A stretch of DNA of 64,000 nucleotides from Roseibium album. GTDB lineage: Bacteria > Pseudomonadota > Alphaproteobacteria > Rhizobiales > Stappiaceae. Position 1 is the stretch's first letter; each line of letters starts with the position of its first letter. Below the pieces are notes generated by a model that was given only the letters and a program-made list of their open reading frames with translations, searched no databases and was not told the origin of the DNA. The translations under genes and the position numbers were made by a program. Location: the NCBI GenBank assembly GCA_001404055.1, contig CXTY01000019.1, positions 186,001 to 250,000 on the forward strand, in the 5' to 3' direction. Below are positions 1 through 64,000 of this stretch, one piece after another.

Positions 1-216
1 TTCTGGCTTCCTGATGAGCGTTTTTTGCCGTCCTTGCCACTGAATTAGCTCCTCGGTATCGAGCTTCTGCAGAGCAGAGCGCACAATTGTGCGGCTGACT
101 TCCATCCTGTCGGCCAGTGCCGTTTCCGGAGGGAGTTGGTCGCCAACACCCATTGTGTCGCAAATATCCAACAATTTGTTGTATGCGCTTCTGAAGCGAT
201 CGTCTGTCCTGGCCAT
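1..216 (-). CDS. GntR-family transcriptional regulator, N-terminal part
   Basis: Only the first 72 codons lie in the window; the frame is open to the left edge. The ATG is at 216 on the minus strand. The peptide has the winged-helix DNA-binding pattern of GntR proteins: a helix with YNKLLDICD, then LPPETALADRMEVSRTIVRSAL, where the SRTIVR recognition-helix stretch is diagnostic. It faces away from the ABC importer beginning at 354, so the 217-353 gap is a shared divergent promoter region and this protein is a plausible regulator of that importer. The effector-binding domain is outside the window, so its subfamily cannot be told. Confidence 0.8.
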   Translation of the reverse strand, partial: MARTDDRFRSAYNKLLDICDTMGVGDQLPPETALADRMEVSRTIVRSALQKLDTEELIQWQGRQKTLIRKPE

Positions 217-353
217 TCGCGCAACCTAACACATCCAAATCATAGAACAATTTCCTTTAGTTTGTATTTTTTTATAAAAAACATTTGACGTCAATCCTTG
301 TCAGAGTCATATTGTTTTTAATAATTAAATTCAAAACCAGCCCGGGAGGTACT

Positions 354-1376
354 ATGGCGGTTTTTGATCGGGGTGTGGCTTCGGCCCCCTGGACACTCAA
401 ATTGACAGCTGGTTCATTTCACAAACTGTCAGCCTTGCTGACATTGGCTGCACTCATCCTAGTGTTCTCCTTTGGCAATGCCGCTTTCTTTTCCGTCAAC
501 AACGGCCTGACCGTCCTGCTGCAAACGTCTGTCATCGGGTTGCTTGGCATAGGAATGACGCTTGTAATCATTACTGGTGGCATCGACCTGAGCGTCGGTT
601 CTGTCCTGGCGCTTTCCGGAACAATTACCGGTTTAAGCGTCAAGGCGGGCATCCCTGTTGCCCCATCCATGGTGCTAGGCGTTGTAACTGGCGCAGCATG
701 TGGCGCGTTCAACGGTTTCGTCATCACCAAGATGCGCATCACACCCTTCGTTGCCACACTCGGCATGATGCTGATTGCACGAGGTGTCGCACTGCAGCTC
801 ACAGGAGCCGCGCCAATTTCCCGGCTTGGAGAAGCCTTCGGCGTTCTTGGAAACGGTTCCCTTTTCCGCATTGTTGAAAAGACTGGCGGCATCTTTCCAA
901 AAGTGGTGTTTCCCGGCATTCCCTATCCGGTCATCTTGCTTGCGATTGTTGCAATCCTCGCTGCTTTTCTTTTGAACAAACGACAGGCCGGCCGGCACAT
1001 TTATGCGACCGGGTCCAATGAAGAGGCCTCTCGCCTTTCCGGTGTCCTTGTCGATCGCACCAAGATATTCGCCTACACGCTATCCGGCGCACTTGCAGGT
1101 CTCTCAGGCAATGTCCTGATGTCTCGCCTCGTGACCGTGCAGCCCAATGAAGGGGTCATGTACGAACTCGATGCGATAGCAGCCGCAGTGATTGGCGGCG
1201 CTTCCCTCATGGGCGGCGTGGGCAACATCTCCGGCACCATGATCGGCGCTTTCATCATAGGCGTACTTCGCAACGGCCTGAACATGGCCGGCGTGTCCGC
1301 ATTCATCCAACAAATCGTGATCGGCTTCATCGTCATTCTGGCGGTCTATGTCGATCAGATCAGAAACCAGCGCTGA
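354..1376 (+). CDS. Sugar ABC transporter permease (RbsC/FrcC family)
   Basis: Inner-membrane subunit of a pentose/hexose ABC importer, 340 aa from the ATG at 354, which has a strong GGGAGGT site 6 bases upstream; the frame is open to 285 but that extension lacks a ribosome site. About eight to ten hydrophobic segments are visible. Family hallmarks are [15 protein letters not shown] near residue 80 and the cytoplasmic loop AAAVIGGASLMGGVGNISG near residue 280, which contacts the ATPase. It is followed by its binding protein (1427) and single-domain ATPase (2439), the gene content of Frc-type fructose importers. The substrate cannot be read from the permease; an aldose, ketose or sugar acid is likely given the neighbouring dehydrogenase. 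Confidence 0.9.
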   Translation: MAVFDRGVASAPWTLKLTAGSFHKLSALLTLAALILVFSFGNAAFFSVNNGLTVLLQTSVIGLLGIGMTLVIITGGIDLSVGSVLALSGTITGLSVKAGIPVAPSMVLGVVTGAACGAFNGFVITKMRITPFVATLGMMLIARGVALQLTGAAPISRLGEAFGVLGNGSLFRIVEKTGGIFPKVVFPGIPYPVILLAIVAILAAFLLNKRQAGRHIYATGSNEEASRLSGVLVDRTKIFAYTLSGALAGLSGNVLMSRLVTVQPNEGVMYELDAIAAAVIGGASLMGGVGNISGTMIGAFIIGVLRNGLNMAGVSAFIQQIVIGFIVILAVYVDQIRNQR

Positions 1377-1426
1377 TGCGTTGGAACTAATCCAACACGG
1401 CAAATCTTCAAACGGAGGAGAACGAA

Positions 1427-2368
1427 ATGAAGAAGCTGATTACCACCGCAATGATGGCAAGTGCCCTTGTGCTTTCCGCAACTGCGACACAAGCCGGAGA
1501 AATCGCGGTTATTGTGAAAACCACAAATTCCAACTTCTGGCAAAACGTGAACAAGGGCGCATCTGCAGCCATTGAAGGCCAGAGCGCCCACACGATGACG
1601 TTCAACGGCCCGGCGGCAGAATCCGCTATTGCGGACCAGGTCAACCTGGTTGAGAACGCGGTCAACCGCGGTGTCGCAGGTATCGTTCTTGCCCCATCTG
1701 ACCCCGAGGCCCTGGTACCGGCTGTCAAAAAAGCCTTTGAAAACCAAATTCCAGTTGTGATCGTCGACTCTGGTCTGGCCGAAAACGGAAAGAACTTCTA
1801 CCAGTCGTTCCTTTCGACCGACAACTGCGCCGCTGGCCAGCTCGTCGCTGACAAGATGATTTCCGAAGTCGGCAAGGAGGGCAAGGTTGCGGTCATGTCC
1901 TATGTCGCGGGTGTCGGTTCGGAAGTCGGCCGTGTGGGCTGCTTCGTAGAGCGCATCAAGGACCAGTCGAGCATTGAAATCGTCGGTCCGTTTTACTCTC
2001 AGTCCCAGATGGCAACAGCCTTGAACCAGACCACCGATATTCTGGCCGCAAATGGCGACCTGGTCGGTATCTTCGGTGCGAATGAACCAACTGCAATCGG
2101 CATGGGTCGCGCGATCGTTCAAGCAGGCAAGGCTGGCAGCCTGACTGCGCTCGGTTTTGACGGCAACACTGACCTGCAGGATTTCGTGCGCGATGGAACG
2201 TTGGCCGGGACCGCCGTTCAAGGTTCCTTCCAGATGGGTGAACTTGGAGTGAAAGCCATCTTGAAGCTGCTGAATGGTGAAGAAGTTCCGAACTTCATTG
2301 ACACCGGTGTCGTGCTCGCGACCAAAGACAACATCGACCATCCGGCGGTGCAGAACGTACTTTACTAG
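1427..2368 (+). CDS. Periplasmic sugar-binding protein (RbsB/FrcB-like)
   Basis: Type I periplasmic binding protein, 313 aa, start set by GGAGGAG 7 bases before the ATG. The first about 23 residues (KKLITTAMMASALVLSATATQA) are a Sec signal peptide. The body follows the ribose-binding-protein pattern: KTTNSNFWQNVNKGA at the start of lobe 1, IVLAPSDPEALVPAV, SDNCAA-like hinge segment STDNCAAGQLVADKM, and GFDGNTDLQDFVRDGTLAGTAVQ near the C-terminus. It supplies ligand to the permease at 354 and the ATPase at 2439. A stem-loop with a T-run lies between this gene and the ATPase gene, a common way to keep binding-protein mRNA in excess. Confidence 0.9.
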   Translation: MKKLITTAMMASALVLSATATQAGEIAVIVKTTNSNFWQNVNKGASAAIEGQSAHTMTFNGPAAESAIADQVNLVENAVNRGVAGIVLAPSDPEALVPAVKKAFENQIPVVIVDSGLAENGKNFYQSFLSTDNCAAGQLVADKMISEVGKEGKVAVMSYVAGVGSEVGRVGCFVERIKDQSSIEIVGPFYSQSQMATALNQTTDILAANGDLVGIFGANEPTAIGMGRAIVQAGKAGSLTALGFDGNTDLQDFVRDGTLAGTAVQGSFQMGELGVKAILKLLNGEEVPNFIDTGVVLATKDNIDHPAVQNVLY

Positions 2369-2381
2369 AACGTGAGACTTG

Positions 2382-2420
2382 GCCGGAAGCTTCCCCACTT
2401 TGGGCTTCCGGCACTTTTTT
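2382..2420 (+). terminator. Intra-operon stem-loop with T-run after the binding-protein gene
   Basis: A perfect 9-bp stem, GCCGGAAGC (2382-2390) with GCTTCCGGC (2404-2412), encloses a 13-base loop and is followed by ACTTTTTT. It sits 14 bases after the binding-protein stop and 19 bases before the ATPase start, so it probably acts as a partial terminator or 3'-end stabiliser. Confidence 0.75.
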
Positions 2421-2438
2421 AAGTACAGGATCCGGACA

Positions 2439-3230
2439 ATGACCCCGCAAACCCAATCTGCAACACCGCTTGTGCAGATGATCGACATTGAAAAACACTT
2501 CGGCGGAATCCGAGCTGTGAATGGCGTATCGCTGGACCTTTATCCAGGTGAAGTCGTTGGCGTGCTTGGACATAACGGAGCGGGCAAGTCCTGCCTCATG
2601 CGCATTCTTTCCGGTGCAATGATCCCCAACGAGGGCAGCATCAAGGTGAACGGTGAGACGACCGAGATCCACAATCCGCATGATTCTCGCGACCTGGGGA
2701 TTGAGACCATCTATCAGACACTGGCGTTGGCCAACCACCTGAACGCACCATCGAACCTGTTTCTTGGACGCGAACTCAAAACAAGGTTCGGCAACCTCGA
2801 CGATACGAAAATGATGTCGGAGACGATCCGTATCTTGAAAAGGCTCAATCCGAATTTCAAGAATCTGAATGACCCCGTTTCCAGTCTGTCAGGCGGACAA
2901 CGGCAGGTTATCGCGATTGCACGTGCGATCTATTTTGACGTAAAAATTCTGATCATGGACGAACCAACTGCTGCGCTGGGTCCATCGGAAACTGCAATGG
3001 TCGGCGAACTTGTCAAACAACTACGCGCTGAGGGGATCGGTATACTTCTGGTCAGCCACGACATGCATGACGTGTTTGAACTCTGCGATCGCGTTATAGT
3101 CATGAACAAGGGACAAAACGTTGGCTCTCACCCCATCGAAGATGTAACAAAAGACGACGTCCTGAGCCTGATAATCAAAGGCGAATTGCCACATGACTGG
3201 GTCCCAAGGAGCCAGGAAAAGACCCAATGA
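2439..3230 (+). CDS. Sugar ABC transporter ATP-binding protein, single-domain (FrcA-like)
   Basis: Cytoplasmic ATPase of the importer, 263 aa from the ATG at 2439; the frame runs back to 2379 but that would start inside the terminator hairpin. Walker A is [10 protein letters not shown], the signature is LSGGQRQ, Walker B is [11 protein letters not shown], and the H-loop is LLVSHDM. It has only one nucleotide-binding domain, like FrcA of fructose importers, whereas RbsA/XylG proteins of about 500 aa have two; two copies must therefore pair in the complex. Its stop overlaps the next ATG in ATGA, so the dehydrogenase at 3227 is translationally coupled. Confidence 0.9.
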
Positions 3231-4264
3231 ATATTGAACCAAAAAAACAACATTCTTCAAATACCACTATGGACTGCGGAACAGTCGTCGAACCGGGTGT
3301 CTTCGCAATCGAAACAATGGCACGGCCGGAGAAAGCTCCAGAAGGCTGGGCACTCGTCGATATCAAGGCGATGGGTGTTTGCGGTACGGACTTTCACATT
3401 TTTGAAGGCAAACACCCTTTTCTGGAATATCCGCGTGTCATTGGTCACGAGCTGAGTGGACGAATTGCCGAAAGCAAAGGGCGTTGGACCACCGGCGACC
3501 TTGTCGTGATCAATCCTTATATTTCCTGCGGTAGTTGCCGCGCCTGCCGCAAGGGAAAACCGAACTGCTGCTCTAAGATCGAGGTTCTGGGTGTGCACCG
3601 GGATGGCGGCCTCTGCTCGCGCATTGCTGTGCCTTCGGAAAATCTATACAGCGCGGATAACCTGACCGAAATTCAGGCCGCAATGGTCGAGTTCCTTGCA
3701 ATTGGCGCGCACGCTGTTCGTCGCGCTACCCTGTCTCAAGAAGACCGCGTGCTGGTGACAGGGGCAGGACCAATCGGTATCGGGACAGCACTATTCGCTC
3801 AACTCGCAGGCGCAGAGGTTCACTTGCTTGATCTGAGCAAGGAACGGCTCGCACAGGCCACAAACAAATTCGGGCTTGATAAGACACACCTTGTCGGGTC
3901 TGACATCCTGACTGGTTCGCTCGAGGATGGTTTTGACGTGGTTTTCGATGCGACCGGGAGTGCCAAGGCAATTGAAGCCGGGTTCCCATTGTTGGCACAC
4001 GGCAGCAAATATGTGCTCGTCAGCGTCGTCAAGGACGAGATCAGTTTCAGTGATCCGGAATTTCACAAACGCGAAAGCCAGATCATTGGCAGCCGGAACG
4101 CAACTGGGCAAGATTTTGAGACAGTGATGTCAGCAATTCGAAACCAGCAGCTCAACACAGATGCTCTGTGTTCGGAAACTGTGCCTTTTGATGCTTTCAA
4201 GAAACGCTTTGCCGAACTCTCTGAAAACCGGGACACGCTGATCAAGGCGATTGTCACTCTTTAA
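3227..4264 (+). CDS. Zinc-dependent medium-chain dehydrogenase, LgoD/hexonate 5-dehydrogenase-like
   Basis: 345-aa MDR enzyme. The catalytic zinc motif GVCGTDFH and GHE(L) near residue 70 are present, as is the four-cysteine structural zinc site CGSCRACRKGKPNCC, followed by the Rossmann motif GAGPIG near residue 177. The segments VLGVHRDGG, IGAHAVRRA and FSDPEFHKRE-x-x-x-GSRNAT closely resemble the L-galactonate 5-dehydrogenase LgoD (YjjN) as I recall it. The likely reaction is NAD(P)-linked oxidation of a hexonate or polyol at C5, in the cytosol. ATGA overlap with the ATPase ties it to the importer. L-galactonate or L-gulonate are the best substrate guesses; a polyol such as sorbitol is an alternative. 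Confidence 0.8.
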   Translation: MNIEPKKQHSSNTTMDCGTVVEPGVFAIETMARPEKAPEGWALVDIKAMGVCGTDFHIFEGKHPFLEYPRVIGHELSGRIAESKGRWTTGDLVVINPYISCGSCRACRKGKPNCCSKIEVLGVHRDGGLCSRIAVPSENLYSADNLTEIQAAMVEFLAIGAHAVRRATLSQEDRVLVTGAGPIGIGTALFAQLAGAEVHLLDLSKERLAQATNKFGLDKTHLVGSDILTGSLEDGFDVVFDATGSAKAIEAGFPLLAHGSKYVLVSVVKDEISFSDPEFHKRESQIIGSRNATGQDFETVMSAIRNQQLNTDALCSETVPFDAFKKRFAELSENRDTLIKAIVTL

Positions 4265-4328
4265 AACGAACATGGTTCCGGCCACGAAATCTGCCTGGAA
4301 TTCACCTTATTTTCTGCTGCCCTACCTT

Positions 4329-4361
4329 ATCGCGATCAGCGTCCTGGCTGATCGTGATTTT
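4329..4361 (+). terminator. Terminator-like hairpin after the importer/dehydrogenase operon
   Basis: Twelve-bp stem ATCGCGATCAGC (4329-4340) with GCTGATCGTGAT (4347-4358), one G-T wobble, loop GTCCTG, followed by TTT. It lies between the dehydrogenase stop and the AT-rich promoter gap of the cupin gene. Confidence 0.6.
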
Positions 4362-4395
4362 CACCATGCTTGACGTTCTTTGTGAACAATAGTAT

Positions 4396-4424
4396 TTACA
4401 AATATTACAAATCTTATTACAAAT
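4396..4424. promoter_or_regulatory. Triple TTACAAAT repeat upstream of the cupin gene
   Basis: Three direct copies of TTACAAAT at 4396-4403, 4405-4412 and 4417-4424, 19 bases before the cupin ATG. The reverse complement, ATTTGTAA, is the core of the repeats at 6472 and 7566 in the same locus, so this is a candidate site for the FadR-type regulator at 4968. Confidence 0.5.
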
Positions 4425-4442
4425 TAACAACCGGATTCAAAC

Positions 4443-4790
4443 ATGATCGTGCACTCCGACAAGGCTTCTGAATGGATGGATTCCGGCCCGGGTGCAAAAC
4501 GGCGAATATTGTGTGAAGACAAAGACATCATGATGGTTGAGTTTCGCTTTGAGCAGGGCGGCGAAGGCCAACCCCACAACCATCCGCACACGCAGACAAC
4601 GTATGTTTCGTCAGGCAAGTTCCGATTCACAGTTGAAGGTGAAACCAAGGTCCTCGGACCCGGCGATGCGATGCTTATTCCCTCAAACGCGGTTCATTCA
4701 TGCGTGTGTGAGGAAGCAGGAAGTCTGTTCGACGCTTTCACACCGCGCCGCGACGATTTTCTTGAAGCTCACGGCTGGCCTGTCAGCTGA
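4443..4790 (+). CDS. KdgF-like single-domain cupin
   Basis: 115-aa cytoplasmic beta-barrel protein. The metal-binding cupin motif is GEGQPHNHPHTQTTYVSSGK (three His and a Gln) with a second motif GDAMLIPSNAVHSCV. The pattern PHxHPHTQxTYVxSGxFxFTxxGE and the C-terminal FTPRRDDFLE match KdgF of pectin and alginate catabolism, which linearises 4,5-unsaturated uronates to 4-deoxy-5-keto uronates. It is transcribed alone between two gaps with candidate operators. Next to a uronate-type TRAP transporter and an SDR, a role in unsaturated or keto uronate processing is reasonable. No polysaccharide lyase is in the window, so the substrate would be imported as a monomer or short oligomer. The family also includes cupins of unknown function. 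Confidence 0.7.
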   Translation: MIVHSDKASEWMDSGPGAKRRILCEDKDIMMVEFRFEQGGEGQPHNHPHTQTTYVSSGKFRFTVEGETKVLGPGDAMLIPSNAVHSCVCEEAGSLFDAFTPRRDDFLEAHGWPVS

Positions 4791-4862
4791 GTTTCGGGGC
4801 GTGAATTGGGGCATGCCCACCAGCGCTTTTGCGGCGAACCCGTCAAAAGGGGCATGCTCTAT

Positions 4863-4903
4863 CCCTTCGTGAGGCGATGCCCGTAGCTTCGCTTCACGGA
4901 GGG
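4863..4903. terminator. Long imperfect hairpin between convergent genes
   Basis: Arms CCCTTCGTGAGGCGA (4863-4877) and TCGCTTCACGGAGGG (4889-4903) pair at 13 of 15 positions around an 11-base loop. The structure lies in the gap between the cupin (+) and GntR (-) genes and may end transcription from both sides, though no T-run is present. Confidence 0.45.
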
Positions 4904-4967
4904 CCTCCCGGGGCGCGTCGAATGAAAAAATCCCGACCTTTCACTTCCAGTCCAGAACGCGAACAAA

Positions 4968-5699
4968 TCAGCCTTCGAAAATCCGCTTGCGTGCGTTCTC
5001 CACATGTTCACGCATGGCAATTTTGGCTGCCTCGCTGTCACGCGCCTCAATAGCGTCAAAAATCGCGTAATGTTCGCCTTGAACCAGGCGCATTCTGTCC
5101 TGCGGCTTGGTGAGAGAAAGATTACGGGTCAGGTTCATCCCGGTCAGAATGTTGGACTTCATCGAGGACCTTGCTGCAACGAAGTACTTGTTGTCCGCAG
5201 CATTGCAGACCGCCACATGGAAAACTTCATCGGCTGCAACCCCGAGCTCACCAGCAGTGATACAACGGTCGAGCTCCTCAAGAGCACCCCGCAGCTCCTT
5301 CAGATCAGCATCCGTACGCCGCTCTGCCGCAAGATAAGCAGCCTCGCCCTCGACAGCAGCCCTGAATTCAAACGTTCGCTGGATATCGGCGATGGAACCG
5401 ACAGGCGCAAAATCGAGCACCGCGCCTTCCGGACGGCGCTTCACAAATGACCCCGAACCCTGCCGGGACACAACTACATCATCTTCACGCAACTGCTTTA
5501 GAGCCTGCCGCAATACAGGCCTGGAAACGCCAAGTTCCTCAGACAGAATGTGTTCTGTTGGCAGTTTGCCACCAACCGGTATGTCACCGTCCATTATCTT
5601 GGCAAGAATACTCTCATACGCCTTGTCGGAAAGCGTACGGTCCCGCACCTGCCGTTCTGATGCAGGTGTTTGCTCTACCTGCGTTTTTCCTGCCGCCAC
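4968..5699 (-). CDS. FadR-type GntR transcriptional regulator
   Basis: 243 aa. Residues about 20-90 form the GntR winged helix (LSDKAYESILAKIMDGDIPVGGKLPTEHILSEELGVSRPVLRQALKQL is the diagnostic stretch, here only partly quoted by its motifs LPTE, SRPVLRQAL). Residues about 100-235 are an FCD effector domain with its metal-ligand pattern: ADEVFHVAV, GEHYAIFDAI and MREHVENAR. FCD regulators usually sense carboxylated metabolites. The gene overlaps the 3' end of the RraA-like gene at 5675 by 25 bases and is read with it. Repeats of ATTTGTAA before the cupin, RraA-like and dctP genes make it the likely local repressor of the uronate module. Confidence 0.85.
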   Translation of the reverse strand: MAAGKTQVEQTPASERQVRDRTLSDKAYESILAKIMDGDIPVGGKLPTEHILSEELGVSRPVLRQALKQLREDDVVVSRQGSGSFVKRRPEGAVLDFAPVGSIADIQRTFEFRAAVEGEAAYLAAERRTDADLKELRGALEELDRCITAGELGVAADEVFHVAVCNAADNKYFVAARSSMKSNILTGMNLTRNLSLTKPQDRMRLVQGEHYAIFDAIEARDSEAAKIAMREHVENARKRIFEG

Positions 5700-6391
5700 G
5701 TTTCAAACCTGTCCTTCGTAGACGGATCGGTCGGGGGGTAGAGCCCGAATGTCGAAGCGCCTTGTTTTACCATCTCCAACACAAAGTCTTCAAAGACTGT
5801 CATCTCTGCAGCTTCGTCTGCAACTTCATTTGCCATATGTAACGGTATGCAGACAACACCTTCGTTGTCTCCAACGATGATGTCGCCCGGGAACACCGAA
5901 ACACCGCCGCAGGCAATTGGTTCATTCACTGCTACGGCGTGGTGCTTTGTCAAGTTTGTCGGGGCACTTGGTCTTGCATGATACCCCGGCATATCCAGTT
6001 CGGCAATTTCAGGCGTGTCCCTGAAACCACCGTCAGTTACGATTCCCTTGCAGCCTCTGGCTTGCAAACGTGTCGCCAGAATACATCCTGCGGACGCTGC
6101 AGATGCGTCCTGGCGTGAATCGATTACAAACACGGCATCTGGCGGGCATTCTTCAACACCCTTGCGTTGCGCGTTTTCCCGATCTGCAAAGGAATCCAGG
6201 TTATCAAGATCCTCCCGGGCCGGAATATACCTGAGCGTATAGGCCGCACCAACCATATTTGGCCCCGGACGAAGTCGCTGAACGCCTTGAAGAAAAATAT
6301 TCCTGAGCCCACGCTTGAACATCGCCGTGGTCAGTGTCGCCGTGCTGACTCGCATCAGCTTTTCATGTGTTTGCTCGTTCAGCCCGGCCAT
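5675..6391 (-). CDS. RraA-like / HMG-CHA aldolase-family protein
   Basis: 238 aa from the ATG at 6391 (frame open to 6454 but the upstream part is unlike the family). The core pattern is that of RraA-like proteins: GPNMVGAAYTLR, then VFVIDSRQDASAASAGCILATRLQARGCKGIVTDGGFRDT, quoted here only as its GGxRD motif, followed by GDIIVGDNEGVVCIP. In the aldolase members, the Arg-Asp of GGxRD binds substrate and divalent metal, and both residues are present. True E. coli RraA is shorter (about 160 aa) and inhibits RNase E; this longer form with a catabolic context is more likely an enzyme acting on a keto acid. Its substrate is unknown. It lies upstream of and overlaps the GntR gene. Confidence 0.7.
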   Translation of the reverse strand: MAGLNEQTHEKLMRVSTATLTTAMFKRGLRNIFLQGVQRLRPGPNMVGAAYTLRYIPAREDLDNLDSFADRENAQRKGVEECPPDAVFVIDSRQDASAASAGCILATRLQARGCKGIVTDGGFRDTPEIAELDMPGYHARPSAPTNLTKHHAVAVNEPIACGGVSVFPGDIIVGDNEGVVCIPLHMANEVADEAAEMTVFEDFVLEMVKQGASTFGLYPPTDPSTKDRFETWRQEKRR

Positions 6392-6471
6392 GATGTGTGC
6401 TCCACAGTGCAAATTTCTCTCCCTTAATTTACGCCAGATAATTAGCGACGCCACCTCAACTTGTCAATAAT

Positions 6472-6486
6472 TTGTAAAAATTTGTA
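6472..6486. promoter_or_regulatory. Candidate operator TTGTAAAAATTTGTA (copy 1)
   Basis: This 15-mer in the divergent gap between the RraA-like (-) and SDR (+) genes is repeated exactly at 7566-7580 before dctP. It contains two ATTTGTA-type half sites 10 bases apart, one helical turn. Confidence 0.55.
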
Positions 6487-6625
6487 TTGCATGATGCCCC
6501 TGCGGTCGTGTATCCGTTTTCTCAACACCGCGCTTTGGCAAGACTGAAGGCCAGGTAGTGACGAGACCTCCTCTCCAGCTCGCGGTATCCAGTAGCACCT
6601 TTCAATTGATCAAGGAGATCAACCC

Positions 6626-7372
6626 ATGGACCTTAAGGGAAAAACAGCGATTGTGACCGGTGGTGGCCGGGACATCGGCCGCGCTTGCGTCATGGCGCTT
6701 GCAGCAGCGGGCGCAAACGTCGCGATAAACTATTTCAGCAGCGGGAAAGGGGCGGACAGTGCCGTTTCTGAAATCACGGCTGCCGGCGGCAGAGCATTTG
6801 CCCTGCAAGGCGACATGACAAATGAGACCGATGTCGCAGCACTTGTCGAAAAGACTGTTACCGAGTTTGGCAACATCGACATTGCCATGCCGATCACCGG
6901 TGGCATCATTGCCCGTAAACCTCTGGCTGAAATTTCCAGGGACTACTGGCAGGCAGTCTTTGATCTGAACACCACATCGGCTTTGCTTCTCATCCAGGCA
7001 GCATTGCCACACATGAAAAACGGCGGAACCATCGTCAATATGGCATCACAAGCAGGACGTGATGGCGGCGGTCCGGGTGCTCTTGCTTATGGCATGTCAA
7101 AGGGTGCCATCATGACGATGACCCGCGGCCTGGCCAAGGAACTCGGCCCGGACATTCGCGTCAATGCAATGTGCCCCGGCATGATCGATACGGACTTCCA
7201 TAACATTTTCACCAAGCCGGAGGTGCGCCAGCACGTGGCAGGCGTCACTCCGCTAAAGCGGGAAGGGACTTCAGAAGACGTTGCCAACCTTGCCGTCTTC
7301 CTGGCTTCCGACCAATCCGCATTCATCACCGGCGCCTGTGTCGACATCAATGGCGGCTTGCTCTTCTCCTGA
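6626..7372 (+). CDS. Short-chain dehydrogenase/reductase
   Basis: 248-aa classical SDR, start set by AAGGAG 7 bases before the ATG. The cofactor motif is TGGGRDIGRA at residues 11-20; the active-site serine is in NMASQAG and the catalytic YxxxK is YGMSK near residue 155. The C-terminal DINGGLLFS matches SDRs of the FabG/KduD group. The usual NNAG motif is altered to ITGG, a mild oddity. Placed between an RraA-like gene and a TRAP transporter and near a KdgF-like cupin, it could be a keto-uronate reductase (DehR/KduD role) or a hexonate dehydrogenase. Sequence alone does not decide the substrate. Confidence 0.8.
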   Translation: MDLKGKTAIVTGGGRDIGRACVMALAAAGANVAINYFSSGKGADSAVSEITAAGGRAFALQGDMTNETDVAALVEKTVTEFGNIDIAMPITGGIIARKPLAEISRDYWQAVFDLNTTSALLLIQAALPHMKNGGTIVNMASQAGRDGGGPGALAYGMSKGAIMTMTRGLAKELGPDIRVNAMCPGMIDTDFHNIFTKPEVRQHVAGVTPLKREGTSEDVANLAVFLASDQSAFITGACVDINGGLLFS

Positions 7373-7386
7373 TCGAGACATTCGAA

Positions 7387-7416
7387 GCGGGGCCACTACT
7401 CGGCCCCGCGCTCTTT
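7387..7416 (+). terminator. Terminator hairpin after the SDR gene
   Basis: Perfect 8-bp GC stem GCGGGGCC (7387-7394) with GGCCCCGC (7402-7409), loop ACTACTC, followed by GCTCTTTC. The T-run is weak. Confidence 0.6.
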
Positions 7417-7565
7417 CAGATCAAATTCGAGAATCAATTCAAACGAATTTTCATATTTTTCGATGTTGTAATTCACAACTCGAAAGCTTCCCAAGAATTT
7501 TTTCTTTTTATTTACAGGCGCTTAAAAATAATTTTTCGCAAAATTTGTTTTATTTACTTTTTAAC

Positions 7566-7580
7566 TTGTAAAAATTTGTA
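7566..7580. promoter_or_regulatory. Candidate operator TTGTAAAAATTTGTA (copy 2)
   Basis: Exact second copy of the 15-mer at 6472, 39 bases before the dctP ATG in a very AT-rich gap. Its reuse at two promoters of one locus argues for a common regulator, most simply the FadR-type protein at 4968. Confidence 0.55.
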
Positions 7581-7619
7581 AAATACATATCGTAGCTTCA
7601 GGTCAAAAGGGAGGAACCA

Positions 7620-8618
7620 ATGACCCTATTGAATTCGATTAAAGTCGGCTCGCTGTATGGTTCAGTTGTTGCCGCAACCATCGCCTTCGCAACAGTAGCT
7701 TCAGACGCCCGCGACATTCGCGGCTGGAACATTCACGTCGAAGACTATCCAGTGTCCCACGGCATGGAAGCATTCCTCAAAGAAGTTGACGAGAAGACAG
7801 GCGGCGAATTGACCGGCAAGGTCTTCCACGCTGGTGTTCTGGGTTCTCAGCCCGATGCAATCGAGCAGACACGCCTCGGCGTGATTGACTTCGGCGTCTT
7901 CAGCCTTGGGCCGATGGGTCAGGTTGTTCCGGAAGCAAACGTCGTTTCCCTGCCGTTCATCTTCAAAAGCGTCCCGCAGATGTATGAAGTCATGGACGGA
8001 GAGCCGGGAGCTGCTCTCAGCAAAGGCCTGGAAGCAAAGGGTCTCGTTGCTCTTGGTTTCTACGACGCTGGCGCACGGTCTTTCTACACATCTGCCAAGG
8101 CGATCAGTGAACCTGCTGACCTCACCGGCATGAAGATCCGGGTCATGAACAATGACCTTTTCGTTGGCATGGTTGACTCCATGGGTGGCAATGCCACACC
8201 GATGGCCTTTGCTGAAGTTTACCAGGCCATCAAGACCGGTGTTGTGGACGGCGCGGAAAACAATCCACCATCCTACGAGTCCACCAACCACTTTGAAGTG
8301 GCGCAGTTCTACTCACTGACACAGCATCTGATCATTCCGGAATGCCTGTGCATGAGCAAGACAACCTTCGATTCCCTGACACCTGAGCAGCAGAAAATCG
8401 TGAAGGAAGCTGGTCGCAACAGCACTGAGCTTCAGCGCAAGCTGTGGCAGGAGCGGGAAGCCGCCAGTATGGCCAAAGTTGCAGAAGGTGGCGTTGCCGT
8501 GAACGAGATCGCTGACAAGGCGGCCTTCCAGGCGGCAATGGCTCCTGTCTATGAACAGTTCCTGGCTCAAAGCCCTGACCTTGCTGGTCTTGTCGAAATG
8601 TTCAAGAACGCAGAATAA
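7620..8618 (+). CDS. dctP: TRAP transporter substrate-binding protein DctP
   Basis: 332-aa periplasmic binding protein of a TRAP transporter, start set by GGGAGGAA just upstream. A signal peptide spans about residues 1-30 (hydrophobic stretch SVVAATIAFATVASDA). The family arginine that salt-bridges the ligand carboxylate is in MKIRVMNND near residue 178, and the segment DGAENNPPSYESTNHFEVAQFYSLTQH is highly typical of uronate/aldonate-binding DctP proteins; only its ENNPPSY core is diagnostic. It delivers substrate to DctQM encoded downstream. A strong terminator separates it from dctQ. A hexuronate or related sugar acid is the best inference for the ligand. Confidence 0.9.
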   Translation: MTLLNSIKVGSLYGSVVAATIAFATVASDARDIRGWNIHVEDYPVSHGMEAFLKEVDEKTGGELTGKVFHAGVLGSQPDAIEQTRLGVIDFGVFSLGPMGQVVPEANVVSLPFIFKSVPQMYEVMDGEPGAALSKGLEAKGLVALGFYDAGARSFYTSAKAISEPADLTGMKIRVMNNDLFVGMVDSMGGNATPMAFAEVYQAIKTGVVDGAENNPPSYESTNHFEVAQFYSLTQHLIIPECLCMSKTTFDSLTPEQQKIVKEAGRNSTELQRKLWQEREAASMAKVAEGGVAVNEIADKAAFQAAMAPVYEQFLAQSPDLAGLVEMFKNAE

Positions 8619-8628
8619 TAAAATCCCT

Positions 8629-8668
8629 GGGGCCGCGCCGTCTCCTCCGGCGCGGCCCCTTTTTTTTT
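8629..8668 (+). terminator. Strong intrinsic terminator between dctP and dctQ
   Basis: Perfect 11-bp GC stem GGGGCCGCGCC (8629-8639) with GGCGCGGCCCC (8649-8659), 9-base loop, then nine T residues (8660-8668). The dctQ ribosome site GGAGGAAG begins immediately after the T-run, so read-through must supply the membrane subunits. Confidence 0.9.
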
Positions 8669-8679
8669 GGAGGAAGTTG

Positions 8680-9213
8680 ATGTCGCACCCCGGAACCATC
8701 CCGGACCAGCTTGAGCTTTGGCTGGCTCGGTTGAAACGTGTTTGCGTACTAATTGGGTCGATCGCCCTTGTTGTACTGGTCGCCACATTTGGCTGGCTGG
8801 TCTTCGGACGCTATGTGCTCAACCAGACGCCAACCTGGGTTGAACAATTGGCACTCCTGCTGATCTGCTACATCACGTTTATTGGCGCTGCCATCGGAAT
8901 TCATGAGGAGTCTCACCTGGGTGTGACGCTCGTACGCGATGCTCTTCCGGCAAAACTGAGACAGATACTTCTGCTGTTGACCGATCTGGTGCTTGCCATC
9001 TTTGGTGGCGTTATGCTGGTCGCGGGTCTCGAACTTTTCAATTTCGGCTGGTCGACCCTTCTTCCCATGCTCAACGTGCCCGAAAGCGTGCGTACCGCTG
9101 CTGCAGTGGCTTGTGGTGGCTTGATGGTTATTTTTGCAGGCTCGCGCTTCGTCCTGCGTGGTCTCTGCGCCCTTCGTGGCGAGATCTACATAAACAAAGC
9201 AAAGGTAAACTGA
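8680..9213 (+). CDS. dctQ: TRAP transporter small permease DctQ
   Basis: 177-aa inner-membrane protein with four hydrophobic segments (about residues 30-50, 65-85, 105-125, 145-165), the usual DctQ topology. The start at 8680 is chosen because GGAGGAAG lies 4-11 bases before it; the frame extends back to 8551 but that would run through the terminator and the 3' end of dctP. The segment PTWVEQLALLLICYITFIGAA is typical of the family (short core WVEQLALLL). It pairs with DctM, whose gene begins one base after this stop codon. Confidence 0.9.
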   Translation: MSHPGTIPDQLELWLARLKRVCVLIGSIALVVLVATFGWLVFGRYVLNQTPTWVEQLALLLICYITFIGAAIGIHEESHLGVTLVRDALPAKLRQILLLLTDLVLAIFGGVMLVAGLELFNFGWSTLLPMLNVPESVRTAAAVACGGLMVIFAGSRFVLRGLCALRGEIYINKAKVN

Positions 9214-9214
9214 T

Positions 9215-10495
9215 ATGGGTCTCGCAATCTTGCTGGGCGTCTTTGGCGTCAGTGTTATTTTCGGCGTCCCTGTCGCGTTTGCCATGGGTATTTCGGCCGC
9301 GGCCGCCTTCTGGTACGAAGGTTTCCCCCTGCTGATGACCTTCCAGCGGACAATCTCTGGTGTCACCACATTTTCACTGCTGGCTATCCCGTTTTTCGTT
9401 TTCGCCGGAGAATTGATGCTTCACGGCGGCATCGCGGTACGTCTTGTGCGTTTTGCCTCGTCACTTGTTGGTCACATTCGCGGTGGCCTCGCCAACGTAA
9501 ACATCTTTTCCAGCATGCTGTTTGGCGGCATTTCGGGATCCGCCATTGCTGATATCTCCGCCCTTGGCTCACTGCTGATCCCGGTCATGAAGGAAAAGGG
9601 CTACCGCCCAGATTACGCCGTCAACGTGACAGTTACTTCGTCCATAGCCGGTATTGTCATTCCGCCAAGCCACAACATGATCATTTTCGTGGTCGCAGCC
9701 GGCGGTGGCATTTCCATTTCCAAGCTGTTCCTGGCAGGTGTTGTCCCCGGCATTCTCATGTGCCTTTGCCTGGCAGTCGCCGCCTACTTTGTGGCGCTGA
9801 AACACAATTATGGATCTGAACCCTTTCCAGGTTGGAGGATCGTTGCACAGACAGCGATCACAGCGGTGCCTGGCCTGATTACAGCCGTCATCATCGTGGG
9901 TGGTGTGCTTTCAGGGGTCTTCACCGTTACTGAATCCGGTGCCTTTGGGGCCATCTATGCCCTTGTACTAACGGCTGTCTGTTACCGAACGCTGGGCTGG
10001 AACGAATTTGTTGTCTCCGTGACATCTGCGTTGCGAACAACGGCAATGGTCATGATCCTGATTGGATTTGCCAGTTCCTTTGCCTATCTGCTGGCCCTCT
10101 ATCAGGTTCCGACCAAGTTAAGCGAGTTCCTGCTAGGCATTTCTGAAAACAAGATTGCCATTCTTCTGATGATCAACGTGATGCTGCTGATGCTGGGCAT
10201 GATCATGGACATGGCGGCTCTGATCCTGATCTGCACGCCGATCTTCCTGCCCATCGCACGGGACCTCGGTATGGATCCTGTTCAGTTCGGCATCATGATG
10301 CTGGTCAATCTGGGCCTCGGCCTGTGCACACCTCCGGTTGGCACCTGCCTGTTCGTTGGATGTGCCGTGGGAAAGATCAAGATCGAAGAGGCCCTCAAGT
10401 CAATCTGGCCCTTCTATCTGGCGCTGTTCGCAGCGTTGATGCTGGTAACCTATGTGCCTGCCATATCCATGTTCCTGCCTTCGCTGTTCGACTAA
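9215..10495 (+). CDS. dctM: TRAP transporter large permease DctM
   Basis: 426 aa with about 12 membrane segments, the ion-coupled transport subunit of the TRAP system. Family motifs include IPFFVFAGELM near residue 65, FGGISGSAIADISALG near residue 105, and GLGLCTPPVGTCLFVG near residue 370, which form the substrate and sodium path. The ATG lies one base after the dctQ stop, so the two are co-translated. Sodium-driven uptake of a carboxylated sugar is expected. The operon ends at the bidirectional hairpin at 10526. Confidence 0.95.
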   Translation: MGLAILLGVFGVSVIFGVPVAFAMGISAAAAFWYEGFPLLMTFQRTISGVTTFSLLAIPFFVFAGELMLHGGIAVRLVRFASSLVGHIRGGLANVNIFSSMLFGGISGSAIADISALGSLLIPVMKEKGYRPDYAVNVTVTSSIAGIVIPPSHNMIIFVVAAGGGISISKLFLAGVVPGILMCLCLAVAAYFVALKHNYGSEPFPGWRIVAQTAITAVPGLITAVIIVGGVLSGVFTVTESGAFGAIYALVLTAVCYRTLGWNEFVVSVTSALRTTAMVMILIGFASSFAYLLALYQVPTKLSEFLLGISENKIAILLMINVMLLMLGMIMDMAALILICTPIFLPIARDLGMDPVQFGIMMLVNLGLGLCTPPVGTCLFVGCAVGKIKIEEALKSIWPFYLALFAALMLVTYVPAISMFLPSLFD

Positions 10496-10525
10496 CGCGC
10501 TGCAATCGGCTTGATGAACGCGAAA

Positions 10526-10549
10526 AAGCCCCGCTTTATGGCGGGGCTT
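10526..10549. terminator. Bidirectional terminator between dctM and the FAH-family gene
   Basis: Perfect 9-bp stem AAGCCCCGC (10526-10534) with GCGGGGCTT (10541-10549), loop TTTATG, flanked by A-run on the left and CTCATTTC on the right. It serves two converging operons. Confidence 0.8.
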
Positions 10550-10627
10550 CTCATTTCTGCAATCAACTTTCATCGCGAGACATCTGGAACAGTTGCTTGA
10601 GTTGAACCGAGATGACGTTCCACGGAC

Positions 10628-11479
10628 TTATTTCACGACGTTCTGGGTCTGGGTTCCCAGATTCTCAATGCCCAGTTTCATGACTTCACCACCCTTCAGG
10701 TAGACCGGTGGTTTCTGCCCCATGCCGACACCTGGTGGAGTACCGGTCGACACGACATCACCCGGTTGCAGGCTCATGAAACGGCTCAGATAGGAAATCA
10801 GGAACGGCACCTTGTAGACCATCGTTCTGGTCGAACCGTCCTGGAAACGGTGCCCGTCGACTTCCAGCCACATGGCAAGGTCGTCGTGGTCACCAACTTC
10901 ATCCGGTGTCACAAGCCATGGCCCGGTCGGGCCGAAGGTGTCGCAACCCTTACCCTTGTCCCAGGTTCCCGACCGTTCAATCTGATACTCTCGCTCAGAG
11001 ACATCGTTGACCACGCAAAACCCAGCAACATGGCTCATGGCATCGGCTTCTTCGATGTAGCTTCCGCCTTTACCAATAACGATACCAAGCTCGACTTCCC
11101 AGTCGGTCTTGACGGATCCGCGCGGGATCTTCACGTCGTCGTCCGGGCCGATAACTGCTGACGTCCACTTGTTAAATATCACCGGCTCGGGTGGAACTTC
11201 CAAACCGGATTCGGCTGCGTGGTCGGCATAGTTGAGCCCAATGCAGATGAACTTGCCGATCGAACCGACGCATGGTCCAACGCGCAAGTCGGCCTGAGGC
11301 TCGCCTTCAACGAGCGGCAACTCAGACGGATCAAGCGCCTTCAGCCGCTCGATGCTTTCAGGTAGCAGGGCAGCGCCCGTAATATCAGGAATGATCGATG
11401 ACAGATCTCGAACCCGGTTGTCGGCATCAAGCAGGCCCGGCTTTTCCTGGCCCGGAGCGCCAAATCGCAGCAGTTTCAT
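10628..11479 (-). CDS. Fumarylacetoacetate hydrolase-family protein, probable 2,4-diketo-3-deoxy-L-fuconate hydrolase
   Basis: 283 aa from the ATG at 11479, preceded by GAGG; the frame extends to 11542 but that adds a segment inside a hairpin. The FAH fold is shown by KFICIGLNYADHAAESG, the metal-site residues in WEVELGIVIGKG, and the C-terminal STGTPPGVGMGQKPP and GDVVSTG motifs. In the oxidative L-fucose pathway this family cleaves 2,4-diketo-3-deoxy-L-fuconate to pyruvate and L-lactate, and the operon encodes the other steps (SDR, dehydratase, importer). It is the last gene of a six-gene minus-strand operon. A generic acylpyruvase role is the alternative. Confidence 0.8.
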   Translation of the reverse strand: MKLLRFGAPGQEKPGLLDADNRVRDLSSIIPDITGAALLPESIERLKALDPSELPLVEGEPQADLRVGPCVGSIGKFICIGLNYADHAAESGLEVPPEPVIFNKWTSAVIGPDDDVKIPRGSVKTDWEVELGIVIGKGGSYIEEADAMSHVAGFCVVNDVSEREYQIERSGTWDKGKGCDTFGPTGPWLVTPDEVGDHDDLAMWLEVDGHRFQDGSTRTMVYKVPFLISYLSRFMSLQPGDVVSTGTPPGVGMGQKPPVYLKGGEVMKLGIENLGTQTQNVVK

Positions 11480-11503
11480 TTCTCTGGTGTCCTCACATGA
11501 AGA

Positions 11504-11529
11504 AGCCCGGCCAGGTGAGTGGCCGGGCT
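11504..11529 (-). terminator. Hairpin after the fuc binding-protein gene
   Basis: Stem AGCCCGGCCA with TGGCCGGGCT, 10 bp (11504-11513 and 11520-11529), loop of six bases. On the minus strand it lies 18 bases after the binding-protein stop and is followed by CTTCTTC; it may stabilise the upstream mRNA or weaken read-through to the hydrolase gene. Confidence 0.65.
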
Positions 11530-11547
11530 CCTGGGTCTTCATTTCAA

Positions 11548-12492
11548 TTAGTCGTACAGAACTGCGGCGATCTCAGGATCGTCCATGTTGTTCTTGTCGT
11601 AGTAATAAAAACCCGTGTCGATGATTTTCGGAACGGATTCTCCGTTGATTGTCGCTACAGCCGCTTTCACGGTTTCATAGCCGATGCCCACCGGATTCTG
11701 CGTGATCGCACCAGCCATGAGACCCGAGCGAACAGCTTCTTTCTGGGCTGCACCACTGTCAAAGCCGATGATTACGATATCGGCTTTGGCTTCCTTTACG
11801 CCGTTGACCACACCAATGGCAGAGCCTTCGTTGGCGCCGAACATGCCCTTGAGGTCCGGGTTAGCAGTCAGGATCGACTTGGTGATTTCGGTCGAGATCA
11901 AGTGATCGCCGCCACCATATTGAACCGATACCACTTCGATATCCGGGTATTTGGCGGCAATTTGATTGACGAAACCGTCAACCCGATCGATGCCTGTGCG
12001 GCTGGTCTGGTCATGCGAGATCACAGCAACTTTGCCCGCTCCGCCAATGGCTTCAGCCATTTTGTCGGCGGCCAATGCAGCGGCGGCAACATTGTCGGTC
12101 GTTGCAGTGGTGACAGGTATTTCACTGTCGACACCACTATCGAAGGCGATAAGCGGAACGCCTGCCTTGTCGATCTTCTTCAGCATCGGGATGGACGCCT
12201 GGCTATCAACCGCAGCAAAACCAATTGCCGCCGGTTTTTTGGCCAACGCTGCGGCCAACATGTCGATCTGACGATCAACCTGGCCTTCATTGTCGGGTCC
12301 TTCAAAAGTAACCTCGACGTTGAACTCTTCGGCGGCCTGTTCCGAGCCAAGCTTCACAGCCTGCCAGAACTGATGCGAAAAGCCTTTCGAGATCAGCGGA
12401 ATGTATAGTTTGTCCTCAGCAAGGGCAAAGTTTCCGGACAACACGAACGCGACCGCGCTGGCTGCTCCGATGATATGACGTCTATTGAGCAT
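11548..12492 (-). CDS. Periplasmic sugar-binding protein of the L-fucose locus
   Basis: 314-aa RbsB-type binding protein. The first about 25 residues (RRHIIGAASAVAFVLSGNFALA) form a signal peptide starting with twin arginines, though a Sec route is likely. Typical motifs are SKGFSHQFWQAVKLGSEQAA at the start of lobe 1, FDSGVDSEIPVTT and IGFDSGAAQKEAVRSGLMAGAITQNP near the end (cores only). It belongs with the permease at 12565 and the two-domain ATPase at 13566. By context it should bind L-fucose or a near relative such as D-arabinose or L-galactose, which share stereochemistry. Confidence 0.88.
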   Translation of the reverse strand: MLNRRHIIGAASAVAFVLSGNFALAEDKLYIPLISKGFSHQFWQAVKLGSEQAAEEFNVEVTFEGPDNEGQVDRQIDMLAAALAKKPAAIGFAAVDSQASIPMLKKIDKAGVPLIAFDSGVDSEIPVTTATTDNVAAAALAADKMAEAIGGAGKVAVISHDQTSRTGIDRVDGFVNQIAAKYPDIEVVSVQYGGGDHLISTEITKSILTANPDLKGMFGANEGSAIGVVNGVKEAKADIVIIGFDSGAAQKEAVRSGLMAGAITQNPVGIGYETVKAAVATINGESVPKIIDTGFYYYDKNNMDDPEIAAVLYD

Positions 12493-12564
12493 ATTCCTCT
12501 CCTTTCGGGTTTCGGACTAGGTCCATTAGTGGGGCGTCGTCGCCCTCTTTTTGGTTGATGAAAC

Positions 12565-13569
12565 TCAGGCCTTCTTCCGGCGCACCATGTCGGCGTAAAC
12601 CGCAAGAATGATGATCGACCCGGTAACAACCGTCTGCCATTCCTGAGCGACAGACAGAATGCGCAGGCCATTGGTCAGAACGGCCATGATCAGCGCACCG
12701 ATTAGCGTGCCGACAATTGTGCCGCGACCACCGGAAAGCGATGTTCCGCCGATGACAACTGCAGCGATTGCTTCCAGCTCGTATCCGAGCCCCAGCGCTG
12801 GTTGGGCGGAATTCAAGCGAGAAGCCATCACAAGACCGCCTATGCCGACAATCGAACCTGCCAACGAATAAATGGCTATCTTCCAGCGGTCGGTATTGAC
12901 GCCAGACAAGCGCACAGCCTCTTCGTTGCTTCCAAGGGCGAAACAATACCGGCCGAGTATAGTCCGGCTCAGGATCCAGGACGTAATACCAGCGACCAGA
13001 AACAGGATCAGGACACCGTTGGGAATTGGCAGCGCTGGAAAAAAATCGCCGATGATGGACCCAAGCGAAATCAGGTCGAATCCCGGCGTGTCGTTGAAAT
13101 AGATTGGCCGGGTGCCGGAGATCACTAGCGAGAGCCCTTTCAGGATCAACATCATCCCAAGCGTTGCGATAAAGGGCGGGATTTTCATCTTGGAGACGAA
13201 AGTTCCCGAACACAGTCCACAAAAGGCGCCAGCACCGATCGCAGCAATAACACCAAGCGGTAACGGCAGACCGAGATTGGTCAGCACAACGCCAGCGATA
13301 ACTGCGCAAAAGGTCATCAACGTACCGACTGACAGGTCGATACCACCCGTTATGATGACCAGAGTTGCCGCAACAGCCAGAATCCCATTAACCGAAGTCG
13401 CCTGCAAAATGGCGATCATGTTCGACGTCTGCATGAAATTGGGTGAAGCAATCGAAAAACCGATCAGGAGCAGAACAAGACTGGCAAAAGCGAGCAGCTT
13501 CTGATGGGCACCCGTGTCGATCAACCGCGCAAATAGCGACGGGGTAGACGTTGAGTTGACGACTGTCAT
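12565..13569 (-). CDS. Sugar ABC transporter permease of the L-fucose locus
   Basis: 334-aa RbsC-type inner-membrane subunit with about ten hydrophobic segments. The pattern [15 protein letters not shown] near residue 70 and [19 protein letters not shown] near residue 270 match the family, and it resembles the permease at 354 in the same positions, so the window holds two distinct importers of one type. The start overlaps the ATPase stop by 4 bases (13566-13569), showing translational coupling. Residues around [17 protein letters not shown] correspond to the conserved segment before the central membrane helices. Confidence 0.9.
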
Positions 13570-15092
13570 TGCGGGTATCCCTCTGGCTGCATGGATGGCG
13601 CCCTAAGCGTCGCCAGATGCATAATGTCTTCCTGGGTGGTTTCTTCGCCGCCCGGCAAAATGCCGGTGAGGCGGCCTTCGCACATGACCGCGATGCGGTG
13701 GCTGAGGCGCATGATTTCCGGCAATTCGGAGGAAATAACGATGATGGCTCGCCCCTCTTTCGCCAGTTTTTTCAAGAGCTTGTAGATCTCGGACTTTGCG
13801 CCGACATCAATGCCGCGTGTCGGCTCATCGAAGATGAGAATGTCGCAATCCCGATAAAGCCATTTGGCGATGACGACCTTCTGCTGGTTGCCGCCGGACA
13901 GCAGCCGGACTTCCTGCCTGTCGGACGGCGTCCGGATCTCCAGCTTGCCGATATAGTCCTGTGCCGTGTCCCGCATTTCGCTCTCGCGCAGAACGCCCAA
14001 GCGGCTGGAAAATCGGTCAAGGCTGGCAAGCGCAATGTTGCTCCTGACATCCATACCCGTGGCAAGTCCGAAGTGCTTCCGGTCTTCTGACAGGTACCCG
14101 ATACCGGCTTTTACTGCGTCAGCGGGTTTTGAAATGGAGCATGCTTTGCCATGAACCCGGATTTCACCTGCTTCTCTGGGATCAGCGCCAAAAATTGCCC
14201 GCGCAACTTCCGTTCGCCCGGCACCCATCAATCCGGCAAACCCAAGAATTTCGCCTTTCTTGACCGAAAACGTAACGTCCTGGATCTCGCGCCCTCTCGT
14301 GAGGCCGCTAACCTCGAGTAACGCTTCTGCCTCGGAAAGATCCGGAATGACGACAGGATCGTTGGTGACTTCACGGCCAACCATCATGGAAATGATCTTG
14401 GAAACAGGCGTATCTGCCGCCTCTACCGTGCCGATATAGGCGCCATCGCGCATGATCGTCACCCGGTCGGCGATCTGCTTCAACTCGTCCATCTTGTGGC
14501 TGATGTAGATGATGCCAACGCCATCGGCTTTGAGCCGGCGAATGATGGTGAAGAGCTCTGCGATTTCCGCGTCGTTTAGAGCTGCCGTCGGTTCGTCCAT
14601 GATGAGAACCCGGGAGCGATATGACAGAGCTTTTGCAATTTCGACCATCTGCTGTTTGGCGATTGTCAGGGTGCCAACGATGGTTTTTGGGTCCAAATCA
14701 AGATTCATGGACTGGAAAATCTCGACCGCCTTGCGATTCAAGGCAGCCTCATCAAGACGACCAAATCGCAGACGAGGTTCCCGGCCGATAAAAATGTTCT
14801 GGGCGACCGTCAGGTCATTCATCAGGCTCAGTTCCTGGTGAATGATGCCAATGCCGAGATCCTGCGACGACCGGGGTCCATCGAGCTCAACTTCTGTGCC
14901 ATTGATGAAGAGCTCACCTCCATCCTTGGGATAGATACCGGACAGGACCTTCATCAGTGTTGATTTGCCGGCGCCATTCTCGCCCATCAGGGCATGAACT
15001 TCTCCGCCGTTCAGCTCAAAGCTGACATTCTTCAATGCGTGAACACCGGGGAACCGCTTTTCAATCCCTTTCATCGAGACCAGATTTGTCAT
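13566..15092 (-). CDS. Sugar ABC transporter ATPase, two-domain (RbsA/MglA-like)
   Basis: 508-aa cytoplasmic ATPase with two tandem ABC domains. Domain 1 has Walker [10 protein letters not shown] and Walker [12 protein letters not shown]; domain 2 (from about residue 255) has a degenerate P-loop GLMGAGRTE, signature [10 protein letters not shown] and Walker [13 protein letters not shown]. Degeneration of the second Walker A is normal in this family. Its size contrasts with the single-domain ATPase at 2439. It energises uptake by the permease at 12565. It follows the SDR gene by 35 bases and precedes the permease with a 4-base overlap, in one minus-strand operon. Confidence 0.93.
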
Positions 15093-15127
15093 AGTGCAAT
15101 CCTCCCAAACTGCAACAGGTTCGCCAC

Positions 15128-15877
15128 CTAGATAGTGACGCCTCCGTCGACCAGAATTGCCTGTCCGGAGACGAACTGGCTCTCATCGGAAAGCAGGTAG
15201 ACGACCATGGGTGTCATGTCGTCGACGGTTGCCAACCGGCCCATCGGCTGACGGGCGATGAAGTTTTTCTCCGCTGCAGCAGGATCATCAGCGGCAGCGA
15301 TGCGACCACGCAAAGACGGCGTGTCGACTGTCCCAGGACACAGCGCGTTACAGCGAACACCCTCTTTCACGTAGTCGGCAGCGATTGATTTTGTCAGACC
15401 GATAACTGCGGCTTTGGTCGCGCCATAAAGCGTTCGAACCGGGAACCCCTTGATGGAGGAAGCCATGGAAGACATGTTGAGAACAGAGGCTGTTCCAGTT
15501 GTTTTTGCCCGCTCCAACATGCCTGGAAGAAAAGCCTTGGACATGCGAAACATTGATGTGACGTTGAGATCGAAGCTGAATGCCCAGTCTTCTTCGCTGA
15601 CATCCAGGATCGTGCCGTGATGAACAAATCCGGCGCAGTTGAAGAGCCCATCCAGCGCAGGCAACTTGCCGGCAAGTTCCACAATCTGTTCGCGGTCACA
15701 GACGTCCAGTTTGTGAATTTCGATGCCCGGACATTCATCGGGTAGCGTCCACAGGGTGGTTTCATTGATATCCACCGCAATAACGTTTGCACCTTCCCTC
15801 GCGCAGGCAATCGCGCTGGCACGACCAATACCCTGGCCGGCTGCGGACACCAATATTGTCTTGTCCTTCAAGCGCAC
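15128..15877 (-). CDS. SDR dehydrogenase, probable 2-keto-3-deoxy-L-fuconate dehydrogenase
   Basis: 249-aa classical SDR. Cofactor motif AAGQGIGRA (residues 12-20), the acidic VDIN after strand 2 that selects NAD over NADP, NCAG in place of NNAG, active-site SSMAS serine and YGATK. The segment DTPSLRGRI and overall pattern resemble the BDH2/DHRS6 subgroup, whose bacterial members oxidise 2-keto-3-deoxy-L-fuconate at C4 in the non-phosphorylating L-fucose route. The gene sits between the UxaA-type dehydratase and the importer, where that step is expected. Product passes to the FAH-family hydrolase encoded at the end of the operon. Confidence 0.8.
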
Positions 15878-15932
15878 TGATAAGCCTCCCGATGCTTGTG
15901 CGGTTTTTCAGTTTGGAAATTTGTGGCGCCTG

Positions 15933-17459
15933 CTACATCACGGCACCTATCTGCCAGGGAACAAACTCACAGTCTCCATAGCCAAGCTCTTCGCTCTTGG
16001 ACTTCTTGCCAGATGCAACGCTTATGATTTCTTCGAGGATTTCGTGGCCCTTGGTCTCAAGGCTCACATCATCTGAAACTATATCGCCGCAGTTGATGTC
16101 CATGTCTTCGGACATGCGGCTGTACATTTCAGTGTTGGTGGAAAGCTTGATGCAGGGGGTTGGCATATAACCTGAAACCGAGCCGCGCCCGGTGGTGAAA
16201 ACCACGATGTTTGCACCAGAGGCGATTTGCCCCGTAACCGAGCACGGGTCAAATCCGGGGCTGTCCATGAAGACGAACCCCTTCTTGTCGATGGGTTGTG
16301 CAAATTTGTAGACGTCGACCAAGGGAGCCGAGCCACCCTTGGCGGTCGCTCCCAGGGATTTTTCCAGGATTGTGGTGAGACCACCGCGCTTGTTTCCCGG
16401 TGAGGGATTGTTATCCATCTCCCCACCGTTGCGTTCTGTGTAGTCTTCCCACCAGCGAACCCGCTCGAGCAGCTTTTCACCAACTTCAACCGAGACCGCC
16501 CGTCGGGTCAGCAGGTGTTCTGCACCGTATATTTCTGAGGTTTCAGACAGGATGGTGGTACCACCATGGCGAACGAGCAAGTCAGAGGCGACGCCAAGCG
16601 CAGGATTGGCGGTAATTCCGGAGTAGCCGTCCGAGCCTCCACATTGCATTCCGACCGTGATTTCCGAAATCGGCACCGGCGTGCGTGTGGCCGAATTGGC
16701 TATCTCTGCCAGCTCTCTGAGCTCTTTCAAACCCGCTTCGATTGTTTTCCTGGTTCCGCCAGTCTGCTGGATGGTCATGTAACGCAGGTCGCCACCTGGC
16801 CGGATCTTGCGATCACCGACCAGATCTGCAATCTGCATGACTTCGCACCCGAGCCCGATCAGCAGGATCGCAGCAAAATTCGGATGCTGCGCGTAGCCCG
16901 ATAGCGTTCTGAACAGCGTAGCATAGCCTTCGTCCGTTGCGGACATGCCGCAACCGGTGCCATGTACGATAGGAACGATGCCGTCCACATTTGGAAATTC
17001 GTCAAGCAGGCCGGATTTCTCCGCCGCCTTGGCAATGAACTTGGCGACAGATCCGGAACAGTTTACCGATGTCAGGATACCAATGTAATTCCGGGTCCCG
17101 GCCTTGCCGGTCGAGCGCCTGTATCCGGCAAAAGTCCGCTCTTCGGTAATCGGGTCCAAAGCCGCGGAGGCAACAGCAAACTGATGGTCCTGACCGCGAT
17201 CCATCATGCCGAGGTTATGAACATGAACATGCTCACCCGGATGAATGTCGGACTTGGCCTGACCGATTATCTGGCCATAGCGAACGACCGCGTCTCCGGC
17301 GGCGATCGGTTTTCTGGCAACCTTGTGACCGCGTTGAATATCATTCAGCAGCGGAACATCGACGAATTCTGCGCTTGCGCCAGCGACAATGTCCTGAAGC
17401 GCGATAACAACATTATCGTCCGCGTTCAGAAGGATCGAATTGGCAAAAGTCTGCAGCAC
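15933..17459 (-). CDS. Altronate dehydratase (UxaA)-family protein, candidate L-fuconate dehydratase
   Basis: 508-aa cytoplasmic dehydratase of the UxaA/GarD type, with a small N-terminal SAF-like domain (about residues 10-95, containing the metal-binding HVHVHNLG) and a large C-terminal catalytic domain with conserved VNCSGS, HGTGCGM, MQCGGSDGYSGITANPALG and GRGSVSGYMPTPCIKLSTN motifs. The start is a GTG at 17459 with GAGGGAG upstream. In the L-fucose route the dehydration step is classically done by the enolase-superfamily FucD; no such gene is in the locus, so this protein probably replaces it. It is the first gene of the six-gene operon, divergent from the GntR regulator. Altronate or galactarate dehydration is the alternative. 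Confidence 0.75.
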   Translation of the reverse strand: MLQTFANSILLNADDNVVIALQDIVAGASAEFVDVPLLNDIQRGHKVARKPIAAGDAVVRYGQIIGQAKSDIHPGEHVHVHNLGMMDRGQDHQFAVASAALDPITEERTFAGYRRSTGKAGTRNYIGILTSVNCSGSVAKFIAKAAEKSGLLDEFPNVDGIVPIVHGTGCGMSATDEGYATLFRTLSGYAQHPNFAAILLIGLGCEVMQIADLVGDRKIRPGGDLRYMTIQQTGGTRKTIEAGLKELRELAEIANSATRTPVPISEITVGMQCGGSDGYSGITANPALGVASDLLVRHGGTTILSETSEIYGAEHLLTRRAVSVEVGEKLLERVRWWEDYTERNGGEMDNNPSPGNKRGGLTTILEKSLGATAKGGSAPLVDVYKFAQPIDKKGFVFMDSPGFDPCSVTGQIASGANIVVFTTGRGSVSGYMPTPCIKLSTNTEMYSRMSEDMDINCGDIVSDDVSLETKGHEILEEIISVASGKKSKSEELGYGDCEFVPWQIGAVM

Positions 17460-17512
17460 GTATTTACTCCCTCACAGCCATTCAGCAGGCCGCCCTTGCC
17501 AACACGATTAGC

Positions 17513-17540
17513 TTGACAGACGAACTGTGTCAACTAACAT
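17513..17540 (+). promoter_or_regulatory. Candidate sigma-70 promoter of the fuc regulator operon
   Basis: TTGACA at 17513-17518 and TAACAT at 17535-17540, spaced by 16 bases, 25 bases upstream of the GntR ATG. The -10 hexamer lies inside the palindrome at 17534. Confidence 0.55.
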
Positions 17541-17545
17541 GTTAG
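17534..17545. promoter_or_regulatory. Palindromic operator CTAACATGTTAG
   Basis: A perfect 12-bp palindrome in the divergent gap between the UxaA-type gene and the GntR gene, covering the putative -10 box. GntR/FCD proteins bind short palindromes of this kind, so it is the likely autoregulatory site of the regulator at 17565. Confidence 0.6.
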
Positions 17546-17564
17546 CATTCTAATAGAGATAGTC

Positions 17565-18278
17565 ATGACAACAACGAACGATCAAGTCATTGAGCAAATT
17601 GCCCTGCCGGACATCGGAAAGCTCACCGGCTCGCTTGCACAGCGGGTCTATGAAGCCTTGCGAACGTCCATTATTGAAATGGACCTGCCACCTGGTACAC
17701 CATTGAAAAAGCAGGTGATTTGTGAACAACTCGGCGTTTCCCGTTCCCCGGTAACCGAGGCAATTACCAAGCTTGCAGGCGAAGGTCTGGTGGAGGTAAT
17801 TCCTCAATCCGGTTCACGTGTCTCGCGGTTTTCCATGTCGGAAATCTACGAGGGCGCGTTCCTGCGCGAAGCCATTGAATTGGCAGCGGTCACCAAGGTT
17901 GCCGCGGAGCGAACCGAAGAACAGCTGTCTGAACTCACCCGAAATCTTCGGCTGCAGGCTCTCTATCTGGAAGATCACGACGAAGCCGGTTTTTATCGGG
18001 AAGACGAGCATATGCACGAACTCATTTTCGCCTTCACCGGCTATCCTAAACTCAATGCACTGGCGGCCACCGGATGGATCCAGGTGAACCGGGCACGTCT
18101 TTTGCTCCTGCCTTTGAAAGGCCGCGCCGAGAGCGCCTATGAAGAGCACAAGACCATCATTGACGCCATTATCGCCAAGGATCCGGAAGCCGCACGAAAA
18201 GCCATGCAGGACCATCTGAGTTCTCTCGTTACACGGCTGGAACCGCTGGCCAAGGAACGGCCGGACTTGTTCGACTAG
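17565..18278 (+). CDS. GntR/FCD transcriptional regulator of the L-fucose locus
   Basis: 237 aa. N-terminal winged helix (about residues 20-85) with LPPGTPLKKQVICEQLGVSRSP, where LGVSRSPVTEAITKL is the recognition region. The C-terminal FCD domain carries EDEHMHELIFAFTG, EHKTIIDAII and MQDHLSSLVTRLE, the usual histidine/acid metal ligands. It is divergent from the catabolic minus-strand operon and leads a plus-strand operon with the AKR, FucU and lactonase genes. The CTAACATGTTAG palindrome 20 bases upstream suggests autorepression relieved by a pathway acid such as L-fuconate or its keto derivative. Confidence 0.85.
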   Translation: MTTTNDQVIEQIALPDIGKLTGSLAQRVYEALRTSIIEMDLPPGTPLKKQVICEQLGVSRSPVTEAITKLAGEGLVEVIPQSGSRVSRFSMSEIYEGAFLREAIELAAVTKVAAERTEEQLSELTRNLRLQALYLEDHDEAGFYREDEHMHELIFAFTGYPKLNALAATGWIQVNRARLLLLPLKGRAESAYEEHKTIIDAIIAKDPEAARKAMQDHLSSLVTRLEPLAKERPDLFD

Positions 18279-18331
18279 CTCAGTCAGCGCAAGCAAGGCG
18301 CATCCACCGCAATTTCTCGAAAGGAATACAA

Positions 18332-19387
18332 ATGACTGGCCTTGGAATGCGTCTTCTCAACGACCGGACGGCGAAGAAAATTCAGCTAACAGAAATGGGA
18401 TTTGGCGGCGCTCCCCTTGGCAACCTTTATCGAAAGATTTCAGAATCAGATGCACAGGCTGCATTGCAGGCCGCCTATGATCACGGCATCCGGTATTTCG
18501 ACACAGCCCCACAATATGGCCTTGGCCGGTCTGAAGAACGGTTTGGCAAGGCTATCAAGCGTTTTGACCGGGATAGTATTCAGCTTTCGACAAAAATCGG
18601 CAGGCTGTTGCTGGATTGCGAGCCTGATGAAGTGACGCCCGAAGCCTTTGTCGACGTGCCGCAAAAGCGAATTGTCTTTGACTATAGCTACGATGGGGTC
18701 ATGCGCAGTTACGAGGCCAGCAAAGCCCGACTGGAAGTCGAAAAGGCCGATATCCTGTTCGTCCACGACGTTTGCGCATTTTCACAAGGCTCTCAGGCAA
18801 AAAGCGACGCGCGCGTGCGGGAACTGTTCGACCTTGGCGGCTATCGCGCCCTAACAGAACTGCGAGAAGCAGGCGAGATTTCCGCGATTGGCGCAGGCGT
18901 AAATGAATGGCAGGTTTGCGAGAAATTGCTTGGGCTGGCAGACTTCGACTGTTTCCTGCTTGCAGGCAGATACACGCTGCTTGAACAGGAATCCCTGGAG
19001 AGCTTTCTACCGCTATGCGAGAAGCGTGATGTCGGCATCATTCTGGGCGGACCCTATAATTCCGGCATTCTGGCAACCGGTGCCGTTCCTGGTGCCAAGT
19101 ACAATTACGCAGACGCCCCGCCTGAAATCATGGATCGGGTTCGCCAGATCGAGGAAATATGTGCAGCACATTCCGTCCAATTGATCGCGGCAGCACTTCA
19201 GTTCGTGCTCGGGCATCCAAGCGTAAAAACTGTTGTGCCAGGTGCCGTCAATGCGCGCGAAGTTGAGGCCAACCTTGACCTGCTCAACGCGCCTATCCCG
19301 GATGCGTTCTGGTCTGACCTGCGCACCAGCGGCCTGGTGCGCGACGATGCCCCGATGCCGGAGGTACGCTCATGCTCCGCGGCATAA
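18332..19387 (+). CDS. Aldo/keto reductase, probable L-fucose (D-threo-aldose) 1-dehydrogenase
   Basis: 351-aa AKR-fold oxidoreductase; start set by GAAAGGA before the ATG. The catalytic tetrad is intact: D57 and Y62 in FDTAPQYG, K88 in STKIG, H145 in FVHD. The motif FDTAPQYGLGRSEERFG and FDYSYDGVMRS match the D-threo-aldose 1-dehydrogenase/L-fucose dehydrogenase group, which oxidises L-fucopyranose to L-fuconolactone with NAD(P). FucU mutarotase and the lactonase are encoded immediately downstream, overlapping by 16 and 4 bases. D-arabinose and L-galactose are usual side substrates of this group. The reaction is cytosolic. Confidence 0.85.
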   Translation: MTGLGMRLLNDRTAKKIQLTEMGFGGAPLGNLYRKISESDAQAALQAAYDHGIRYFDTAPQYGLGRSEERFGKAIKRFDRDSIQLSTKIGRLLLDCEPDEVTPEAFVDVPQKRIVFDYSYDGVMRSYEASKARLEVEKADILFVHDVCAFSQGSQAKSDARVRELFDLGGYRALTELREAGEISAIGAGVNEWQVCEKLLGLADFDCFLLAGRYTLLEQESLESFLPLCEKRDVGIILGGPYNSGILATGAVPGAKYNYADAPPEIMDRVRQIEEICAAHSVQLIAAALQFVLGHPSVKTVVPGAVNAREVEANLDLLNAPIPDAFWSDLRTSGLVRDDAPMPEVRSCSAA

Positions 19388-19803
19388 ATCCTCTTTTGTC
19401 CCCAGACTTGCTCCATGCGCTGCGCGCCATGGGGCATGGCGATGACCTCGTGATTGCTGACGCAAATTTCCCTGCAACAAGCAATGCCAAACGTGTGGTG
19501 CGCCTTGATGGCATATCAGCAACTGCAGCACTTGAGGCCATTCTCCAGGTTATGCCGCTGGACACGTTCGTCCCGGACCCTGCGCTCACAATGCAGGTTG
19601 TTGGCAACCCATCGGAAACGCCGCCTGTTGTCGCTGAATTTCAGGAAATCATTGATCGAACCGCTGACAATCGCGCAGAAATCTCCAGCCTGGAACGCAA
19701 CGAGTTTTATCTCCGGTCCATGACCTCCTTTGTCATCCTGCAAACTGGTGAAACCCGTCTTTACGGCAACATCATTTTGAAAAAAGGCGTCATTGGCTCA
19801 TGA
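19372..19803 (+). CDS. fucU: L-fucose mutarotase (FucU/RbsD family)
   Basis: 143-aa RbsD/FucU-fold protein, the normal length for the family. The N-terminal MLRGINPLLSPDLLHALRAMGHGD-x-x-x-I-A-D-A-N-F pattern, with the catalytic-region His in MGHGD and Asp in ADANFP, is diagnostic. It interconverts alpha- and beta-anomers so that the pyranose dehydrogenase is fed. It overlaps the 3' end of the AKR gene by 16 bases and its own stop overlaps the lactonase start in ATGA. Together these couplings make a dedicated three-enzyme entry module. Confidence 0.9.
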   Translation: MLRGINPLLSPDLLHALRAMGHGDDLVIADANFPATSNAKRVVRLDGISATAALEAILQVMPLDTFVPDPALTMQVVGNPSETPPVVAEFQEIIDRTADNRAEISSLERNEFYLRSMTSFVILQTGETRLYGNIILKKGVIGS

Positions 19804-20651
19804 CCTCCAATCGCCGCCGGATCGATGCACACCAACATTTCTGGAAGACCGCCCGGGGCGACTATGGCTGGTTGACGCCCGAATTGAAGCCACTCTATCG
19901 GGATTTTCTTCCAAGTGATTTGGCACCCTTGCTTAAAGAACACGGCATAGAAGGAACCGTACTCGTTCAGGCAGCCCCCACTATTGCCGAGACCGAGTAT
20001 TTGCTATCGCTTGCAGATCAGGCACCATTCATCAAGGGAGTGGTTGGCTGGGTCGACTTTGAAGCCAAGGAAGCCTCGCAGCAGATCGAACGACTTTCAA
20101 AACATCGCGCGCTTGTCGGCATTCGACCGATGATCCAGGATATTCCCGACGATGCCTGGATGCTCAAGCCAGAATTGACCCCGGCCTTTTCAGCGCTTGA
20201 ACACCGGTCTCTGACATTCGACGCGCTGACACTGCCACGGCATCTGCAACATCTTTTGAAACTTCTCGACTGTCACCCAACTTTGCGTGTTGTGATTGAC
20301 CACGGGTCAAAGCCGGATATCCGTTCTGGAGAATTTTCCGGCTGGGCAAGCGACATCGCGGCGCTGGCCAAAAACACTTCGGCCTATTGCAAACTGTCAG
20401 GACTGGTTACGGAAGCTGCAGATGATTGGACAGTCGACGACTTGAAACCCGTTGTCGACCACCTTCTGGAGACCTTTGGGCCGAAGCGTCTCATTTGGGG
20501 AAGCGACTGGCCTGTATGCACACTTGCAGCTGGTTTTGCGGACTGGGTTTCGGCAACTGAACACTTACTCAGCAGCCTGACGACCAACGAAGTGGATCAC
20601 GTCTGGTACCAAAACGCTATCGAAGCCTATCAGCTCGATCTCCAACGTTGA
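19800..20651 (+). CDS. Amidohydrolase-family L-fuconolactonase
   Basis: 283-aa TIM-barrel amidohydrolase of COG3618 type. N-terminal RIDAHQHFWK is the metal-binding HxH; DYGWLT follows, VIDHGSKPDI carries the later histidine, and WGSDWPVC holds the catalytic aspartate. Members of this group hydrolyse L-fuconolactone and related 1,4/1,5-lactones to the acid. The gene is coupled to fucU by ATGA overlap. It ends 14 bases from the convergent histidine-kinase gene, with no obvious terminator between them. Confidence 0.85.
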   Translation: MTSNRRRIDAHQHFWKTARGDYGWLTPELKPLYRDFLPSDLAPLLKEHGIEGTVLVQAAPTIAETEYLLSLADQAPFIKGVVGWVDFEAKEASQQIERLSKHRALVGIRPMIQDIPDDAWMLKPELTPAFSALEHRSLTFDALTLPRHLQHLLKLLDCHPTLRVVIDHGSKPDIRSGEFSGWASDIAALAKNTSAYCKLSGLVTEAADDWTVDDLKPVVDHLLETFGPKRLIWGSDWPVCTLAAGFADWVSATEHLLSSLTTNEVDHVWYQNAIEAYQLDLQR

Positions 20652-20665
20652 TTTTTAGATCTCAA

Positions 20666-22795
20666 TCAAACCTGGGCTGCAATTTTGGTTTCCAACTGCA
20701 GCTCACCAGGAAATCTCAGTTCGACAGCGGTCCCCTTGCCCGGTTCAGACGAGATACTGGCAGCCCCGCCACTTTGCCGAACAAAACCGTAAACAACCGC
20801 CAACCCCAGACCAGCTCCGCCTAGGTGCGCGCGCGTGGTGAAATAGGGTTCAAAAGCCTTGTCCACCTCTTCCCGGCTCATGCCACTACCCTTGTCCTTA
20901 ACAACGACGACGATGTCGTCGCCCTGCCGGCACGCCTTCACACAAATCACACCGCCATCCGGCATCGCGGCAGCGGCATTCAAGCAAAGATTGAGCACTG
21001 ATTGCTCAAGCAGTTCTGGATCGAGCACCATTGGCGGAAGATCGTCTTCCAGATCGAGCGTAAGGCTACAGTTTTCGCCAATCGCGATTTCCAGGATATC
21101 CGCCATGCCCCGGAGCACCGAGGACAGCTCGATCAGGCTGGAATTTATCGGTTGCTGCTGACCAATGGTCAGCATGCTGCTGGCAAGCGACCGGCCTCTG
21201 TCAGCTGCTTTGCGGATGCGGGCAATATGGCGCATCTGCTTCTTGCTGAAGCCTTCATCATTTTCCAGGAGCCCCAGACTTCCGGTAATAATTCCGATCA
21301 TGTTGCCGACTTCGTGGCTCAGCTGGTGAGTGAGGCGCATGATGCCATCGAGGCGTAGCGCCTTGGCAGCTTCGGCTTCCTGCTTGTCGAGCAGCGTCAC
21401 GTCGCGTGCCAGCAATACAACACCGTCATCACTCTGATGGGACAAGGATATTTCGGTCACAGTTCCATCTTCTGCGCGATGCCGAACCGAGACGGGTTCT
21501 GTCAAAGGACGCGCATTCATCCCACCGGGCAAGGTATCAACCGGAATTTCCGGAATTGGTGACAGGAACTCGACAAGCGGCAATTTGCGTGCAGACCCCT
21601 TGTGGCCCATCAGCTCAATTACTCTGCGGTTCATCGTGATCGGCAGTCCGGACGCATCGAAAATCGCGATGCCCTCATTCATACTGCGGAAAGTGGACCG
21701 AATAGTCCGTGCAGCGGCTTCAGCGGTCCTGCGCAAACGCGCCACCCGGTCGCCACTTTCCTTGAAGGCCTGGAACGCCCGTTGAAGATCGAGAAGTTCA
21801 GTTTCATCGCCCTGATAGACCGGAGGTCCAACATCTTTCTGACCCTTGGCAAGCGCGTTCATGCCGCTTGCAAGGGAAACGATTCCCCGAGAGACACGGA
21901 TCGCGGACCGAATGGAAAGAACAGCAATCGTCAAAACCAGAAGTGAAGCCACAGCAACAATGACCAAAAGCTTCTTCAGTGTTTCCGACGTCGACTGGAA
22001 GTCCCTGTTGAGGGTCTGGGTAACGATGTCGGACTGAGTCTCAGTTGCAAGCGACAGCTCTCGCGCCACACTATGCAATTCTGCAACGGAGGCGCGGACT
22101 GCAAACATCTCCAGCAGGTAGTTTGTCTGAGCGGAAAACACCCGTTCATAAGGTTCAAGCTCTGCCTCTTCCAGCAATCCAATCAAAGAGAGGCTGTCGT
22201 TGTCTGGTGAGGTTTCAGCAACATATCTTCGGCGTAGCTCTCCAAGCTGAAACAGACTTCCGGAACTGGAAACGGAATGCACCATGGCGTTCAATCGCTG
22301 CCGCAGTTCCTTTTGCTTCACGGTTTCACCAACGGCGATTTCGCCCAGCGCCGACGCCACCTGTTCCTTGTAGGTCTGGGCGGTTTCCGCCTTGCTGGCA
22401 AGATCCAGCGTTTGAGACCTGATTTCCTCCAGAAGTTCAAAAATTCGCGTATTCGCGGCCCGGTAAGCTTCCTTGCCAGGCGGGTATTCCGGAATGGTAC
22501 GCAGCAATTCGTCAACCTGGGAAACCAGCGCACGGCTCTTGCTTGAAACCCGGTATGGCGAGGTCGCGTTCATCAAAAAGGGCGCACTTGAGACAAGGTC
22601 CGAAACTTGTCGGGAGACAAGTGAGGAATCTGCAAGGCTGGAATAGGCTTGAAGACCATAAGCCGCCGTTTCTTCCCGCGCCTTCAGCAAGCCATAGATG
22701 GCGATAGCCGACAGCGCGAAAGCCACGGCGCATATCAAGACGATGGCCGCTGGCAGCCGGAAGGCGATTGAGGAAAGGACGGGGCGAGAAATCAT
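20666..22795 (-). CDS. Membrane sensor histidine kinase
   Basis: 709 aa. Two membrane helices (about 15-38 and 270-293) flank a roughly 230-residue periplasmic domain predicted to be helical, unlike common PAS/Cache sensors. A HAMP-like linker follows, then a PAS-like region (about 360-460), a phosphoacceptor box LSHEVGN with H494, and an HATPase domain with NLCLNAAAAMPDGG (N-box), DKGSGM and GGAGLGLAVVYGF (G boxes). It overlaps the response-regulator stop by 4 bases (ATGA), so both are made together. Lying back-to-back with the AfuA-like genes, it likely senses the compound they import or its presence outside the cell. Confidence 0.88.
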   Translation of the reverse strand: MISRPVLSSIAFRLPAAIVLICAVAFALSAIAIYGLLKAREETAAYGLQAYSSLADSSLVSRQVSDLVSSAPFLMNATSPYRVSSKSRALVSQVDELLRTIPEYPPGKEAYRAANTRIFELLEEIRSQTLDLASKAETAQTYKEQVASALGEIAVGETVKQKELRQRLNAMVHSVSSSGSLFQLGELRRRYVAETSPDNDSLSLIGLLEEAELEPYERVFSAQTNYLLEMFAVRASVAELHSVARELSLATETQSDIVTQTLNRDFQSTSETLKKLLVIVAVASLLVLTIAVLSIRSAIRVSRGIVSLASGMNALAKGQKDVGPPVYQGDETELLDLQRAFQAFKESGDRVARLRRTAEAAARTIRSTFRSMNEGIAIFDASGLPITMNRRVIELMGHKGSARKLPLVEFLSPIPEIPVDTLPGGMNARPLTEPVSVRHRAEDGTVTEISLSHQSDDGVVLLARDVTLLDKQEAEAAKALRLDGIMRLTHQLSHEVGNMIGIITGSLGLLENDEGFSKKQMRHIARIRKAADRGRSLASSMLTIGQQQPINSSLIELSSVLRGMADILEIAIGENCSLTLDLEDDLPPMVLDPELLEQSVLNLCLNAAAAMPDGGVICVKACRQGDDIVVVVKDKGSGMSREEVDKAFEPYFTTRAHLGGAGLGLAVVYGFVRQSGGAASISSEPGKGTAVELRFPGELQLETKIAAQV

Positions 22796-23535
22796 GACAG
22801 TGTATCGGCGTTGTCCCGGTGAAGAATGTAGCCTTTTCCTCTTCGGGTTTTGATATGACGCGGAAGGTCTGGATTGCGCTCGATTTTTCGGCGCAACCGC
22901 AAGACAAGAACGTCGACGTTTCGATCAATCAGACGATCCGTTTCCGCGCCCAGCTGCTCCAGAATCTGGGTGCGACTGACAGGTTCGTTCGGAGTTGCCG
23001 CAAGAATTTCGAGAAGGGAGAATTCAGAAGTCGTCAACGTCTTCGCAGGATCCGATCTGCAGATCGCCTTGCGATTTGTGAGGTCGATGACCCAGTCACC
23101 AAGGAGTATTGCCGACGGCTCGTGCTGAACGGTGGGAAATTCCTTTTCGCTCTTCAAGGCCGGGTGTATGCGTCTGAGGACAGCCTTGATCCGCGCAGTC
23201 AGCTCAATCGGCTCAAACGGCTTGACCACATAATCATCTGCCGCGGTCTCGAGACCCAACACACGCTCTGCAGCGCTTCCCGCAGCGGTCACCATCACGA
23301 TACCGATGTCCGCCTGGGATCGCAGCTTCTGCGCAAATACTCTACCGGACATTCCCGGTAGGTTGTGATCGACCAGAACAAGATGAAACGTCTGCCCGGC
23401 CAGAGTTCTGGCAGCCTCTTCTGCCGAACCCGCGATATCCGGAATCCAGCCTTCAGCTTCCACGAGATCCGATATCAGCTCCGCCATATCCGGATCGTCT
23501 TCAACGATCAGGATACTGATGCCTTCATTGAGCAA
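22792..23535 (-). CDS. OmpR/PhoB-type response regulator
   Basis: 247 aa from a TTG start at 23535, chosen because GGGAGGAAG (23541-23549) is 5-7 bases upstream and because the receiver fold begins right there; the frame runs up to 23577 without a ribosome site. Receiver domain: EDD at 12-14, phosphoacceptor D56 in LVDHNLPG, T in VMVTAAG, K in VVKPFEP. The C-terminal winged helix (about 150-245) includes LTTSEFSLLEILA, DVLVLRLRRKIERNPDLP and IKTRRGKGYIL, the PhoB-type DNA-binding pattern. It probably activates the divergent importer operon at 23749. Confidence 0.9.
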   Translation of the reverse strand: MLNEGISILIVEDDPDMAELISDLVEAEGWIPDIAGSAEEAARTLAGQTFHLVLVDHNLPGMSGRVFAQKLRSQADIGIVMVTAAGSAAERVLGLETAADDYVVKPFEPIELTARIKAVLRRIHPALKSEKEFPTVQHEPSAILLGDWVIDLTNRKAICRSDPAKTLTTSEFSLLEILAATPNEPVSRTQILEQLGAETDRLIDRNVDVLVLRLRRKIERNPDLPRHIKTRRGKGYILHRDNADTLS

Positions 23536-23540
23536 AACGA

Positions 23541-23549
23541 CTTCCTCCC
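23541..23549 (-). promoter_or_regulatory. Ribosome-binding site deciding a TTG start
   Basis: GGGAGGAAG on the minus strand sits 5 bases from the TTG at 23535 and fixes the response-regulator start. Confidence 0.6.
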
Positions 23550-23748
23550 AACAGACATAATATGCATGGCGCTTCAATTAGCAAAGTACTGATTTTCCTT
23601 ATGTTTGTCAGAATTGTAAGGTTTGTAATATTTGCAACAATATTTCTTCCGCACCGAAACAACGGTAACCAAACTACAGTTGCGGATCCGGCTGTTTCTG
23701 GCATGCTGAAGACCTACCCGGGGCTTGTGCGCCGGGTTGGGAGGAAAC

Positions 23749-24789
23749 ATGAAAATTGTCACGCCATTCGGAGTGGGCGCAGCCTTCTGGCTTTGCGCTA
23801 CGCTCACTAATGCTTCAGCACAGGACCTGAGCGTTCTGTGCGGCGTTGACAGGGACTGGTGCCAGTCCATGGAAGTGGCGTTCGAGGAAAAAACAGGTTT
23901 GAAGATTTCGATGGTGCGCAAGAGCACCGGTGAAATTCTCAATCAGATCCGCGGCGAAAGCGAGGATCCGAAAGTCGATGTCTGGTGGGGCGGAACAGGC
24001 GACACACATCTTCAAGCGGTCGCAGAAGACCTTTTGGAGCCTTACCGGTCACAGCATGAAGACGACGTTCTTCCCTGGGCACAGAATTTCTATCTCATGT
24101 CAGGTGGAATGGCGTCTGGTGTCTACGCTGGCGCGCTTGGGTTTTCCTATAATTCAGACATCCTGGCCGACAAGGCGATTGAGACCCCATCCTGCTGGAA
24201 GGACCTGACGGATCCGAAGTACCGGGGTCTGGTGCAAATGGCCAATCCAAACACATCCGGCACTGCCTTCACCACCCTTGCAACGCTGGTTCAGCTTCTC
24301 GGTGAAGAAGAGGCTTTCCAGTATCTGGTGGAGCTCGGCAAAAACATTTCGCAATTCACAACATCGGGCGCTGCGCCGGTGAAGGCGGCAGCACGCGGGG
24401 AAACCGGGATCGGGATTTCTTTCATTCACGACGCGGTGACGCAAAAACATGCCGGTGCGCCCCTGGTGATTGTCGCGCCTTGCGAGGGCACTGGATATGA
24501 AATCGGTGCCGTCAGCATCGTGAGAGGCGCAAGCAACCTTGAGGCTGCACGCCTATTTGTCGACTTTTCGCTGAGCCCTGCAGGCCAGGCAACAGGCGCA
24601 GCTTCCGGACAGAACCAGATTCCATCGAATGCCAGAGCAGCACTACCAGCTGCCGCTCCAGACATTTCGCTGATCAGAATGGTTGACTACGACTTTGCAA
24701 CCTTTGGCTCGCCTGAGCAAAGGCACAGGTTGCTGGAACGCTTCAATGGTGAGGTGCGCTCGAATGACGAGCTAGCGACCATGAACTAG
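23749..24789 (+). CDS. Periplasmic binding protein, AfuA-like (first of two)
   Basis: 346 aa from the ATG at 23749 with GGGAGGAAA just upstream. A signal peptide covers about residues 1-24. It is a type II binding protein of the iron/2-aminoethylphosphonate/hexose-phosphate group: VDVWWGGTGDTHLQAVAED, GALGFSYNSDIL, ANPNTSGTAFTTLA, FTTSGAAPVKAAARGETGIG and FIHDAVTQ (short cores). The HD pair and a Glu 24 residues after the His (in PCEGTGYE) match the spacing I recall for sugar-phosphate contacts in AfuA. It is first in an operon with a second, similar binding protein, a fused permease, an ATPase and a phosphatase. Confidence 0.85.
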   Translation: MKIVTPFGVGAAFWLCATLTNASAQDLSVLCGVDRDWCQSMEVAFEEKTGLKISMVRKSTGEILNQIRGESEDPKVDVWWGGTGDTHLQAVAEDLLEPYRSQHEDDVLPWAQNFYLMSGGMASGVYAGALGFSYNSDILADKAIETPSCWKDLTDPKYRGLVQMANPNTSGTAFTTLATLVQLLGEEEAFQYLVELGKNISQFTTSGAAPVKAAARGETGIGISFIHDAVTQKHAGAPLVIVAPCEGTGYEIGAVSIVRGASNLEAARLFVDFSLSPAGQATGAASGQNQIPSNARAALPAAAPDISLIRMVDYDFATFGSPEQRHRLLERFNGEVRSNDELATMN

Positions 24790-24957
24790 AGGACAGGAAT
24801 TTAAGGAATTCAAATCTGATCGGCAACGGACCGTCATCACGGCTCCGAACGGGAAAACTATGCCCAAATGCCGGTTACGACCCAGCCGAAAGGCTGAAAT
24901 CGAAGACCTGCAAATGTTCAGCAGGCACCAGGCGATAAGCCAAATGTGGAGGAAAAC

Positions 24958-25986
24958 ATGTCACTGAAAGCTCTTTCTATTGCGATGCTCGCCACCAGCG
25001 CTGCATTCACCATTTCTCAGGCCCAGGCAGCTGGAAGCCTCAATGTTATCTGTTCTGCCGATGTCGTCATCTGCGAACAGCTCAAAGGCGACTTTGAGAA
25101 AAAGCATGACATCAAGGTGAACATGGTCCGCCTGTCATCAGGCGAAAGCTATGCCAAGATCCGGGCAGAATCCCGTAATCCAAAAACTGATATCTGGTGG
25201 GGTGGTACTGGCGATCCACATCTTCAGGCTGCTTCTGAAGACCTGACCCAGGAATACAAGTCCGCGAAGCTGGGTGATCTTCATGAGTGGGCTCAAAAGC
25301 AGGCAGCAAGCTCTGGCCACAAGACCGTAGGTATTTACGCTGGCGCCCTCGGTTGGGGCTACAACGCCGACATCTTCAAAGCCAAAGGTTACAAGGAGCC
25401 TCTGTGCTGGGCCGACCTTCTGAACGCGGAACTCAAGGGCGAAATCCAGGTTGCCAATCCGAACTCATCGGGCACGGCCTACACAACGCTCGCTTCTCTT
25501 GTCCAGATCATGGGTGAAGACGAGGCTTTCGAGTATTTGAAGAAACTCAACGCCAACATCTCCCAGTACACGAAATCCGGTTCTGCACCGGTGAAAGCTG
25601 CTGCACGCGGCGAAACTGGCCTTGGTATCGTCTTCATGCATGACGCGATCGCGCAGGCGGCTTCCGGCTTCCCGGTCCAGGCGGTCGCTCCGTGTGAAGG
25701 AACAGGCTATGAAATCGGCTCCATGTCGATCGTCAAGGGCAGCAAGAACCTGGACAACGCGAAGGTCTGGTACGATTGGGCACTTACCCCTGAAGTTCAG
25801 TCTCGCATGAAAGACGCAAAGTCCTTCCAGCTTCCTTCGAACGTATCTGCGGAAATTCCACCGGAAGCTCCGAAGTTCGAAAACATCAAGCTGATTGATT
25901 ATGACTTTGCGACTTACGGTGACCCAAAAACCCGCAAGTCGCTTCTGGAACGTTGGGATCGCGAAGTCGGCTCCATCGCCAACTAA
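24958..25986 (+). CDS. Periplasmic binding protein, AfuA-like (second of two)
   Basis: 342 aa from the ATG at 24958, with GGAGGAAAAC before it. A signal peptide spans about residues 1-22 (LSIAMLATSAAFTISQAQA). It is clearly paralogous to the preceding gene: WWGGTGDPHLQAASED, GALGWGYNADIF, ANPNSSGTAYTTLASL, YTKSGSAPVKAAARGETGLG, and H228-D229 with E252, the same 24-residue spacing as in its neighbour. The absence of the paired tyrosines typical of ferric-ion binding proteins and the phosphatase in the operon favour an organic phosphate ligand. Its 3' end carries a large UUCG-capped hairpin. The 168-base gap before it holds only a small CAGCC-GAAA-GGCTG hairpin (24883-24896). Confidence 0.85.
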   Translation: MSLKALSIAMLATSAAFTISQAQAAGSLNVICSADVVICEQLKGDFEKKHDIKVNMVRLSSGESYAKIRAESRNPKTDIWWGGTGDPHLQAASEDLTQEYKSAKLGDLHEWAQKQAASSGHKTVGIYAGALGWGYNADIFKAKGYKEPLCWADLLNAELKGEIQVANPNSSGTAYTTLASLVQIMGEDEAFEYLKKLNANISQYTKSGSAPVKAAARGETGLGIVFMHDAIAQAASGFPVQAVAPCEGTGYEIGSMSIVKGSKNLDNAKVWYDWALTPEVQSRMKDAKSFQLPSNVSAEIPPEAPKFENIKLIDYDFATYGDPKTRKSLLERWDREVGSIAN

Positions 25987-26001
25987 AACAGCTCCCAGAA
26001 C

Positions 26002-26039
26002 GGGCCTGCACCGGAGCCTTCGGGCTCTGGCGCGGGCCC
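26002..26039 (+). other. UUCG-capped hairpin between binding protein and permease
   Basis: A 17-bp stem-loop with two wobbles and one mismatch: GGGCC (26002-26006) pairs with GGCCC (26035-26039) and GGAGCC with GGCTCT-type arm, closed by a C(TTCG)G tetraloop at 26018-26023. There is no T-run, so it is more likely an RNA-stability element protecting the upstream binding-protein message than a terminator. Confidence 0.7.
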
Positions 26040-26062
26040 TGTGCCTAATCTAAAAAAATCAA

Positions 26063-28288
26063 ATGACAGGGGTCGCCATGCAACGTGGCAATAAACGGCT
26101 GGATTATCTCCTGATAATGGGGCTGCTCTCTTTTCTTGCTCTACCCTGGTACCGGGTAGAAGGCGGCTTCTTTGCCTTCGAGTGGCTGTCCGGCTTCCTC
26201 TCCTCATCTGATCTTGTCCCTGGCATCCTTCAGATATTTGCAGAAGGACGCGGCTGGCTAGCGCTTGCTCTTGCGCTCTTTCTTCTCGGAGCCGGTGGAC
26301 GTCTCATCGACGACCCGGACAAGCGTGGCAAATTGCTTGTCGTCGCGGGCTCCCTTGGCATCCTCTACATGACCTTCCAGGGTCTGGCGATCAGCTTTAA
26401 CGGTTGGGCCTGGACGATCATGGATACCAGTTTTGGCTCCCTGCAGATGGGTCAACCCGCCATGGGCGCCGGCGCGATTCTGCTTTCGCTGGTCTTTGTG
26501 CTTTTCATCGCCTTTGGATTTGCAGAACGCGGTGTGATGAAGGGCGACGCCTTTGTTGTCGGCTCGATTTCGGTGCTCGTGTTTCTGGTCACCGTGTTTA
26601 TTTTCTACCCGATCGGCAGCATGTTCGTGGGTTCCGTCCAGGATTTCGACGGCTCTTTCAAACCGGACGGCTTCATCGAAAACATGCAGGACCCATCGAT
26701 CTGGAGCCTGAACTGCGTTGTCGGCGCCGGACGCTGTGGTGTTGCCTGGCGCACACTCTTTCTGGCTCTGCTATCCGGAGCGGGTTCAACGCTGCTGGGT
26801 CTTGCTTTCGCGCTGGTGGCAACACGCACGAATTTCCCGTTCAAAAAAGGTCTGCGCCTCCTGACGGTGCTACCGATCATCACGCCTCCGTTCGTGATCG
26901 GTCTGGCACTGACGCTTCTCTTTGGCCGCGCCGGCGTTGTCACAGAAGGCCTTCATTTCCTCTTTGGCATCGAACCGAGCCGCTGGCTCTACGGCCTGAC
27001 CGGTATCTGGATAGCGCAGGTTCTCTCTTTCACTCCAATTGCCTTCCTGGTGCTTATCGGCGTGGTCGAGGGCGTCAGCCCATCCATGGAAGAAGCTTCT
27101 CAAACGTTGCGCGCCGACAGATGGCGGACATTCTGGAAGGTTTCGCTGCCGCTGATGAAACCCGGCCTGGCGAATGCGTTCCTGATCGGCTTCATCGAGA
27201 GCATGGCAGATTTCGGCAACCCGCTTGTTCTTGGCGGCAGCCACGGGGTTCTATCCACCGAGATCTTTTTCGCCGTTGTCGGCTCGCAGGTTGATCCGTC
27301 GCGCGCTGCTGTCCTCGCAATTGTCCTGCTCAGCTTCACGCTGACCGCATTTCTCGCGCAGCGGCTCTGGCTGTCCGGCAAGAATTTCGCCACGGTGACC
27401 GGCAAGGGTGACAGCGGTGCGCACGCCGGTCTGCCAAAAAGCCTGTCAATTTCAGTCTACGGCATTGTCGTTCCCTGGATGATGTTCACAGTCATTGTCT
27501 ATGGCATGATCATCTTCGGCGGCTTTGTGAAAACCTGGGGCCTCGATCACTCCCTGACGCTTGAACACTATGCGCGTGCCTTTTCCGTCAGCTTTGAAAA
27601 TGGAGCACTGGCCTGGACCGGCGTTGCCTGGAATTCGTTCTGGACGACAATGGAAATCGCGCTCATTTCTGCGCCACTAACCGCTGCTGTTGGCTTGCTG
27701 ACCGCCTATATCATCGTCCGTCAAAAGTTCGCAGGTAAAAGCGCTTTCGAGTTTGCGCTGATGATGAGTTTTGCGATCCCGGGCACCGTTATCGGCATCA
27801 GTTACATCATGGCTTTCAACTTGCCACCGATCGAAATGACGGGTTCGGCATTGATCCTGGTCGCCTGTTTTGTCTTCCGGAACATGCCGGTTGGCGTGCG
27901 AGGTGGCATCGCAGCCATGAGCCAGATCGACAAAAGCCTGGACGAAGCCTCTCTTACCTTGAAGGCAAACAGTGCACGCACATTGCGCAAGGTGATCCTG
28001 CCACTGCTACGCCCGGCGATCACTGCGGCTCTGGTCTACTCGTTTGTCAGGGCAATCACCTCAATCAGCGCCGTCATCTTCCTGGTGAGCGCGGAATACA
28101 ACATGGCCACGTCTTACATTGTCGGGCTGGTCGAGAACGGCGAATACGGCATCGCGATTGCCTATTCCTCGATGCTGATCGTCGTCATGATCACGGTGAT
28201 AACCTGTTTCCAGCTTCTGGTTGGAGATAGGCGCCTGCGACGGGAAAACCGGTGTCCGGCCTCACCAAGACACGTAAATTTCGTTTGA
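26063..28288 (+). CDS. Fused ABC transporter permease (AfuB/FbpB-like)
   Basis: 741-aa inner-membrane protein with two MalF/ThiP-like halves. Each half carries an ATPase-docking EAA loop: EEASQTLRADRWRTFWKVSLP near residue 350 and DEASLTLKANSARTLRKVILP near residue 640 (cores EEASQTL and DEASLTL). At least twelve membrane segments are visible, with an extra cluster of about five hydrophobic helices at the N-terminus (residues 10-170), longer than the minimal FbpB. Either the ATG at 26063 or at 26078 could start it. It works with the ATPase at 28305 and the two binding proteins upstream. Substrate class is set by the binding proteins, not by this subunit. Confidence 0.88.
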   Translation: MTGVAMQRGNKRLDYLLIMGLLSFLALPWYRVEGGFFAFEWLSGFLSSSDLVPGILQIFAEGRGWLALALALFLLGAGGRLIDDPDKRGKLLVVAGSLGILYMTFQGLAISFNGWAWTIMDTSFGSLQMGQPAMGAGAILLSLVFVLFIAFGFAERGVMKGDAFVVGSISVLVFLVTVFIFYPIGSMFVGSVQDFDGSFKPDGFIENMQDPSIWSLNCVVGAGRCGVAWRTLFLALLSGAGSTLLGLAFALVATRTNFPFKKGLRLLTVLPIITPPFVIGLALTLLFGRAGVVTEGLHFLFGIEPSRWLYGLTGIWIAQVLSFTPIAFLVLIGVVEGVSPSMEEASQTLRADRWRTFWKVSLPLMKPGLANAFLIGFIESMADFGNPLVLGGSHGVLSTEIFFAVVGSQVDPSRAAVLAIVLLSFTLTAFLAQRLWLSGKNFATVTGKGDSGAHAGLPKSLSISVYGIVVPWMMFTVIVYGMIIFGGFVKTWGLDHSLTLEHYARAFSVSFENGALAWTGVAWNSFWTTMEIALISAPLTAAVGLLTAYIIVRQKFAGKSAFEFALMMSFAIPGTVIGISYIMAFNLPPIEMTGSALILVACFVFRNMPVGVRGGIAAMSQIDKSLDEASLTLKANSARTLRKVILPLLRPAITAALVYSFVRAITSISAVIFLVSAEYNMATSYIVGLVENGEYGIAIAYSSMLIVVMITVITCFQLLVGDRRLRRENRCPASPRHVNFV

Positions 28289-28304
28289 CGCAGGAGAAAA
28301 CTGC

Positions 28305-29366
28305 ATGACTTCCATGACACCCGGTTCCGTCGTTTTTAAAAACGTGCGCAAGAACTTTGGTTCTTTCACCGCCATACACGACCTGTCGCTGACGATCGAA
28401 CCCGGCACCCTGGTGACTCTCCTCGGACCATCTGGCTGCGGCAAGACAACAACTTTGCGTATGCTGGCCGGATTGGAACACCCGACATCAGGTCGGATCT
28501 TCATCGGCGGCAAAGACGTGACGATGCTGCCCGCCCATGAACGTGACGTATCAATGGTGTTCCAGTCCTACGCCCTTTTCCCGCACATGAATGCCCTTGA
28601 GAATGTTGCCTACGGGCTTGAGTCGTCCGGTTTCAGCAAAAGGGAAGCAAAGGAGCGCGCGGAAGACGGCCTGGAACAGGTTGGGCTTGCAAACATGGGG
28701 CATCGGCTGCCAGCGGAGCTGTCGGGCGGCCAGCAGCAAAGGGTTGCGGTGGCCCGGGCTCTTGTACTTGAGCCGCAGGTTCTTCTGCTGGATGAACCCC
28801 TTTCAAACCTTGATGCAAGGCTACGGCGAAAAGTGCGGACTGAAATCCGCGAGTTGCAGCAAAGACTTGGTTTCACGGCAGTTTATGTGACCCACGACCA
28901 GGATGAAGCGCTGGCTGTATCCGACCGGATCGTTGTCATGAAGGATGGCGAGATTGCCCAGGCTGGCACGCCGCAGTGTCTCTATGATGAGCCCGTCTCG
29001 GCCTTCATTGCCGATTTCATGGGTGAAGCGAACGTCGTCGCCTGCAACGTGATCGAACATGTGGGAGACCAGGCCGTTATTGATGTTGGTGGACTTGAGC
29101 ACAGGTTGCCGTCCCGCCAAAGCAAAGTTGGCCAGGCCAAGCTGGCTGTCAGGCCCGGATCTGTTGTTCTTGACCCCGATGCAAATTCCGGCCTCGGCGG
29201 CGAAATACTGACCTCGGCCTATCTCGGAGATCACGTCGAATATGAAGTCGAAACGCCGGTTGGAAACTTCTTTGTCATTGATCACACTGTTGAACGCTCC
29301 CTTTCCCCCAAAACTGCTGTCTCGCTTGGTTTTAGAAACCGCGGACTGGCCTTGATCGAGGGATAG
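28305..29366 (+). CDS. ABC transporter ATPase (AfuC/FbpC/PotA-like)
   Basis: 353-aa cytoplasmic ATPase. Walker A GPSGCGKTT, Q-loop FQSYALFPH, signature LSGGQQQRVAVARA, Walker B VLLLDEPLSNLD, H-loop VTHDQDEAL. A C-terminal TOBE-like beta domain (about 240-353) follows, containing VRPGSVVLDP. This architecture is standard for type I importers of the CUT1/iron/phosphonate group. It starts 16 bases after the permease stop and ends 2 bases before the phosphatase ATG, so the five genes from 23749 form one operon. Confidence 0.92.
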   Translation: MTSMTPGSVVFKNVRKNFGSFTAIHDLSLTIEPGTLVTLLGPSGCGKTTTLRMLAGLEHPTSGRIFIGGKDVTMLPAHERDVSMVFQSYALFPHMNALENVAYGLESSGFSKREAKERAEDGLEQVGLANMGHRLPAELSGGQQQRVAVARALVLEPQVLLLDEPLSNLDARLRRKVRTEIRELQQRLGFTAVYVTHDQDEALAVSDRIVVMKDGEIAQAGTPQCLYDEPVSAFIADFMGEANVVACNVIEHVGDQAVIDVGGLEHRLPSRQSKVGQAKLAVRPGSVVLDPDANSGLGGEILTSAYLGDHVEYEVETPVGNFFVIDHTVERSLSPKTAVSLGFRNRGLALIEG

Positions 29367-29368
29367 GA

Positions 29369-30199
29369 ATGAACAGCGAAATCAAGTCAGCTTCTCGTGT
29401 TGCCGATACTTTGGAATACCGGTTCGACCTAGCCTTGAAAATTGGTGAGGAAGCCGGAGCCCTGGCACTGGACTATTTCAAGCGCCGTCATGAACTGGTG
29501 ATCGAGACCAAGCGCGACCTGCAGGATGTCGTGTCAATTGCAGATCGCAATGTCGAGACACTTATCCGACAACGCATTGAAGCCATGTTCCCTGAGGATG
29601 GGATATTGGGTGAGGAGTTCGGACATCAGACCGGCAAAAGCGGCTACACCTGGGTCATCGACCCGATTGATGGAACAGCACCATTCGTCAATGGCTTGAC
29701 CAGCTGGTGCGTATCCATTGCGCTTCTGGCAGATGGTGAACCCGTGATTGGTGTCATCAGAGCACCTTGCGATGCGGAGACCTTTGCCGCGATGAAGGAC
29801 AGCGGAGCGAGCCTGAACGGGGCGCTTTTGAAACTTGATCAGTCAAAAACGCTACAAAACGGACTCACCGGAATTGGTGGAAATTCGCATGTACCACCTG
29901 CGATGGTAGGAACAGTGATTACGTCTTTGCTGGAAGCCGGTGGAAATTTTGTGCGCACCGGATCAGGCGCACTGATGCTGGCATCTGTCGCCGCTGGCCG
30001 GCTTGTCGGATATTACGAACCCTACATGCATGCATGGGATTGCCTTGCAGGCTATTGCCTGGTTAAGGAAGCCGGCGGTGCGTACCTCCCTTTCCCGGTT
30101 GAAGGCGAAGCCCTGTGCAAAGGAGCCCCTGTCCTGGCTGCCGGTCCAGGGGCATTTGAGGAACTATCCGGGCTGGCACCTTCGATAGAAGACTTCTGA
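29369..30199 (+). CDS. Inositol-monophosphatase-family phosphatase
   Basis: 276-aa cytoplasmic Mg-dependent phosphomonoesterase. The metal-binding motifs are complete: GEEFG (residues about 80-84), DPIDGT at 98-103, and HAWDCLAGYCLVKEAGG near residue 220 with the third aspartate. Family members act on inositol phosphates, histidinol phosphate, sugar phosphates or nucleotide 3'-phosphates. Encoded 2 bases after the importer ATPase, it would dephosphorylate whatever the AfuA-like proteins bring in, releasing phosphate and an alcohol or sugar. The exact substrate is unknown. Confidence 0.85.
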   Translation: MNSEIKSASRVADTLEYRFDLALKIGEEAGALALDYFKRRHELVIETKRDLQDVVSIADRNVETLIRQRIEAMFPEDGILGEEFGHQTGKSGYTWVIDPIDGTAPFVNGLTSWCVSIALLADGEPVIGVIRAPCDAETFAAMKDSGASLNGALLKLDQSKTLQNGLTGIGGNSHVPPAMVGTVITSLLEAGGNFVRTGSGALMLASVAAGRLVGYYEPYMHAWDCLAGYCLVKEAGGAYLPFPVEGEALCKGAPVLAAGPGAFEELSGLAPSIEDF

Positions 30200-30279
30200 G
30201 AGCGCGGGAGACCGTCGCGATCCTTTGCGCCTGCTTGCCTCCTGTTTTCAGGTGTTTTGAAAGTTGGACTGGACAGAAG

Positions 30280-30304
30280 AACCCCGCGTCATCGACGCGG
30301 GGTT
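30280..30304. terminator. Bidirectional hairpin between phosphatase and chemoreceptor genes
   Basis: Perfect 11-bp stem AACCCCGCGTC (30280-30290) with GACGCGGGGTT (30294-30304) around a three-base loop. It sits between converging genes; T-runs are weak on both sides. Confidence 0.65.
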
Positions 30305-30333
30305 ACAGCGTTTGCGAACCGTCCATCAAGCCA

Positions 30334-31968
30334 TCAATTTGCGGAAACTCTTGTCAAGAATCCATCGATTCTCAGGGCGAGCTGATGGGTGTTGTCGGCC
30401 ACTTCTGCAGACGTTCGCGAAACATTTGCCGCAGACGCAGTGGTTTCGTCGACTGCCGCCTTCACACCGGTCATGTTTTCGCTGATTTCCCGGGTTCCTG
30501 ATGCGACTTCCTGAATGGAGCTGCTGATTTCCGCTGTTGCAGACCCCTGCTGTTCCAACGCCTCGGTGATGGACCCCGTGAATTCGTTCACACGCACCAT
30601 GATACTTGCGATCTCTTCGATCGCGACAACCGAATCCGACGATGCTCCCTGGATCGCGTTGATCTGGGCCGAGATTTCCTCTGTCGCCTTGGATGTCTGG
30701 GTTGCCAGTTCCTTGACTTCCGCCGCGACCACGGCAAATCCCTTGCCTGCTTCACCCGCGCGGGCAGCCTCAATGGTAGCGTTCAACGCAAGAAGGTTGG
30801 TTTGTTCGGCGATGTCCTGGATCAGTTGGAGCACAGCGCCAATTTTCTGGGCTGACGCTGCAAGGCTTGCCACCTGATCATTTGCTGATGTGGCCTTGGT
30901 GTTGGCGGTCGATACGACATCGCTCGTTTCCGCTATCTGACGCGAGATTTCAGTTATGGAGGCAGACAGTTCTTCCGAAGCGGACGCAACAGTCTGAACA
31001 CTCGAATAGGCTTGCTCGGTTGCCGCAGCAACAGATGCCGTACGTTCGGTATTGGCCGTTGAAAGATCCATCAAGGCACCAGATATGTTACCCATATTGT
31101 CTGTCGACTGGGTAACTGGTTCCAGCAGCCTTTGAGAATCGTCCCGAAACTCTGCGATCAATTGCTCAAGGCCAGTCTGACGGTTTCGCTCGGTCTCGAT
31201 ACTTTGCTTTTGCTCTTCTTCAAGTTCCCGCTGACGCAAACCACTGTCCCGGAAAACTTCAACAGTTCTAGCCATTTGTCCCATTTCGTCGACACGGCTC
31301 ACATAAGGAATGGCTATCTCGTAATTACCATCGGAAAGTGTTGACATGGTTTGGGACAAACGACCAATCTGACCGGTGATCCTTCTGATCAGCGCCACCA
31401 GCACCAACGAGACGGCAACGACTGCAATCAACGTGATGATCAGCGCCGTTGTCAGAGCCTCATTGCGTGCGCTTTCGATCCCGGCAATGTCAAAGCCGAT
31501 ATAAAAGTAGCCGAGCGTGCTGACTTCGTCGCCATCCATTCGTGTGATCGGCCTCATACCGATCTGATAGGCTGCATCGGCATAAAACGCCGTTTTCTCC
31601 AGCGCGCCCTCACCACGCATTTCCTCCGGAACACTATCGACAAGACCAGTCGCCTCAACGCCTTCTTGCCGGATCAGCGAGGAAAAAATCGTACCGTTTA
31701 CTTCCTGAACCACGGCCCAGGCAAAATCCTTGTTGTCGAGAAGAGGCGCGAGCAGACTGTCAGCCAGGTCCTGGTCAAAATCCCAGATGGCATTTCCGAG
31801 TGCCTGTTTGGTCAGGTTTGCGCTCATCGCGATCTGCTGTTCGTATGCCTCCTGGACAGCGGAAACACGCTGCATTCCTGAAATGTAGGCGAAGGCAACA
31901 AAGGCCATGGCAACGACCATGACAATGGGAACAGTCGTGGTGAATTTTACAGATTGCCAGAATTTCAT
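30334..31968 (-). CDS. Methyl-accepting chemotaxis protein
   Basis: 544 aa from the ATG at 31968 (GGGGGA upstream; the open frame goes to 32010). One membrane helix at about 10-30, a periplasmic sensor of roughly 150 residues, a second helix at about 185-208, a HAMP domain, and a long cytoplasmic coiled-coil signalling domain. The hairpin tip [22 protein letters not shown] (core [16 protein letters not shown]) binds CheA/CheW. The periplasmic region has no motif I can assign. The neighbouring gene for a solitary binding protein at 32258 is also on the minus strand, so the two could form an indirect-sensing pair. Confidence 0.92.
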
Positions 31969-32257
31969 GGTTTCCCCCGATTTGTATCGGTGATCAAGGT
32001 TCCAAGGCACAACGAAGATAGTTCAGCCCAGGTTTTGCGTGACGCTATCCAGTGTGAACAATACCTGCGCAAGCCGCCCGTCCGGCGTTCTGCACCGTGC
32101 TCGATGTTTCGACGATTGGTGACGCGGGCCGGAGGAAAAGACCGTCGAAATTCACTTCGTCGCCCCGTCGCGGTGGGATCGAAAAGCGACGAAAATGGAC
32201 AAAGAAACGATTTTCAACTGGTCAGATTTCGATCACGGCCCGCGTGTCAGCGTTCGA

Positions 32258-33016
32258 TTACTGCGCCAGCGGCCAGTCTTTGACGTAGTCAGAGATGCCG
32301 TATTTCGCCAGCACTGCCGAATAGGCATCCGAGGCTTTGTGACCACTCAGTTTTTCGTTGAACCTTGCAACGTCTTCCGCAGAAAATTTCTCGTCCGCCA
32401 AAGCTATGCCAAGCGGAACGACGCCGACAGCCAAGGGCAGCAATTCCACCTTGTCGCGCATCTCCGTCTGATCCAGCTGCGAGAGATAGGCGATCGAGGA
32501 AATAATCGCCGCATCGATGCGGCCGCCAATCACCTTCTTGATGTTTGTGTCATGATCGTTCGCACGTTCGATATCAATACCGGAGGCATCCAGCGCCGGA
32601 TAAGCAAAGCCACGGCGGCCACCAAGTTTCTTGTTCTTCAGGTCGGCAATGGAATTATAGGTAAAGGCATTGCCTTTCTTGACGGCCAGGATGGCGTATT
32701 CCGTCAGGATCGGTTCGCTGTAAAGCGCCATTGATGCGCGTTCGTCGGTACGCAGAACACCGATGGCTACATCCACTTCACCATTGTGTATGGAGTTGTA
32801 GAGCCGGGCGAACGGCAGCTTTTTTGCCCTCGCGTCAAAACCCATATCCTGCAGGAGTTTGCCGCTGGTGTCCCCCAGAACGCCAATAGGTGCACCATCG
32901 GCGCCAACACCGGCAAAAGGTAAACTGTCGCCAGACCCAAGTGTAAGCGCTTCTTTTGCAGGTACATTCGTTGTAATAGCGACCAACATTAAAAATGCCG
33001 CATAGATCTTTCTCAT
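32258..33016 (-). CDS. Solitary periplasmic solute-binding protein (SBP_bac_3-like)
   Basis: 252 aa with a signal peptide (MRKIYAAFLMLVAITTNVPA). The fold is that of amino-acid-type binding proteins: LTLGSGDSLPFAG at the start, YSIHNGEVDVAIGVLRTDER-like segment with GEVDVAIG, YSEPILTEYAILAVKKG, and a hinge-return KKVIGGRIDAAIIS. The usual ligand-binding Arg is in RTDER. No permease or ATPase gene accompanies it; the neighbours are a chemoreceptor downstream and a 354-base gap upstream. It may feed a distant transporter or report a ligand to the chemoreceptor. Ligand unknown. Confidence 0.75.
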   Translation of the reverse strand: MRKIYAAFLMLVAITTNVPAKEALTLGSGDSLPFAGVGADGAPIGVLGDTSGKLLQDMGFDARAKKLPFARLYNSIHNGEVDVAIGVLRTDERASMALYSEPILTEYAILAVKKGNAFTYNSIADLKNKKLGGRRGFAYPALDASGIDIERANDHDTNIKKVIGGRIDAAIISSIAYLSQLDQTEMRDKVELLPLAVGVVPLGIALADEKFSAEDVARFNEKLSGHKASDAYSAVLAKYGISDYVKDWPLAQ

Positions 33017-33370
33017 GATAGATTTCCCAACCTCAAGTTTTCACAGGAACAATCATGCGACTCGAAAGATAAACAGATACTAATTCATTTTTTTGCTTAA
33101 AATGAACCTTCTTCAAAGGAAACCTTAAAATAAATTAAGGGCTTGGTAGTACTTTAGTACAATCGACAGGTATTTCATCTTGATCACCTTGCTTCTTCAT
33201 TCCGGGTTGAAAACGGGTCACATCAAATTCCGAATTCACTTGAAGAAACAGAAAATGCCTCTCCCATTTTCTTGATTTTCCGAAAGGATCTCTTTCCTGT
33301 TGGCCCATGGTCGTCAAAGCAATTGAGCGCCATAGTCACAGGCAACCAATTCAAAAAAGAAAGGCTGCCT
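33017..33370. other. AT-rich intergenic region
   Basis: This 354-base gap separates the divergent binding-protein (-) and ureidoglycine aminohydrolase (+) genes. It should hold promoters for both. I see a GTAC-TTTA-GTAC repeat at 33149-33160 but no confident operator, RNA or coding sequence. A short minus-strand open frame (33135-33317) has no ribosome site or recognisable product. Confidence 0.5.
33358..33364 (+). promoter_or_regulatory. Ribosome-binding site deciding a GTG start
   Basis: AGAAAGG lies 6 bases before the GTG at 33371. The in-frame TTG at 33272 lacks such a site and would add about 33 residues that do not look like the family. Confidence 0.5.
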
Positions 33371-34273
33371 GTGTCACAAGCAAAAGGGTCAGATTCACAC
33401 GGATCTCCATCATATTATGCACCCAAAGGCGGGCATCCAGGTCAGGAAACGTTGCTGACGGATCGTGCTGTTTTTACGGACGCCTACGCTGTCATTCCGC
33501 GTGGAACCATGCGTGATATCGTTACCAGCGCGCTGCCTTTCTGGACCGGTACACGATTGTGGGTTTTGTCCCGGCCGTTATCGGGTTTTGCCGAGACCTT
33601 TTCCCAATACATCATGGAAGTCGCCCCCGGAGGCGGTTCGGACCGGCCCGAAACAGACCCCATGGCACAGGGTGTTCTGTTCGTTGTCGAAGGCACTGCG
33701 GTCCTCACTGCCAATGGACAGTCATATGATCTGCGAGTGGGCAGCTATGCCTATCTTCCACCGCAAACCGACTGGTCGATAAAAAACACAGGAAGCGAAT
33801 CTGTTCGATTCCACTGGGTACGCAAAGCCTATGAGGCGGTCGACGGCCTGGACTGGCCGGAACTCTTCGTCACCCACGAAAGTGACGTCGCACCGAACGA
33901 AATGCCTGGTACAGACGGAAAATGGGCGACAACCCGTTTTGTTGACCCTGAAGATCTACGGCACGACATGCACGTCAATATTGTGACGTTTGCACCTGGC
34001 GCTGTCATTCCCTTTGCAGAAACTCACGTTATGGAACACGGTCTTTATGTACTTCAGGGCAAGGCCGTTTACCGGCTCAATCAGGACTGGGTGGAAGTGG
34101 AAGCTGGCGACTATATGTGGCTTCGCGCATTCTGCCCGCAAGCCTGTTATGCAGGCGGTCCCGGTCCCTTTCGCTATCTGCTTTACAAGGACGTGAACCG
34201 GCACATGTCTTTGCGACCGGCGGCAGGTCAGGGGATCTCTCAGCAGTCGGCATTCAGGAACGCTGCCGAGTAA
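33371..34273 (+). CDS. allE: (S)-ureidoglycine aminohydrolase
   Basis: 300-aa double-cupin enzyme that hydrolyses (S)-ureidoglycine to (S)-ureidoglycolate and ammonia. The family opening YYAPKGG and LLTDRAVFTDAYAVIPRG is present, as are the C-terminal cupin FAPGAVIPFAETHVMEHGLYVLQGKAVY (short core ETHVMEHG) and LYKDVNRH. The Mn-site residues known from plant and bacterial homologues align with E217, H219, H223 and Q257. The GTG start is favoured by AGAAAGG upstream. Its last 20 bases overlap the 3' end of bhcR on the other strand. Its product feeds AllA (42605), which forms glyoxylate, the substrate of the bhc enzymes next door. Confidence 0.87.
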   Translation: MSQAKGSDSHGSPSYYAPKGGHPGQETLLTDRAVFTDAYAVIPRGTMRDIVTSALPFWTGTRLWVLSRPLSGFAETFSQYIMEVAPGGGSDRPETDPMAQGVLFVVEGTAVLTANGQSYDLRVGSYAYLPPQTDWSIKNTGSESVRFHWVRKAYEAVDGLDWPELFVTHESDVAPNEMPGTDGKWATTRFVDPEDLRHDMHVNIVTFAPGAVIPFAETHVMEHGLYVLQGKAVYRLNQDWVEVEAGDYMWLRAFCPQACYAGGPGPFRYLLYKDVNRHMSLRPAAGQGISQQSAFRNAAE

Positions 34274-35102
34274 CGTCTCCTCCGATGGCCGAGGTAAGCG
34301 CCTCGGCCGCTGCCATCACGCCGACGGAGAGCGTGTCGATCTTGTCTTGAGAAACGCGGCTTGTCGGTCCGGAAACCGACAAGCCCGCAACGGCCTCGCC
34401 GAAATGGTCGAATACCGGTGCCGCGATGCAACGCATACCGACATTCTTTTCCTCACCGTCAATTGAATAGCCACGTTTACGGATCTGCTCCAGATCCGCC
34501 ATCAACCCCTCCGCGTCACACAACGTGTGTTCGGTAAAGCGCTCCATCTGCCCACGCGAAACGATCCGCTCGCAAAGGTCGGGATCCATGAAGGCCAGCA
34601 GGGCCTTGCCAATTCCGGATGCATGCATGGGTGACAGTGTGCCCGGCGGGAAGAAGGCCCGAATGTTCGAATGTGTCTCCACCTGACTGACAAAAAGGAC
34701 CTGATGGGACTGACTGACACCAAGGTTCGCGGTTTCTCCCGTATCTTCCATCAGCTTCCTCAGGATTGGACGCGCTCGCTCCACCAGACTTGTCCTTCGC
34801 AGGAAACGTGCACCGATGATGAAGGCACCAGAGCCGATGTGCCAGAGCTGTTCGGCCTGGTCGAACTCGACCAGACCGCGTGTTTCCAGCGTGAAAAGGA
34901 TGCGGTAGAGCGTTGCCGTGGATTCGCCAAGCTGATCTGAAAGCGCCGACAGGGAAACGCCGCGCTGCGTACTCAAATGCTCAAACACACTCATTGCGCG
35001 ATCGAGCGATTTGATTGTGTTCTGGCCGGACTTGTCATCCCATGACCGGGGTCGGCCACGCGCCCTTCGGGTGGCAGTTGCTTCCATTTTCGGGTCAGGC
35101 AT
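34254..35102 (-). CDS. bhcR: IclR-family regulator of the beta-hydroxyaspartate cycle
   Basis: 282 aa from the ATG at 35102 (an upstream GTG at 35111 is possible). N-terminal winged helix, about residues 25-95, with LSALSDQLGESTATLYRILFTLETRGLVE (core ESTATLYRIL). The IclR effector domain follows: GVSQSHQVLFVSQVET, MHASGIGKALLAF, RGYSIDGEEKNVGMRCIAAPVFD and VAGLSVSGPTSR. It is divergent from bhcA, the standard position of BhcR, which in Paracoccus controls bhc transcription and responds to glyoxylate. The 168-base gap carries three ATGTGAAAAA-type repeats that are good operator candidates. The 3' end overlaps allE by 20 bases. Confidence 0.88.
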   Translation of the reverse strand: MPDPKMEATATRRARGRPRSWDDKSGQNTIKSLDRAMSVFEHLSTQRGVSLSALSDQLGESTATLYRILFTLETRGLVEFDQAEQLWHIGSGAFIIGARFLRRTSLVERARPILRKLMEDTGETANLGVSQSHQVLFVSQVETHSNIRAFFPPGTLSPMHASGIGKALLAFMDPDLCERIVSRGQMERFTEHTLCDAEGLMADLEQIRKRGYSIDGEEKNVGMRCIAAPVFDHFGEAVAGLSVSGPTSRVSQDKIDTLSVGVMAAAEALTSAIGGDVTRQRS

Positions 35103-35119
35103 GAGACACACTCTTCAAA

Positions 35120-35187
35120 ATGTGAAAAATCAATTCACCATATGAAAAATATAAATACCTGACAATACTCACTTTTTCACATTTTTC
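35120..35187. promoter_or_regulatory. Candidate BhcR operator: repeated ATGTGAAAAAT motif
   Basis: ATGTGAAAAAT (35120-35130) and ATATGAAAAAT (35140-35150) are direct repeats 20 bases apart, two helical turns; an inverted copy TTTTTCACAT lies at 35173-35182, followed by TTTTTC. All fall in the bhcR-bhcA divergent gap. Confidence 0.6.
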
Positions 35188-35270
35188 GGGTTTTGAAAAA
35201 TTTTTTTAAAAAAATTGCTGACTCATGACCTTCTCCGGTACCTTTTTGAAAACTCCAAGAGGAAACGGCC

Positions 35271-36461
35271 ATGAGCTTTCAAAACCCTGTTTTCATTCCA
35301 GGTCCGACCAATATGCCCGAGGCTCTGCGCAAAGCCTGTGACATGCCGACCCTGGATCACCGCTCTCCCTTGTTTGGAGAGATCCTTCGCCCGGTCCTGG
35401 CTGGCGTCAAGAAAATCTTGAAGACGGAAACCGCCGAGGTTTTCATTTTTCCCTCAACCGGTACCGGTGGCTGGGAAACAGTCCTGACCAACACATTGAG
35501 TGCAGACGACAAGATACTGGCGGCGCGCAACGGCATGTTCTCGCATCGCTGGATCGATATGTGTCAGCGTCACGGCCTGAAAGTTGAAGTCGTCGAAACA
35601 CCATGGGGAGCAGGTCTGCCTGCCGACCGATATGAAGAGATTCTGACCGCCGACACGAATCATGAAATCAAGGCGGTTCTGGCGACGCACAACGAAACGG
35701 CAACAGGCGTCAAATCCAATATCGCCGCCGTTCGCCGCGCGCTGAGCGCTGCCAAGCACCCGGCCCTGTTGTTGGTCGACGGTGTGAGCTCCATTGCCTC
35801 GATGGATTTCCGGATGGACGAATGGGGCGTCGATGCGGCAGTCACCGGATCACAGAAAGGCTTCATGCTGCCGGCTGGCCTTGCAATCGTGGCTCTGTCC
35901 CCGAAAGCGCAGGCGGCAATTGAAACGGCGAAACTGCCGCGCACATTCTTCGATGTCCGCGACATGATGAAGGCCTACGCGACAAACGCATATCCCTATA
36001 CGCCCGCCGTCGGTCTGCTGAACGGACTGAAGACCAGCTGCGACATGCTTTTGGGAGAAGGTTTGGAGAACGTCTTCACCCGTCACCACCGCATTGCCGA
36101 GGGTGTCCGGTCTGCCGTTCGGGCCTGGGGCCTGGAGCTGTGCGCAAAAACACCGGACGTTTATTCCGACACCGTCAGCGCTATCTACACACCCGAGGGT
36201 TTCAACGCCACCGATATCGTCACCCATGCAGCCGGGAAATACGGTGTCGCGTTTGGCGTTGGCCTCGGGGAAGTGGCAGGCAAGGCCTTCCGCATAGGCC
36301 ACCTTGGTAGCCTGACAGACGTCATGACACTGTCGGGTCTCGCCACTGCCGAAATGGTCATGGTCGATCTCGGCCTCGACATCAAGCTGGGCTCCGGTGT
36401 TGCCGCCGCCCAGGAATATTACCGAAACGAGGAAGCACTTGCTTCCAAGGAGGCCGCGTGA
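35271..36461 (+). CDS. bhcA: Aspartate:glyoxylate aminotransferase
   Basis: 396-aa PLP-dependent class V aminotransferase. It moves the amino group of L-aspartate to glyoxylate, giving oxaloacetate and glycine, the first and closing step of the beta-hydroxyaspartate cycle. N-terminal FIPGPTNMPEALRKACDMPTLDHRS (core GPTNMPEALR) is typical, LVDGVSSIASMDFRMDEWGVD carries the PLP-nitrogen aspartate, and the Schiff-base lysine is K196 in TGSQKGFM. Length matches BhcA. AAGGAGG near the 3' end serves the next gene, whose GTG overlaps this stop (GTGA). Alanine:glyoxylate or ureidoglycine:glyoxylate aminotransferases share the fold, but the gene order bhcR-A-B-C-D settles the call. Confidence 0.92.
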   Translation: MSFQNPVFIPGPTNMPEALRKACDMPTLDHRSPLFGEILRPVLAGVKKILKTETAEVFIFPSTGTGGWETVLTNTLSADDKILAARNGMFSHRWIDMCQRHGLKVEVVETPWGAGLPADRYEEILTADTNHEIKAVLATHNETATGVKSNIAAVRRALSAAKHPALLLVDGVSSIASMDFRMDEWGVDAAVTGSQKGFMLPAGLAIVALSPKAQAAIETAKLPRTFFDVRDMMKAYATNAYPYTPAVGLLNGLKTSCDMLLGEGLENVFTRHHRIAEGVRSAVRAWGLELCAKTPDVYSDTVSAIYTPEGFNATDIVTHAAGKYGVAFGVGLGEVAGKAFRIGHLGSLTDVMTLSGLATAEMVMVDLGLDIKLGSGVAAAQEYYRNEEALASKEAA

Positions 36462-37429
36462 AAGCCGACGTTTCCAACATCGAGGTCCCGACACTGGAAG
36501 ACATGCTGGTCGCCCATGAGCGTATCAAGCCCTATGTCCACAAAACACCGGTTCTGACATCGTCATTTCTGAATGACCTGACGGGCGCAGAGCTGTTCTT
36601 CAAGTGCGAGAACTTCCAGAAAGCCGGGGCATTCAAAGTGCGGGGCGCGTCCAATGCCGTTTTTGGCCTGGATGAAGAAACAGCGAAAGCAGGTGTTGCC
36701 ACGCACAGTTCCGGCAACCATGCGCTAAGCCTGTCCTATGCCGCAGGCCGTCGGGGCATACCGTGCCACGTGGTAATGCCGCGTACAGCACCACAGGCCA
36801 AGAAGGACGCCGTTCGTGGTTATGGTGGGATCATCACCGAATGCGAACCCTCTACGTCCAGCCGTGAGGCAGTCTTTGCTGAGGTTCAGGCCGCAACAGG
36901 CGCGGAATTCGTGCATCCCTATAACGACCCGCGCGTGATCGCGGGTCAGGGCACCTGCTCAAAGGAATTGATGGAGCAGACCGATGGCCTGGACATGGTA
37001 ATTGCGCCTATCGGAGGCGGCGGCATGGTTTCGGGCACCTGCCTGACCCTGTCGAACCTGGCACCTGAAGTGAAAATATTTGCCGCAGAACCGGAACAGG
37101 CGGACGATGCCGCGCGTAGCTTCCGGGCCGGCCATATCATTGCAGATGACGCGCCTGAAACGGTTGCCGACGGGTTGAAAGTCCCGCTGAAGGAACTGAC
37201 CTGGCACTTCGTTTCCAACCATGTGAGCGACATTCTGACGGCTTCCGATCAGGAAATCATCGATGCGATGCGTCTGACCTGGGCGCGGATGAAAATCGTG
37301 ATGGAACCCTCGTCGGCGGTGCCGCTGGCGACCATCTTGAAAAACAAAGACATCTTCAAGGGCAAGCGCGTTGGCGTGATCGTTACAGGCGGCAATGTCG
37401 ACCTGAACAAATTGCCCTGGACACAATAA
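36458..37429 (+). CDS. bhcB: beta-Hydroxyaspartate dehydratase
   Basis: 323-aa fold-type II PLP enzyme of the threonine dehydratase/serine racemase family. It dehydrates erythro-beta-hydroxyaspartate to iminosuccinate. The PLP lysine is K60 in AGAFKVRGA, SSGNHALSLSYAA binds the cofactor/substrate carboxylate, and GGGGMVSGTCL is the phosphate loop. The start is a GTG at 36458 overlapping the bhcA stop, with AAGGAGG upstream. bhcC begins 21 bases after its stop. Length matches known BhcB. Confidence 0.92.
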   Translation: MKADVSNIEVPTLEDMLVAHERIKPYVHKTPVLTSSFLNDLTGAELFFKCENFQKAGAFKVRGASNAVFGLDEETAKAGVATHSSGNHALSLSYAAGRRGIPCHVVMPRTAPQAKKDAVRGYGGIITECEPSTSSREAVFAEVQAATGAEFVHPYNDPRVIAGQGTCSKELMEQTDGLDMVIAPIGGGGMVSGTCLTLSNLAPEVKIFAAEPEQADDAARSFRAGHIIADDAPETVADGLKVPLKELTWHFVSNHVSDILTASDQEIIDAMRLTWARMKIVMEPSSAVPLATILKNKDIFKGKRVGVIVTGGNVDLNKLPWTQ

Positions 37430-37450
37430 GCGAACACGGGAGACTGACCC

Positions 37451-38614
37451 ATGAATGCACAAACCGGTTTTGAAAAACTCGAAGTAGGCTACGATGTTCC
37501 GGCTGTTCCGGGCATGGATGCAGCCGATATCCAGACCCCCAGCCTCGTGCTCGATCTCGATGCACTTGAGCGCAACATCAAGAAGATGGGCGACTACGCC
37601 AAGGCCCACGGTATGCGTCACCGGGTACACGGCAAGATGCACAAGTCCGTTGATGTCGCCAAACTGCAGGAACGCCTCGGCGGCGCCGTCGGCGTCTGCT
37701 GCCAGAAGGTAAGTGAAGCAGAGGTTTTTGCCCGTGGTGGGATCAAGGACATCCTTGTGTCCAATCAGGTGCGTGATCTGGCCAAGATCGATCGCCTTGC
37801 ACGCCTACCGAATTTTGGCGCGCGGATCATTGTCTGCGTTGACGACGTTGCCAATGTCGCCGACCTTTCAGCCGCTGCTCAAAAGCACGGCACGACGCTG
37901 GAAGTCTTCATCGAGATCGATTGTGGCGCAGGCCGTTGCGGCGTCACAACAACAGAAGCTGTCGTTGAGATCGCCAAAGCCGTCGACGCTGCGGCAAATC
38001 TGAAATTCACCGGTATCCAGGCCTATCAGGGTGCCATGCAGCATCTCGACAGCTATGAGGCGCGCAAGGAAAAACTCGATGTTGCCATTGCAATGGTGAA
38101 GGACGCTGTCGAAGGTTTGACGGCTGCCGATCTGGAGCCTGAACTCGTTTCAGGTGGCGGAACCGGTTCCTACTATTTTGAATCCAACTCCGGCGTCTAC
38201 AACGAACTGCAATGCGGCTCCTACGCCTTCATGGATGCAGACTACGGCCGCATCCTGGACAAGGATGGCAAACGTATCGACCAGGGCGAGTGGGAAAATG
38301 CATTTTTCATCCTCACCCAGGTGATGAGCCACGCCAAAGCCGAAAAGGCCATCTGCGATGCCGGTCTGAAGGCCCAATCAGTCGATAGCGGCTTGCCGTT
38401 TATCTATGGCCGGGACGATGTGGAATATATCAAATGTTCTGATGAGCATGGCGTGATCGCAGATCCCAAGGGTGTCCTGAAAGTCGGCGAAAAGCTGAAG
38501 CTTGTTCCAGGCCATTGTGACCCAACCGCCAATATCCACGACTGGTATGTCGGCGTGCGTGGCGGCAAGGTTGAAACCGTCTGGCCGGTGTCTGCGCGCG
38601 GCAAGGCCTACTGA
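37451..38614 (+). CDS. bhcC: beta-Hydroxyaspartate aldolase
   Basis: 387-aa fold-type III PLP enzyme related to D-threonine aldolase. It condenses glycine with glyoxylate to (2R,3S)-beta-hydroxyaspartate. TPSLVLDLDALERNIKKM opens the alanine-racemase-like barrel; the PLP lysine is probably K62 in HGKMHKSVD; FIEIDCGAGRCG and SGGGTGSYYFE are family motifs, and the C-terminal beta domain ends with VPGHCDPTANIHDW, where the His and Cys/Asp bind the divalent metal. It is followed by a 119-base repeat element rather than directly by bhcD. Confidence 0.92.
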   Translation: MNAQTGFEKLEVGYDVPAVPGMDAADIQTPSLVLDLDALERNIKKMGDYAKAHGMRHRVHGKMHKSVDVAKLQERLGGAVGVCCQKVSEAEVFARGGIKDILVSNQVRDLAKIDRLARLPNFGARIIVCVDDVANVADLSAAAQKHGTTLEVFIEIDCGAGRCGVTTTEAVVEIAKAVDAAANLKFTGIQAYQGAMQHLDSYEARKEKLDVAIAMVKDAVEGLTAADLEPELVSGGGTGSYYFESNSGVYNELQCGSYAFMDADYGRILDKDGKRIDQGEWENAFFILTQVMSHAKAEKAICDAGLKAQSVDSGLPFIYGRDDVEYIKCSDEHGVIADPKGVLKVGEKLKLVPGHCDPTANIHDWYVGVRGGKVETVWPVSARGKAY

Positions 38615-38643
38615 GGTCTGTATCCAGGTACACCCCAAGACAT

Positions 38644-38762
38644 GTCATCCCGGCCAAGCGCAGCACGAGCCGGGATCGGAGAGCGAATTGAGTCTCGGAA
38701 ACTTTCCGACAGATCTCGGCTCACCGATCCCGGATCTTCGCTTCACTTCGTCCGGGATGACG
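38644..38762. repeat. Nested inverted-repeat element (element A) splitting the bhc genes
   Basis: Outer inverted arms GTCATCCCGG (38644-38653) and CCGGGATGAC (38753-38762) are perfect; inner arms CCGGGATCGG (38670-38679) and CCGATCCCGG (38725-38734) are also perfect. Each outer arm can also pair with the nearest inner arm, giving two adjacent hairpins. The design is shared with the elements at 40856 and 47400. Confidence 0.75.
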
Positions 38763-38820
38763 AAAGATTGGTTTAAGCATCAGGTCACTTCGACCGCTGC
38801 CCTTATTTCTGGAGAACTCA

Positions 38821-39786
38821 ATGATCATCGTTCCTGAAAAGGAAATAGCTGGCCTGATCGGACGCGTGGAGGCTTTTGAGGCCGTCGAAAACGTGTTCGC
38901 CGCCATGTCGAGTGGGGCCGCCTATAATTTCCCGGTTATCCGGGAAGCCATCGGCCATGCCGACGCGCTTTACGGTTTCAAGTCGGGGTTTGACCGGTCT
39001 TCGCTAGCCCTTGGATTGAAGTCTGGCGGTTACTGGCCCGGAAATGCTGACAAAGGCCTGACCAATCACCAGTCGACCGTGTTTCTGTTTGATGCAGACA
39101 CCGGACAGGCCAAAGCTGTTGTTGGCGGCAATCTCTTGACCGCACTGCGCACTGCGGCAGCATCAGCTGTTTCCATCAAGCACCTAGCGCGTGAGGACGC
39201 CAAAGTCCTCGGCATGATCGGTGCGGGCCATCAATCTGCGTTCCAGATGCGCTCTGCTGTCGAACAGCGGAAGTTCGAAAAAGTAATTGGCTGGAACTTC
39301 CACCCGGAGATGCTTTCCCGACTTGAAGAAACTGCCACCGAGCTTGGCCTTCCTTACGAGTCTGTTGATCTCGACCGTATGGGTACGGAAGCAGATGTGA
39401 TCATTTCGATCACCTCAAGCTTCGATCCGATCCTGATGGCTGACCAAGTGACACAGGGCACGCACATCGCCTGCATGGGTACCGATACCAAGGGCAAACA
39501 GGAAGTCGATACTGGCCTGGTGGCAAGGGCGACACTCTTCACCGACGAAGTCGCACAATCGGCAACAATCGGCGAATGCCAACATGCGGTTGCCGCCGGA
39601 ATTGTCTCTAGGGACAATATAAATGAGATCGGCGCAGTCATTAATGGTACACATTCCGGCCGGACTTCGGAGAGTGAAATCACGCTTTTCGATGGCACCG
39701 GCGTCGGCCTTCAGGATCTTGCCGTTGCCTCGGCTGCGGTTGAACTGGCAGTTCAGAAGGGCGTTGCAATCGAAGTGGCTTTCTAA
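38821..39786 (+). CDS. bhcD: Iminosuccinate reductase
   Basis: 321-aa ornithine cyclodeaminase/mu-crystallin-fold enzyme that reduces iminosuccinate to L-aspartate with NAD(P)H, closing the beta-hydroxyaspartate cycle. The nucleotide-binding motif is GMIGAGHQS near residue 135; the substrate region includes FKSGFDR and TALRTAAASAVSIKHLA; and VFLFDADTGQ, HIACMGTDTKGKQEVD are typical. It is separated from bhcC by 206 bases containing a repeat element, but the direction and order are conserved. A GAPDH-family gene follows after 21 bases. Confidence 0.92.
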   Translation: MIIVPEKEIAGLIGRVEAFEAVENVFAAMSSGAAYNFPVIREAIGHADALYGFKSGFDRSSLALGLKSGGYWPGNADKGLTNHQSTVFLFDADTGQAKAVVGGNLLTALRTAAASAVSIKHLAREDAKVLGMIGAGHQSAFQMRSAVEQRKFEKVIGWNFHPEMLSRLEETATELGLPYESVDLDRMGTEADVIISITSSFDPILMADQVTQGTHIACMGTDTKGKQEVDTGLVARATLFTDEVAQSATIGECQHAVAAGIVSRDNINEIGAVINGTHSGRTSESEITLFDGTGVGLQDLAVASAAVELAVQKGVAIEVAF

Positions 39787-39807
39787 GACCTGATACGGAT
39801 TGTGTGC

Positions 39808-40791
39808 ATGAAGATTGTCATCAACGGGTTCGGCCGTATCGGCCGGACCGTTTTGCGTCAGATCCTCTCTTTACCTGAAGCAAACGCGGTTGAAGTGGTG
39901 CGGATCAACGACATCGCTTCACTGGAAACCTGCGCATATCTTTTCAAATATGACAGCGTATTTGGGCCCTATCCAGGCACCGTCACTTCCGGTGGGGAGA
40001 GCCTGACGGTTGATGGCAGAAAGATACACTTTTCTGCCGAGAAAGACCTCTCCACGCTGGATCTGTCCGATGTCGACGTGGTCATGGAGTGTACAGGCAA
40101 GGCCGATACCATTGACGTAGCAGAGAGAGGTCTGAAGGCCGGTGCAGCGAACGTATTGATCTCCGGGCCTTCCGCTGCTGCCGAAGTCACGCTTGTGCTG
40201 GGCGCAAATGAAGACAAACTCGGAAATCACCGTATTATCTCAAACGGATCCTGCACAACCAACGCGCTAGCACCGCTGCTGCGCGGCATAGATGACGCCA
40301 TCGGCATCAAAACCGGGCACATGACCACGATCCATTGTTACACCGGCAGCCAGCCGATGGTTGACGCGCCGCGCGGTCCGCTTGAGCGAAGCCGCGCCGG
40401 GGGTGTTTCCATGGTACCTACCACGACCAGCGCCACTAAGCTTGTCGGCAAGGTGCTGCCGCAACTTGAAGGCAAGGTGACTGGAGCCGCCGTACGTGTT
40501 CCGGCCATCAGCGTGTCCGCCGTCGATCTGACCCTGACACTGGCAAAGCCGATAGATAAACCCGCCAACGATACCTTGCAGGACATATTCGCTGACAACC
40601 CAATAATTGGTTTCACCAAAGACCGCGTTGTCTCAACGGACATGCGTGCGAGACCGGAGTCCCTCGTGATAGCGCTACCCGAAACACTTGAGGCCAATGA
40701 CCATCAGCTTCGGATTTTTGGCTGGTACGACAATGAATGGGGGTTTTCTGCCCGCATGATCGACATGGCGCGCTTGATGGCGGCGAGGTAG
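39808..40791 (+). CDS. Glyceraldehyde-3-phosphate dehydrogenase-family protein
   Basis: 327 aa from the ATG at 39808 (a GTG two codons earlier is possible). The Rossmann motif NGFGRIGR is at residues 6-13; the catalytic cysteine C149 is in SCTTN and the general base H176 in TIHCYT, the textbook positions. WYDNEWGFSARM near the C-terminus is complete. The adenine-ribose site has INDI, an acidic residue favouring NAD. Sitting 21 bases after bhcD it is probably co-transcribed with the bhc genes. It may be a housekeeping-type GAPDH, an erythrose-4-phosphate dehydrogenase for PLP synthesis, or a gluconeogenic paralogue; sequence does not decide. Confidence 0.85.
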   Translation: MKIVINGFGRIGRTVLRQILSLPEANAVEVVRINDIASLETCAYLFKYDSVFGPYPGTVTSGGESLTVDGRKIHFSAEKDLSTLDLSDVDVVMECTGKADTIDVAERGLKAGAANVLISGPSAAAEVTLVLGANEDKLGNHRIISNGSCTTNALAPLLRGIDDAIGIKTGHMTTIHCYTGSQPMVDAPRGPLERSRAGGVSMVPTTTSATKLVGKVLPQLEGKVTGAAVRVPAISVSAVDLTLTLAKPIDKPANDTLQDIFADNPIIGFTKDRVVSTDMRARPESLVIALPETLEANDHQLRIFGWYDNEWGFSARMIDMARLMAAR

Positions 40792-40855
40792 CGGCGCTCG
40801 GCTGACGCCCCAGTTAGCTTCTGGTGCCGGTTTCAGGAATTCTCGCAATCTCTGA

Positions 40856-41017
40856 GTCATCCCCGACCTGATCGGGGACCCAATCCACGTGCCCCCCTCC
40901 ACATGATCTGGCAGTCCGGCAAAGCGGGTTTTCTTGTGCGCTAAAGACCACTTCTGTGATGCCGTTTTGGGGCACTGTGCAGGAAGAAGATAGATCCCCG
41001 ATCAGGTCGGGGATGAC
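40856..41017. repeat. Element B: perfect 23-bp terminal inverted repeat
   Basis: Positions 40856-40878 (GTCATCCCCGACCTGATCGG...) and 40995-41017 are exact reverse complements over 23 bases, separated by 116 bases without coding capacity. Each arm also folds on itself (CCCCGA with TCGGGG). It fills the gap between the converging GAPDH and permease genes and shares its GTCATCCC start with elements A and C. Confidence 0.8.
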
Positions 41018-41040
41018 CGTCTGAAATTGAGTTTTGCAAG

Positions 41041-41067
41041 AAAAAGGGCCACAGATGCGGCCCTTTT
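41041..41067. terminator. Bidirectional terminator between GAPDH-family and permease genes
   Basis: Stem AAAAGGGCC (41042-41050) with GGCCCTTTT (41059-41067), 8-base loop, with T-rich tracts on both strands. It is just downstream of the permease stop on the minus strand. Confidence 0.75.
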
Positions 41068-41088
41068 CGTTTTCGTAGCGATGAAAAA

Positions 41089-42525
41089 TCAGACTTTTTC
41101 GTCGTGAGGCAACGAACCCTGTCCGTGGCCTGCCATGCCGCCTGAAACTTCCTCGGTGGATTCACCGGAAAGCTCTTCCGGAAGAATGAGGTTCAGAACG
41201 ATGGCGAGAAGTGCTGCCGGCAGCAATCCACTCGTCAGCAGAATGCGGGCGGTATCAGGTACATGCTGCAAGGCACCCGGTTCCAGCTGAAGGCCGAGAC
41301 CGATCGATAGCGAGATCGCGAAGATGACCATGTTGCGCCGGTTCCAGTTGACGTCCGACAGCATGGAAACACCAGCAGCAACCACCATGCCGAACATGAC
41401 GATGACGCCACCACCCAGAACCTCAATTGGCACGGTACGGATGACACTGCCGACTTTCGGGATCAGGCCGCAGACGATCAGGAAGATCGCACCGCAGGTG
41501 ACCACATGTCGGCTCATGACGCCGGTCATGGCGATCAGGCCGACGTTCTGGCTGAACGACGTGTTCGGAAAACCGCCGAAGAACCCGGCAATTGCTGTTC
41601 CGACACCATCTGCGTATGTGGCACCGGCAATTTCCTTGTCAGTCGCTTCACGGCCCGCGCCACCCTTGGTGATACCGGAAACGTCGCCAACGGTTTCTAC
41701 CGCCGACACAAACGACATGAGGCAAAAGCCGATGACAGCAGCTGCGGAAAACTCAAAGCCGTATTTGAAAGGCTGCGGCAAAGCAAAGGCAGATGCATTT
41801 GCCCAGGAACTTGCAACAGCGTCAAAAGTCAGCATGCCGGTGAAGAGCGCAAAAATGTACCCCGCGATCAGCCCGCACAGCACAGCGGCAACCGACAACA
41901 TGCCTTTTGCGAAGAATTTGAGGCCAAGCGTAACCACGATCACGACCAATGCCGCCGCCCAGTTGATTAGTGATCCATATTCAGGCTTTCCAATCGCCGG
42001 CACGCCGCCTGCAGCGTATTGAATACCGACTTTCACCAGCGCCAGTCCGATCATCGTAACGACCAACCCCGTAACCAGAGGCGGCAACGCAAAGCGGATC
42101 CGCCCTATGAAGAGACCCAGCACGGCATGAAAAATGCCCCCGATGATCACACCGCCAAAGAGAGCGGCGAGCCCGTCGACGCCCTTGCCGGCAACAATCG
42201 GGATCATGATTGGCAGGAAAGCAAAGGACGTGCCCTGAACGATTGGCAAAGCCGCACCGATAGGTCCCAGCGTGACGGTCTGCAGCAGTGTCGCAATACC
42301 GGCAAAAACCATGGACATTTGAATGAGGTAAAGAAGCTCTGGAAAGTCCGCTGAATTTGAACCGAAACCAAAACCGGCAGCGCCTGCCACGATGATGGCC
42401 GGCGTCACGTTGGACACGAACATTGCCAGGACATGCTGAATCCCGAGCGGGATCGCCTTCGTCAAGGGTGGGGTATAATTGGGATCGCGCAGTTGTTCTG
42501 CGGTCCCTATCGCTGATGTATTCAA
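41089..42525 (-). CDS. NCS2-family xanthine/urate permease
   Basis: 478-aa inner-membrane transporter from a TTG at 42525 backed by GGAGGAGA (42531-42538); the frame extends to 42591 without a better site. About 14 membrane segments. The TM8 motif FVSAVETVGDVSG holds the substrate glutamate and the TM10 motif NTSFSQNVGLIAMTGVMSR (core QNVGLIAMTG) is the purine-specific signature of the XanQ/UacT/PucJK branch. VQGTSFAFLPIM in TM3 also fits. By context it imports urate or xanthine. It is co-directional with allA and puuE. The second permease at 53472 belongs to a different branch. Confidence 0.88.
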   Translation of the reverse strand: MNTSAIGTAEQLRDPNYTPPLTKAIPLGIQHVLAMFVSNVTPAIIVAGAAGFGFGSNSADFPELLYLIQMSMVFAGIATLLQTVTLGPIGAALPIVQGTSFAFLPIMIPIVAGKGVDGLAALFGGVIIGGIFHAVLGLFIGRIRFALPPLVTGLVVTMIGLALVKVGIQYAAGGVPAIGKPEYGSLINWAAALVVIVVTLGLKFFAKGMLSVAAVLCGLIAGYIFALFTGMLTFDAVASSWANASAFALPQPFKYGFEFSAAAVIGFCLMSFVSAVETVGDVSGITKGGAGREATDKEIAGATYADGVGTAIAGFFGGFPNTSFSQNVGLIAMTGVMSRHVVTCGAIFLIVCGLIPKVGSVIRTVPIEVLGGGVIVMFGMVVAAGVSMLSDVNWNRRNMVIFAISLSIGLGLQLEPGALQHVPDTARILLTSGLLPAALLAIVLNLILPEELSGESTEEVSGGMAGHGQGSLPHDEKV

Positions 42526-42530
42526 TTTAT

Positions 42531-42538
42531 TCTCCTCC
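42531..42538 (-). promoter_or_regulatory. Ribosome-binding site deciding a TTG start
   Basis: GGAGGAGA on the minus strand lies 5 bases before the TTG at 42525 and marks the permease start. Confidence 0.6.
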
Positions 42539-42604
42539 GAATTCCACCTCAGGCTTCCCCGCCTCGTTGTCTGGGCAGGGATCGCCCGCAAAAAGAAACG
42601 CTGT

Positions 42605-43111
42605 TCAGTCGTCCAGCGCCTCCACGTGCCAGGGATTGTCGAACCAATACTCCTCCAGATTGGCCCCGTCCCCGATACGATCTACAACGACAAAACGCCC
42701 CGCATTGCCGAGCGGCGCCAACACGCCATGCCATGTGCCGCGATAAAGATTGATCGTCTGGCCTGGCTGGCTGATGAAAGCTTTCAGATTGACCGGATGC
42801 CCGACCTGATCATCTGCAACAATAACCAGCATCGGAACGCCATCGACCGGAATGAAGGCCTGGCTTCCTTCCGGATGGCGCTCAACCATGTCAACGACAT
42901 ACGGCAGCGTGCGTGCTTCGGCCTCGAAAAGGCTGATGCCGGCCTGACCGGTTCCAAAATCGAGCTTCGCCCGGTCGTGAAACCGGCCGCATTTGCCCTG
43001 GTTTATGATCTTGTCAGGATCGCCCGCGTTCTCGATGACATCCCCATAGTCGGCAAACCCTTCAGTCGTGAGTGGCGTTGGGGCTATTGTTCTTGAAATG
43101 GTACTGGTCAC
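42605..43111 (-). CDS. allA: Ureidoglycolate lyase
   Basis: 168 aa from a GTG at 43111 that overlaps the upstream stop codon (GTGA), so translation is coupled to the PuuE-UraD gene. The AllA cupin-like fold is shown by TPLTTEGFADYGDVIE, INQGKCGRFHDRAKLDF, FEAEARTLPYVVDMVERHPEGSQAFIPVDG (core MVERHPEGSQAFIP), and YRGTWHGVLAPL. It splits (S)-ureidoglycolate into glyoxylate and urea, in the cytosol. That glyoxylate is the substrate of the bhc enzymes encoded 2-7 kb away. Length is normal for the family. Confidence 0.92.
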   Translation of the reverse strand: MTSTISRTIAPTPLTTEGFADYGDVIENAGDPDKIINQGKCGRFHDRAKLDFGTGQAGISLFEAEARTLPYVVDMVERHPEGSQAFIPVDGVPMLVIVADDQVGHPVNLKAFISQPGQTINLYRGTWHGVLAPLGNAGRFVVVDRIGDGANLEEYWFDNPWHVEALDD

Positions 43112-44523
43112 GGCAGCACATCCATCAGCCGCCACCGCGCGATGCGCTCAACCTGGCGGCATGCTTCCCTGAATTCCGTTTCACGGTCGTTGTCGATCCG
43201 GCGGTGAAACGCCTCCATGATCGATGCCTTGTCGTGGTCCCTGACTGCGATAATGAAAGGGAACCCGTGTTTTTCGACGTAAGTGGTGTTCAGGTGCGTG
43301 AGCGTTTCCCGCTCCTCGTCCGTGAGGAGATTGAGCCCGGCACTCGCTTGCTCCGATGTGCTTTCGGATGTCAGGCGTCCGGCCTGAGCCAATTTACCTG
43401 CGAGATCCGGGTGTGCGGTCAAAACGCCAAGGCGCTCTTCCTCGCTGGCTGAACGGAACATCCGGCAGAGCGCATTGTGAACCCCGGCAGCGCAGTCGTG
43501 CGCGGGTCCAAGTTCAAGATCGAAAGCGCGCTCGGCGATCCAGGGTGAGTGCTCGAAAATGCTACCGAAGTTCTCGACGAACTCCTGCTTTGCCATCCGG
43601 CTTGGTCGCATGGTTTCCTGAGGCGGATGCGTTGCTGCCCAGTGCCTTGCAATTTCAATCCTGCGTGGACACCACACGGCGTCATGGGCTTCAATGTGCG
43701 CGATGAATTTCCGCAGGGCCGCGATTTTACCAGGCCGCCCGATCAGCCTGCAGTGCAGCCCAATTGACATCATCTTCGGCGCACCTGCCTCGCCCTCGGC
43801 ATAGAGCGTATCAAAGGCGTTTTTCAGGTAGTTGAAGAAATCCTCGCCGCTGCTCCAGCCCGGTGAAACGGAAAAGCGCATGTCATTTGCTTCAAGCGTA
43901 TAGGGAATGATCAACTGGTCGCGGTCGCCAATCTCCAACCAGTACGGCAGATCATCGTCATAGGTGTCGGAGATGTAGTCAAAGCCGCCCTCCTCGCCGA
44001 CCAGCCTCACCGTGTTTTCCGAACAGCGGCCGGTGTACCAGCCACGCGGACGCTCACCGACAACCTCGGTGTGCAGACGGATCGCCTCGGCAATTGCCGC
44101 GCGCTCCTCGTCTTCCGGCATGTCCTTGTGTTCAACCCATTTCAGGCCATGACTGGCGATTTCCCAATCGGCCTCTTTCATCGCCTCAACTTGCTCGGGA
44201 TTGCGGGCAAGTGCGGACGCGACACCGTAGATGGTCAGAGGAATGTCCTTTTCGGTGAACAGCCGATGCAGCCGCCAGAAACCGGCGCGCGCGCCGTATT
44301 CATAAAGGGATTCCATGTTCCAGTGCCGCTGGCCGGGCCATGGAGCCACACCTGGAATATCGGACAGAAATGCTTCGGAAGCCGCATCGCCGTGCAACAC
44401 GCAGTTCTCGCCGCCCTCTTCGTAGTTGAGTACGAACTGAACAGCGATCTTGGCGCCGCCGGGCCACTGAGGGTTCGGTGGAACGGGACCATAGCCACGC
44501 AAGTTACGAGGATAGCGATTCAA
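43108..44523 (-). CDS. Fused allantoinase (PuuE) and OHCU decarboxylase (UraD)
   Basis: 471 aa in two parts. Residues 1-300 are a metal-independent-type PuuE allantoinase of the polysaccharide-deacetylase fold: NRYPRNLRGYGPVPPNPQWPGGAKIAVQFVLNYEEGGE opens it (core GGAKIAVQFVLNYEEG), then WEIASHGLKW and RPRGWYTGR. Residues about 315-471 are the helical UraD decarboxylase: HPDLAGKLA, SEQASAGLNLL and KHGFPFIIAVR. UraD yields (S)-allantoin and PuuE opens it to allantoate, so the fusion joins successive steps in reverse order along the chain. The coding start is ATG at 44523; the stop overlaps the allA GTG. Confidence 0.9.
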   Translation of the reverse strand: MNRYPRNLRGYGPVPPNPQWPGGAKIAVQFVLNYEEGGENCVLHGDAASEAFLSDIPGVAPWPGQRHWNMESLYEYGARAGFWRLHRLFTEKDIPLTIYGVASALARNPEQVEAMKEADWEIASHGLKWVEHKDMPEDEERAAIAEAIRLHTEVVGERPRGWYTGRCSENTVRLVGEEGGFDYISDTYDDDLPYWLEIGDRDQLIIPYTLEANDMRFSVSPGWSSGEDFFNYLKNAFDTLYAEGEAGAPKMMSIGLHCRLIGRPGKIAALRKFIAHIEAHDAVWCPRRIEIARHWAATHPPQETMRPSRMAKQEFVENFGSIFEHSPWIAERAFDLELGPAHDCAAGVHNALCRMFRSASEEERLGVLTAHPDLAGKLAQAGRLTSESTSEQASAGLNLLTDEERETLTHLNTTYVEKHGFPFIIAVRDHDKASIMEAFHRRIDNDRETEFREACRQVERIARWRLMDVLP

Positions 44524-44687
44524 GACTGACCTCCGTCATTTTTCTTCTTATAAAACAAAATAAAGCCGATGACTTTCAGGCTTTTTTAGAAAGTGCTTTC
44601 GGAGAACTACGTATGCTCTTTGCCAAAGCCTGACATCATCATGGACAAAATTCAAAACTCACGAAAATTTGGATCAAGGAGAGCCGG

Positions 44688-45041
44688 ATGGCTGGATATC
44701 TGACGACACACGTTCTGGACACAGCGCGTGGCTGCCCGGGCGCAGGCATCAAGGTCGACCTTTACGAGATATCAGGCGAAACACGCACCTACGTCACCAG
44801 CCTGACAACCAACAACGATGGTCGCACGGACGGCCCGATCCTGCCGGAAAGCGCTTTCAAAACCGGCACCTACGAGCTCATCTTTCACGTCGGCAGCTAT
44901 TTCGATGCGACTGGCACCCAATCCGGCGAGCCCCGGTTTCTCGACACCGTGCCGCTTCGCTTCGGCATGTCCGAAGAGGCGCACTACCACGTCCCACTGC
45001 TGGTTTCACCGTTCAGTTATTCGACGTATCGGGGAAGTTAG
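44688..45041 (+). CDS. uraH: 5-Hydroxyisourate hydrolase
   Basis: 117-aa transthyretin-like protein, start set by AAGGAGAG 5 bases before the ATG. N-terminal LTTHVLDTARGCPG with the catalytic His, a central R in DGRTDGP, and the hallmark C-terminal YRGS tetrapeptide (residues 114-117) are all present. It hydrolyses 5-hydroxyisourate to OHCU, the step between PuuD and UraD. No signal peptide is present, so it is cytosolic. It is divergent from the PuuE-UraD gene. Its stop overlaps the convergent LysR gene by 4 bases. Confidence 0.95.
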   Translation: MAGYLTTHVLDTARGCPGAGIKVDLYEISGETRTYVTSLTTNNDGRTDGPILPESAFKTGTYELIFHVGSYFDATGTQSGEPRFLDTVPLRFGMSEEAHYHVPLLVSPFSYSTYRGS

Positions 45042-45970
45042 GGCTTTCCCTCTTTCCCTGCAGACGTCGCCGCAAGTGACGCCTGGATATGTGCCACCAT
45101 GAAATCAATGAAGAGCCGCACTTTCGGATCCTGGCGTCTGCGATGCGTGTAGAGGCAAGCCATTTGGACCGGAATGGGCGGTTCGTTTTCCAGAACGGGA
45201 ACCAGCTTGCCGGAGGCAAGATATTCGGCAACCTCAAACGCGGGCTTCAAGATAATGCCGTGCCCCTCCAATGCCCAACCGGTCAGGACGTCACCGTGAT
45301 CGGATTCAAACGGGCCTGTGACCGCCACCCGTTTGACACCACTTTCCGTTTGCAATGGCCACTGGAACTCCGGTGCGCCGGGATAGCGCATGTTGAGGCA
45401 ATCGTGATTGCCTGAGGCCAGTTCGTCGCTGCTCGCCGGCGCCCCTTTTCGCGCAATGTAGTCCGGTGAGGCACAAAGAAGCCGGCTGCAGTCGGCGATC
45501 TTGCGGATCTTTAGGTTTGAATCCTCAGGCAAGCCAAGGAAAAACGCTGCATCCAGACCTTCCCCGGTCAGATCCACCTTCCGGTCAGACAAGCGCAAGC
45601 GGATGTCAATCAGAGGATTGGCTTCCTTGAATTTCGGAATTGCAGGCGCAATCAACCGCTGTCCCATACCGATTGGCGCAGCGACAAACAGCGTCCCGCG
45701 CAACGACAAGGTCACATTGCTGATTTCCGCTTCTGCCTCCTCAACGGCTTCGATGATCTTGGTGGCGCCGTGATAGAAGAGATTGCCATGCTCTGTCGGG
45801 CTGAGCGCCCGGGTGGTGCGCTGAAACAGGCGCACATTCAAATGTTCTTCCAGCTGTGAAATGCGCGATGAGGCAACTGCTGAGGATATCCTGAGGTCAC
45901 GCGCTGCGGCGGACATATTTCCCAGTTCATAAACGCGCAGGAAGGTGCGAATGTTCTCCAGATACGCCAT
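45038..45970 (-). CDS. LysR-family regulator adjacent to puuD
   Basis: 310 aa. N-terminal helix-turn-helix (residues 1-60) with NMSAAARDLRISSAVASSRISQLEEHL (core LRISSAVASSRI), followed by the LysR linker VRLFQRTTRALSPTEHG and a type 2 periplasmic-binding-protein effector domain. It is divergent from puuD, with 104 bases between them, the classical arrangement for a LysR activator. It is clearly paralogous to the LysR at 47620: both contain RLSDRKVDL, DSNLK-RKIADC, LTGWA/LTDWA and HRRxQDPKxR. A purine intermediate such as urate or xanthine is the natural inducer guess. Confidence 0.9.
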   Translation of the reverse strand: MAYLENIRTFLRVYELGNMSAAARDLRISSAVASSRISQLEEHLNVRLFQRTTRALSPTEHGNLFYHGATKIIEAVEEAEAEISNVTLSLRGTLFVAAPIGMGQRLIAPAIPKFKEANPLIDIRLRLSDRKVDLTGEGLDAAFFLGLPEDSNLKIRKIADCSRLLCASPDYIARKGAPASSDELASGNHDCLNMRYPGAPEFQWPLQTESGVKRVAVTGPFESDHGDVLTGWALEGHGIILKPAFEVAEYLASGKLVPVLENEPPIPVQMACLYTHRRRQDPKVRLFIDFMVAHIQASLAATSAGKEGKP

Positions 45971-46074
45971 AGATTCATTATTCCGGATTTTTTGAAACTG
46001 CTCGCCATTATGCCGAGATACCAGAAAATTGAAAGATGGATTAGTTTCACGGAAAGATATTTGGAGGAGATATC

Positions 46075-47337
46075 ATGTTGGACATTGCCATTATCTGGGA
46101 CTGGCTGTCATTCGCTGTCCGGTGGCTGCACGTGATAACGGCGATGGCCTGGATCGGATCGTCATTCTATTTCGTCGCGCTGGATCTTGGACTTCGTAAA
46201 GTTCCCCATTTGCCTGTTGGAGCCCACGGTGAGGAATGGCAGGTTCACGGCGGCGGCTTTTATCATATTCAGAAATACCTGGTGGCACCTGAAAACATGC
46301 CGGACCACCTCATCTGGTTCAAATGGGAGAGCTATTCGACCTGGCTATCGGGCGCGGGCCTGCTCATGATCATCTACTGGGTAGGTGGTGAACTTTACCT
46401 GATCGACCCGGAAAAGGCTGACCTTTCACTCTGGCAGGGCGTTCTGATTTCGGCGGCATCCCTGAGTATCGGCTGGCTGGTCTATGACTTCCTCTGCAAG
46501 TCTCCGCTGGGTGAAAAACCAACTCTCCTGATGGTGCTCTTGTTCGCGTTGCTGGTCGTGATGGGTTGGGGCTACAACGAGATCTTCACCGGTCGAGCCA
46601 CCATGCTGCACCTGGGTGCCTTCACGGCGACCATCATGACGGCAAACGTGTTTTTCATCATCATTCCGAACCAGAAGATCGTGGTTGCCGACCTGAAGGC
46701 CGGGCGCACACCGGACCCGAAATACGGGAAAATTGCGAAGCTGCGTTCGACCCACAACAACTACCTGACCCTGCCTGTCATCTTTCTGATGCTGAGCAAC
46801 CATTATCCGCTCGCCTTTGCCTCGGAGTACAACTGGGTGATTGCCGCCCTGGTGTTCCTGATGGGCGTCACCATCCGGCACTGGTTCAATACAAAGCATG
46901 CAGGTGCCGGGAGCCCGACCTGGACCTGGCTGGCCACAGCGATCCTGTTCATCATCATCATCCAGCTCAGCATGGCACCCATGTGGAAAGATGACAGTTA
47001 CGAGGTATCCGAGACACGTGAACTGACACCGACAGAGCAGATCTTTGCCAATGCCGACGGGATTGACGATGTCATGAACATCGTGCCCGGCAGATGCTCC
47101 ATGTGCCATTCACGAGAGCCCTTCTATGAGGGTATCCATTGGGCACCCAAGGGCGTTCTTCTGGAGACCAAGGCGGATGTCGTGCGGGCGGCCAAGGAGA
47201 TTTACCTGCAAGCCGGTGTGACCAACGCCATGCCGCCTGCCAACGTGTCCTTCATGGAGGAAGACGAGCGCAGGAAGATCATCGAATGGTACCGCAAGGC
47301 GTCAAAGGACCTGCCGTTTGGGGTAGCTTTGCAGTGA
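46075..47337 (+). CDS. puuD: Membrane urate hydroxylase with C-terminal cytochrome c domain
   Basis: 420-aa inner-membrane protein that oxidises urate to 5-hydroxyisourate, in place of soluble uricase or HpxO. About eight membrane segments span residues 10-315, beginning with WLSFAVRWLHVITAMAWIGSSFYF (core RWLHVITAMAWIG). The C-terminal periplasmic-type domain has a single heme-c site, C341-S-M-C344-H345, and a downstream Met (TNAMPPANVSFMEEDERRKI) that may be the axial ligand. Electrons thus probably pass to the respiratory chain rather than to oxygen-derived peroxide. GGAGGAG precedes the ATG. It is divergent from a LysR gene. Confidence 0.93.
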   Translation: MLDIAIIWDWLSFAVRWLHVITAMAWIGSSFYFVALDLGLRKVPHLPVGAHGEEWQVHGGGFYHIQKYLVAPENMPDHLIWFKWESYSTWLSGAGLLMIIYWVGGELYLIDPEKADLSLWQGVLISAASLSIGWLVYDFLCKSPLGEKPTLLMVLLFALLVVMGWGYNEIFTGRATMLHLGAFTATIMTANVFFIIIPNQKIVVADLKAGRTPDPKYGKIAKLRSTHNNYLTLPVIFLMLSNHYPLAFASEYNWVIAALVFLMGVTIRHWFNTKHAGAGSPTWTWLATAILFIIIIQLSMAPMWKDDSYEVSETRELTPTEQIFANADGIDDVMNIVPGRCSMCHSREPFYEGIHWAPKGVLLETKADVVRAAKEIYLQAGVTNAMPPANVSFMEEDERRKIIEWYRKASKDLPFGVALQ

Positions 47338-47399
47338 GTTTAAGCTTGCATTTGACGAGGTGCCCAACGGGCTCCTTGTCCGCTGACCAAACCGGTTCC

Positions 47400-47553
47400 G
47401 TCATTCCGGACCAGTGAGGCGAAGCCGAACGCCGATCCGGAATCCAGGGTTAATCCGCGCTTTTGCGCGACAATTGTTTTGTGTTCGCATCGCTCACACT
47501 GATTTCTGGATTCCAGATCAGCACGCAGCTTTGCTGCACTTGTCTGGAATGAC
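47400..47553. repeat. Nested inverted-repeat element (element C)
   Basis: Outer arms GTCATTCCGGAC (47400-47411) and GTCTGGAATGAC (47542-47553) pair at 11 of 12; inner arms GATCCGGAATCCAG (47434-47447) and CTGGATTCCAGATC (47506-47519) pair at 13 of 14. It has the same two-level plan as element A and lies between converging puuD and LysR genes. Confidence 0.75.
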
Positions 47554-47619
47554 GCTGTGGCAGCGGTTTACAATAACCAATGTGATTTGACGGCAGCTAG
47601 CTGAATTCCGCAGCTTGTC

Positions 47620-48519
47620 CTACGCTCCCAAATCCGCATTCTTGATGACGAAATCCACAAAGTGCCGGATTTTAGGGTCCTGCAATCTGCGATGCGGGTA
47701 AAGGCAGCCGAACATTGTGGGTAGCGGCGGGGTATCGCTCATGATCTCGACCAGGTCGCCTCTTTTCAGGTAATCAGCAACGTCAAAGCGGGGCTTGTTG
47801 ACGATGCCGTAGCCAGCCCGCGCCCAATCGGTCAGAACGTCGCCGTCATCGGCATCATACTTTCCCGACACCTGAAGTTTTCGAGGGCCTTCCGGCGTTT
47901 CCAGCACCCAGAAATATTCAGGTGAATGCGGATAGCGCAACAAAAGGCAATTGTGATCGTCGCTCAGGAGATCATCCTGGCTCTTCGGCGTTCCATGTTT
48001 CTTCAGATAGTCCGGCGCAGCACAAAGCACGCGCTGACAATCCGCGATCTTGCGAAGCTTGAGATTTGAATCCTGCGGTGTGCCGATGAAAAATGCGAGG
48101 TCCAGACCGTCGGACATCAGGTCAACTTTTCTGTCAGACAGACGCATGTGGACTTCGGTTGCCGGGAACTGTTCGACAAAACGCGGCACAAGCGGCGCGA
48201 TGATCCTGCGGCCTGCGCCCAGTGGCGCGGTAACCCGGATCACGCCACGCGGCGCATCTGAGAAACTGGCAACAGCGGCCTCGGCATCTTCAATCGACTC
48301 CAGCGCCTTGCAGGCATAATCATAAAAAACCTTGCCGACCTCGGTTGGCGTGAGGGAACGGGTGGTTCTGTTGAACAGGCGGACGCCAAGATGCTTTTCC
48401 AACTCCTTGATCCGCTTGCTGGCAACGGCTGGTGTCAGACGAAGATCGCGACCACCTGACGTAATACTTCCCAGTTCGACAACACGTGTGAAGACACGCA
48501 GGCTTTCCAAATACGCCAT
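47620..48519 (-). CDS. LysR-family regulator adjacent to xdhABC
   Basis: 299 aa. The HTH region holds SITSGGRDLRLTPAVASKRIKELEKHL (core LRLTPAVASKRI) followed by VRLFNRTTRSLTPTEVG. The effector domain closely follows that of the LysR at 45038 (for example RLSDRKVDL, LRKIADCQRVLCAAPDYL and YPHRRLQDPKIRHFVDF), so the two arose by duplication. It is divergent from xdhA with about 200 bases between, holding a 19-bp palindrome that may be its binding site. It probably controls xdhABC, the second permease and guaD. Confidence 0.9.
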   Translation of the reverse strand: MAYLESLRVFTRVVELGSITSGGRDLRLTPAVASKRIKELEKHLGVRLFNRTTRSLTPTEVGKVFYDYACKALESIEDAEAAVASFSDAPRGVIRVTAPLGAGRRIIAPLVPRFVEQFPATEVHMRLSDRKVDLMSDGLDLAFFIGTPQDSNLKLRKIADCQRVLCAAPDYLKKHGTPKSQDDLLSDDHNCLLLRYPHSPEYFWVLETPEGPRKLQVSGKYDADDGDVLTDWARAGYGIVNKPRFDVADYLKRGDLVEIMSDTPPLPTMFGCLYPHRRLQDPKIRHFVDFVIKNADLGA

Positions 48520-48621
48520 CTCACGTCCTCTCTTTCAACAAAAACGCTTTGTTTCACCGAATGTTAGCCGGAACTGTACACTTGGCATTTTAGTAGTTTC
48601 GCATGGAAGTGGCTCGGCTAT

Positions 48622-48640
48622 TTTCAACAAATTGTTGAAA
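48622..48640. promoter_or_regulatory. 19-bp palindrome in the LysR-xdhA promoter region
   Basis: TTTCAACAAATTGTTGAAA is a perfect inverted repeat with 9-bp arms around one base. It lies 100 bases before the xdhA start and 102 bases before the LysR start, the normal place for a LysR recognition site. Confidence 0.6.
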
Positions 48641-48722
48641 TAATTTCTGGATTAGCCGGATTTTTCGCAAACGTTCGCGGCAGTACCGTCCCCTGGTGAA
48701 GAGAGAGAACTCCGAGGACGTG

Positions 48723-50186
48723 ATGACACACCGCAATGAAATCCGGATTTTGCTCAACGGTGCCGATGTGGCCGTGCGGGATGTTCCTGCAGATCGGACC
48801 CTGTTGGACTACATTCGGCTGGAACGGCGACTGACCGGCACCAAGGAAGGGTGTGCAGAGGGCGATTGCGGAGCCTGCACGGTTCTAGTCGGTCGGTTGC
48901 ATGATGGCGTCCTGAAATATGAAACCGTCAATGCCTGCATCCGTTTTCTTGCGTCACTCAATGCCTGCCACATCGTCACCATCGAACATTTGAGGGGAGA
49001 GGGCGGCGGCCTGCATCCCATTCAACAGGCGATGGTCGACTTTCACGGTAGTCAGTGCGGGTTCTGCACGCCAGGCTTCGTCATGTCGCTTTACGCGCTT
49101 TGGATGGAAAACCCTTCGCCAACGGAAACAGAAGTCGAAACCGCAATTCAGGGCAATCTGTGCCGTTGCACCGGCTACCAGCCGATCGTTGCAGCAGCAA
49201 TGGCAGCAAACCAATACGGCACACCTGCAAATGACTTTCTGACACTTGAGCGCGAGGAAATTACGCAGCGACTTTCTGCATTGGACGACGGTCGCCGGAT
49301 CGTCACCAGTCCGAAAGACAACCGCGCAATAATTCCGGCAAATGTTGAAGACCTTGCCGAGGTCCTCACTGAGACACCCGAGGCAACCATCATTGCCGGG
49401 GCAACCGATGTGGGTCTTTGGGTCACCAAGTTCATGAAACCGATCAGCCCGGCGGTCTTCATCAACCACCTGAATGACCTGAAGTCGATCAAGCTGACTG
49501 ACACATCGCTGGAAATTGGTGCAGGTGTCACCTATTCCGAAGCGCAGGATGCAATCCGGGACGCATTTCCGCATCTCGAAGCCTATTGGGATCGCATTGC
49601 AGGCCAGCAGGTCCGCAACATGGGGACCATCGGCGGCAATATCGCCAACGGATCGCCCATTGGTGACACGCCGCCGGTTCTGATCGCTCTTGGTGCAACA
49701 ATCACACTGCGCCGGGGGCAAGAACAACGCTCCTTGCCTCTGGAAGACTTTTTCATCGAATACGGCAAGCAAGATCGCGCTTCCGGCGAGTTCGTTGAAA
49801 CCATCGTCATTCCGCGTCCTATTTCTGGTCAGCTGAATGCTGCCTACAAGATTTCAAAGCGGCGCGATGAGGATATTTCTTCAGTTGCAGCCGGGTTCAG
49901 TGTGACCGTTGAAAACGGCTTAATTACCGATTGCCGCATTGCATTTGGTGGCATGGCGGGCACACCGCAGCGCGCGAAAGCGGCTGAAGCTGCGCTAAGA
50001 GGCCAGCCCTGGAATGCCGCAACGTTTGCAGCGGCCGGCAAGGCACTTGAGACTGACTTCGCGCCGCTGACCGATTGGCGTGCTTCAGCACAATACCGCA
50101 CGAGCGTCGCGCGCAACCTGATGCAGCGCTTTTTCCTTTCCATGGACGATCAGACCGCCGAGCCGGCTGAACTGCTTTCCGCGTGA
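48723..50186 (+). CDS. xdhA: Xanthine dehydrogenase small subunit (2Fe-2S and FAD)
   Basis: 487 aa from the ATG at 48723 (in-frame GTG at 48696 and 48720 are alternatives). The plant-type [2Fe-2S] motif has C44, C49, C52 in GCAEGDCGACT; the second all-helical cluster domain has CGFCTPG and CRCTGY. The FAD domain (about 190-360) includes IIAGATDVGLWVTK and NMGTIGGNIANGSPIGDTPP (core TIGGNIANGSP). Electrons flow from the molybdenum subunit XdhB through the clusters to FAD and NAD. It is the first gene of xdhABC-permease-guaD. Cytosolic. Confidence 0.95.
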   Translation: MTHRNEIRILLNGADVAVRDVPADRTLLDYIRLERRLTGTKEGCAEGDCGACTVLVGRLHDGVLKYETVNACIRFLASLNACHIVTIEHLRGEGGGLHPIQQAMVDFHGSQCGFCTPGFVMSLYALWMENPSPTETEVETAIQGNLCRCTGYQPIVAAAMAANQYGTPANDFLTLEREEITQRLSALDDGRRIVTSPKDNRAIIPANVEDLAEVLTETPEATIIAGATDVGLWVTKFMKPISPAVFINHLNDLKSIKLTDTSLEIGAGVTYSEAQDAIRDAFPHLEAYWDRIAGQQVRNMGTIGGNIANGSPIGDTPPVLIALGATITLRRGQEQRSLPLEDFFIEYGKQDRASGEFVETIVIPRPISGQLNAAYKISKRRDEDISSVAAGFSVTVENGLITDCRIAFGGMAGTPQRAKAAEAALRGQPWNAATFAAAGKALETDFAPLTDWRASAQYRTSVARNLMQRFFLSMDDQTAEPAELLSA

Positions 50187-50196
50187 CTGTGAGCAT

Positions 50197-52542
50197 ATGA
50201 TGAAACACGACAAAATCACCGAAACAGACCAGTCAATCAGCGGCGCTGTTCAGACAGACCGCCGACATGACAGCGCTGAGAAACACGTAACCGGCCAGGC
50301 AGACTATTGCGACGACATTGCCGAGCCTTATGGCACGTTGCATGCCTATCTTGGTGTATCGACCATCGCACACGGACTGATCCGCAATGTGGATCTTTCA
50401 AAGGTTCTCAGTGCTCCTGGTGTTGTGGGTGTCCTGACAGCAGATGACGTTCCCGGCAGCAATGACATCAGCCCGACCGGCCAGAACGACGAGCCTGTTT
50501 TCCCGACCGAAAAAACCGAGTTCTTTGGTCAACCGCTGTTTGCGGTGATTGCCGAAACACGAGAGGCAGCCCGGCGCGCAGCTGAACTTGCCAACGTCGA
50601 CTATGAAGTACTTCCGCATGCACTTGACCCGCTGGAGGCGACTGAAGCCGGTTATCCGTTCGTTACGGCTCCTTTGAAACTAGAGCGTGGAGACTCGAAG
50701 GCGGCTCTCAAAACTGCAGAGCACCGGATCAAGGGGCAACTGAACATTGGTGGCCAGGACCACATGTATCTGGAAGGCCATATCGCCTTTGCCCTGCCCG
50801 GGGAAGACGACGATGTCGTCGTGCACTGCTCCACCCAGCACCCAAGTGAAGCCCAGCACATGGTGGCCCATGTTCTAGGTGTTCCATCCAACGCGGTAAC
50901 TGTGAATGTCCGGCGTATGGGAGGCGGGTTTGGCGGCAAGGAAAGCCAGATGAACCTCTTCTGCGTCGTTGCTGCCATAGCCGCAAAGAAATGGAACCGC
51001 CCCGTCAAGATCCGCCCCGACCGCGACCAGGACATGACGGCAACGGGCAAGCGCCACGATTTCGTTGTCGACTATGACGTTGCTTTTGATGGCGACGGGC
51101 GCATTCAGGCTGTCGACGGAAGTTTCGCCGCCCGCTGCGGCTATTCCTCAGACCTCAGTGGTCCGGTAACAGACCGCGCACTGTTTCATGCCGACAACGC
51201 CTATTTTTATCCCAATGTCCGCCTGACCAGTCGGCCAATGAAGACCAACACGGTTTCCAACACCGCCTTTCGTGGCTTTGGTGGCCCACAGGGCGTGGTT
51301 GCCGCAGAGCGCATGATCGAAGAGATCGCCTATGCCCTTGGCAAGGACCCCCTCGAGATCCGCAAGACAAACTTCTATGGAGATCGGACCGATGGTCGGA
51401 ACCTGACGCCTTATCATCAGGAAGTTGAAGACAACATTCTTCACCGGCTGATCGGCGAACTGGAAACGAATTCTGATTATCAGGCGCGCCGCCAGGCGAT
51501 CCTCGAGCACAATGCCCGCTCCACCATAATCAAAAAGGGCATTGCACTGACGCCGGTGAAATTCGGCATTTCCTTTACAGCGACCTGGTACAATCAGGCC
51601 GGATCGCTGATCCACATCTACAATGACGGTTCGATCCACCTGAACCACGGCGGCACGGAAATGGGCCAGGGCCTCAACACCAAGGTCGCTCAGATTGTCG
51701 CCGACGCTCTTCAGGTCGATTTCGAACGAATCAAGATCACCAAGACCACTACCGAAAAGGTTCCGAACACGTCGGCGACGGCCGCATCCTCCGGATCGGA
51801 CCTTAACGGTATGGCCGCTCTGGACGCTGCCGAGCAGCTGAAAGAGCGGCTGGTGGCCTTTGCCGCAGAAAATTGGAACGTATCGCCGGACACAGTGGTG
51901 TTCCGTAACAACATGGTGCAGATCGGACAGGAAGCCGTTTCCTTCGACGATCTGGTGCGCAAGGCCTATATGGCCCGCGTCCACCTCTCCGCTGCCGGCT
52001 TTTACAAAACGCCCAAGATTCACTGGGACCGCGCTGCCGGAAAAGGCCGTCCGTTCTATTACTACTCGTATGGCGCGGCGTGTTCGGAGGTCTCCGTCGA
52101 TACGCTGACAGGCGAGTACCGCATCGAACAGACCGATATCCTGCATGACGTCGGCAGATCGCTGAACCCGATCCTGGACAAGGGGCAGGTCGAAGGCGCG
52201 TTCATACAGGGTATGGGCTGGCTGACCACGGAAGAACTGTGGTGGGACAAGGCCGGTCGACTGCGTACCCACGCGCCGTCCACCTACAAGATCCCGCTTG
52301 CGTCCGACCGGCCTCGCAAATTTGATGTTCGCCTGGCCGAGTGGTCAGAAAACAAGGAAAGAACGATCAAGCGGTCAAAGGCCGTCGGAGAACCGCCGTT
52401 CATGCTCGGTATTTCCGTGTTTGAAGCCCTGTCCATGGCCGTTGCCAGTGTCGCTGAGTACCGCGAGTGCCCGCGTCTGGATGCGCCAGCAACCCCGGAG
52501 CGGGTCTTGCTCGCAGTCGAGCGTTTGAGAGCAGGCAGCTGA
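50197..52542 (+). CDS. xdhB: Xanthine dehydrogenase large subunit (molybdopterin)
   Basis: 781 aa, the molybdenum-cofactor subunit that hydroxylates hypoxanthine and xanthine to urate. GMGGFGGKES-like RMGGGFGGKES and FRGFGGPQG are cofactor loops, GGTEMGQGLNTKVAQ and ATAASSGSDLNG are dithiolene contacts, and the active-site base is E732 in VGEPPFMLG. Substrate-orienting residues in YGDRTDGRNLTPY and FRGFG are in the xanthine dehydrogenase pattern. ATG at 50197, 11 bases after xdhA; a second ATG follows directly. It assembles with XdhA in the cytosol and needs XdhC for cofactor insertion. Confidence 0.95.
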   Translation: MMKHDKITETDQSISGAVQTDRRHDSAEKHVTGQADYCDDIAEPYGTLHAYLGVSTIAHGLIRNVDLSKVLSAPGVVGVLTADDVPGSNDISPTGQNDEPVFPTEKTEFFGQPLFAVIAETREAARRAAELANVDYEVLPHALDPLEATEAGYPFVTAPLKLERGDSKAALKTAEHRIKGQLNIGGQDHMYLEGHIAFALPGEDDDVVVHCSTQHPSEAQHMVAHVLGVPSNAVTVNVRRMGGGFGGKESQMNLFCVVAAIAAKKWNRPVKIRPDRDQDMTATGKRHDFVVDYDVAFDGDGRIQAVDGSFAARCGYSSDLSGPVTDRALFHADNAYFYPNVRLTSRPMKTNTVSNTAFRGFGGPQGVVAAERMIEEIAYALGKDPLEIRKTNFYGDRTDGRNLTPYHQEVEDNILHRLIGELETNSDYQARRQAILEHNARSTIIKKGIALTPVKFGISFTATWYNQAGSLIHIYNDGSIHLNHGGTEMGQGLNTKVAQIVADALQVDFERIKITKTTTEKVPNTSATAASSGSDLNGMAALDAAEQLKERLVAFAAENWNVSPDTVVFRNNMVQIGQEAVSFDDLVRKAYMARVHLSAAGFYKTPKIHWDRAAGKGRPFYYYSYGAACSEVSVDTLTGEYRIEQTDILHDVGRSLNPILDKGQVEGAFIQGMGWLTTEELWWDKAGRLRTHAPSTYKIPLASDRPRKFDVRLAEWSENKERTIKRSKAVGEPPFMLGISVFEALSMAVASVAEYRECPRLDAPATPERVLLAVERLRAGS

Positions 52543-52546
52543 GATC

Positions 52547-53401
52547 ATGGCCAGCTCCACCACCATCGCCCTTGAGTTCCTTGCCGCAGATCGTCCGATC
52601 GTGCGCGTTAAACTGACACGGGTTCGCGGATCGTCTCCCCGGGAAGCGGGAACCGAGATGTTTGTTTCGTCGGCGAGCCTGTTGGGTACGATTGGTGGTG
52701 GTCATCTTGAGCACATTGCCATTACCCAGGCGCGTATGATGCTGTCCGAAGGCACGCTGAGCACGCATCTCGATCTACCGCTCGGACCGGAAATCGGACA
52801 ATGCTGCGGCGGCCGGGTGGAACTTCAGCTGACCCGGATGAGCCATAACGACCGGACAAGTGCGCAACAGCGCATTCAGGATCAACAGGTTGATCAGCCA
52901 CATGTTTTCATCATGGGTGCGGGTCATGTGGGCCGTGCCATTGCCAACCTTCTGCAACATGCCCCGGTGCAGTGTGTCCTTGTCGACATGCGCGAAGAGG
53001 AACTGGCGAACTGTTCTGCTGATGTCGACAAGCGTCTTCGGGCCATCCCGGAAGTCGACATCTTCAACGCGCGCCCGGGTAGCGCCTTTGTCGTGCTGAC
53101 GCATGACCACGGCCTCGATTTTCTTCTGACGTCAGCAGCGCTCGAACTCGGCCACGCTGCCTATGTCGGAATGATCGGTTCGGCCACCAAACGCGCCAAA
53201 CTGAGCTCCTGGTGCCGAACCCACTGCAACGGACTGTCAATCGACAATCTGACTTGCCCCATTGGAGCGACCGGAAGCCGGGACAAGAGACCTGAGCTGA
53301 TCGCCACATTTGTTGCCGCCGAAGTCCTGACAGCCCTCACCGAAGGCAATCAGGCGATCGACGGCAGGGAGGATGCTGCGCTGCTTGAAGCCGCGCAGTG
53401 A
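52547..53401 (+). CDS. xdhC: Xanthine dehydrogenase accessory protein XdhC
   Basis: 284 aa. It binds and sulfurates molybdenum cofactor and delivers it to XdhB. The N-terminal half has RVRGSSPREAGTEMFV, GTIGGGHLEHIAI and the cysteine-bearing GQCCGGRVEL; the C-terminal half is a Rossmann-like domain with FIMGAGHVGRAIANLL and YVGMIGSATKRAKL. All are standard in the family. The ATG is 5 bases after the xdhB stop. It does not form part of the finished enzyme. Confidence 0.93.
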   Translation: MASSTTIALEFLAADRPIVRVKLTRVRGSSPREAGTEMFVSSASLLGTIGGGHLEHIAITQARMMLSEGTLSTHLDLPLGPEIGQCCGGRVELQLTRMSHNDRTSAQQRIQDQQVDQPHVFIMGAGHVGRAIANLLQHAPVQCVLVDMREEELANCSADVDKRLRAIPEVDIFNARPGSAFVVLTHDHGLDFLLTSAALELGHAAYVGMIGSATKRAKLSSWCRTHCNGLSIDNLTCPIGATGSRDKRPELIATFVAAEVLTALTEGNQAIDGREDAALLEAAQ

Positions 53402-53471
53402 AAAAATGGCCGTTCCACCATCGCGGGAGATGAGGTGGATCCGCCGGTATAATCTGGAAAGGAGACCCGAA

Positions 53472-55055
53472 ATGCGGGTTGGGAGTTACGATTACAAGCT
53501 GTTTTCGCGCGGGGATTTCAGTGCCTTCTGGGCGCTGTTTACCGATAACCTCGTCAATCTGATGGTGCTGTCGGGCATCTGTCAGTTCGTCTTTCAAATG
53601 CCGGCAGAAATCGTCTATGGCCGCATCGTGCCGGGCGCTGCTATCGCTATTCTGGCCGGTATTATCGTTTATGTGCAACTTGCCAAGCGGGCTGCAGCGC
53701 GACATGGCCGAGCCGTGACGGCGTTGCCATACGGCATCTCGACACCCGTCATGTTTGTCTATCTGTTCGGTGTGATCGGGCCGATCTACTGGTCGACAAA
53801 CGATCCCGTACTAGCCTGGCAAGTCGGCATCGGCGCCGGTTTCATGGGCGGGATTGTTGCAGGCCTTGGTGCAATTGTGGGCCCATGGCTCAAGAAAGTA
53901 ACCCCGCGCGCCGGCATGCTCGGAACCCTATGTGGCATCGCGCTGGTCTTCATCGGAACGGTTCCGCTGGCAACCGTCTTCGAAAACCCGTTCGTTGGCT
54001 TTGCCTCGATGATCATCATCCTGTGGGGTCTGGTCGGCAGGTTCCGCCTACCCTTCAACATCCCGGCCGGTTTGCTTGCGCTCATCGTCGGAACAGTGGT
54101 TGCGATCCTGATTGGCCAGTCTTCCGTCAGCCTGGACGGCGTCGGCTTTTATCCTCCGGTCCCTTACTTTGGTGACTTGATCGCTGGTATCCAGCATCTC
54201 TTTGCGAACCCGGAGCTGTTCCTGGTCCTCGTACCGGTCCAGATCTACAACTTCATCGAAACGATGAACAATGTGGAGAGCGCCGAAGCAGCTGGTGACC
54301 ATTATCCGGTCGCGACCTGCCAGATCACCGATGGTGCCGGCACAATGATCGGCGCATTGTTCGGCTCACCGTTCCCGACCACGGCCTATATCGGTCATCC
54401 GGCGTACAAGCGCATGGGTGCCCATGCCGGTTATGTAATTGGTGTCGGTCTCGTGATCCCGCTCGCAGCGTTCTTCGGGTTCCTTGCCTTCTTGAGCAAT
54501 CTGATCCCGGTCGCCGCTGCTGCACCTGTGTTAGTGTTCGTGGCCCTTAGCCTGATCACCAACACGGCCCATGCTGTTAAAACCGAACACATGGCCGCTG
54601 TTACCATTGCGATGATGCCGCATGTCTCCAGCTTCCTGGTCATCAAGTGGGGCTCACTGATGGGCGCGCTCGCAGCGACGGGTGCTCAAGGTGTATTGCC
54701 ACTGGGCAATCCGGAACTGACAGCAGCGCTATTGCAGCAGGGTGCCCACTATGAAGGTCATCTTGCCCTGAGCCAGGGCGCGATCCTGACCGGACTTATC
54801 TGGGGTGCGATTGTTGCAAGTGTAATCGACGGTCGGTTCCGCAACGCCGGAGGTTTTGCCTTCGCGGCATTCGTCATGTCCTCCGTTGGTATCGTCCACT
54901 CCGCAACGCTGCATTGGCCTGAGTTCAGCGCCGTCAGTCTCGGTTACCTGATCGCCGCAGCGTTCCTGCTCATCTATCCGATCTTCCACAAGGAAGAAGC
55001 AGGTGTTCAGGACGCTCAACCTTTACCGGATGCTCACCTCAATCCGGGTGAATAA
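53472..55055 (+). CDS. NCS2-type purine permease, AzgA-like branch
   Basis: 527 aa from the ATG at 53472, where AAAGGAGA lies 7 bases upstream; the frame is open back to 53373 but that part overlaps xdhC. About 12-14 membrane segments. Motifs include VMFVYLFGVIGPIYW, NVESAEAAGDHYPVATCQI and GALFGSPFPTTAYIGHPAYKRMGA (core PFPTTAYIGHPAYK), which resemble AzgA/GhxP-type hypoxanthine-guanine permeases more than XanQ-type ones. A guanine or hypoxanthine substrate would fit the guanine deaminase gene that follows. The exact subfamily is uncertain. Confidence 0.75.
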   Translation: MRVGSYDYKLFSRGDFSAFWALFTDNLVNLMVLSGICQFVFQMPAEIVYGRIVPGAAIAILAGIIVYVQLAKRAAARHGRAVTALPYGISTPVMFVYLFGVIGPIYWSTNDPVLAWQVGIGAGFMGGIVAGLGAIVGPWLKKVTPRAGMLGTLCGIALVFIGTVPLATVFENPFVGFASMIIILWGLVGRFRLPFNIPAGLLALIVGTVVAILIGQSSVSLDGVGFYPPVPYFGDLIAGIQHLFANPELFLVLVPVQIYNFIETMNNVESAEAAGDHYPVATCQITDGAGTMIGALFGSPFPTTAYIGHPAYKRMGAHAGYVIGVGLVIPLAAFFGFLAFLSNLIPVAAAAPVLVFVALSLITNTAHAVKTEHMAAVTIAMMPHVSSFLVIKWGSLMGALAATGAQGVLPLGNPELTAALLQQGAHYEGHLALSQGAILTGLIWGAIVASVIDGRFRNAGGFAFAAFVMSSVGIVHSATLHWPEFSAVSLGYLIAAAFLLIYPIFHKEEAGVQDAQPLPDAHLNPGE

Positions 55056-55074
55056 CACGGCAAACCAAAAACCA

Positions 55075-55099
55075 TTCGGGGTGGGCCTTCCGCCCCGAA
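55075..55099 (+). other. Small hairpin between permease and guaD
   Basis: TTCGGGG (55075-55081) pairs with CCCCGAA (55093-55099) around an 11-base loop, 25 bases before guaD. There is no T-run; it may be a processing or stability element. Confidence 0.4.
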
Positions 55100-55123
55100 A
55101 ACCTCACAATCTGGATAATCTCG

Positions 55124-56473
55124 ATGCAATCTGATCGCTTGCTGCTCCGCGGACGCATTCTCACTTTTCGGTCCGAACCTCAATCACCGGATGACACTTC
55201 TGCCTACACATATATCGAAGACGGTGCCCTGCTGATTGCCGGTGGGGTGATCCTTGCAAGAGGCACCTACAACGATGTTATTGCAGAAGCCGGGGAGGCA
55301 AGGGTCGTCGATCACCGACCGCATCTTTTGACGGCTGGCTTCATCGACACGCACATCCACTTTCCGCAAGTTCAGATTATTGCTTCCTGGGGCGCGCAGC
55401 TTCTCGACTGGCTCAACACCTATACATTTCCGGAAGAAACACGCTTCGCCGATGATGGCCACGCTGCTGCCATGGCGTCCCGTTTCTTCGATCTCCTGAT
55501 CAGTCACGGCACCACGACGAGCGTTGCTTATTGTTCAGTCCATAAGGGCTCAGCCAACGCCTACTTTCAAGAGGCGGAACGACGCGACATGCGAGTCATC
55601 GGTGGCAAGGTTCTGATGGACAGGAACGCGCCGGATGGACTGCGCGATACACCGCAAGGCGGATACGACGACAGCAAGGAATTGATCAACTCCTGGCATG
55701 GCAAAGGCCGCGCGCATTATGCAATCACACCTAGATTTGCCATCACCTCGACGCCAGAACAAATGGTCATGGCCGGGGTACTTGTTGCAGAACACCCTGA
55801 CTGTTTTGTGCAGACTCACCTGTCAGAAAACCGCAATGAGATCGCCTACACGCTGGAACTTTACCCAGAAGCGCGTGACTATCTGGACGTCTATCAGAGA
55901 TACGGTCTTCTTAGCGAGAAGATGCTGCTTGGCCATTCGATCCATCTTGAAAATCGTGAAATCGACGCTCTTGCGGAAACGGGTGCACGACCGGTTTTCT
56001 GCCCGACGTCCAACCTCTTTCTCGGCAGCGGATTGTTCGACGACGCTGGTCTCAAGGCAAAAGGCATAACCAACGCCATTGCAACAGACATCGGAGCCGG
56101 AACCAGCTATTCCATGCTTCAGACCCTCAACGAAGGCTACAAGATCCTCCAGCTACAGAACCAGAAGCTGCATCCCTTGCAGGCGTTTCACTGGATCACC
56201 AGGGGCAATGCGATTGCACTCGGCCTGGAAGACAAGATTGGAACGCTGGAGCCGGGAACCGAGGCCGACATCGTTGTTCTGAACGCCAGGGCAACCGATG
56301 CAATGTCTTTGCGCATGGAGCGGGCAAACTCGCTCAGCGAAGAGCTGTTCGTTCTCCAGATGCTCGGCGATGATCGCACTATTGACGAGGTTTACGTGGC
56401 CGGGCGGGCCCAGAAGGGCGGAAAGGCCATTTCCTATCCCTTGCAAGAAAGCACCCAGGTTTTGGCTTCCTGA
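55124..56473 (+). CDS. guaD: Guanine deaminase
   Basis: 449-aa zinc amidohydrolase that deaminates guanine to xanthine. The metal-binding HxH is in GFIDTHIHFPQ near residue 82, PQVQIIASWGAQLLDWLNTYTFPEE (core WLNTYTFPEE) is guanine-deaminase specific, then HLSENRNE and LLGHSIHL carry the later histidines and ATDIGAGTSYSMLQT the catalytic aspartate. It follows the AzgA-like permease by 68 bases and precedes converging soeC by 24. It links guanine salvage to XdhABC upstream. Cytosolic. Confidence 0.95.
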   Translation: MQSDRLLLRGRILTFRSEPQSPDDTSAYTYIEDGALLIAGGVILARGTYNDVIAEAGEARVVDHRPHLLTAGFIDTHIHFPQVQIIASWGAQLLDWLNTYTFPEETRFADDGHAAAMASRFFDLLISHGTTTSVAYCSVHKGSANAYFQEAERRDMRVIGGKVLMDRNAPDGLRDTPQGGYDDSKELINSWHGKGRAHYAITPRFAITSTPEQMVMAGVLVAEHPDCFVQTHLSENRNEIAYTLELYPEARDYLDVYQRYGLLSEKMLLGHSIHLENREIDALAETGARPVFCPTSNLFLGSGLFDDAGLKAKGITNAIATDIGAGTSYSMLQTLNEGYKILQLQNQKLHPLQAFHWITRGNAIALGLEDKIGTLEPGTEADIVVLNARATDAMSLRMERANSLSEELFVLQMLGDDRTIDEVYVAGRAQKGGKAISYPLQESTQVLAS

Positions 56474-56497
56474 AATCCGAACGGGCTAAATCGCTCC

Positions 56498-57403
56498 TCA
56501 AGACGCGTTGGAAGCTTGGGAGCGTTCCGTCCTTTTGCCGTAATACAGCCCAACCACATGCTCGGCCTCTGCAAAAAACAGCCACCTGGAAGCAAAAGTT
56601 CCCACCAGGAAGCAGAGGATTGCAGCTCCAGCGGAATAAGGACTGGCAGGCGTGATCAATACGATGGCCACAGGCAGCACGATCATTCCGATAAAGGCAA
56701 TCACGCGCAGTTTTTGTGCGTGCTTGCGACCAACCACATAGACCATTTCCTTCAGAAGATAATTGGTTCCCGTATGTGGTGGCTCAAACATCCTCACCTT
56801 GCCGATGTCACCAAGTCCGGTGGCTGTTTCAATGGTGTGCCCACGCTCCGCGAAGCGTCGGTCACCCAGAACCCAATGTAAGATCTGGACTACTCCAGCG
56901 ATTACCAACAGCATGAAAGCCGCGCGCCACTGCAAGGCCAGCACCGCGCCTCCAGCCAAGGACAGGCTTACCAAATGCAGCGGTGTCAGCCAGTGGTTCC
57001 AGCGGGGGATCGTAGCAAGTTGCGTATAGATCATTGCCGTTGCAAATACAGTTGCAACGCTTAACGCAGCGCCGATCAGGCCAAGTGGCGCAATCAGCTT
57101 CCCAAGAAACACCGCGCAAAATCCGTAGAGCCCCATGAAAACAAGCGCGCCTACTGAAAGCCAAGCTTCACGCGACAGCCAACTGGTCTGCCACTGACTG
57201 AAGGCCTTGAGCGCTCTTTGGGGGTTTCCAAGATGAAAAGTCGAGGCGACGAGCCCACCAATCGCCATGGCATAGCCAAGTGCAAAACAGAAAAACGCGC
57301 TCCACCCGGTCACGGTTGGAAGTCCAAGGCCAAGAAATGCCAGATAGCCAAACCCAAGACCTGACAGAACGGTAAATACGATAACAGACGGGGCCGGATG
57401 CAT
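56498..57403 (-). CDS. soeC: Sulfite dehydrogenase membrane anchor
   Basis: 301-aa DmsC/NrfD-type integral membrane protein with about eight helices. It anchors the SoeAB complex to the inner membrane and passes electrons to quinone. The N-terminus HPAPSVIVFTVLSGLGFGYLAFLGLG is family-like and WQTSWLSREAW is a typical loop. Its ATG overlaps the soeB stop in TGATG. The gene order soeA-soeB-soeC next to xsc supports sulfite oxidation rather than DMSO reduction. It converges with guaD. Confidence 0.85.
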   Translation of the reverse strand: MHPAPSVIVFTVLSGLGFGYLAFLGLGLPTVTGWSAFFCFALGYAMAIGGLVASTFHLGNPQRALKAFSQWQTSWLSREAWLSVGALVFMGLYGFCAVFLGKLIAPLGLIGAALSVATVFATAMIYTQLATIPRWNHWLTPLHLVSLSLAGGAVLALQWRAAFMLLVIAGVVQILHWVLGDRRFAERGHTIETATGLGDIGKVRMFEPPHTGTNYLLKEMVYVVGRKHAQKLRVIAFIGMIVLPVAIVLITPASPYSAGAAILCFLVGTFASRWLFFAEAEHVVGLYYGKRTERSQASNAS

Positions 57404-58149
57404 CAGATTGCCTCCAAGGCCTTGTCGAGCCAGCCGAGGAAGCCCTTGGGCCCTTCGGTGACAGACGTGAGTTCAGTCGCGGTCGGTTCAAGGTCTCGCA
57501 TCTTGTCCTTGGGTCGGGGCGGCAGATATTTGTTGACAGGTCTGGTTCCCTGTTCAGGCATCAGATCCATGCCGCCGCGCTCTGCCACAAGACGTGAAAC
57601 ATTGCTGTCAGGATCGCTGAAGTCTCCGAAGTGCCGCGCGCCTGACGGACAGGTTCGCACACAGGCCGGGACCTGGTCTTCTTCAGGCAGGTTCTCGTTG
57701 TAGATCCTGTCCACACAAAGCGTGCATTTCTTCATCACGCCTGCCGCCTGGTCCAACTCGCGCGCGCCATAGGGACATGCCCAGGCACACAGGCCACAGC
57801 CGATGCAGGCGTCTTCATTCACCAGAACAATGCCGTCTTCACTTCGCTTGTAGCTGGCGCCGGTCGGACAGACAGTGACACAGGGCGCATCTTCACAGTG
57901 AAGACAGGATTTCGGGAAATGAACTGTCTGGGCCGCTCCTTCGCACGGCTGCACTTCGAACGAATGAACCCTATTCAGAAATGACCCTTGCGGATCGCCG
58001 CCATAGGCGTCGATATCGCTGAGCGGTGCGCCATAATTCTCGGTGTTCCAGCCTTTGCAAGCGATCACGCAGGCATGGCAGCCAACGCAGGTATCCAGAT
58101 CGATGACGAGGCCAAGTTTTTTGTCAGTCTGGTCGGGCAACTGGGTCAT
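57403..58149 (-). CDS. soeB: Sulfite dehydrogenase iron-sulfur subunit
   Basis: 248-aa electron-transfer subunit with four [4Fe-4S] sites: CVGCHACVIACKGWN, CLHCEDAPCVTVCPTGA, CIGCGLCAWACPYGA and KCTLCVDRI with VPACVRTCPSGA. It carries electrons between the molybdenum subunit and the membrane anchor. It lacks a signal peptide, as expected for a cytoplasmic complex. Both its ends overlap neighbouring genes (ATGA with soeA, TGATG with soeC). Confidence 0.92.
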   Translation of the reverse strand: MTQLPDQTDKKLGLVIDLDTCVGCHACVIACKGWNTENYGAPLSDIDAYGGDPQGSFLNRVHSFEVQPCEGAAQTVHFPKSCLHCEDAPCVTVCPTGASYKRSEDGIVLVNEDACIGCGLCAWACPYGARELDQAAGVMKKCTLCVDRIYNENLPEEDQVPACVRTCPSGARHFGDFSDPDSNVSRLVAERGGMDLMPEQGTRPVNKYLPPRPKDKMRDLEPTATELTSVTEGPKGFLGWLDKALEAI

Positions 58150-60968
58150 GAGCGCACCTTTTGGCGAACGATTTCCGGTCCCGGGTCTACGGGCGACCTT
58201 TGACCCTTGAACATTGGCTGACTTTCCGCTTGCCGATCTGCCTTTTCAACTTTTACCCGCAGATCGAACCAGGCTGCCTGTCCGGTAATCGGATCAGAAT
58301 TGGACCAACGTAATCCGTCGCCCTTGGGCGGCAACAATTCGTGGATCAGGTGGTTGAGCAAGAAGCCTTTGGTGGTTTCCGGTGCTGTTTCTTCCAGTGC
58401 CCAGGCACCTTTTCGTTTGCCAATCGCATTCCAGGTCCAAACGGTGTTCTCATTGAGCGCCACCATGTGAGCGACCGGAACGGTGATCTCACCGTGGATC
58501 GATGTCACCTTTGCCCAGTCCCCGTCCTGAAAACCGTTTTCCGTCCAGATCTTGCTCGAGACATAAAGCGGATTGTGACCGTGGATCTGACGCAGCCAGG
58601 CGTTCTGGCTTCCCCAGGAATGGTACATGGCCATCGGCCGTTGGGTCAGCGCGTGAACCGGGTAGTCCTTTTCGTCAGCAAAGGCGTCTTCCAAGGGCGG
58701 ATACCAGATCGGGAATGGATCCATCTTGTCCTTGATCTGCGCGCGCAAATGCTCAGGCGGCTGCCGCTCTCCGTGACCCTCAGCAGCCAACTGGAAGCGG
58801 CGTAGCGGCTCGACATAAAGCTGGAACAGGTAGGGTTGTGGCTTGTCATAGAAACCGAGTTTGACCGCCCAGTTCTGATAGGCCTCATTCCACGGCTTAT
58901 AAAACGATGCTTCTTCGGGAACGTGTTCAATAAAGAAACCGCCATTTTCAATATAGCGATCTAGTTGATCCGGGTTGATCTCACCTCGGCCCGACTTTGT
59001 TCCATCACCCCTGAAACCGGCGAGGGGACCGACACCCGGGCGGCGCTGATGGTTTACGATATAATCCGCGTAGTCCTCGTATTTGGCGCTGCCGTCTTCA
59101 TTGACAAAGCCAGGCAGGCCAAGTCGTGAGCCCAGATCCACCAGCACCGACTGAAAGCCGCGCACATCCCGGTCGGGTTCAATAACTGGCCACCTAATGG
59201 CATCTGCCGCTGCATCGGCTTCGCAGATCGGCCTGTCGAGCAGACTGATGCAATCATGGCGCTCCAGATAGGTCGCGTCTGGCAGGATCAGGTCGGCATA
59301 AGCAACCATTTCTGAGGAATAGGCATCCGAATAGATGATTTTCGGGATGACATAGTCACCGTTCTCATCCTTGTCCGTCAGCATGTCCATGACGCCGCGC
59401 GTGTTCATGGAGGAATTCCACGCCATGTTCGCCATGTAGAGAAACAGCGTATCGATCTTGTACGGATCACCGGCATGGGCATTGGAGATCACCATATGCA
59501 TCAACCCATGGGCCGACATCGGGTTTTCCCAGGTGAATGCCTTGTCGATGCGGGCGGGCGATCCATCTTCGTTCAGCGCAAGGTCTTCCGGGCCGCGCAC
59601 AAATCCAAGATGAGGACCATCAAGCGGACAATCCGGCTTTGAGTGGCAATGCGGCGTCGGGTGCGCTTCTACGGGTTTGGGATAGGGCGGCTTGAACCGA
59701 AATCCTCCAGGGACCTCAACTGTGCCCAAGATAATCTGCAGGACATGCAGTGCACGGCAAGTCTGAAAGCCGTTGGAATGCGCAGAAATACCGCGCATTG
59801 CGTGGAAACTGACCGGCCGGCCGGTCATTTTCTCGTGCCGTTCGCCCCGAAAATCCGTCCAGGATCGATCGAGTTCAAAAGCTTCTTCAAAGGCAACGCG
59901 TGCCACTTCTGCCGCTATTGCGCGGATGCGGCCCGCCGAAACGCCGCACCGATCGGCAACAGCCTCAGGACGATAGTCATCGCTGAGGTAACGCTCGGCC
60001 ATGTGCTGAAAAACAGTACGATGCGTGTATCCATCCAGTTCACATTGCGCGGCCAGATCCGGGCGCACACCCTTGGCGTCAAACGGTGTGGGTTTGCCCG
60101 TTGTCCTGTCGATTACGAGAGTCTTGCCATCGGCATCGCGCAGCAACAACCCGTGCTCAGGCGAAGTTGGGTCCTCATTCAGCAGGCATGGGGCGTTGGT
60201 GAAACGCGACAGATAAGTGAGATCAACCTTGCCGGTTTTGAGCAGCACATGCACCAGTGACAGAATGAAGAGGCCATCCGTACCAGGCGTGATACCGACC
60301 CATTCGTCCGCAATGGCATTGTAGCCTGAACGGATCGGGTTGACGCCAATCACCTTGCCGCCATTTCCCTTCAGCTTGCCAAGGCCCATCTTGATGGGAT
60401 TGGAATCATGATCTTCAGCAACACCGAAAATCATGAACAGCTTGGTTCGATCCCAGTCCGGTTGGCCGAATTCCCAGAAAGCGCCGCCCATGGTGTAGAT
60501 ACCGGCGGTCGCCATGTTGACGGAACAAAATCCACCATGGGCCGCATAATTGGGTGTGCCGAAATTCTGCGCCCAGAAACTGGTGAAACTCTGCGACTGA
60601 TCTCGCCCGGTAAAGAACGCGAGTTTTTCCGGTGATGACTTGCGCAGAGGCTCGAGCCAGCCGGTCGCGATTTCCAGGGCTTCGTCCCAGCCAATTTCCT
60701 GAAATTCTCCAGAGCCGCGTGGCCCGGTTCGTTTCATCGGTGCACGCAGACGCGATGGCGCATTGACCTGCATGATCCCGGACGAACCCTTGGCGCATAA
60801 CACGCCCTTGTTCACCGGATGATCGCGATTGCCTTCGATATAGGCGACCTTGCCGTCTTTCAGGTGGACGTTGATGCCACACCGGCAAGCGCACATGTAG
60901 CACGTGGTTTTGCGAATCTCGTCGGAGACAACTGGCGACGTATCGAGAACTGGTTCACGTGGAGCCAT
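58146..60968 (-). CDS. soeA: Sulfite dehydrogenase molybdopterin subunit
   Basis: 940-aa Mo-bisMGD oxidoreductase. An N-terminal [4Fe-4S] site uses C23, C26, C30 and C58. There is no twin-arginine signal, so the enzyme is cytoplasmic, which separates SoeA from periplasmic DMSO reductase and from SorAB. Molybdopterin contacts are visible in FFTGRDQSQSFTSFW, GFCSVNMATAG, VNPIRSGYNAIADEWVGITPGTDG (core PGTDG), and LPDATYLERHD. SoeABC oxidises sulfite to sulfate with quinone as acceptor. The ATG at 60968 overlaps the ackA stop (TGATG). Polysulfide or thiosulfate reductase activity is the alternative, less likely beside xsc. Confidence 0.87.
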   Translation of the reverse strand: MAPREPVLDTSPVVSDEIRKTTCYMCACRCGINVHLKDGKVAYIEGNRDHPVNKGVLCAKGSSGIMQVNAPSRLRAPMKRTGPRGSGEFQEIGWDEALEIATGWLEPLRKSSPEKLAFFTGRDQSQSFTSFWAQNFGTPNYAAHGGFCSVNMATAGIYTMGGAFWEFGQPDWDRTKLFMIFGVAEDHDSNPIKMGLGKLKGNGGKVIGVNPIRSGYNAIADEWVGITPGTDGLFILSLVHVLLKTGKVDLTYLSRFTNAPCLLNEDPTSPEHGLLLRDADGKTLVIDRTTGKPTPFDAKGVRPDLAAQCELDGYTHRTVFQHMAERYLSDDYRPEAVADRCGVSAGRIRAIAAEVARVAFEEAFELDRSWTDFRGERHEKMTGRPVSFHAMRGISAHSNGFQTCRALHVLQIILGTVEVPGGFRFKPPYPKPVEAHPTPHCHSKPDCPLDGPHLGFVRGPEDLALNEDGSPARIDKAFTWENPMSAHGLMHMVISNAHAGDPYKIDTLFLYMANMAWNSSMNTRGVMDMLTDKDENGDYVIPKIIYSDAYSSEMVAYADLILPDATYLERHDCISLLDRPICEADAAADAIRWPVIEPDRDVRGFQSVLVDLGSRLGLPGFVNEDGSAKYEDYADYIVNHQRRPGVGPLAGFRGDGTKSGRGEINPDQLDRYIENGGFFIEHVPEEASFYKPWNEAYQNWAVKLGFYDKPQPYLFQLYVEPLRRFQLAAEGHGERQPPEHLRAQIKDKMDPFPIWYPPLEDAFADEKDYPVHALTQRPMAMYHSWGSQNAWLRQIHGHNPLYVSSKIWTENGFQDGDWAKVTSIHGEITVPVAHMVALNENTVWTWNAIGKRKGAWALEETAPETTKGFLLNHLIHELLPPKGDGLRWSNSDPITGQAAWFDLRVKVEKADRQAESQPMFKGQRSPVDPGPEIVRQKVRS

Positions 60969-62110
60969 CAACCGCGCTCCATGACAGACAAGGCATCACG
61001 CGCAATCATCCATTCCTCCTCAGCCGGCACGATCCAGGCCGGCACTCTCGACGTTGTTCTATGCAGATTTTGCAACCCAGCATTGTTGGCCTCATGATCA
61101 AGAGCGATGCCACACCAAGCCAGTCCTTCGAGAATTCGCCCCCGAACGATTGTATCGTTTTCACCGATACCGCCTGTAAATGCGATGCCGTCCAGTCCCC
61201 CCATAGCCGCGATCATAGACCCGGAATGGCGAACCGCCCAATAGCAGAAATGCTCAACTGCAAAACGTGATTTAGGGGTGTCTAGCGCCTGTAAACAGCG
61301 CATGTCTGAGTGCCCACCCAGCCCCAATAAGCCGCTTTCACTATTGAGAATTTCCGACGTCCGCTGAAGACCATGTTCCGCAGCAATTCGGAGTACAACG
61401 TTCGCATCAATGGTTCCCGATCTGGTTCCCATGGTCAGACCTTCGAGCGGCGAATACCCCATCGTCGTGGCGACCGACTTTCCGCTTTGGATGGCACAAA
61501 GGCTCGCCCCATTGCCAAGGTGGAGGGCAAGCAATCTTTCCGGTACACCCTCACCCGAAATTCCAGGAAGTTGCTCCACCAGACCTGCATAGGAGATCCC
61601 GTGAAATCCATAACGCCGCACATCACCGTTGTCAGCCACGTTATCTGGAATGGCATAACGCCGAGCCAGTTCGGGGTTAGTTGCATGAAACGCAGTGTCG
61701 AAGCTCGCAGTTTGCGGTAGTTCGGGGGCAACCTGCTGCAAGGCGTAGATCGCGGACAGATTGTGTGGATTGTGGAGTGGCGCAAGCGGGCAGCAGCGTT
61801 CAATTTCCTCCAGAACGTCCTGCGACAACAGCCGCGGAGCACTCATGTTTGGTCCGCCATGCACCACACGGTGCGCTGCCGCTGTCAGCCTGGAAGGATC
61901 AATCCCCTTGGATTGCAAAGCACTCAGAATCGCAGCCATGGCAGAGACATGGCTTGTGAGACGCACCTTTTCTTCGGCACCGTCCACGGTCAGACTTGAA
62001 GCGCCACCGATTTCGGTGGCACTTCCAAAAGTCTTTTTTGAAAGATCTTCGGCGAACAAGGCGAACTTGATCGAAGAGGACCCCGAATTCAGGACAAGGA
62101 TATCTCCCAT
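60968..62110 (-). CDS. ackA: Acetate kinase
   Basis: 380-aa ASKHA-fold kinase. NSGSSSIKFALF is the N-terminal phosphate loop, HRVVHGG and FDTAFHAT hold the substrate and catalytic residues, RRYGFHGISY and LHLGNGAS complete motif 2, and GLTMGTRSGTIDANVV and FTGGIGEND complete the acetate-kinase signatures. It converts acetyl phosphate plus ADP to acetate plus ATP. It lies 18 bases after xsc, whose product is acetyl phosphate, and its stop overlaps the soeA ATG. No pta gene, the usual neighbour of xsc in alphaproteobacteria, is visible. Confidence 0.92.
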   Translation of the reverse strand: MGDILVLNSGSSSIKFALFAEDLSKKTFGSATEIGGASSLTVDGAEEKVRLTSHVSAMAAILSALQSKGIDPSRLTAAAHRVVHGGPNMSAPRLLSQDVLEEIERCCPLAPLHNPHNLSAIYALQQVAPELPQTASFDTAFHATNPELARRYAIPDNVADNGDVRRYGFHGISYAGLVEQLPGISGEGVPERLLALHLGNGASLCAIQSGKSVATTMGYSPLEGLTMGTRSGTIDANVVLRIAAEHGLQRTSEILNSESGLLGLGGHSDMRCLQALDTPKSRFAVEHFCYWAVRHSGSMIAAMGGLDGIAFTGGIGENDTIVRGRILEGLAWCGIALDHEANNAGLQNLHRTTSRVPAWIVPAEEEWMIARDALSVMERG

Positions 62111-62128
62111 GGGCTGCAGACTAGCCCA

Positions 62129-63907
62129 TCAAGAGCCGGACTGCGGTCGCATGTCCGACTTCGAGATACCTGCAACCGCCACCGGCTTTTTCATGGCATC
62201 GCGCCGGAACGGTTCACCGAGCTCCTGATTGATGAGAACTTCGATAAGTGTCGTCTTACCATTTTTCATCTGCTCATCGACGGCCTTGTCGAGCATCTCG
62301 GTCAACTCTGACATCGTTCGCGCCTGGACGCCCTCCAGTCCGCAGGCACTTGCAATAGCTGCGTAACTGACATCCTCGTCCAATTCAGTACCCACGAAAT
62401 TGTCATCGTACCAGAGCGTCGAATTGCGCTTCTCAGCACCCCACTGATAGTTGCGGAAGACCACCATGGTGATCGCCGGCCATTCGCCGCGGCCAATCGC
62501 AGTGAGTTCGGTGACTGCAATGCCAAAAGCACCATCTCCAGAAAAACCTACGACAGGCGTGTCCGGGCAGCCGATTTTCGCGCCTACAATTGACGGAAGA
62601 CCGTATCCACAAGGTCCAAAGAGCCCAGGCGCCAGATATTTTCGGCCACTTTCAAATGTCGGATAGGCATTACCGATGGCGCAGTTGTTGCCGATATCGG
62701 AACTGATGATCGCCTCTTTCGGCAGCGCGGTCTGAATGGCACGCCACGCTTTGCGAGGGCTGAGCCAATCCGGCTTTGCAGCGCGGGCCCGCTCGTTCCA
62801 TGTTGTACCGGGATCATCGTCCTCATGGTCCATCGACGAGAGCTGCTGTGCCCAGCGCGATTTCGTCTGCGAAATTGAATGTCGGCGTTCTTCACGGCCC
62901 GCATCGCCTGCACCTGAAGCCAGGTTCTCGAAGATGGCATCAGCAACCTTCTTCGCATCGCCAACGATTCCCACCGCAACGGGTTTCGTCAATCCGATCC
63001 GGTCCGGATTGATATCCACCTGGATGATTTTCGCATCGCGGGGCCAATAGTCAATGCCGTATCCGGGCAGTGTCGAAAAGGGATTGAGACGTGTGCCAAG
63101 TGCAAGAACAACATCGGCTTGCGCTATCAACTCCATCCCTGCCTTGGAGCCGTTATATCCAAGTGGCCCAGCAAAAAGCTGGTGCGAACCAGGAAATGCA
63201 TCATTGTGCTGATACCCACAACAGACCGGTGCATCCAGACGTTCCGCCAAGGCGATTGAAGAGGGAATAGCACCGGCAAGAACAACGCCTGCGCCATTCA
63301 AGATTACGGGAAATCTGGCTCCACTCAAAAGTTTTGCAGCTTCTGCGATTGCCGTATCACCACCACCTGGACGCTCGAACTCAACGATTGCCGGCAGATC
63401 GATGTCGATCACCTGCGTCCAGAAATCACGTGGCATGTTGATCTGAGCCGGTGCGCTGGCACGCTTTGCCTGCATGATCACCCGGTTCAACACTTCAGCA
63501 ACACGCGAGGGATCGCGAACCTCTTCCTGGTAGGCGACCATATCCTTAAAGAGCGCCATCTGCTCGACTTCCTGGAACCCGCCCTGTCCTATGGTCTTGT
63601 TGGCGGCCTGAGGCGTGATCAGCAGCAGCGGCGTGTGATTCCAGTAGGCGGTTTTTACCGCAGTCACGAAGTTCGTAATGCCGGGCCCATTCTGAGCGAT
63701 CATCATGCTCATTTTCCCGCTTGCACGGGTGTAGCCATCCGCCATCATGCCGCCGGAACCTTCGTGGGCACAGTCCCAGAAATTGATGCCGGCTTCAGGA
63801 AAGAGGTCAGAAATCGGCATGAATGCAGAACCAATAATCCCGAATGCATGTTCAATCCCATGCATCTGAAGCACTTTGACAAAGGCTTCTTCGGTCGTCA
63901 TTTTCAT
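62129..63907 (-). CDS. xsc: Sulfoacetaldehyde acetyltransferase
   Basis: 592-aa thiamine-diphosphate enzyme that converts sulfoacetaldehyde and phosphate to acetyl phosphate and sulfite. FGIIGSAFMPISDLFPEAGI and the ThDP-activating glutamate in CAHEGSGGMMADGYTRASG (core AHEGSG) open the Pyr domain; GDGAFGIAVTELTAIGRGEWPAITMVVFRN (core GDGAFG to N) is the ThDP/Mg motif in the PP domain. Length and motifs are typical of Xsc rather than acetolactate synthase. It is followed by ackA and soeABC. Sulfoacetaldehyde would come from taurine or isethionate; those upstream genes are beyond the right edge. Confidence 0.95.
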   Translation of the reverse strand: MKMTTEEAFVKVLQMHGIEHAFGIIGSAFMPISDLFPEAGINFWDCAHEGSGGMMADGYTRASGKMSMMIAQNGPGITNFVTAVKTAYWNHTPLLLITPQAANKTIGQGGFQEVEQMALFKDMVAYQEEVRDPSRVAEVLNRVIMQAKRASAPAQINMPRDFWTQVIDIDLPAIVEFERPGGGDTAIAEAAKLLSGARFPVILNGAGVVLAGAIPSSIALAERLDAPVCCGYQHNDAFPGSHQLFAGPLGYNGSKAGMELIAQADVVLALGTRLNPFSTLPGYGIDYWPRDAKIIQVDINPDRIGLTKPVAVGIVGDAKKVADAIFENLASGAGDAGREERRHSISQTKSRWAQQLSSMDHEDDDPGTTWNERARAAKPDWLSPRKAWRAIQTALPKEAIISSDIGNNCAIGNAYPTFESGRKYLAPGLFGPCGYGLPSIVGAKIGCPDTPVVGFSGDGAFGIAVTELTAIGRGEWPAITMVVFRNYQWGAEKRNSTLWYDDNFVGTELDEDVSYAAIASACGLEGVQARTMSELTEMLDKAVDEQMKNGKTTLIEVLINQELGEPFRRDAMKKPVAVAGISKSDMRPQSGS

Positions 63908-63952
63908 GTCGGATACTCCGCTGAATTCAAAAATTGTCTGTTGTTGCCGTGT

Positions 63953-64000
63953 TCAGCCGAACACTGTTGCGATGGCGTTGCCAATCGCAGAAGAAATTTC
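63953..64000 (-). CDS. C-terminal end of an upstream gene (partial)
   Basis: The last 15 codons of a frame that enters from the right edge end at a TGA at 63953-63955, 45 bases before the xsc start. The peptide EISSAIGNAIATVFG is too short to identify. Given the location it could be a taurine-pathway gene, but nothing in the sequence proves that. Confidence 0.45.
   Translation of the reverse strand, partial: EISSAIGNAIATVFG

Follow-up and report, generated by a model that had tools for sequence, protein, structure and literature searches.

Binding-protein-to-kinase signalling is already known in bacteria. In TMAO sensing by the TorT-TorS-TorR system of E. coli, TorT is the periplasmic binding-protein receptor for TorS. 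In the Uhp system the receptor, UhpC, lies in the inner membrane and the transporter, UhpT, is an antiporter. External sugar phosphate is reported to induce uptake via a kinase complex (PMC4546632). The same source describes the AfuABC importer of Actinobacillus and Citrobacter, and reports that His205, Asp206 and Glu229 of AfuA touch the sugar and are essential, with Ser37 and Thr150 as the phosphate contacts (PMC4546632). In the PgtC-PgtB-PgtA system of Salmonella, a sensor protein on the periplasmic side is reported to detect 3-phosphoglycerate and to trigger the kinase, whose regulator turns on the transporter gene (PMC11077982). A literature search, for which subscription journals were largely beyond reach, found no paper on the cassette described below.

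The cassette is found in the window, which is the whole 64,000-nucleotide stretch of Roseibium album DNA analysed here (Table 1). The first-pass annotation had described a histidine kinase with a large, unassigned helical periplasmic domain and a PhoB-type regulator, divergent from an AfuA-like importer operon, and this layout was confirmed. The operon encodes two binding proteins (SBP1 and SBP2), a permease, an ATPase and a phosphatase; the interval first noted ends at 23748, the base directly before SBP1. The locus resembles AfuABC in its binding-protein family, its key sugar-phosphate residues and its ABC importer (PMC4546632), and goes beyond it in having two binding proteins, a phosphatase and the divergent two-component system. 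The proposed resemblance to Pgt, compared by description only, is that a phosphorylated compound, in Pgt a glycolytic intermediate, would be sensed via a receptor and a kinase that control a transporter. However, in the published model PgtA works with sigma54 (PMC11077982), whereas the window regulator is of the PhoB/OmpR type, and the Pgt transporter is PgtP, whereas the window encodes an ABC importer served by a binding protein. The pgt genes were not found in the stretches read of CFT073 and UTI89. By analogy with UhpBC-UhpA/UhpT, uptake would be induced by external sugar phosphate through a kinase, but the kinase and regulator families appear to differ, with no UhpA- or UhpB-like family among the top 25 of the 73 and of the 77 NCBIfam matches. 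Given that difference and the helical sensor, the earlier suggestion that the locus may be an independent solution is reasonable with respect to UhpABC, although signalling from a binding protein to a kinase has precedents in TorT/TorS and PgtC/PgtB.

Table 1. Features of the locus, with positions and strands in the window.
Feature	Position	Strand	Basis
Histidine kinase, 709 aa	20666-22795	-	ORF, Pfam domains, hydropathy, structure model, residue conservation
Kinase periplasmic sensor domain (residues ~35-276), limits approximate	21968-22693	-	Hydropathy, model, fold comparisons
Response regulator, OmpR/PhoB type	22792-23535 (5' end approximate)	-	Pfam, NCBIfam, intergenic alignment
Regulator promoter, -10-like element	23557-23562	-	Consensus TATGAT on the - strand; 44 intergenic regions
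Regulator promoter, -35-like CTTTG	23582-23586	-	44 intergenic regions
Block A, tandem direct repeats TTGTCAGAA, TTGTAAGGT, TTGTAATAT, TTGCAA, period 9 bp; proposed regulator site	23605-23637	+	
Block B, conserved CGAAACAACGGTAACCAAACT adjoining the importer -35; proposed activation site	23655-23675	+	
Importer core promoter, TTGCGG (23680-23685), 16 bp, CATGCT (23702-23707)	23680-23707	+	
SBP1, AfuA-like binding protein; proposed kinase receptor	23749-24789	+	
SBP2, AfuA-like binding protein; proposed transport binding protein	24958-25986	+	
ABC permease, fused two-domain, AfuB-like	26063-28288	+	
ABC ATPase, AfuC-like	28305-29366	+	
Phosphatase, inositol-monophosphatase family	29369-30199	+	

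The regulator and kinase genes overlap by four bases, so that the stop codon of the first overlaps the ATG of the second. The regulator probably starts at a TTG, judging from a conserved start-codon column and from ribosome-site spacing, the TTG standing 7 nt after a GGGAGGA-like site. In Pfam searches, the regulator consists of a receiver and a Trans_reg_C domain, and the kinase has a clear HATPase_c domain, with HisKA and PAS matches under their cut-offs. The kinase can be divided into a transmembrane segment, the helical periplasmic sensor, a second transmembrane segment, a HAMP-like linker, a weak PAS domain, the H-box His494 and HATPase_c. Between them, the two proteins contain the H-box histidine, the N and G boxes, the receiver aspartate and the winged-helix output of a two-component system. 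Of the catalytic positions checked, 5/5 in the regulator and 10/11 in the kinase are invariant in 95/95 loci; the exception is kinase Gly660, which differs in one locus and is kept in 94/95. Identification of the regulator as PhoB itself (NCBIfam, 150.3 bits against a cut-off of 296.2) and of the kinase as PhoR (80.8 bits against 334.2) was rejected. No Rfam elements were detected in positions 20000-30500.

Hydropathy peaks at kinase residues 16-34 and 277-295 leave about 240 periplasmic residues between the membrane segments (~16-34 and ~277-295), a region that no Pfam family covers. Structure prediction, proposed earlier as a check, gave an all-helical model with a mean pLDDT of 84.7, which aligns to the sensor domains of PilJ, McpS and TorS at Z 10-12. 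Solved complexes of TorS with TorT are among the structures matched (Z 10.1-11.3 for TorS), and the McpS domain has been solved with malate and succinate bound. However, unrelated helical bundles score equally or higher (up to Z 12.3), and the modelled resemblance to the TorS/PilJ/McpS fold class is therefore suggestive only. The TorS sensor domain of Pfam was not found by sequence in the window kinase, is weakly matched in 2/21 aligned kinase members (best E 0.0013) and has no matches in the organism's own genome, and hhalign of the sensor against E. coli TorS gave no match. The likeness to TorS lies in the helical sensor domain of the model, in the proposed binding-protein receptor and in distant relatives that are longer (830-865 aa) and hybrid-like. 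Unlike TorS, however, the kinase of the window lacks a C-terminal receiver, and it has no sequence match to TorS; unlike in the TorT system, the receptor would be AfuA-like and the target an importer.

The sensor domain was searched in 101 related genomes, of which 23 were matched, 17 at an identity of at least about 60% (one in two pieces). A permease of at least 79% identity is present in the same 17/101 genomes as the kinase and in no other. The 15 loci read with their flanks (L031-L045) contain all seven genes in unchanged order, and the outer neighbours in the window are not kept in these loci, save for distant MCP/GntR paralogues in three. In R. aggregatum (L045/L121), the kinase is split. 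A scan of named genomes found 101 relatives, of which 80 were kept, and the regulator-kinase pair is divergent from SBP1-SBP2-permease-ATPase in 78 of these 80 loci, the remaining two being contigs too short to tell (4,181 and 3,536 bp); such recurrence indicates that the divergent order is not due to chance. The phosphatase is present in 68/80 named loci and missing in 10, with two contigs that end early, and no common gene was found as a substitute phosphatase in the 10 loci. Outside those 10, a Rhizobium leguminosarum plasmid has a HAD-family phosphatase at the phosphatase position. The system is carried by many soil and marine bacteria, among them members of Roseibium, Pannonibacter, Shinella, Ensifer, Rhizobium, Agrobacterium and Neorhizobium. 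SBP1 was matched at an identity of at least 60% in 35 plasmid records, every one of which holds the kinase; the plasmid copies are annotated as ABC or iron transport. This strict co-occurrence, together with a shared conserved promoter region, supports the original view that the two-component system is dedicated to the importer.

The promoter region was aligned for 44 non-redundant regulator-SBP1 intergenic regions out of 95, and contains three conserved zones: regulator promoter-like elements with the ribosome site, Block A, and Block B with the SBP1-side -35 and -10. The repeats of Block A have the consensus TTGTnA, and Block B holds two half-like units, 9 bp apart. Across the 95 loci, the spacing of TGTAA-like words peaks at 9 bp (213 pairs), 18 bp (121) and 27 bp (43), against 0 pairs at 10 bp and 2 at 11 bp. 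At least three units in register occur in 87/95 loci, the other eight intergenic regions having no such in-register triple. The four-unit pattern has one exact match in the window, with 0 expected in 100 shuffles even allowing up to three mismatches, and the three-unit pattern occurs twice in the organism's own genome (6 Mb), once at this locus and once at C1:22618; the reversed pattern does not occur there. Sites for OmpR/PhoB proteins usually have a period of 10-11 bp, with 11 bp for Pho boxes. Because the period here is 9 bp and not the 11 bp of Pho boxes, nothing in the repeats points to PhoB. Block A and Block B are putative targets of the local regulator. In the importer promoter, TTG is conserved in 44/44 regions, as are the A, the T and the last T of the -10; this -10 is weak, which makes activation plausible. 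A sigma70 consensus scan returned two matches against a chance mean of 1.0, one of them being the regulator -10/-35, and did not report the importer core promoter. As the scan is at chance level, the promoter claim rests on conservation. Among 58 non-redundant SBP1-SBP2 intergenic regions, no comparable block that might mark a second conserved promoter was found; conservation there extends to the ribosome site and to a short stretch resembling a hairpin.

The solved structures closest to SBP1 and SBP2 are AfuA (4r72), 8x1a and P5PA, the last of which has an incomplete triad, without equivalents of Asp206 and Glu229. Equivalents of AfuA Thr150, His205, Asp206 and Glu229 are found in 94/94 SBP1 and 94/94 SBP2 sequences. 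At the Ser37 site (SBP2 residue 61), SBP2 has Ser in 93 sequences and Ala in 1, and SBP1 has Thr in 91 and Asn in 3 (n=94 for each). The Thr form is common to the binding proteins of kinase cassettes L046, L048, L049, L139 and L150 and two from Phyllobacterium, and the Ser form is found in 6/6 LacI-controlled cassettes examined (vide infra); binding proteins of kinase cassettes L149, L151 and L156 do not match this residue pattern. One genome (G055) has a related kinase cassette next to zwf (607.9 bits, cut-off 400.6) and edd (1046.5 bits, cut-off 708.25), in the company of a kinase of the pfkB family and an SMP-30 protein, and this neighbourhood fits a hexose 6-phosphate ligand. Taken with the ligand residues, hexose phosphates would be a probable inducer class.

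Cassettes without the kinase and without an adjoining SBP1 were detected at eight loci (L131-L138) with permeases at 67-71% identity. A LacI-like gene (Pfam-confirmed in 2/2 tested) stands where the sensor pair would be, and the binding protein is of the SBP2 type in 6/6 extracted. The layout recurs on S. meliloti pSymA, where the LacI is Pfam-confirmed, and on Pantoea and Aureimonas plasmids. These LacI cassettes, in Roseibium relatives and on the plasmids, share the transporter layout and phosphatase family of the window and, where placed in trees, its transporter lineage, but they have one binding protein, a LacI regulator and no kinase. Trees rest on selected representatives (56, 36 and 59, and 47 rows) and a quick method without bootstrap. 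Among 56 binding proteins in an unrooted tree, SBP2 forms a sister group to those of the LacI cassettes (99 by this method), and SBP1 stands apart with the binding proteins of five kinase cassettes (likewise 99). In the permease tree, the window permease clusters with those of the LacI cassettes, and that of Phyllobacterium falls in with those of kinase cassettes (96 by this method, on a long branch). Forcing SBP1 and SBP2 into one clade worsened lnL by 183.5, with a p-AU of 0.0005, in a test of 47 rows from which a very long outgroup and near copies were left out and for which the clade was specified once the first tree was available. A recent tandem duplication was rejected on this result. 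Judged by these sequences, SBP2, the permease and the ATPase descend from a one-binding-protein cassette under LacI control, and SBP1 descends with the kinase; the trees and the AU test indicate that two units of different cassettes were joined, one made up of SBP2 and its transporter and the other of SBP1 and the sensor genes.

Two Phyllobacterium strains, the only ones of this kind among plasmid records, carry related modules. In Phyllobacterium sp. T1293, the regulator-kinase pair is divergent from one SBP1-type protein, a permease and an ATPase. The plasmid of Phyllobacterium sp. 628 carries the pair and an SBP1-type protein, with the permease and ATPase absent within the ~9 kb read on either side. 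At the limit of the search this plasmid has a single binding-protein place, and, the search having covered the plasmid, the importer could lie elsewhere in the genome. Both SBP1-type proteins keep the ligand residues. The Phyllobacterium sensor had nine matches in 397 genomes of the order, at just 31-38% identity, and no further importer-free module was recognised in the 3/9 matches checked (L167-L169), which carry a window-type regulator and kinase.

From computed gene order, co-occurrence, conserved residues and repeats, and the separate descent and co-evolution of SBP1 and SBP2, we infer ligand identity, SBP1-kinase contact, regulator binding and activation. The reading favoured here, with somewhat better than even confidence, is a dedicated external-ligand two-component system in which SBP1 is the periplasmic receptor that shows a hexose-phosphate-like ligand to the kinase, and the regulator activates the importer. 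SBP1 would bind the ligand in the periplasm and, once loaded, dock on the helical sensor domain; the kinase would then phosphorylate the regulator, which, bound to the 9-bp repeats in the shared promoter region, would activate the importer operon and probably its own as well. SBP2 would supply the permease and ATPase, and the phosphatase would strip the phosphate inside the cell. By analogy, the most economical reading is that SBP1 and the kinase work by the logic of TorT/TorS and PgtC/PgtB, a role that would be compatible with SBP1 also feeding the permease, as it may. The single binding protein of more distant kinase cassettes must do both jobs or transport only, and counts against a receptor role.

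Co-evolution was compared in 38 non-redundant loci, selected from the 91/95 with all genes at a coverage of at least 85%. Distances fall into two groups, kinase-regulator-SBP1 and SBP2-permease-ATPase, and the distance correlation with the sensor is 0.48 for SBP1 and 0.20 for SBP2. Partial correlations of branch rates on one fixed tree (73 branches) gave 0.52 and 0.51 for two known contacts used as positive controls, kinase core-receiver and permease-ATPase, and 0.46 for sensor-SBP1 versus 0.00 for sensor-SBP2 (bootstrap 0.99). The SBP1-permease value is 0.07, and SBP2-permease exceeds it in just 0.79 of bootstraps. The regulator-kinase and transporter block trees partly conflict (4/17 strong splits), and linked transfer may therefore cause part of the rate correlation; linked transfer too would mean that SBP1 travels with the kinase. 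With 20/38 taxa dropped, the 18 left gave 0.54 for sensor-SBP1 versus 0.31 for sensor-SBP2, with a bootstrap of only 0.80. The earlier suggestion that the binding proteins might present ligand to the kinase is thus retained in part, as descent and co-evolution make SBP1 the probable partner, whereas SBP2 goes with the transporter.

These rates also bear on an alternative, considered unlikely, in which the helical domain of the kinase itself detects the ligand, or a different cue, and SBP1 is a second transport binding protein for the same permease that widens the substrate range. The sensor model is also like McpS, which binds its ligands in the domain, and PilJ; SBP1 retains the full sugar-binding triad, and there are cases elsewhere of two binding proteins serving one permease. 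However, the SBP1 rate follows the sensor and not the permease, SBP1 is missing from all eight LacI cassettes examined, whose transporter is of this type, and it persists without an adjoining importer in Phyllobacterium sp. 628. That last module also weighs against a still less probable explanation, that the kinase senses the activity of the importer, by way of its permease or ATPase, with SBP1 as a bystander. The one-to-one occurrence of kinase and permease in the 101 genomes and a sensor-permease partial correlation of 0.24 would be consistent with such monitoring, but the correlation falls to 0.00 once taxa are pruned. A general system, responding for instance to phosphate starvation, with the importer merely as its neighbour, is very improbable despite the PhoB/OmpR-like regulator and importer substrates that are phosphorylated by homology, given the linkage in 78/80 loci, the lack of a conserved outer flank in the 15 loci read with flanks, beyond the three with distant paralogues, the rarity of the three-unit repeats and scores far under the PhoB and PhoR cut-offs.

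It is possible, with the chances evenly balanced, that SBP1 is a former transport binding protein. A module of regulator, kinase and binding protein, once in control of its own importer as in Phyllobacterium sp. T1293, would have joined a different, LacI-controlled importer, with SBP1 kept only as the receptor and the regulator reading the unusual 9-bp period; sugar-phosphate sensing would therefore have moved from inside to outside the cell. If true, this would be a clear and genetically simple case of a transport binding protein becoming a pure kinase receptor, with natural controls in the LacI cassettes without SBP1 and in the module without an adjoining importer, and it would name hexose phosphates as the probable inducer class for a widespread system.

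The sugar-acid cluster that precedes the cassette (the regulator and kinase genes divergent from the importer and phosphatase genes) encodes an RbsA-like ATPase, an SDR, an altronate/galactarate dehydratase, a GntR protein, an aldo-keto reductase and an amidohydrolase, and no linkage between it and the cassette was found among the 15 relatives compared. Elsewhere in the window, aminotransferase, threonine-dehydratase-like, D-threonine-aldolase-like and ornithine-cyclodeaminase-like genes are divergent from an IclR-type regulator; the check covered the IclR gene alone. This set resembles a beta-hydroxyaspartate cycle cluster.

In R. leguminosarum WSM1325, a HAD-family phosphatase occupies the slot of the inositol-monophosphatase-type gene. 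The R. aggregatum IAM 12614 kinase lies in two frames (L045 and L121 are the same contig), and may be a pseudogene or a draft error. In Rhizobium sp. RCAM05350, where the cassette lacks the two-component system, the permease and ATPase matches are fragmented into several pieces, which suggests frameshifts.

Coordinates of the features discussed (window or relative's locus)
Feature	Location
Sugar-acid cluster	window 13566-20651
IclR cluster	window 34254-39786
HAD-family phosphatase, WSM1325	L166:14635-15282
Two-frame kinase, IAM 12614	L045:3936-6010
Fragmented permease and ATPase matches, RCAM05350	L164:10146-13445
Kinase-regulator pair divergent from phosphonate-type importer	L047:4564-10727; L050:11687-15391
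Phyllobacterium plasmid loci with AHSA1/SRPBCC-like and DUF4781-annotated proteins	L162:8980-18990; L163:8980-17082

At three loci (L149, L151 and L156), sugar-phosphate catabolic clusters contain distant cassettes that pair a hybrid-like kinase with an AfuA-like importer. Family models confirm zwf, edd, a pfkB kinase and an SMP-30 protein in L149 only; judged by sequence, the other two clusters look similar to it. Another distant kinase-regulator pair is divergent from genes for a transporter and its binding protein, both of phosphonate type. At L050 the kinase is kept, and what is left of the importer seems to be a permease remnant.

On two Phyllobacterium plasmids, two further proteins come after the module of regulator, kinase and AfuA-like binding protein: one is AHSA1/SRPBCC-like, the other very large and annotated as DUF4781. 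The module's regulator may have gained a new target here.
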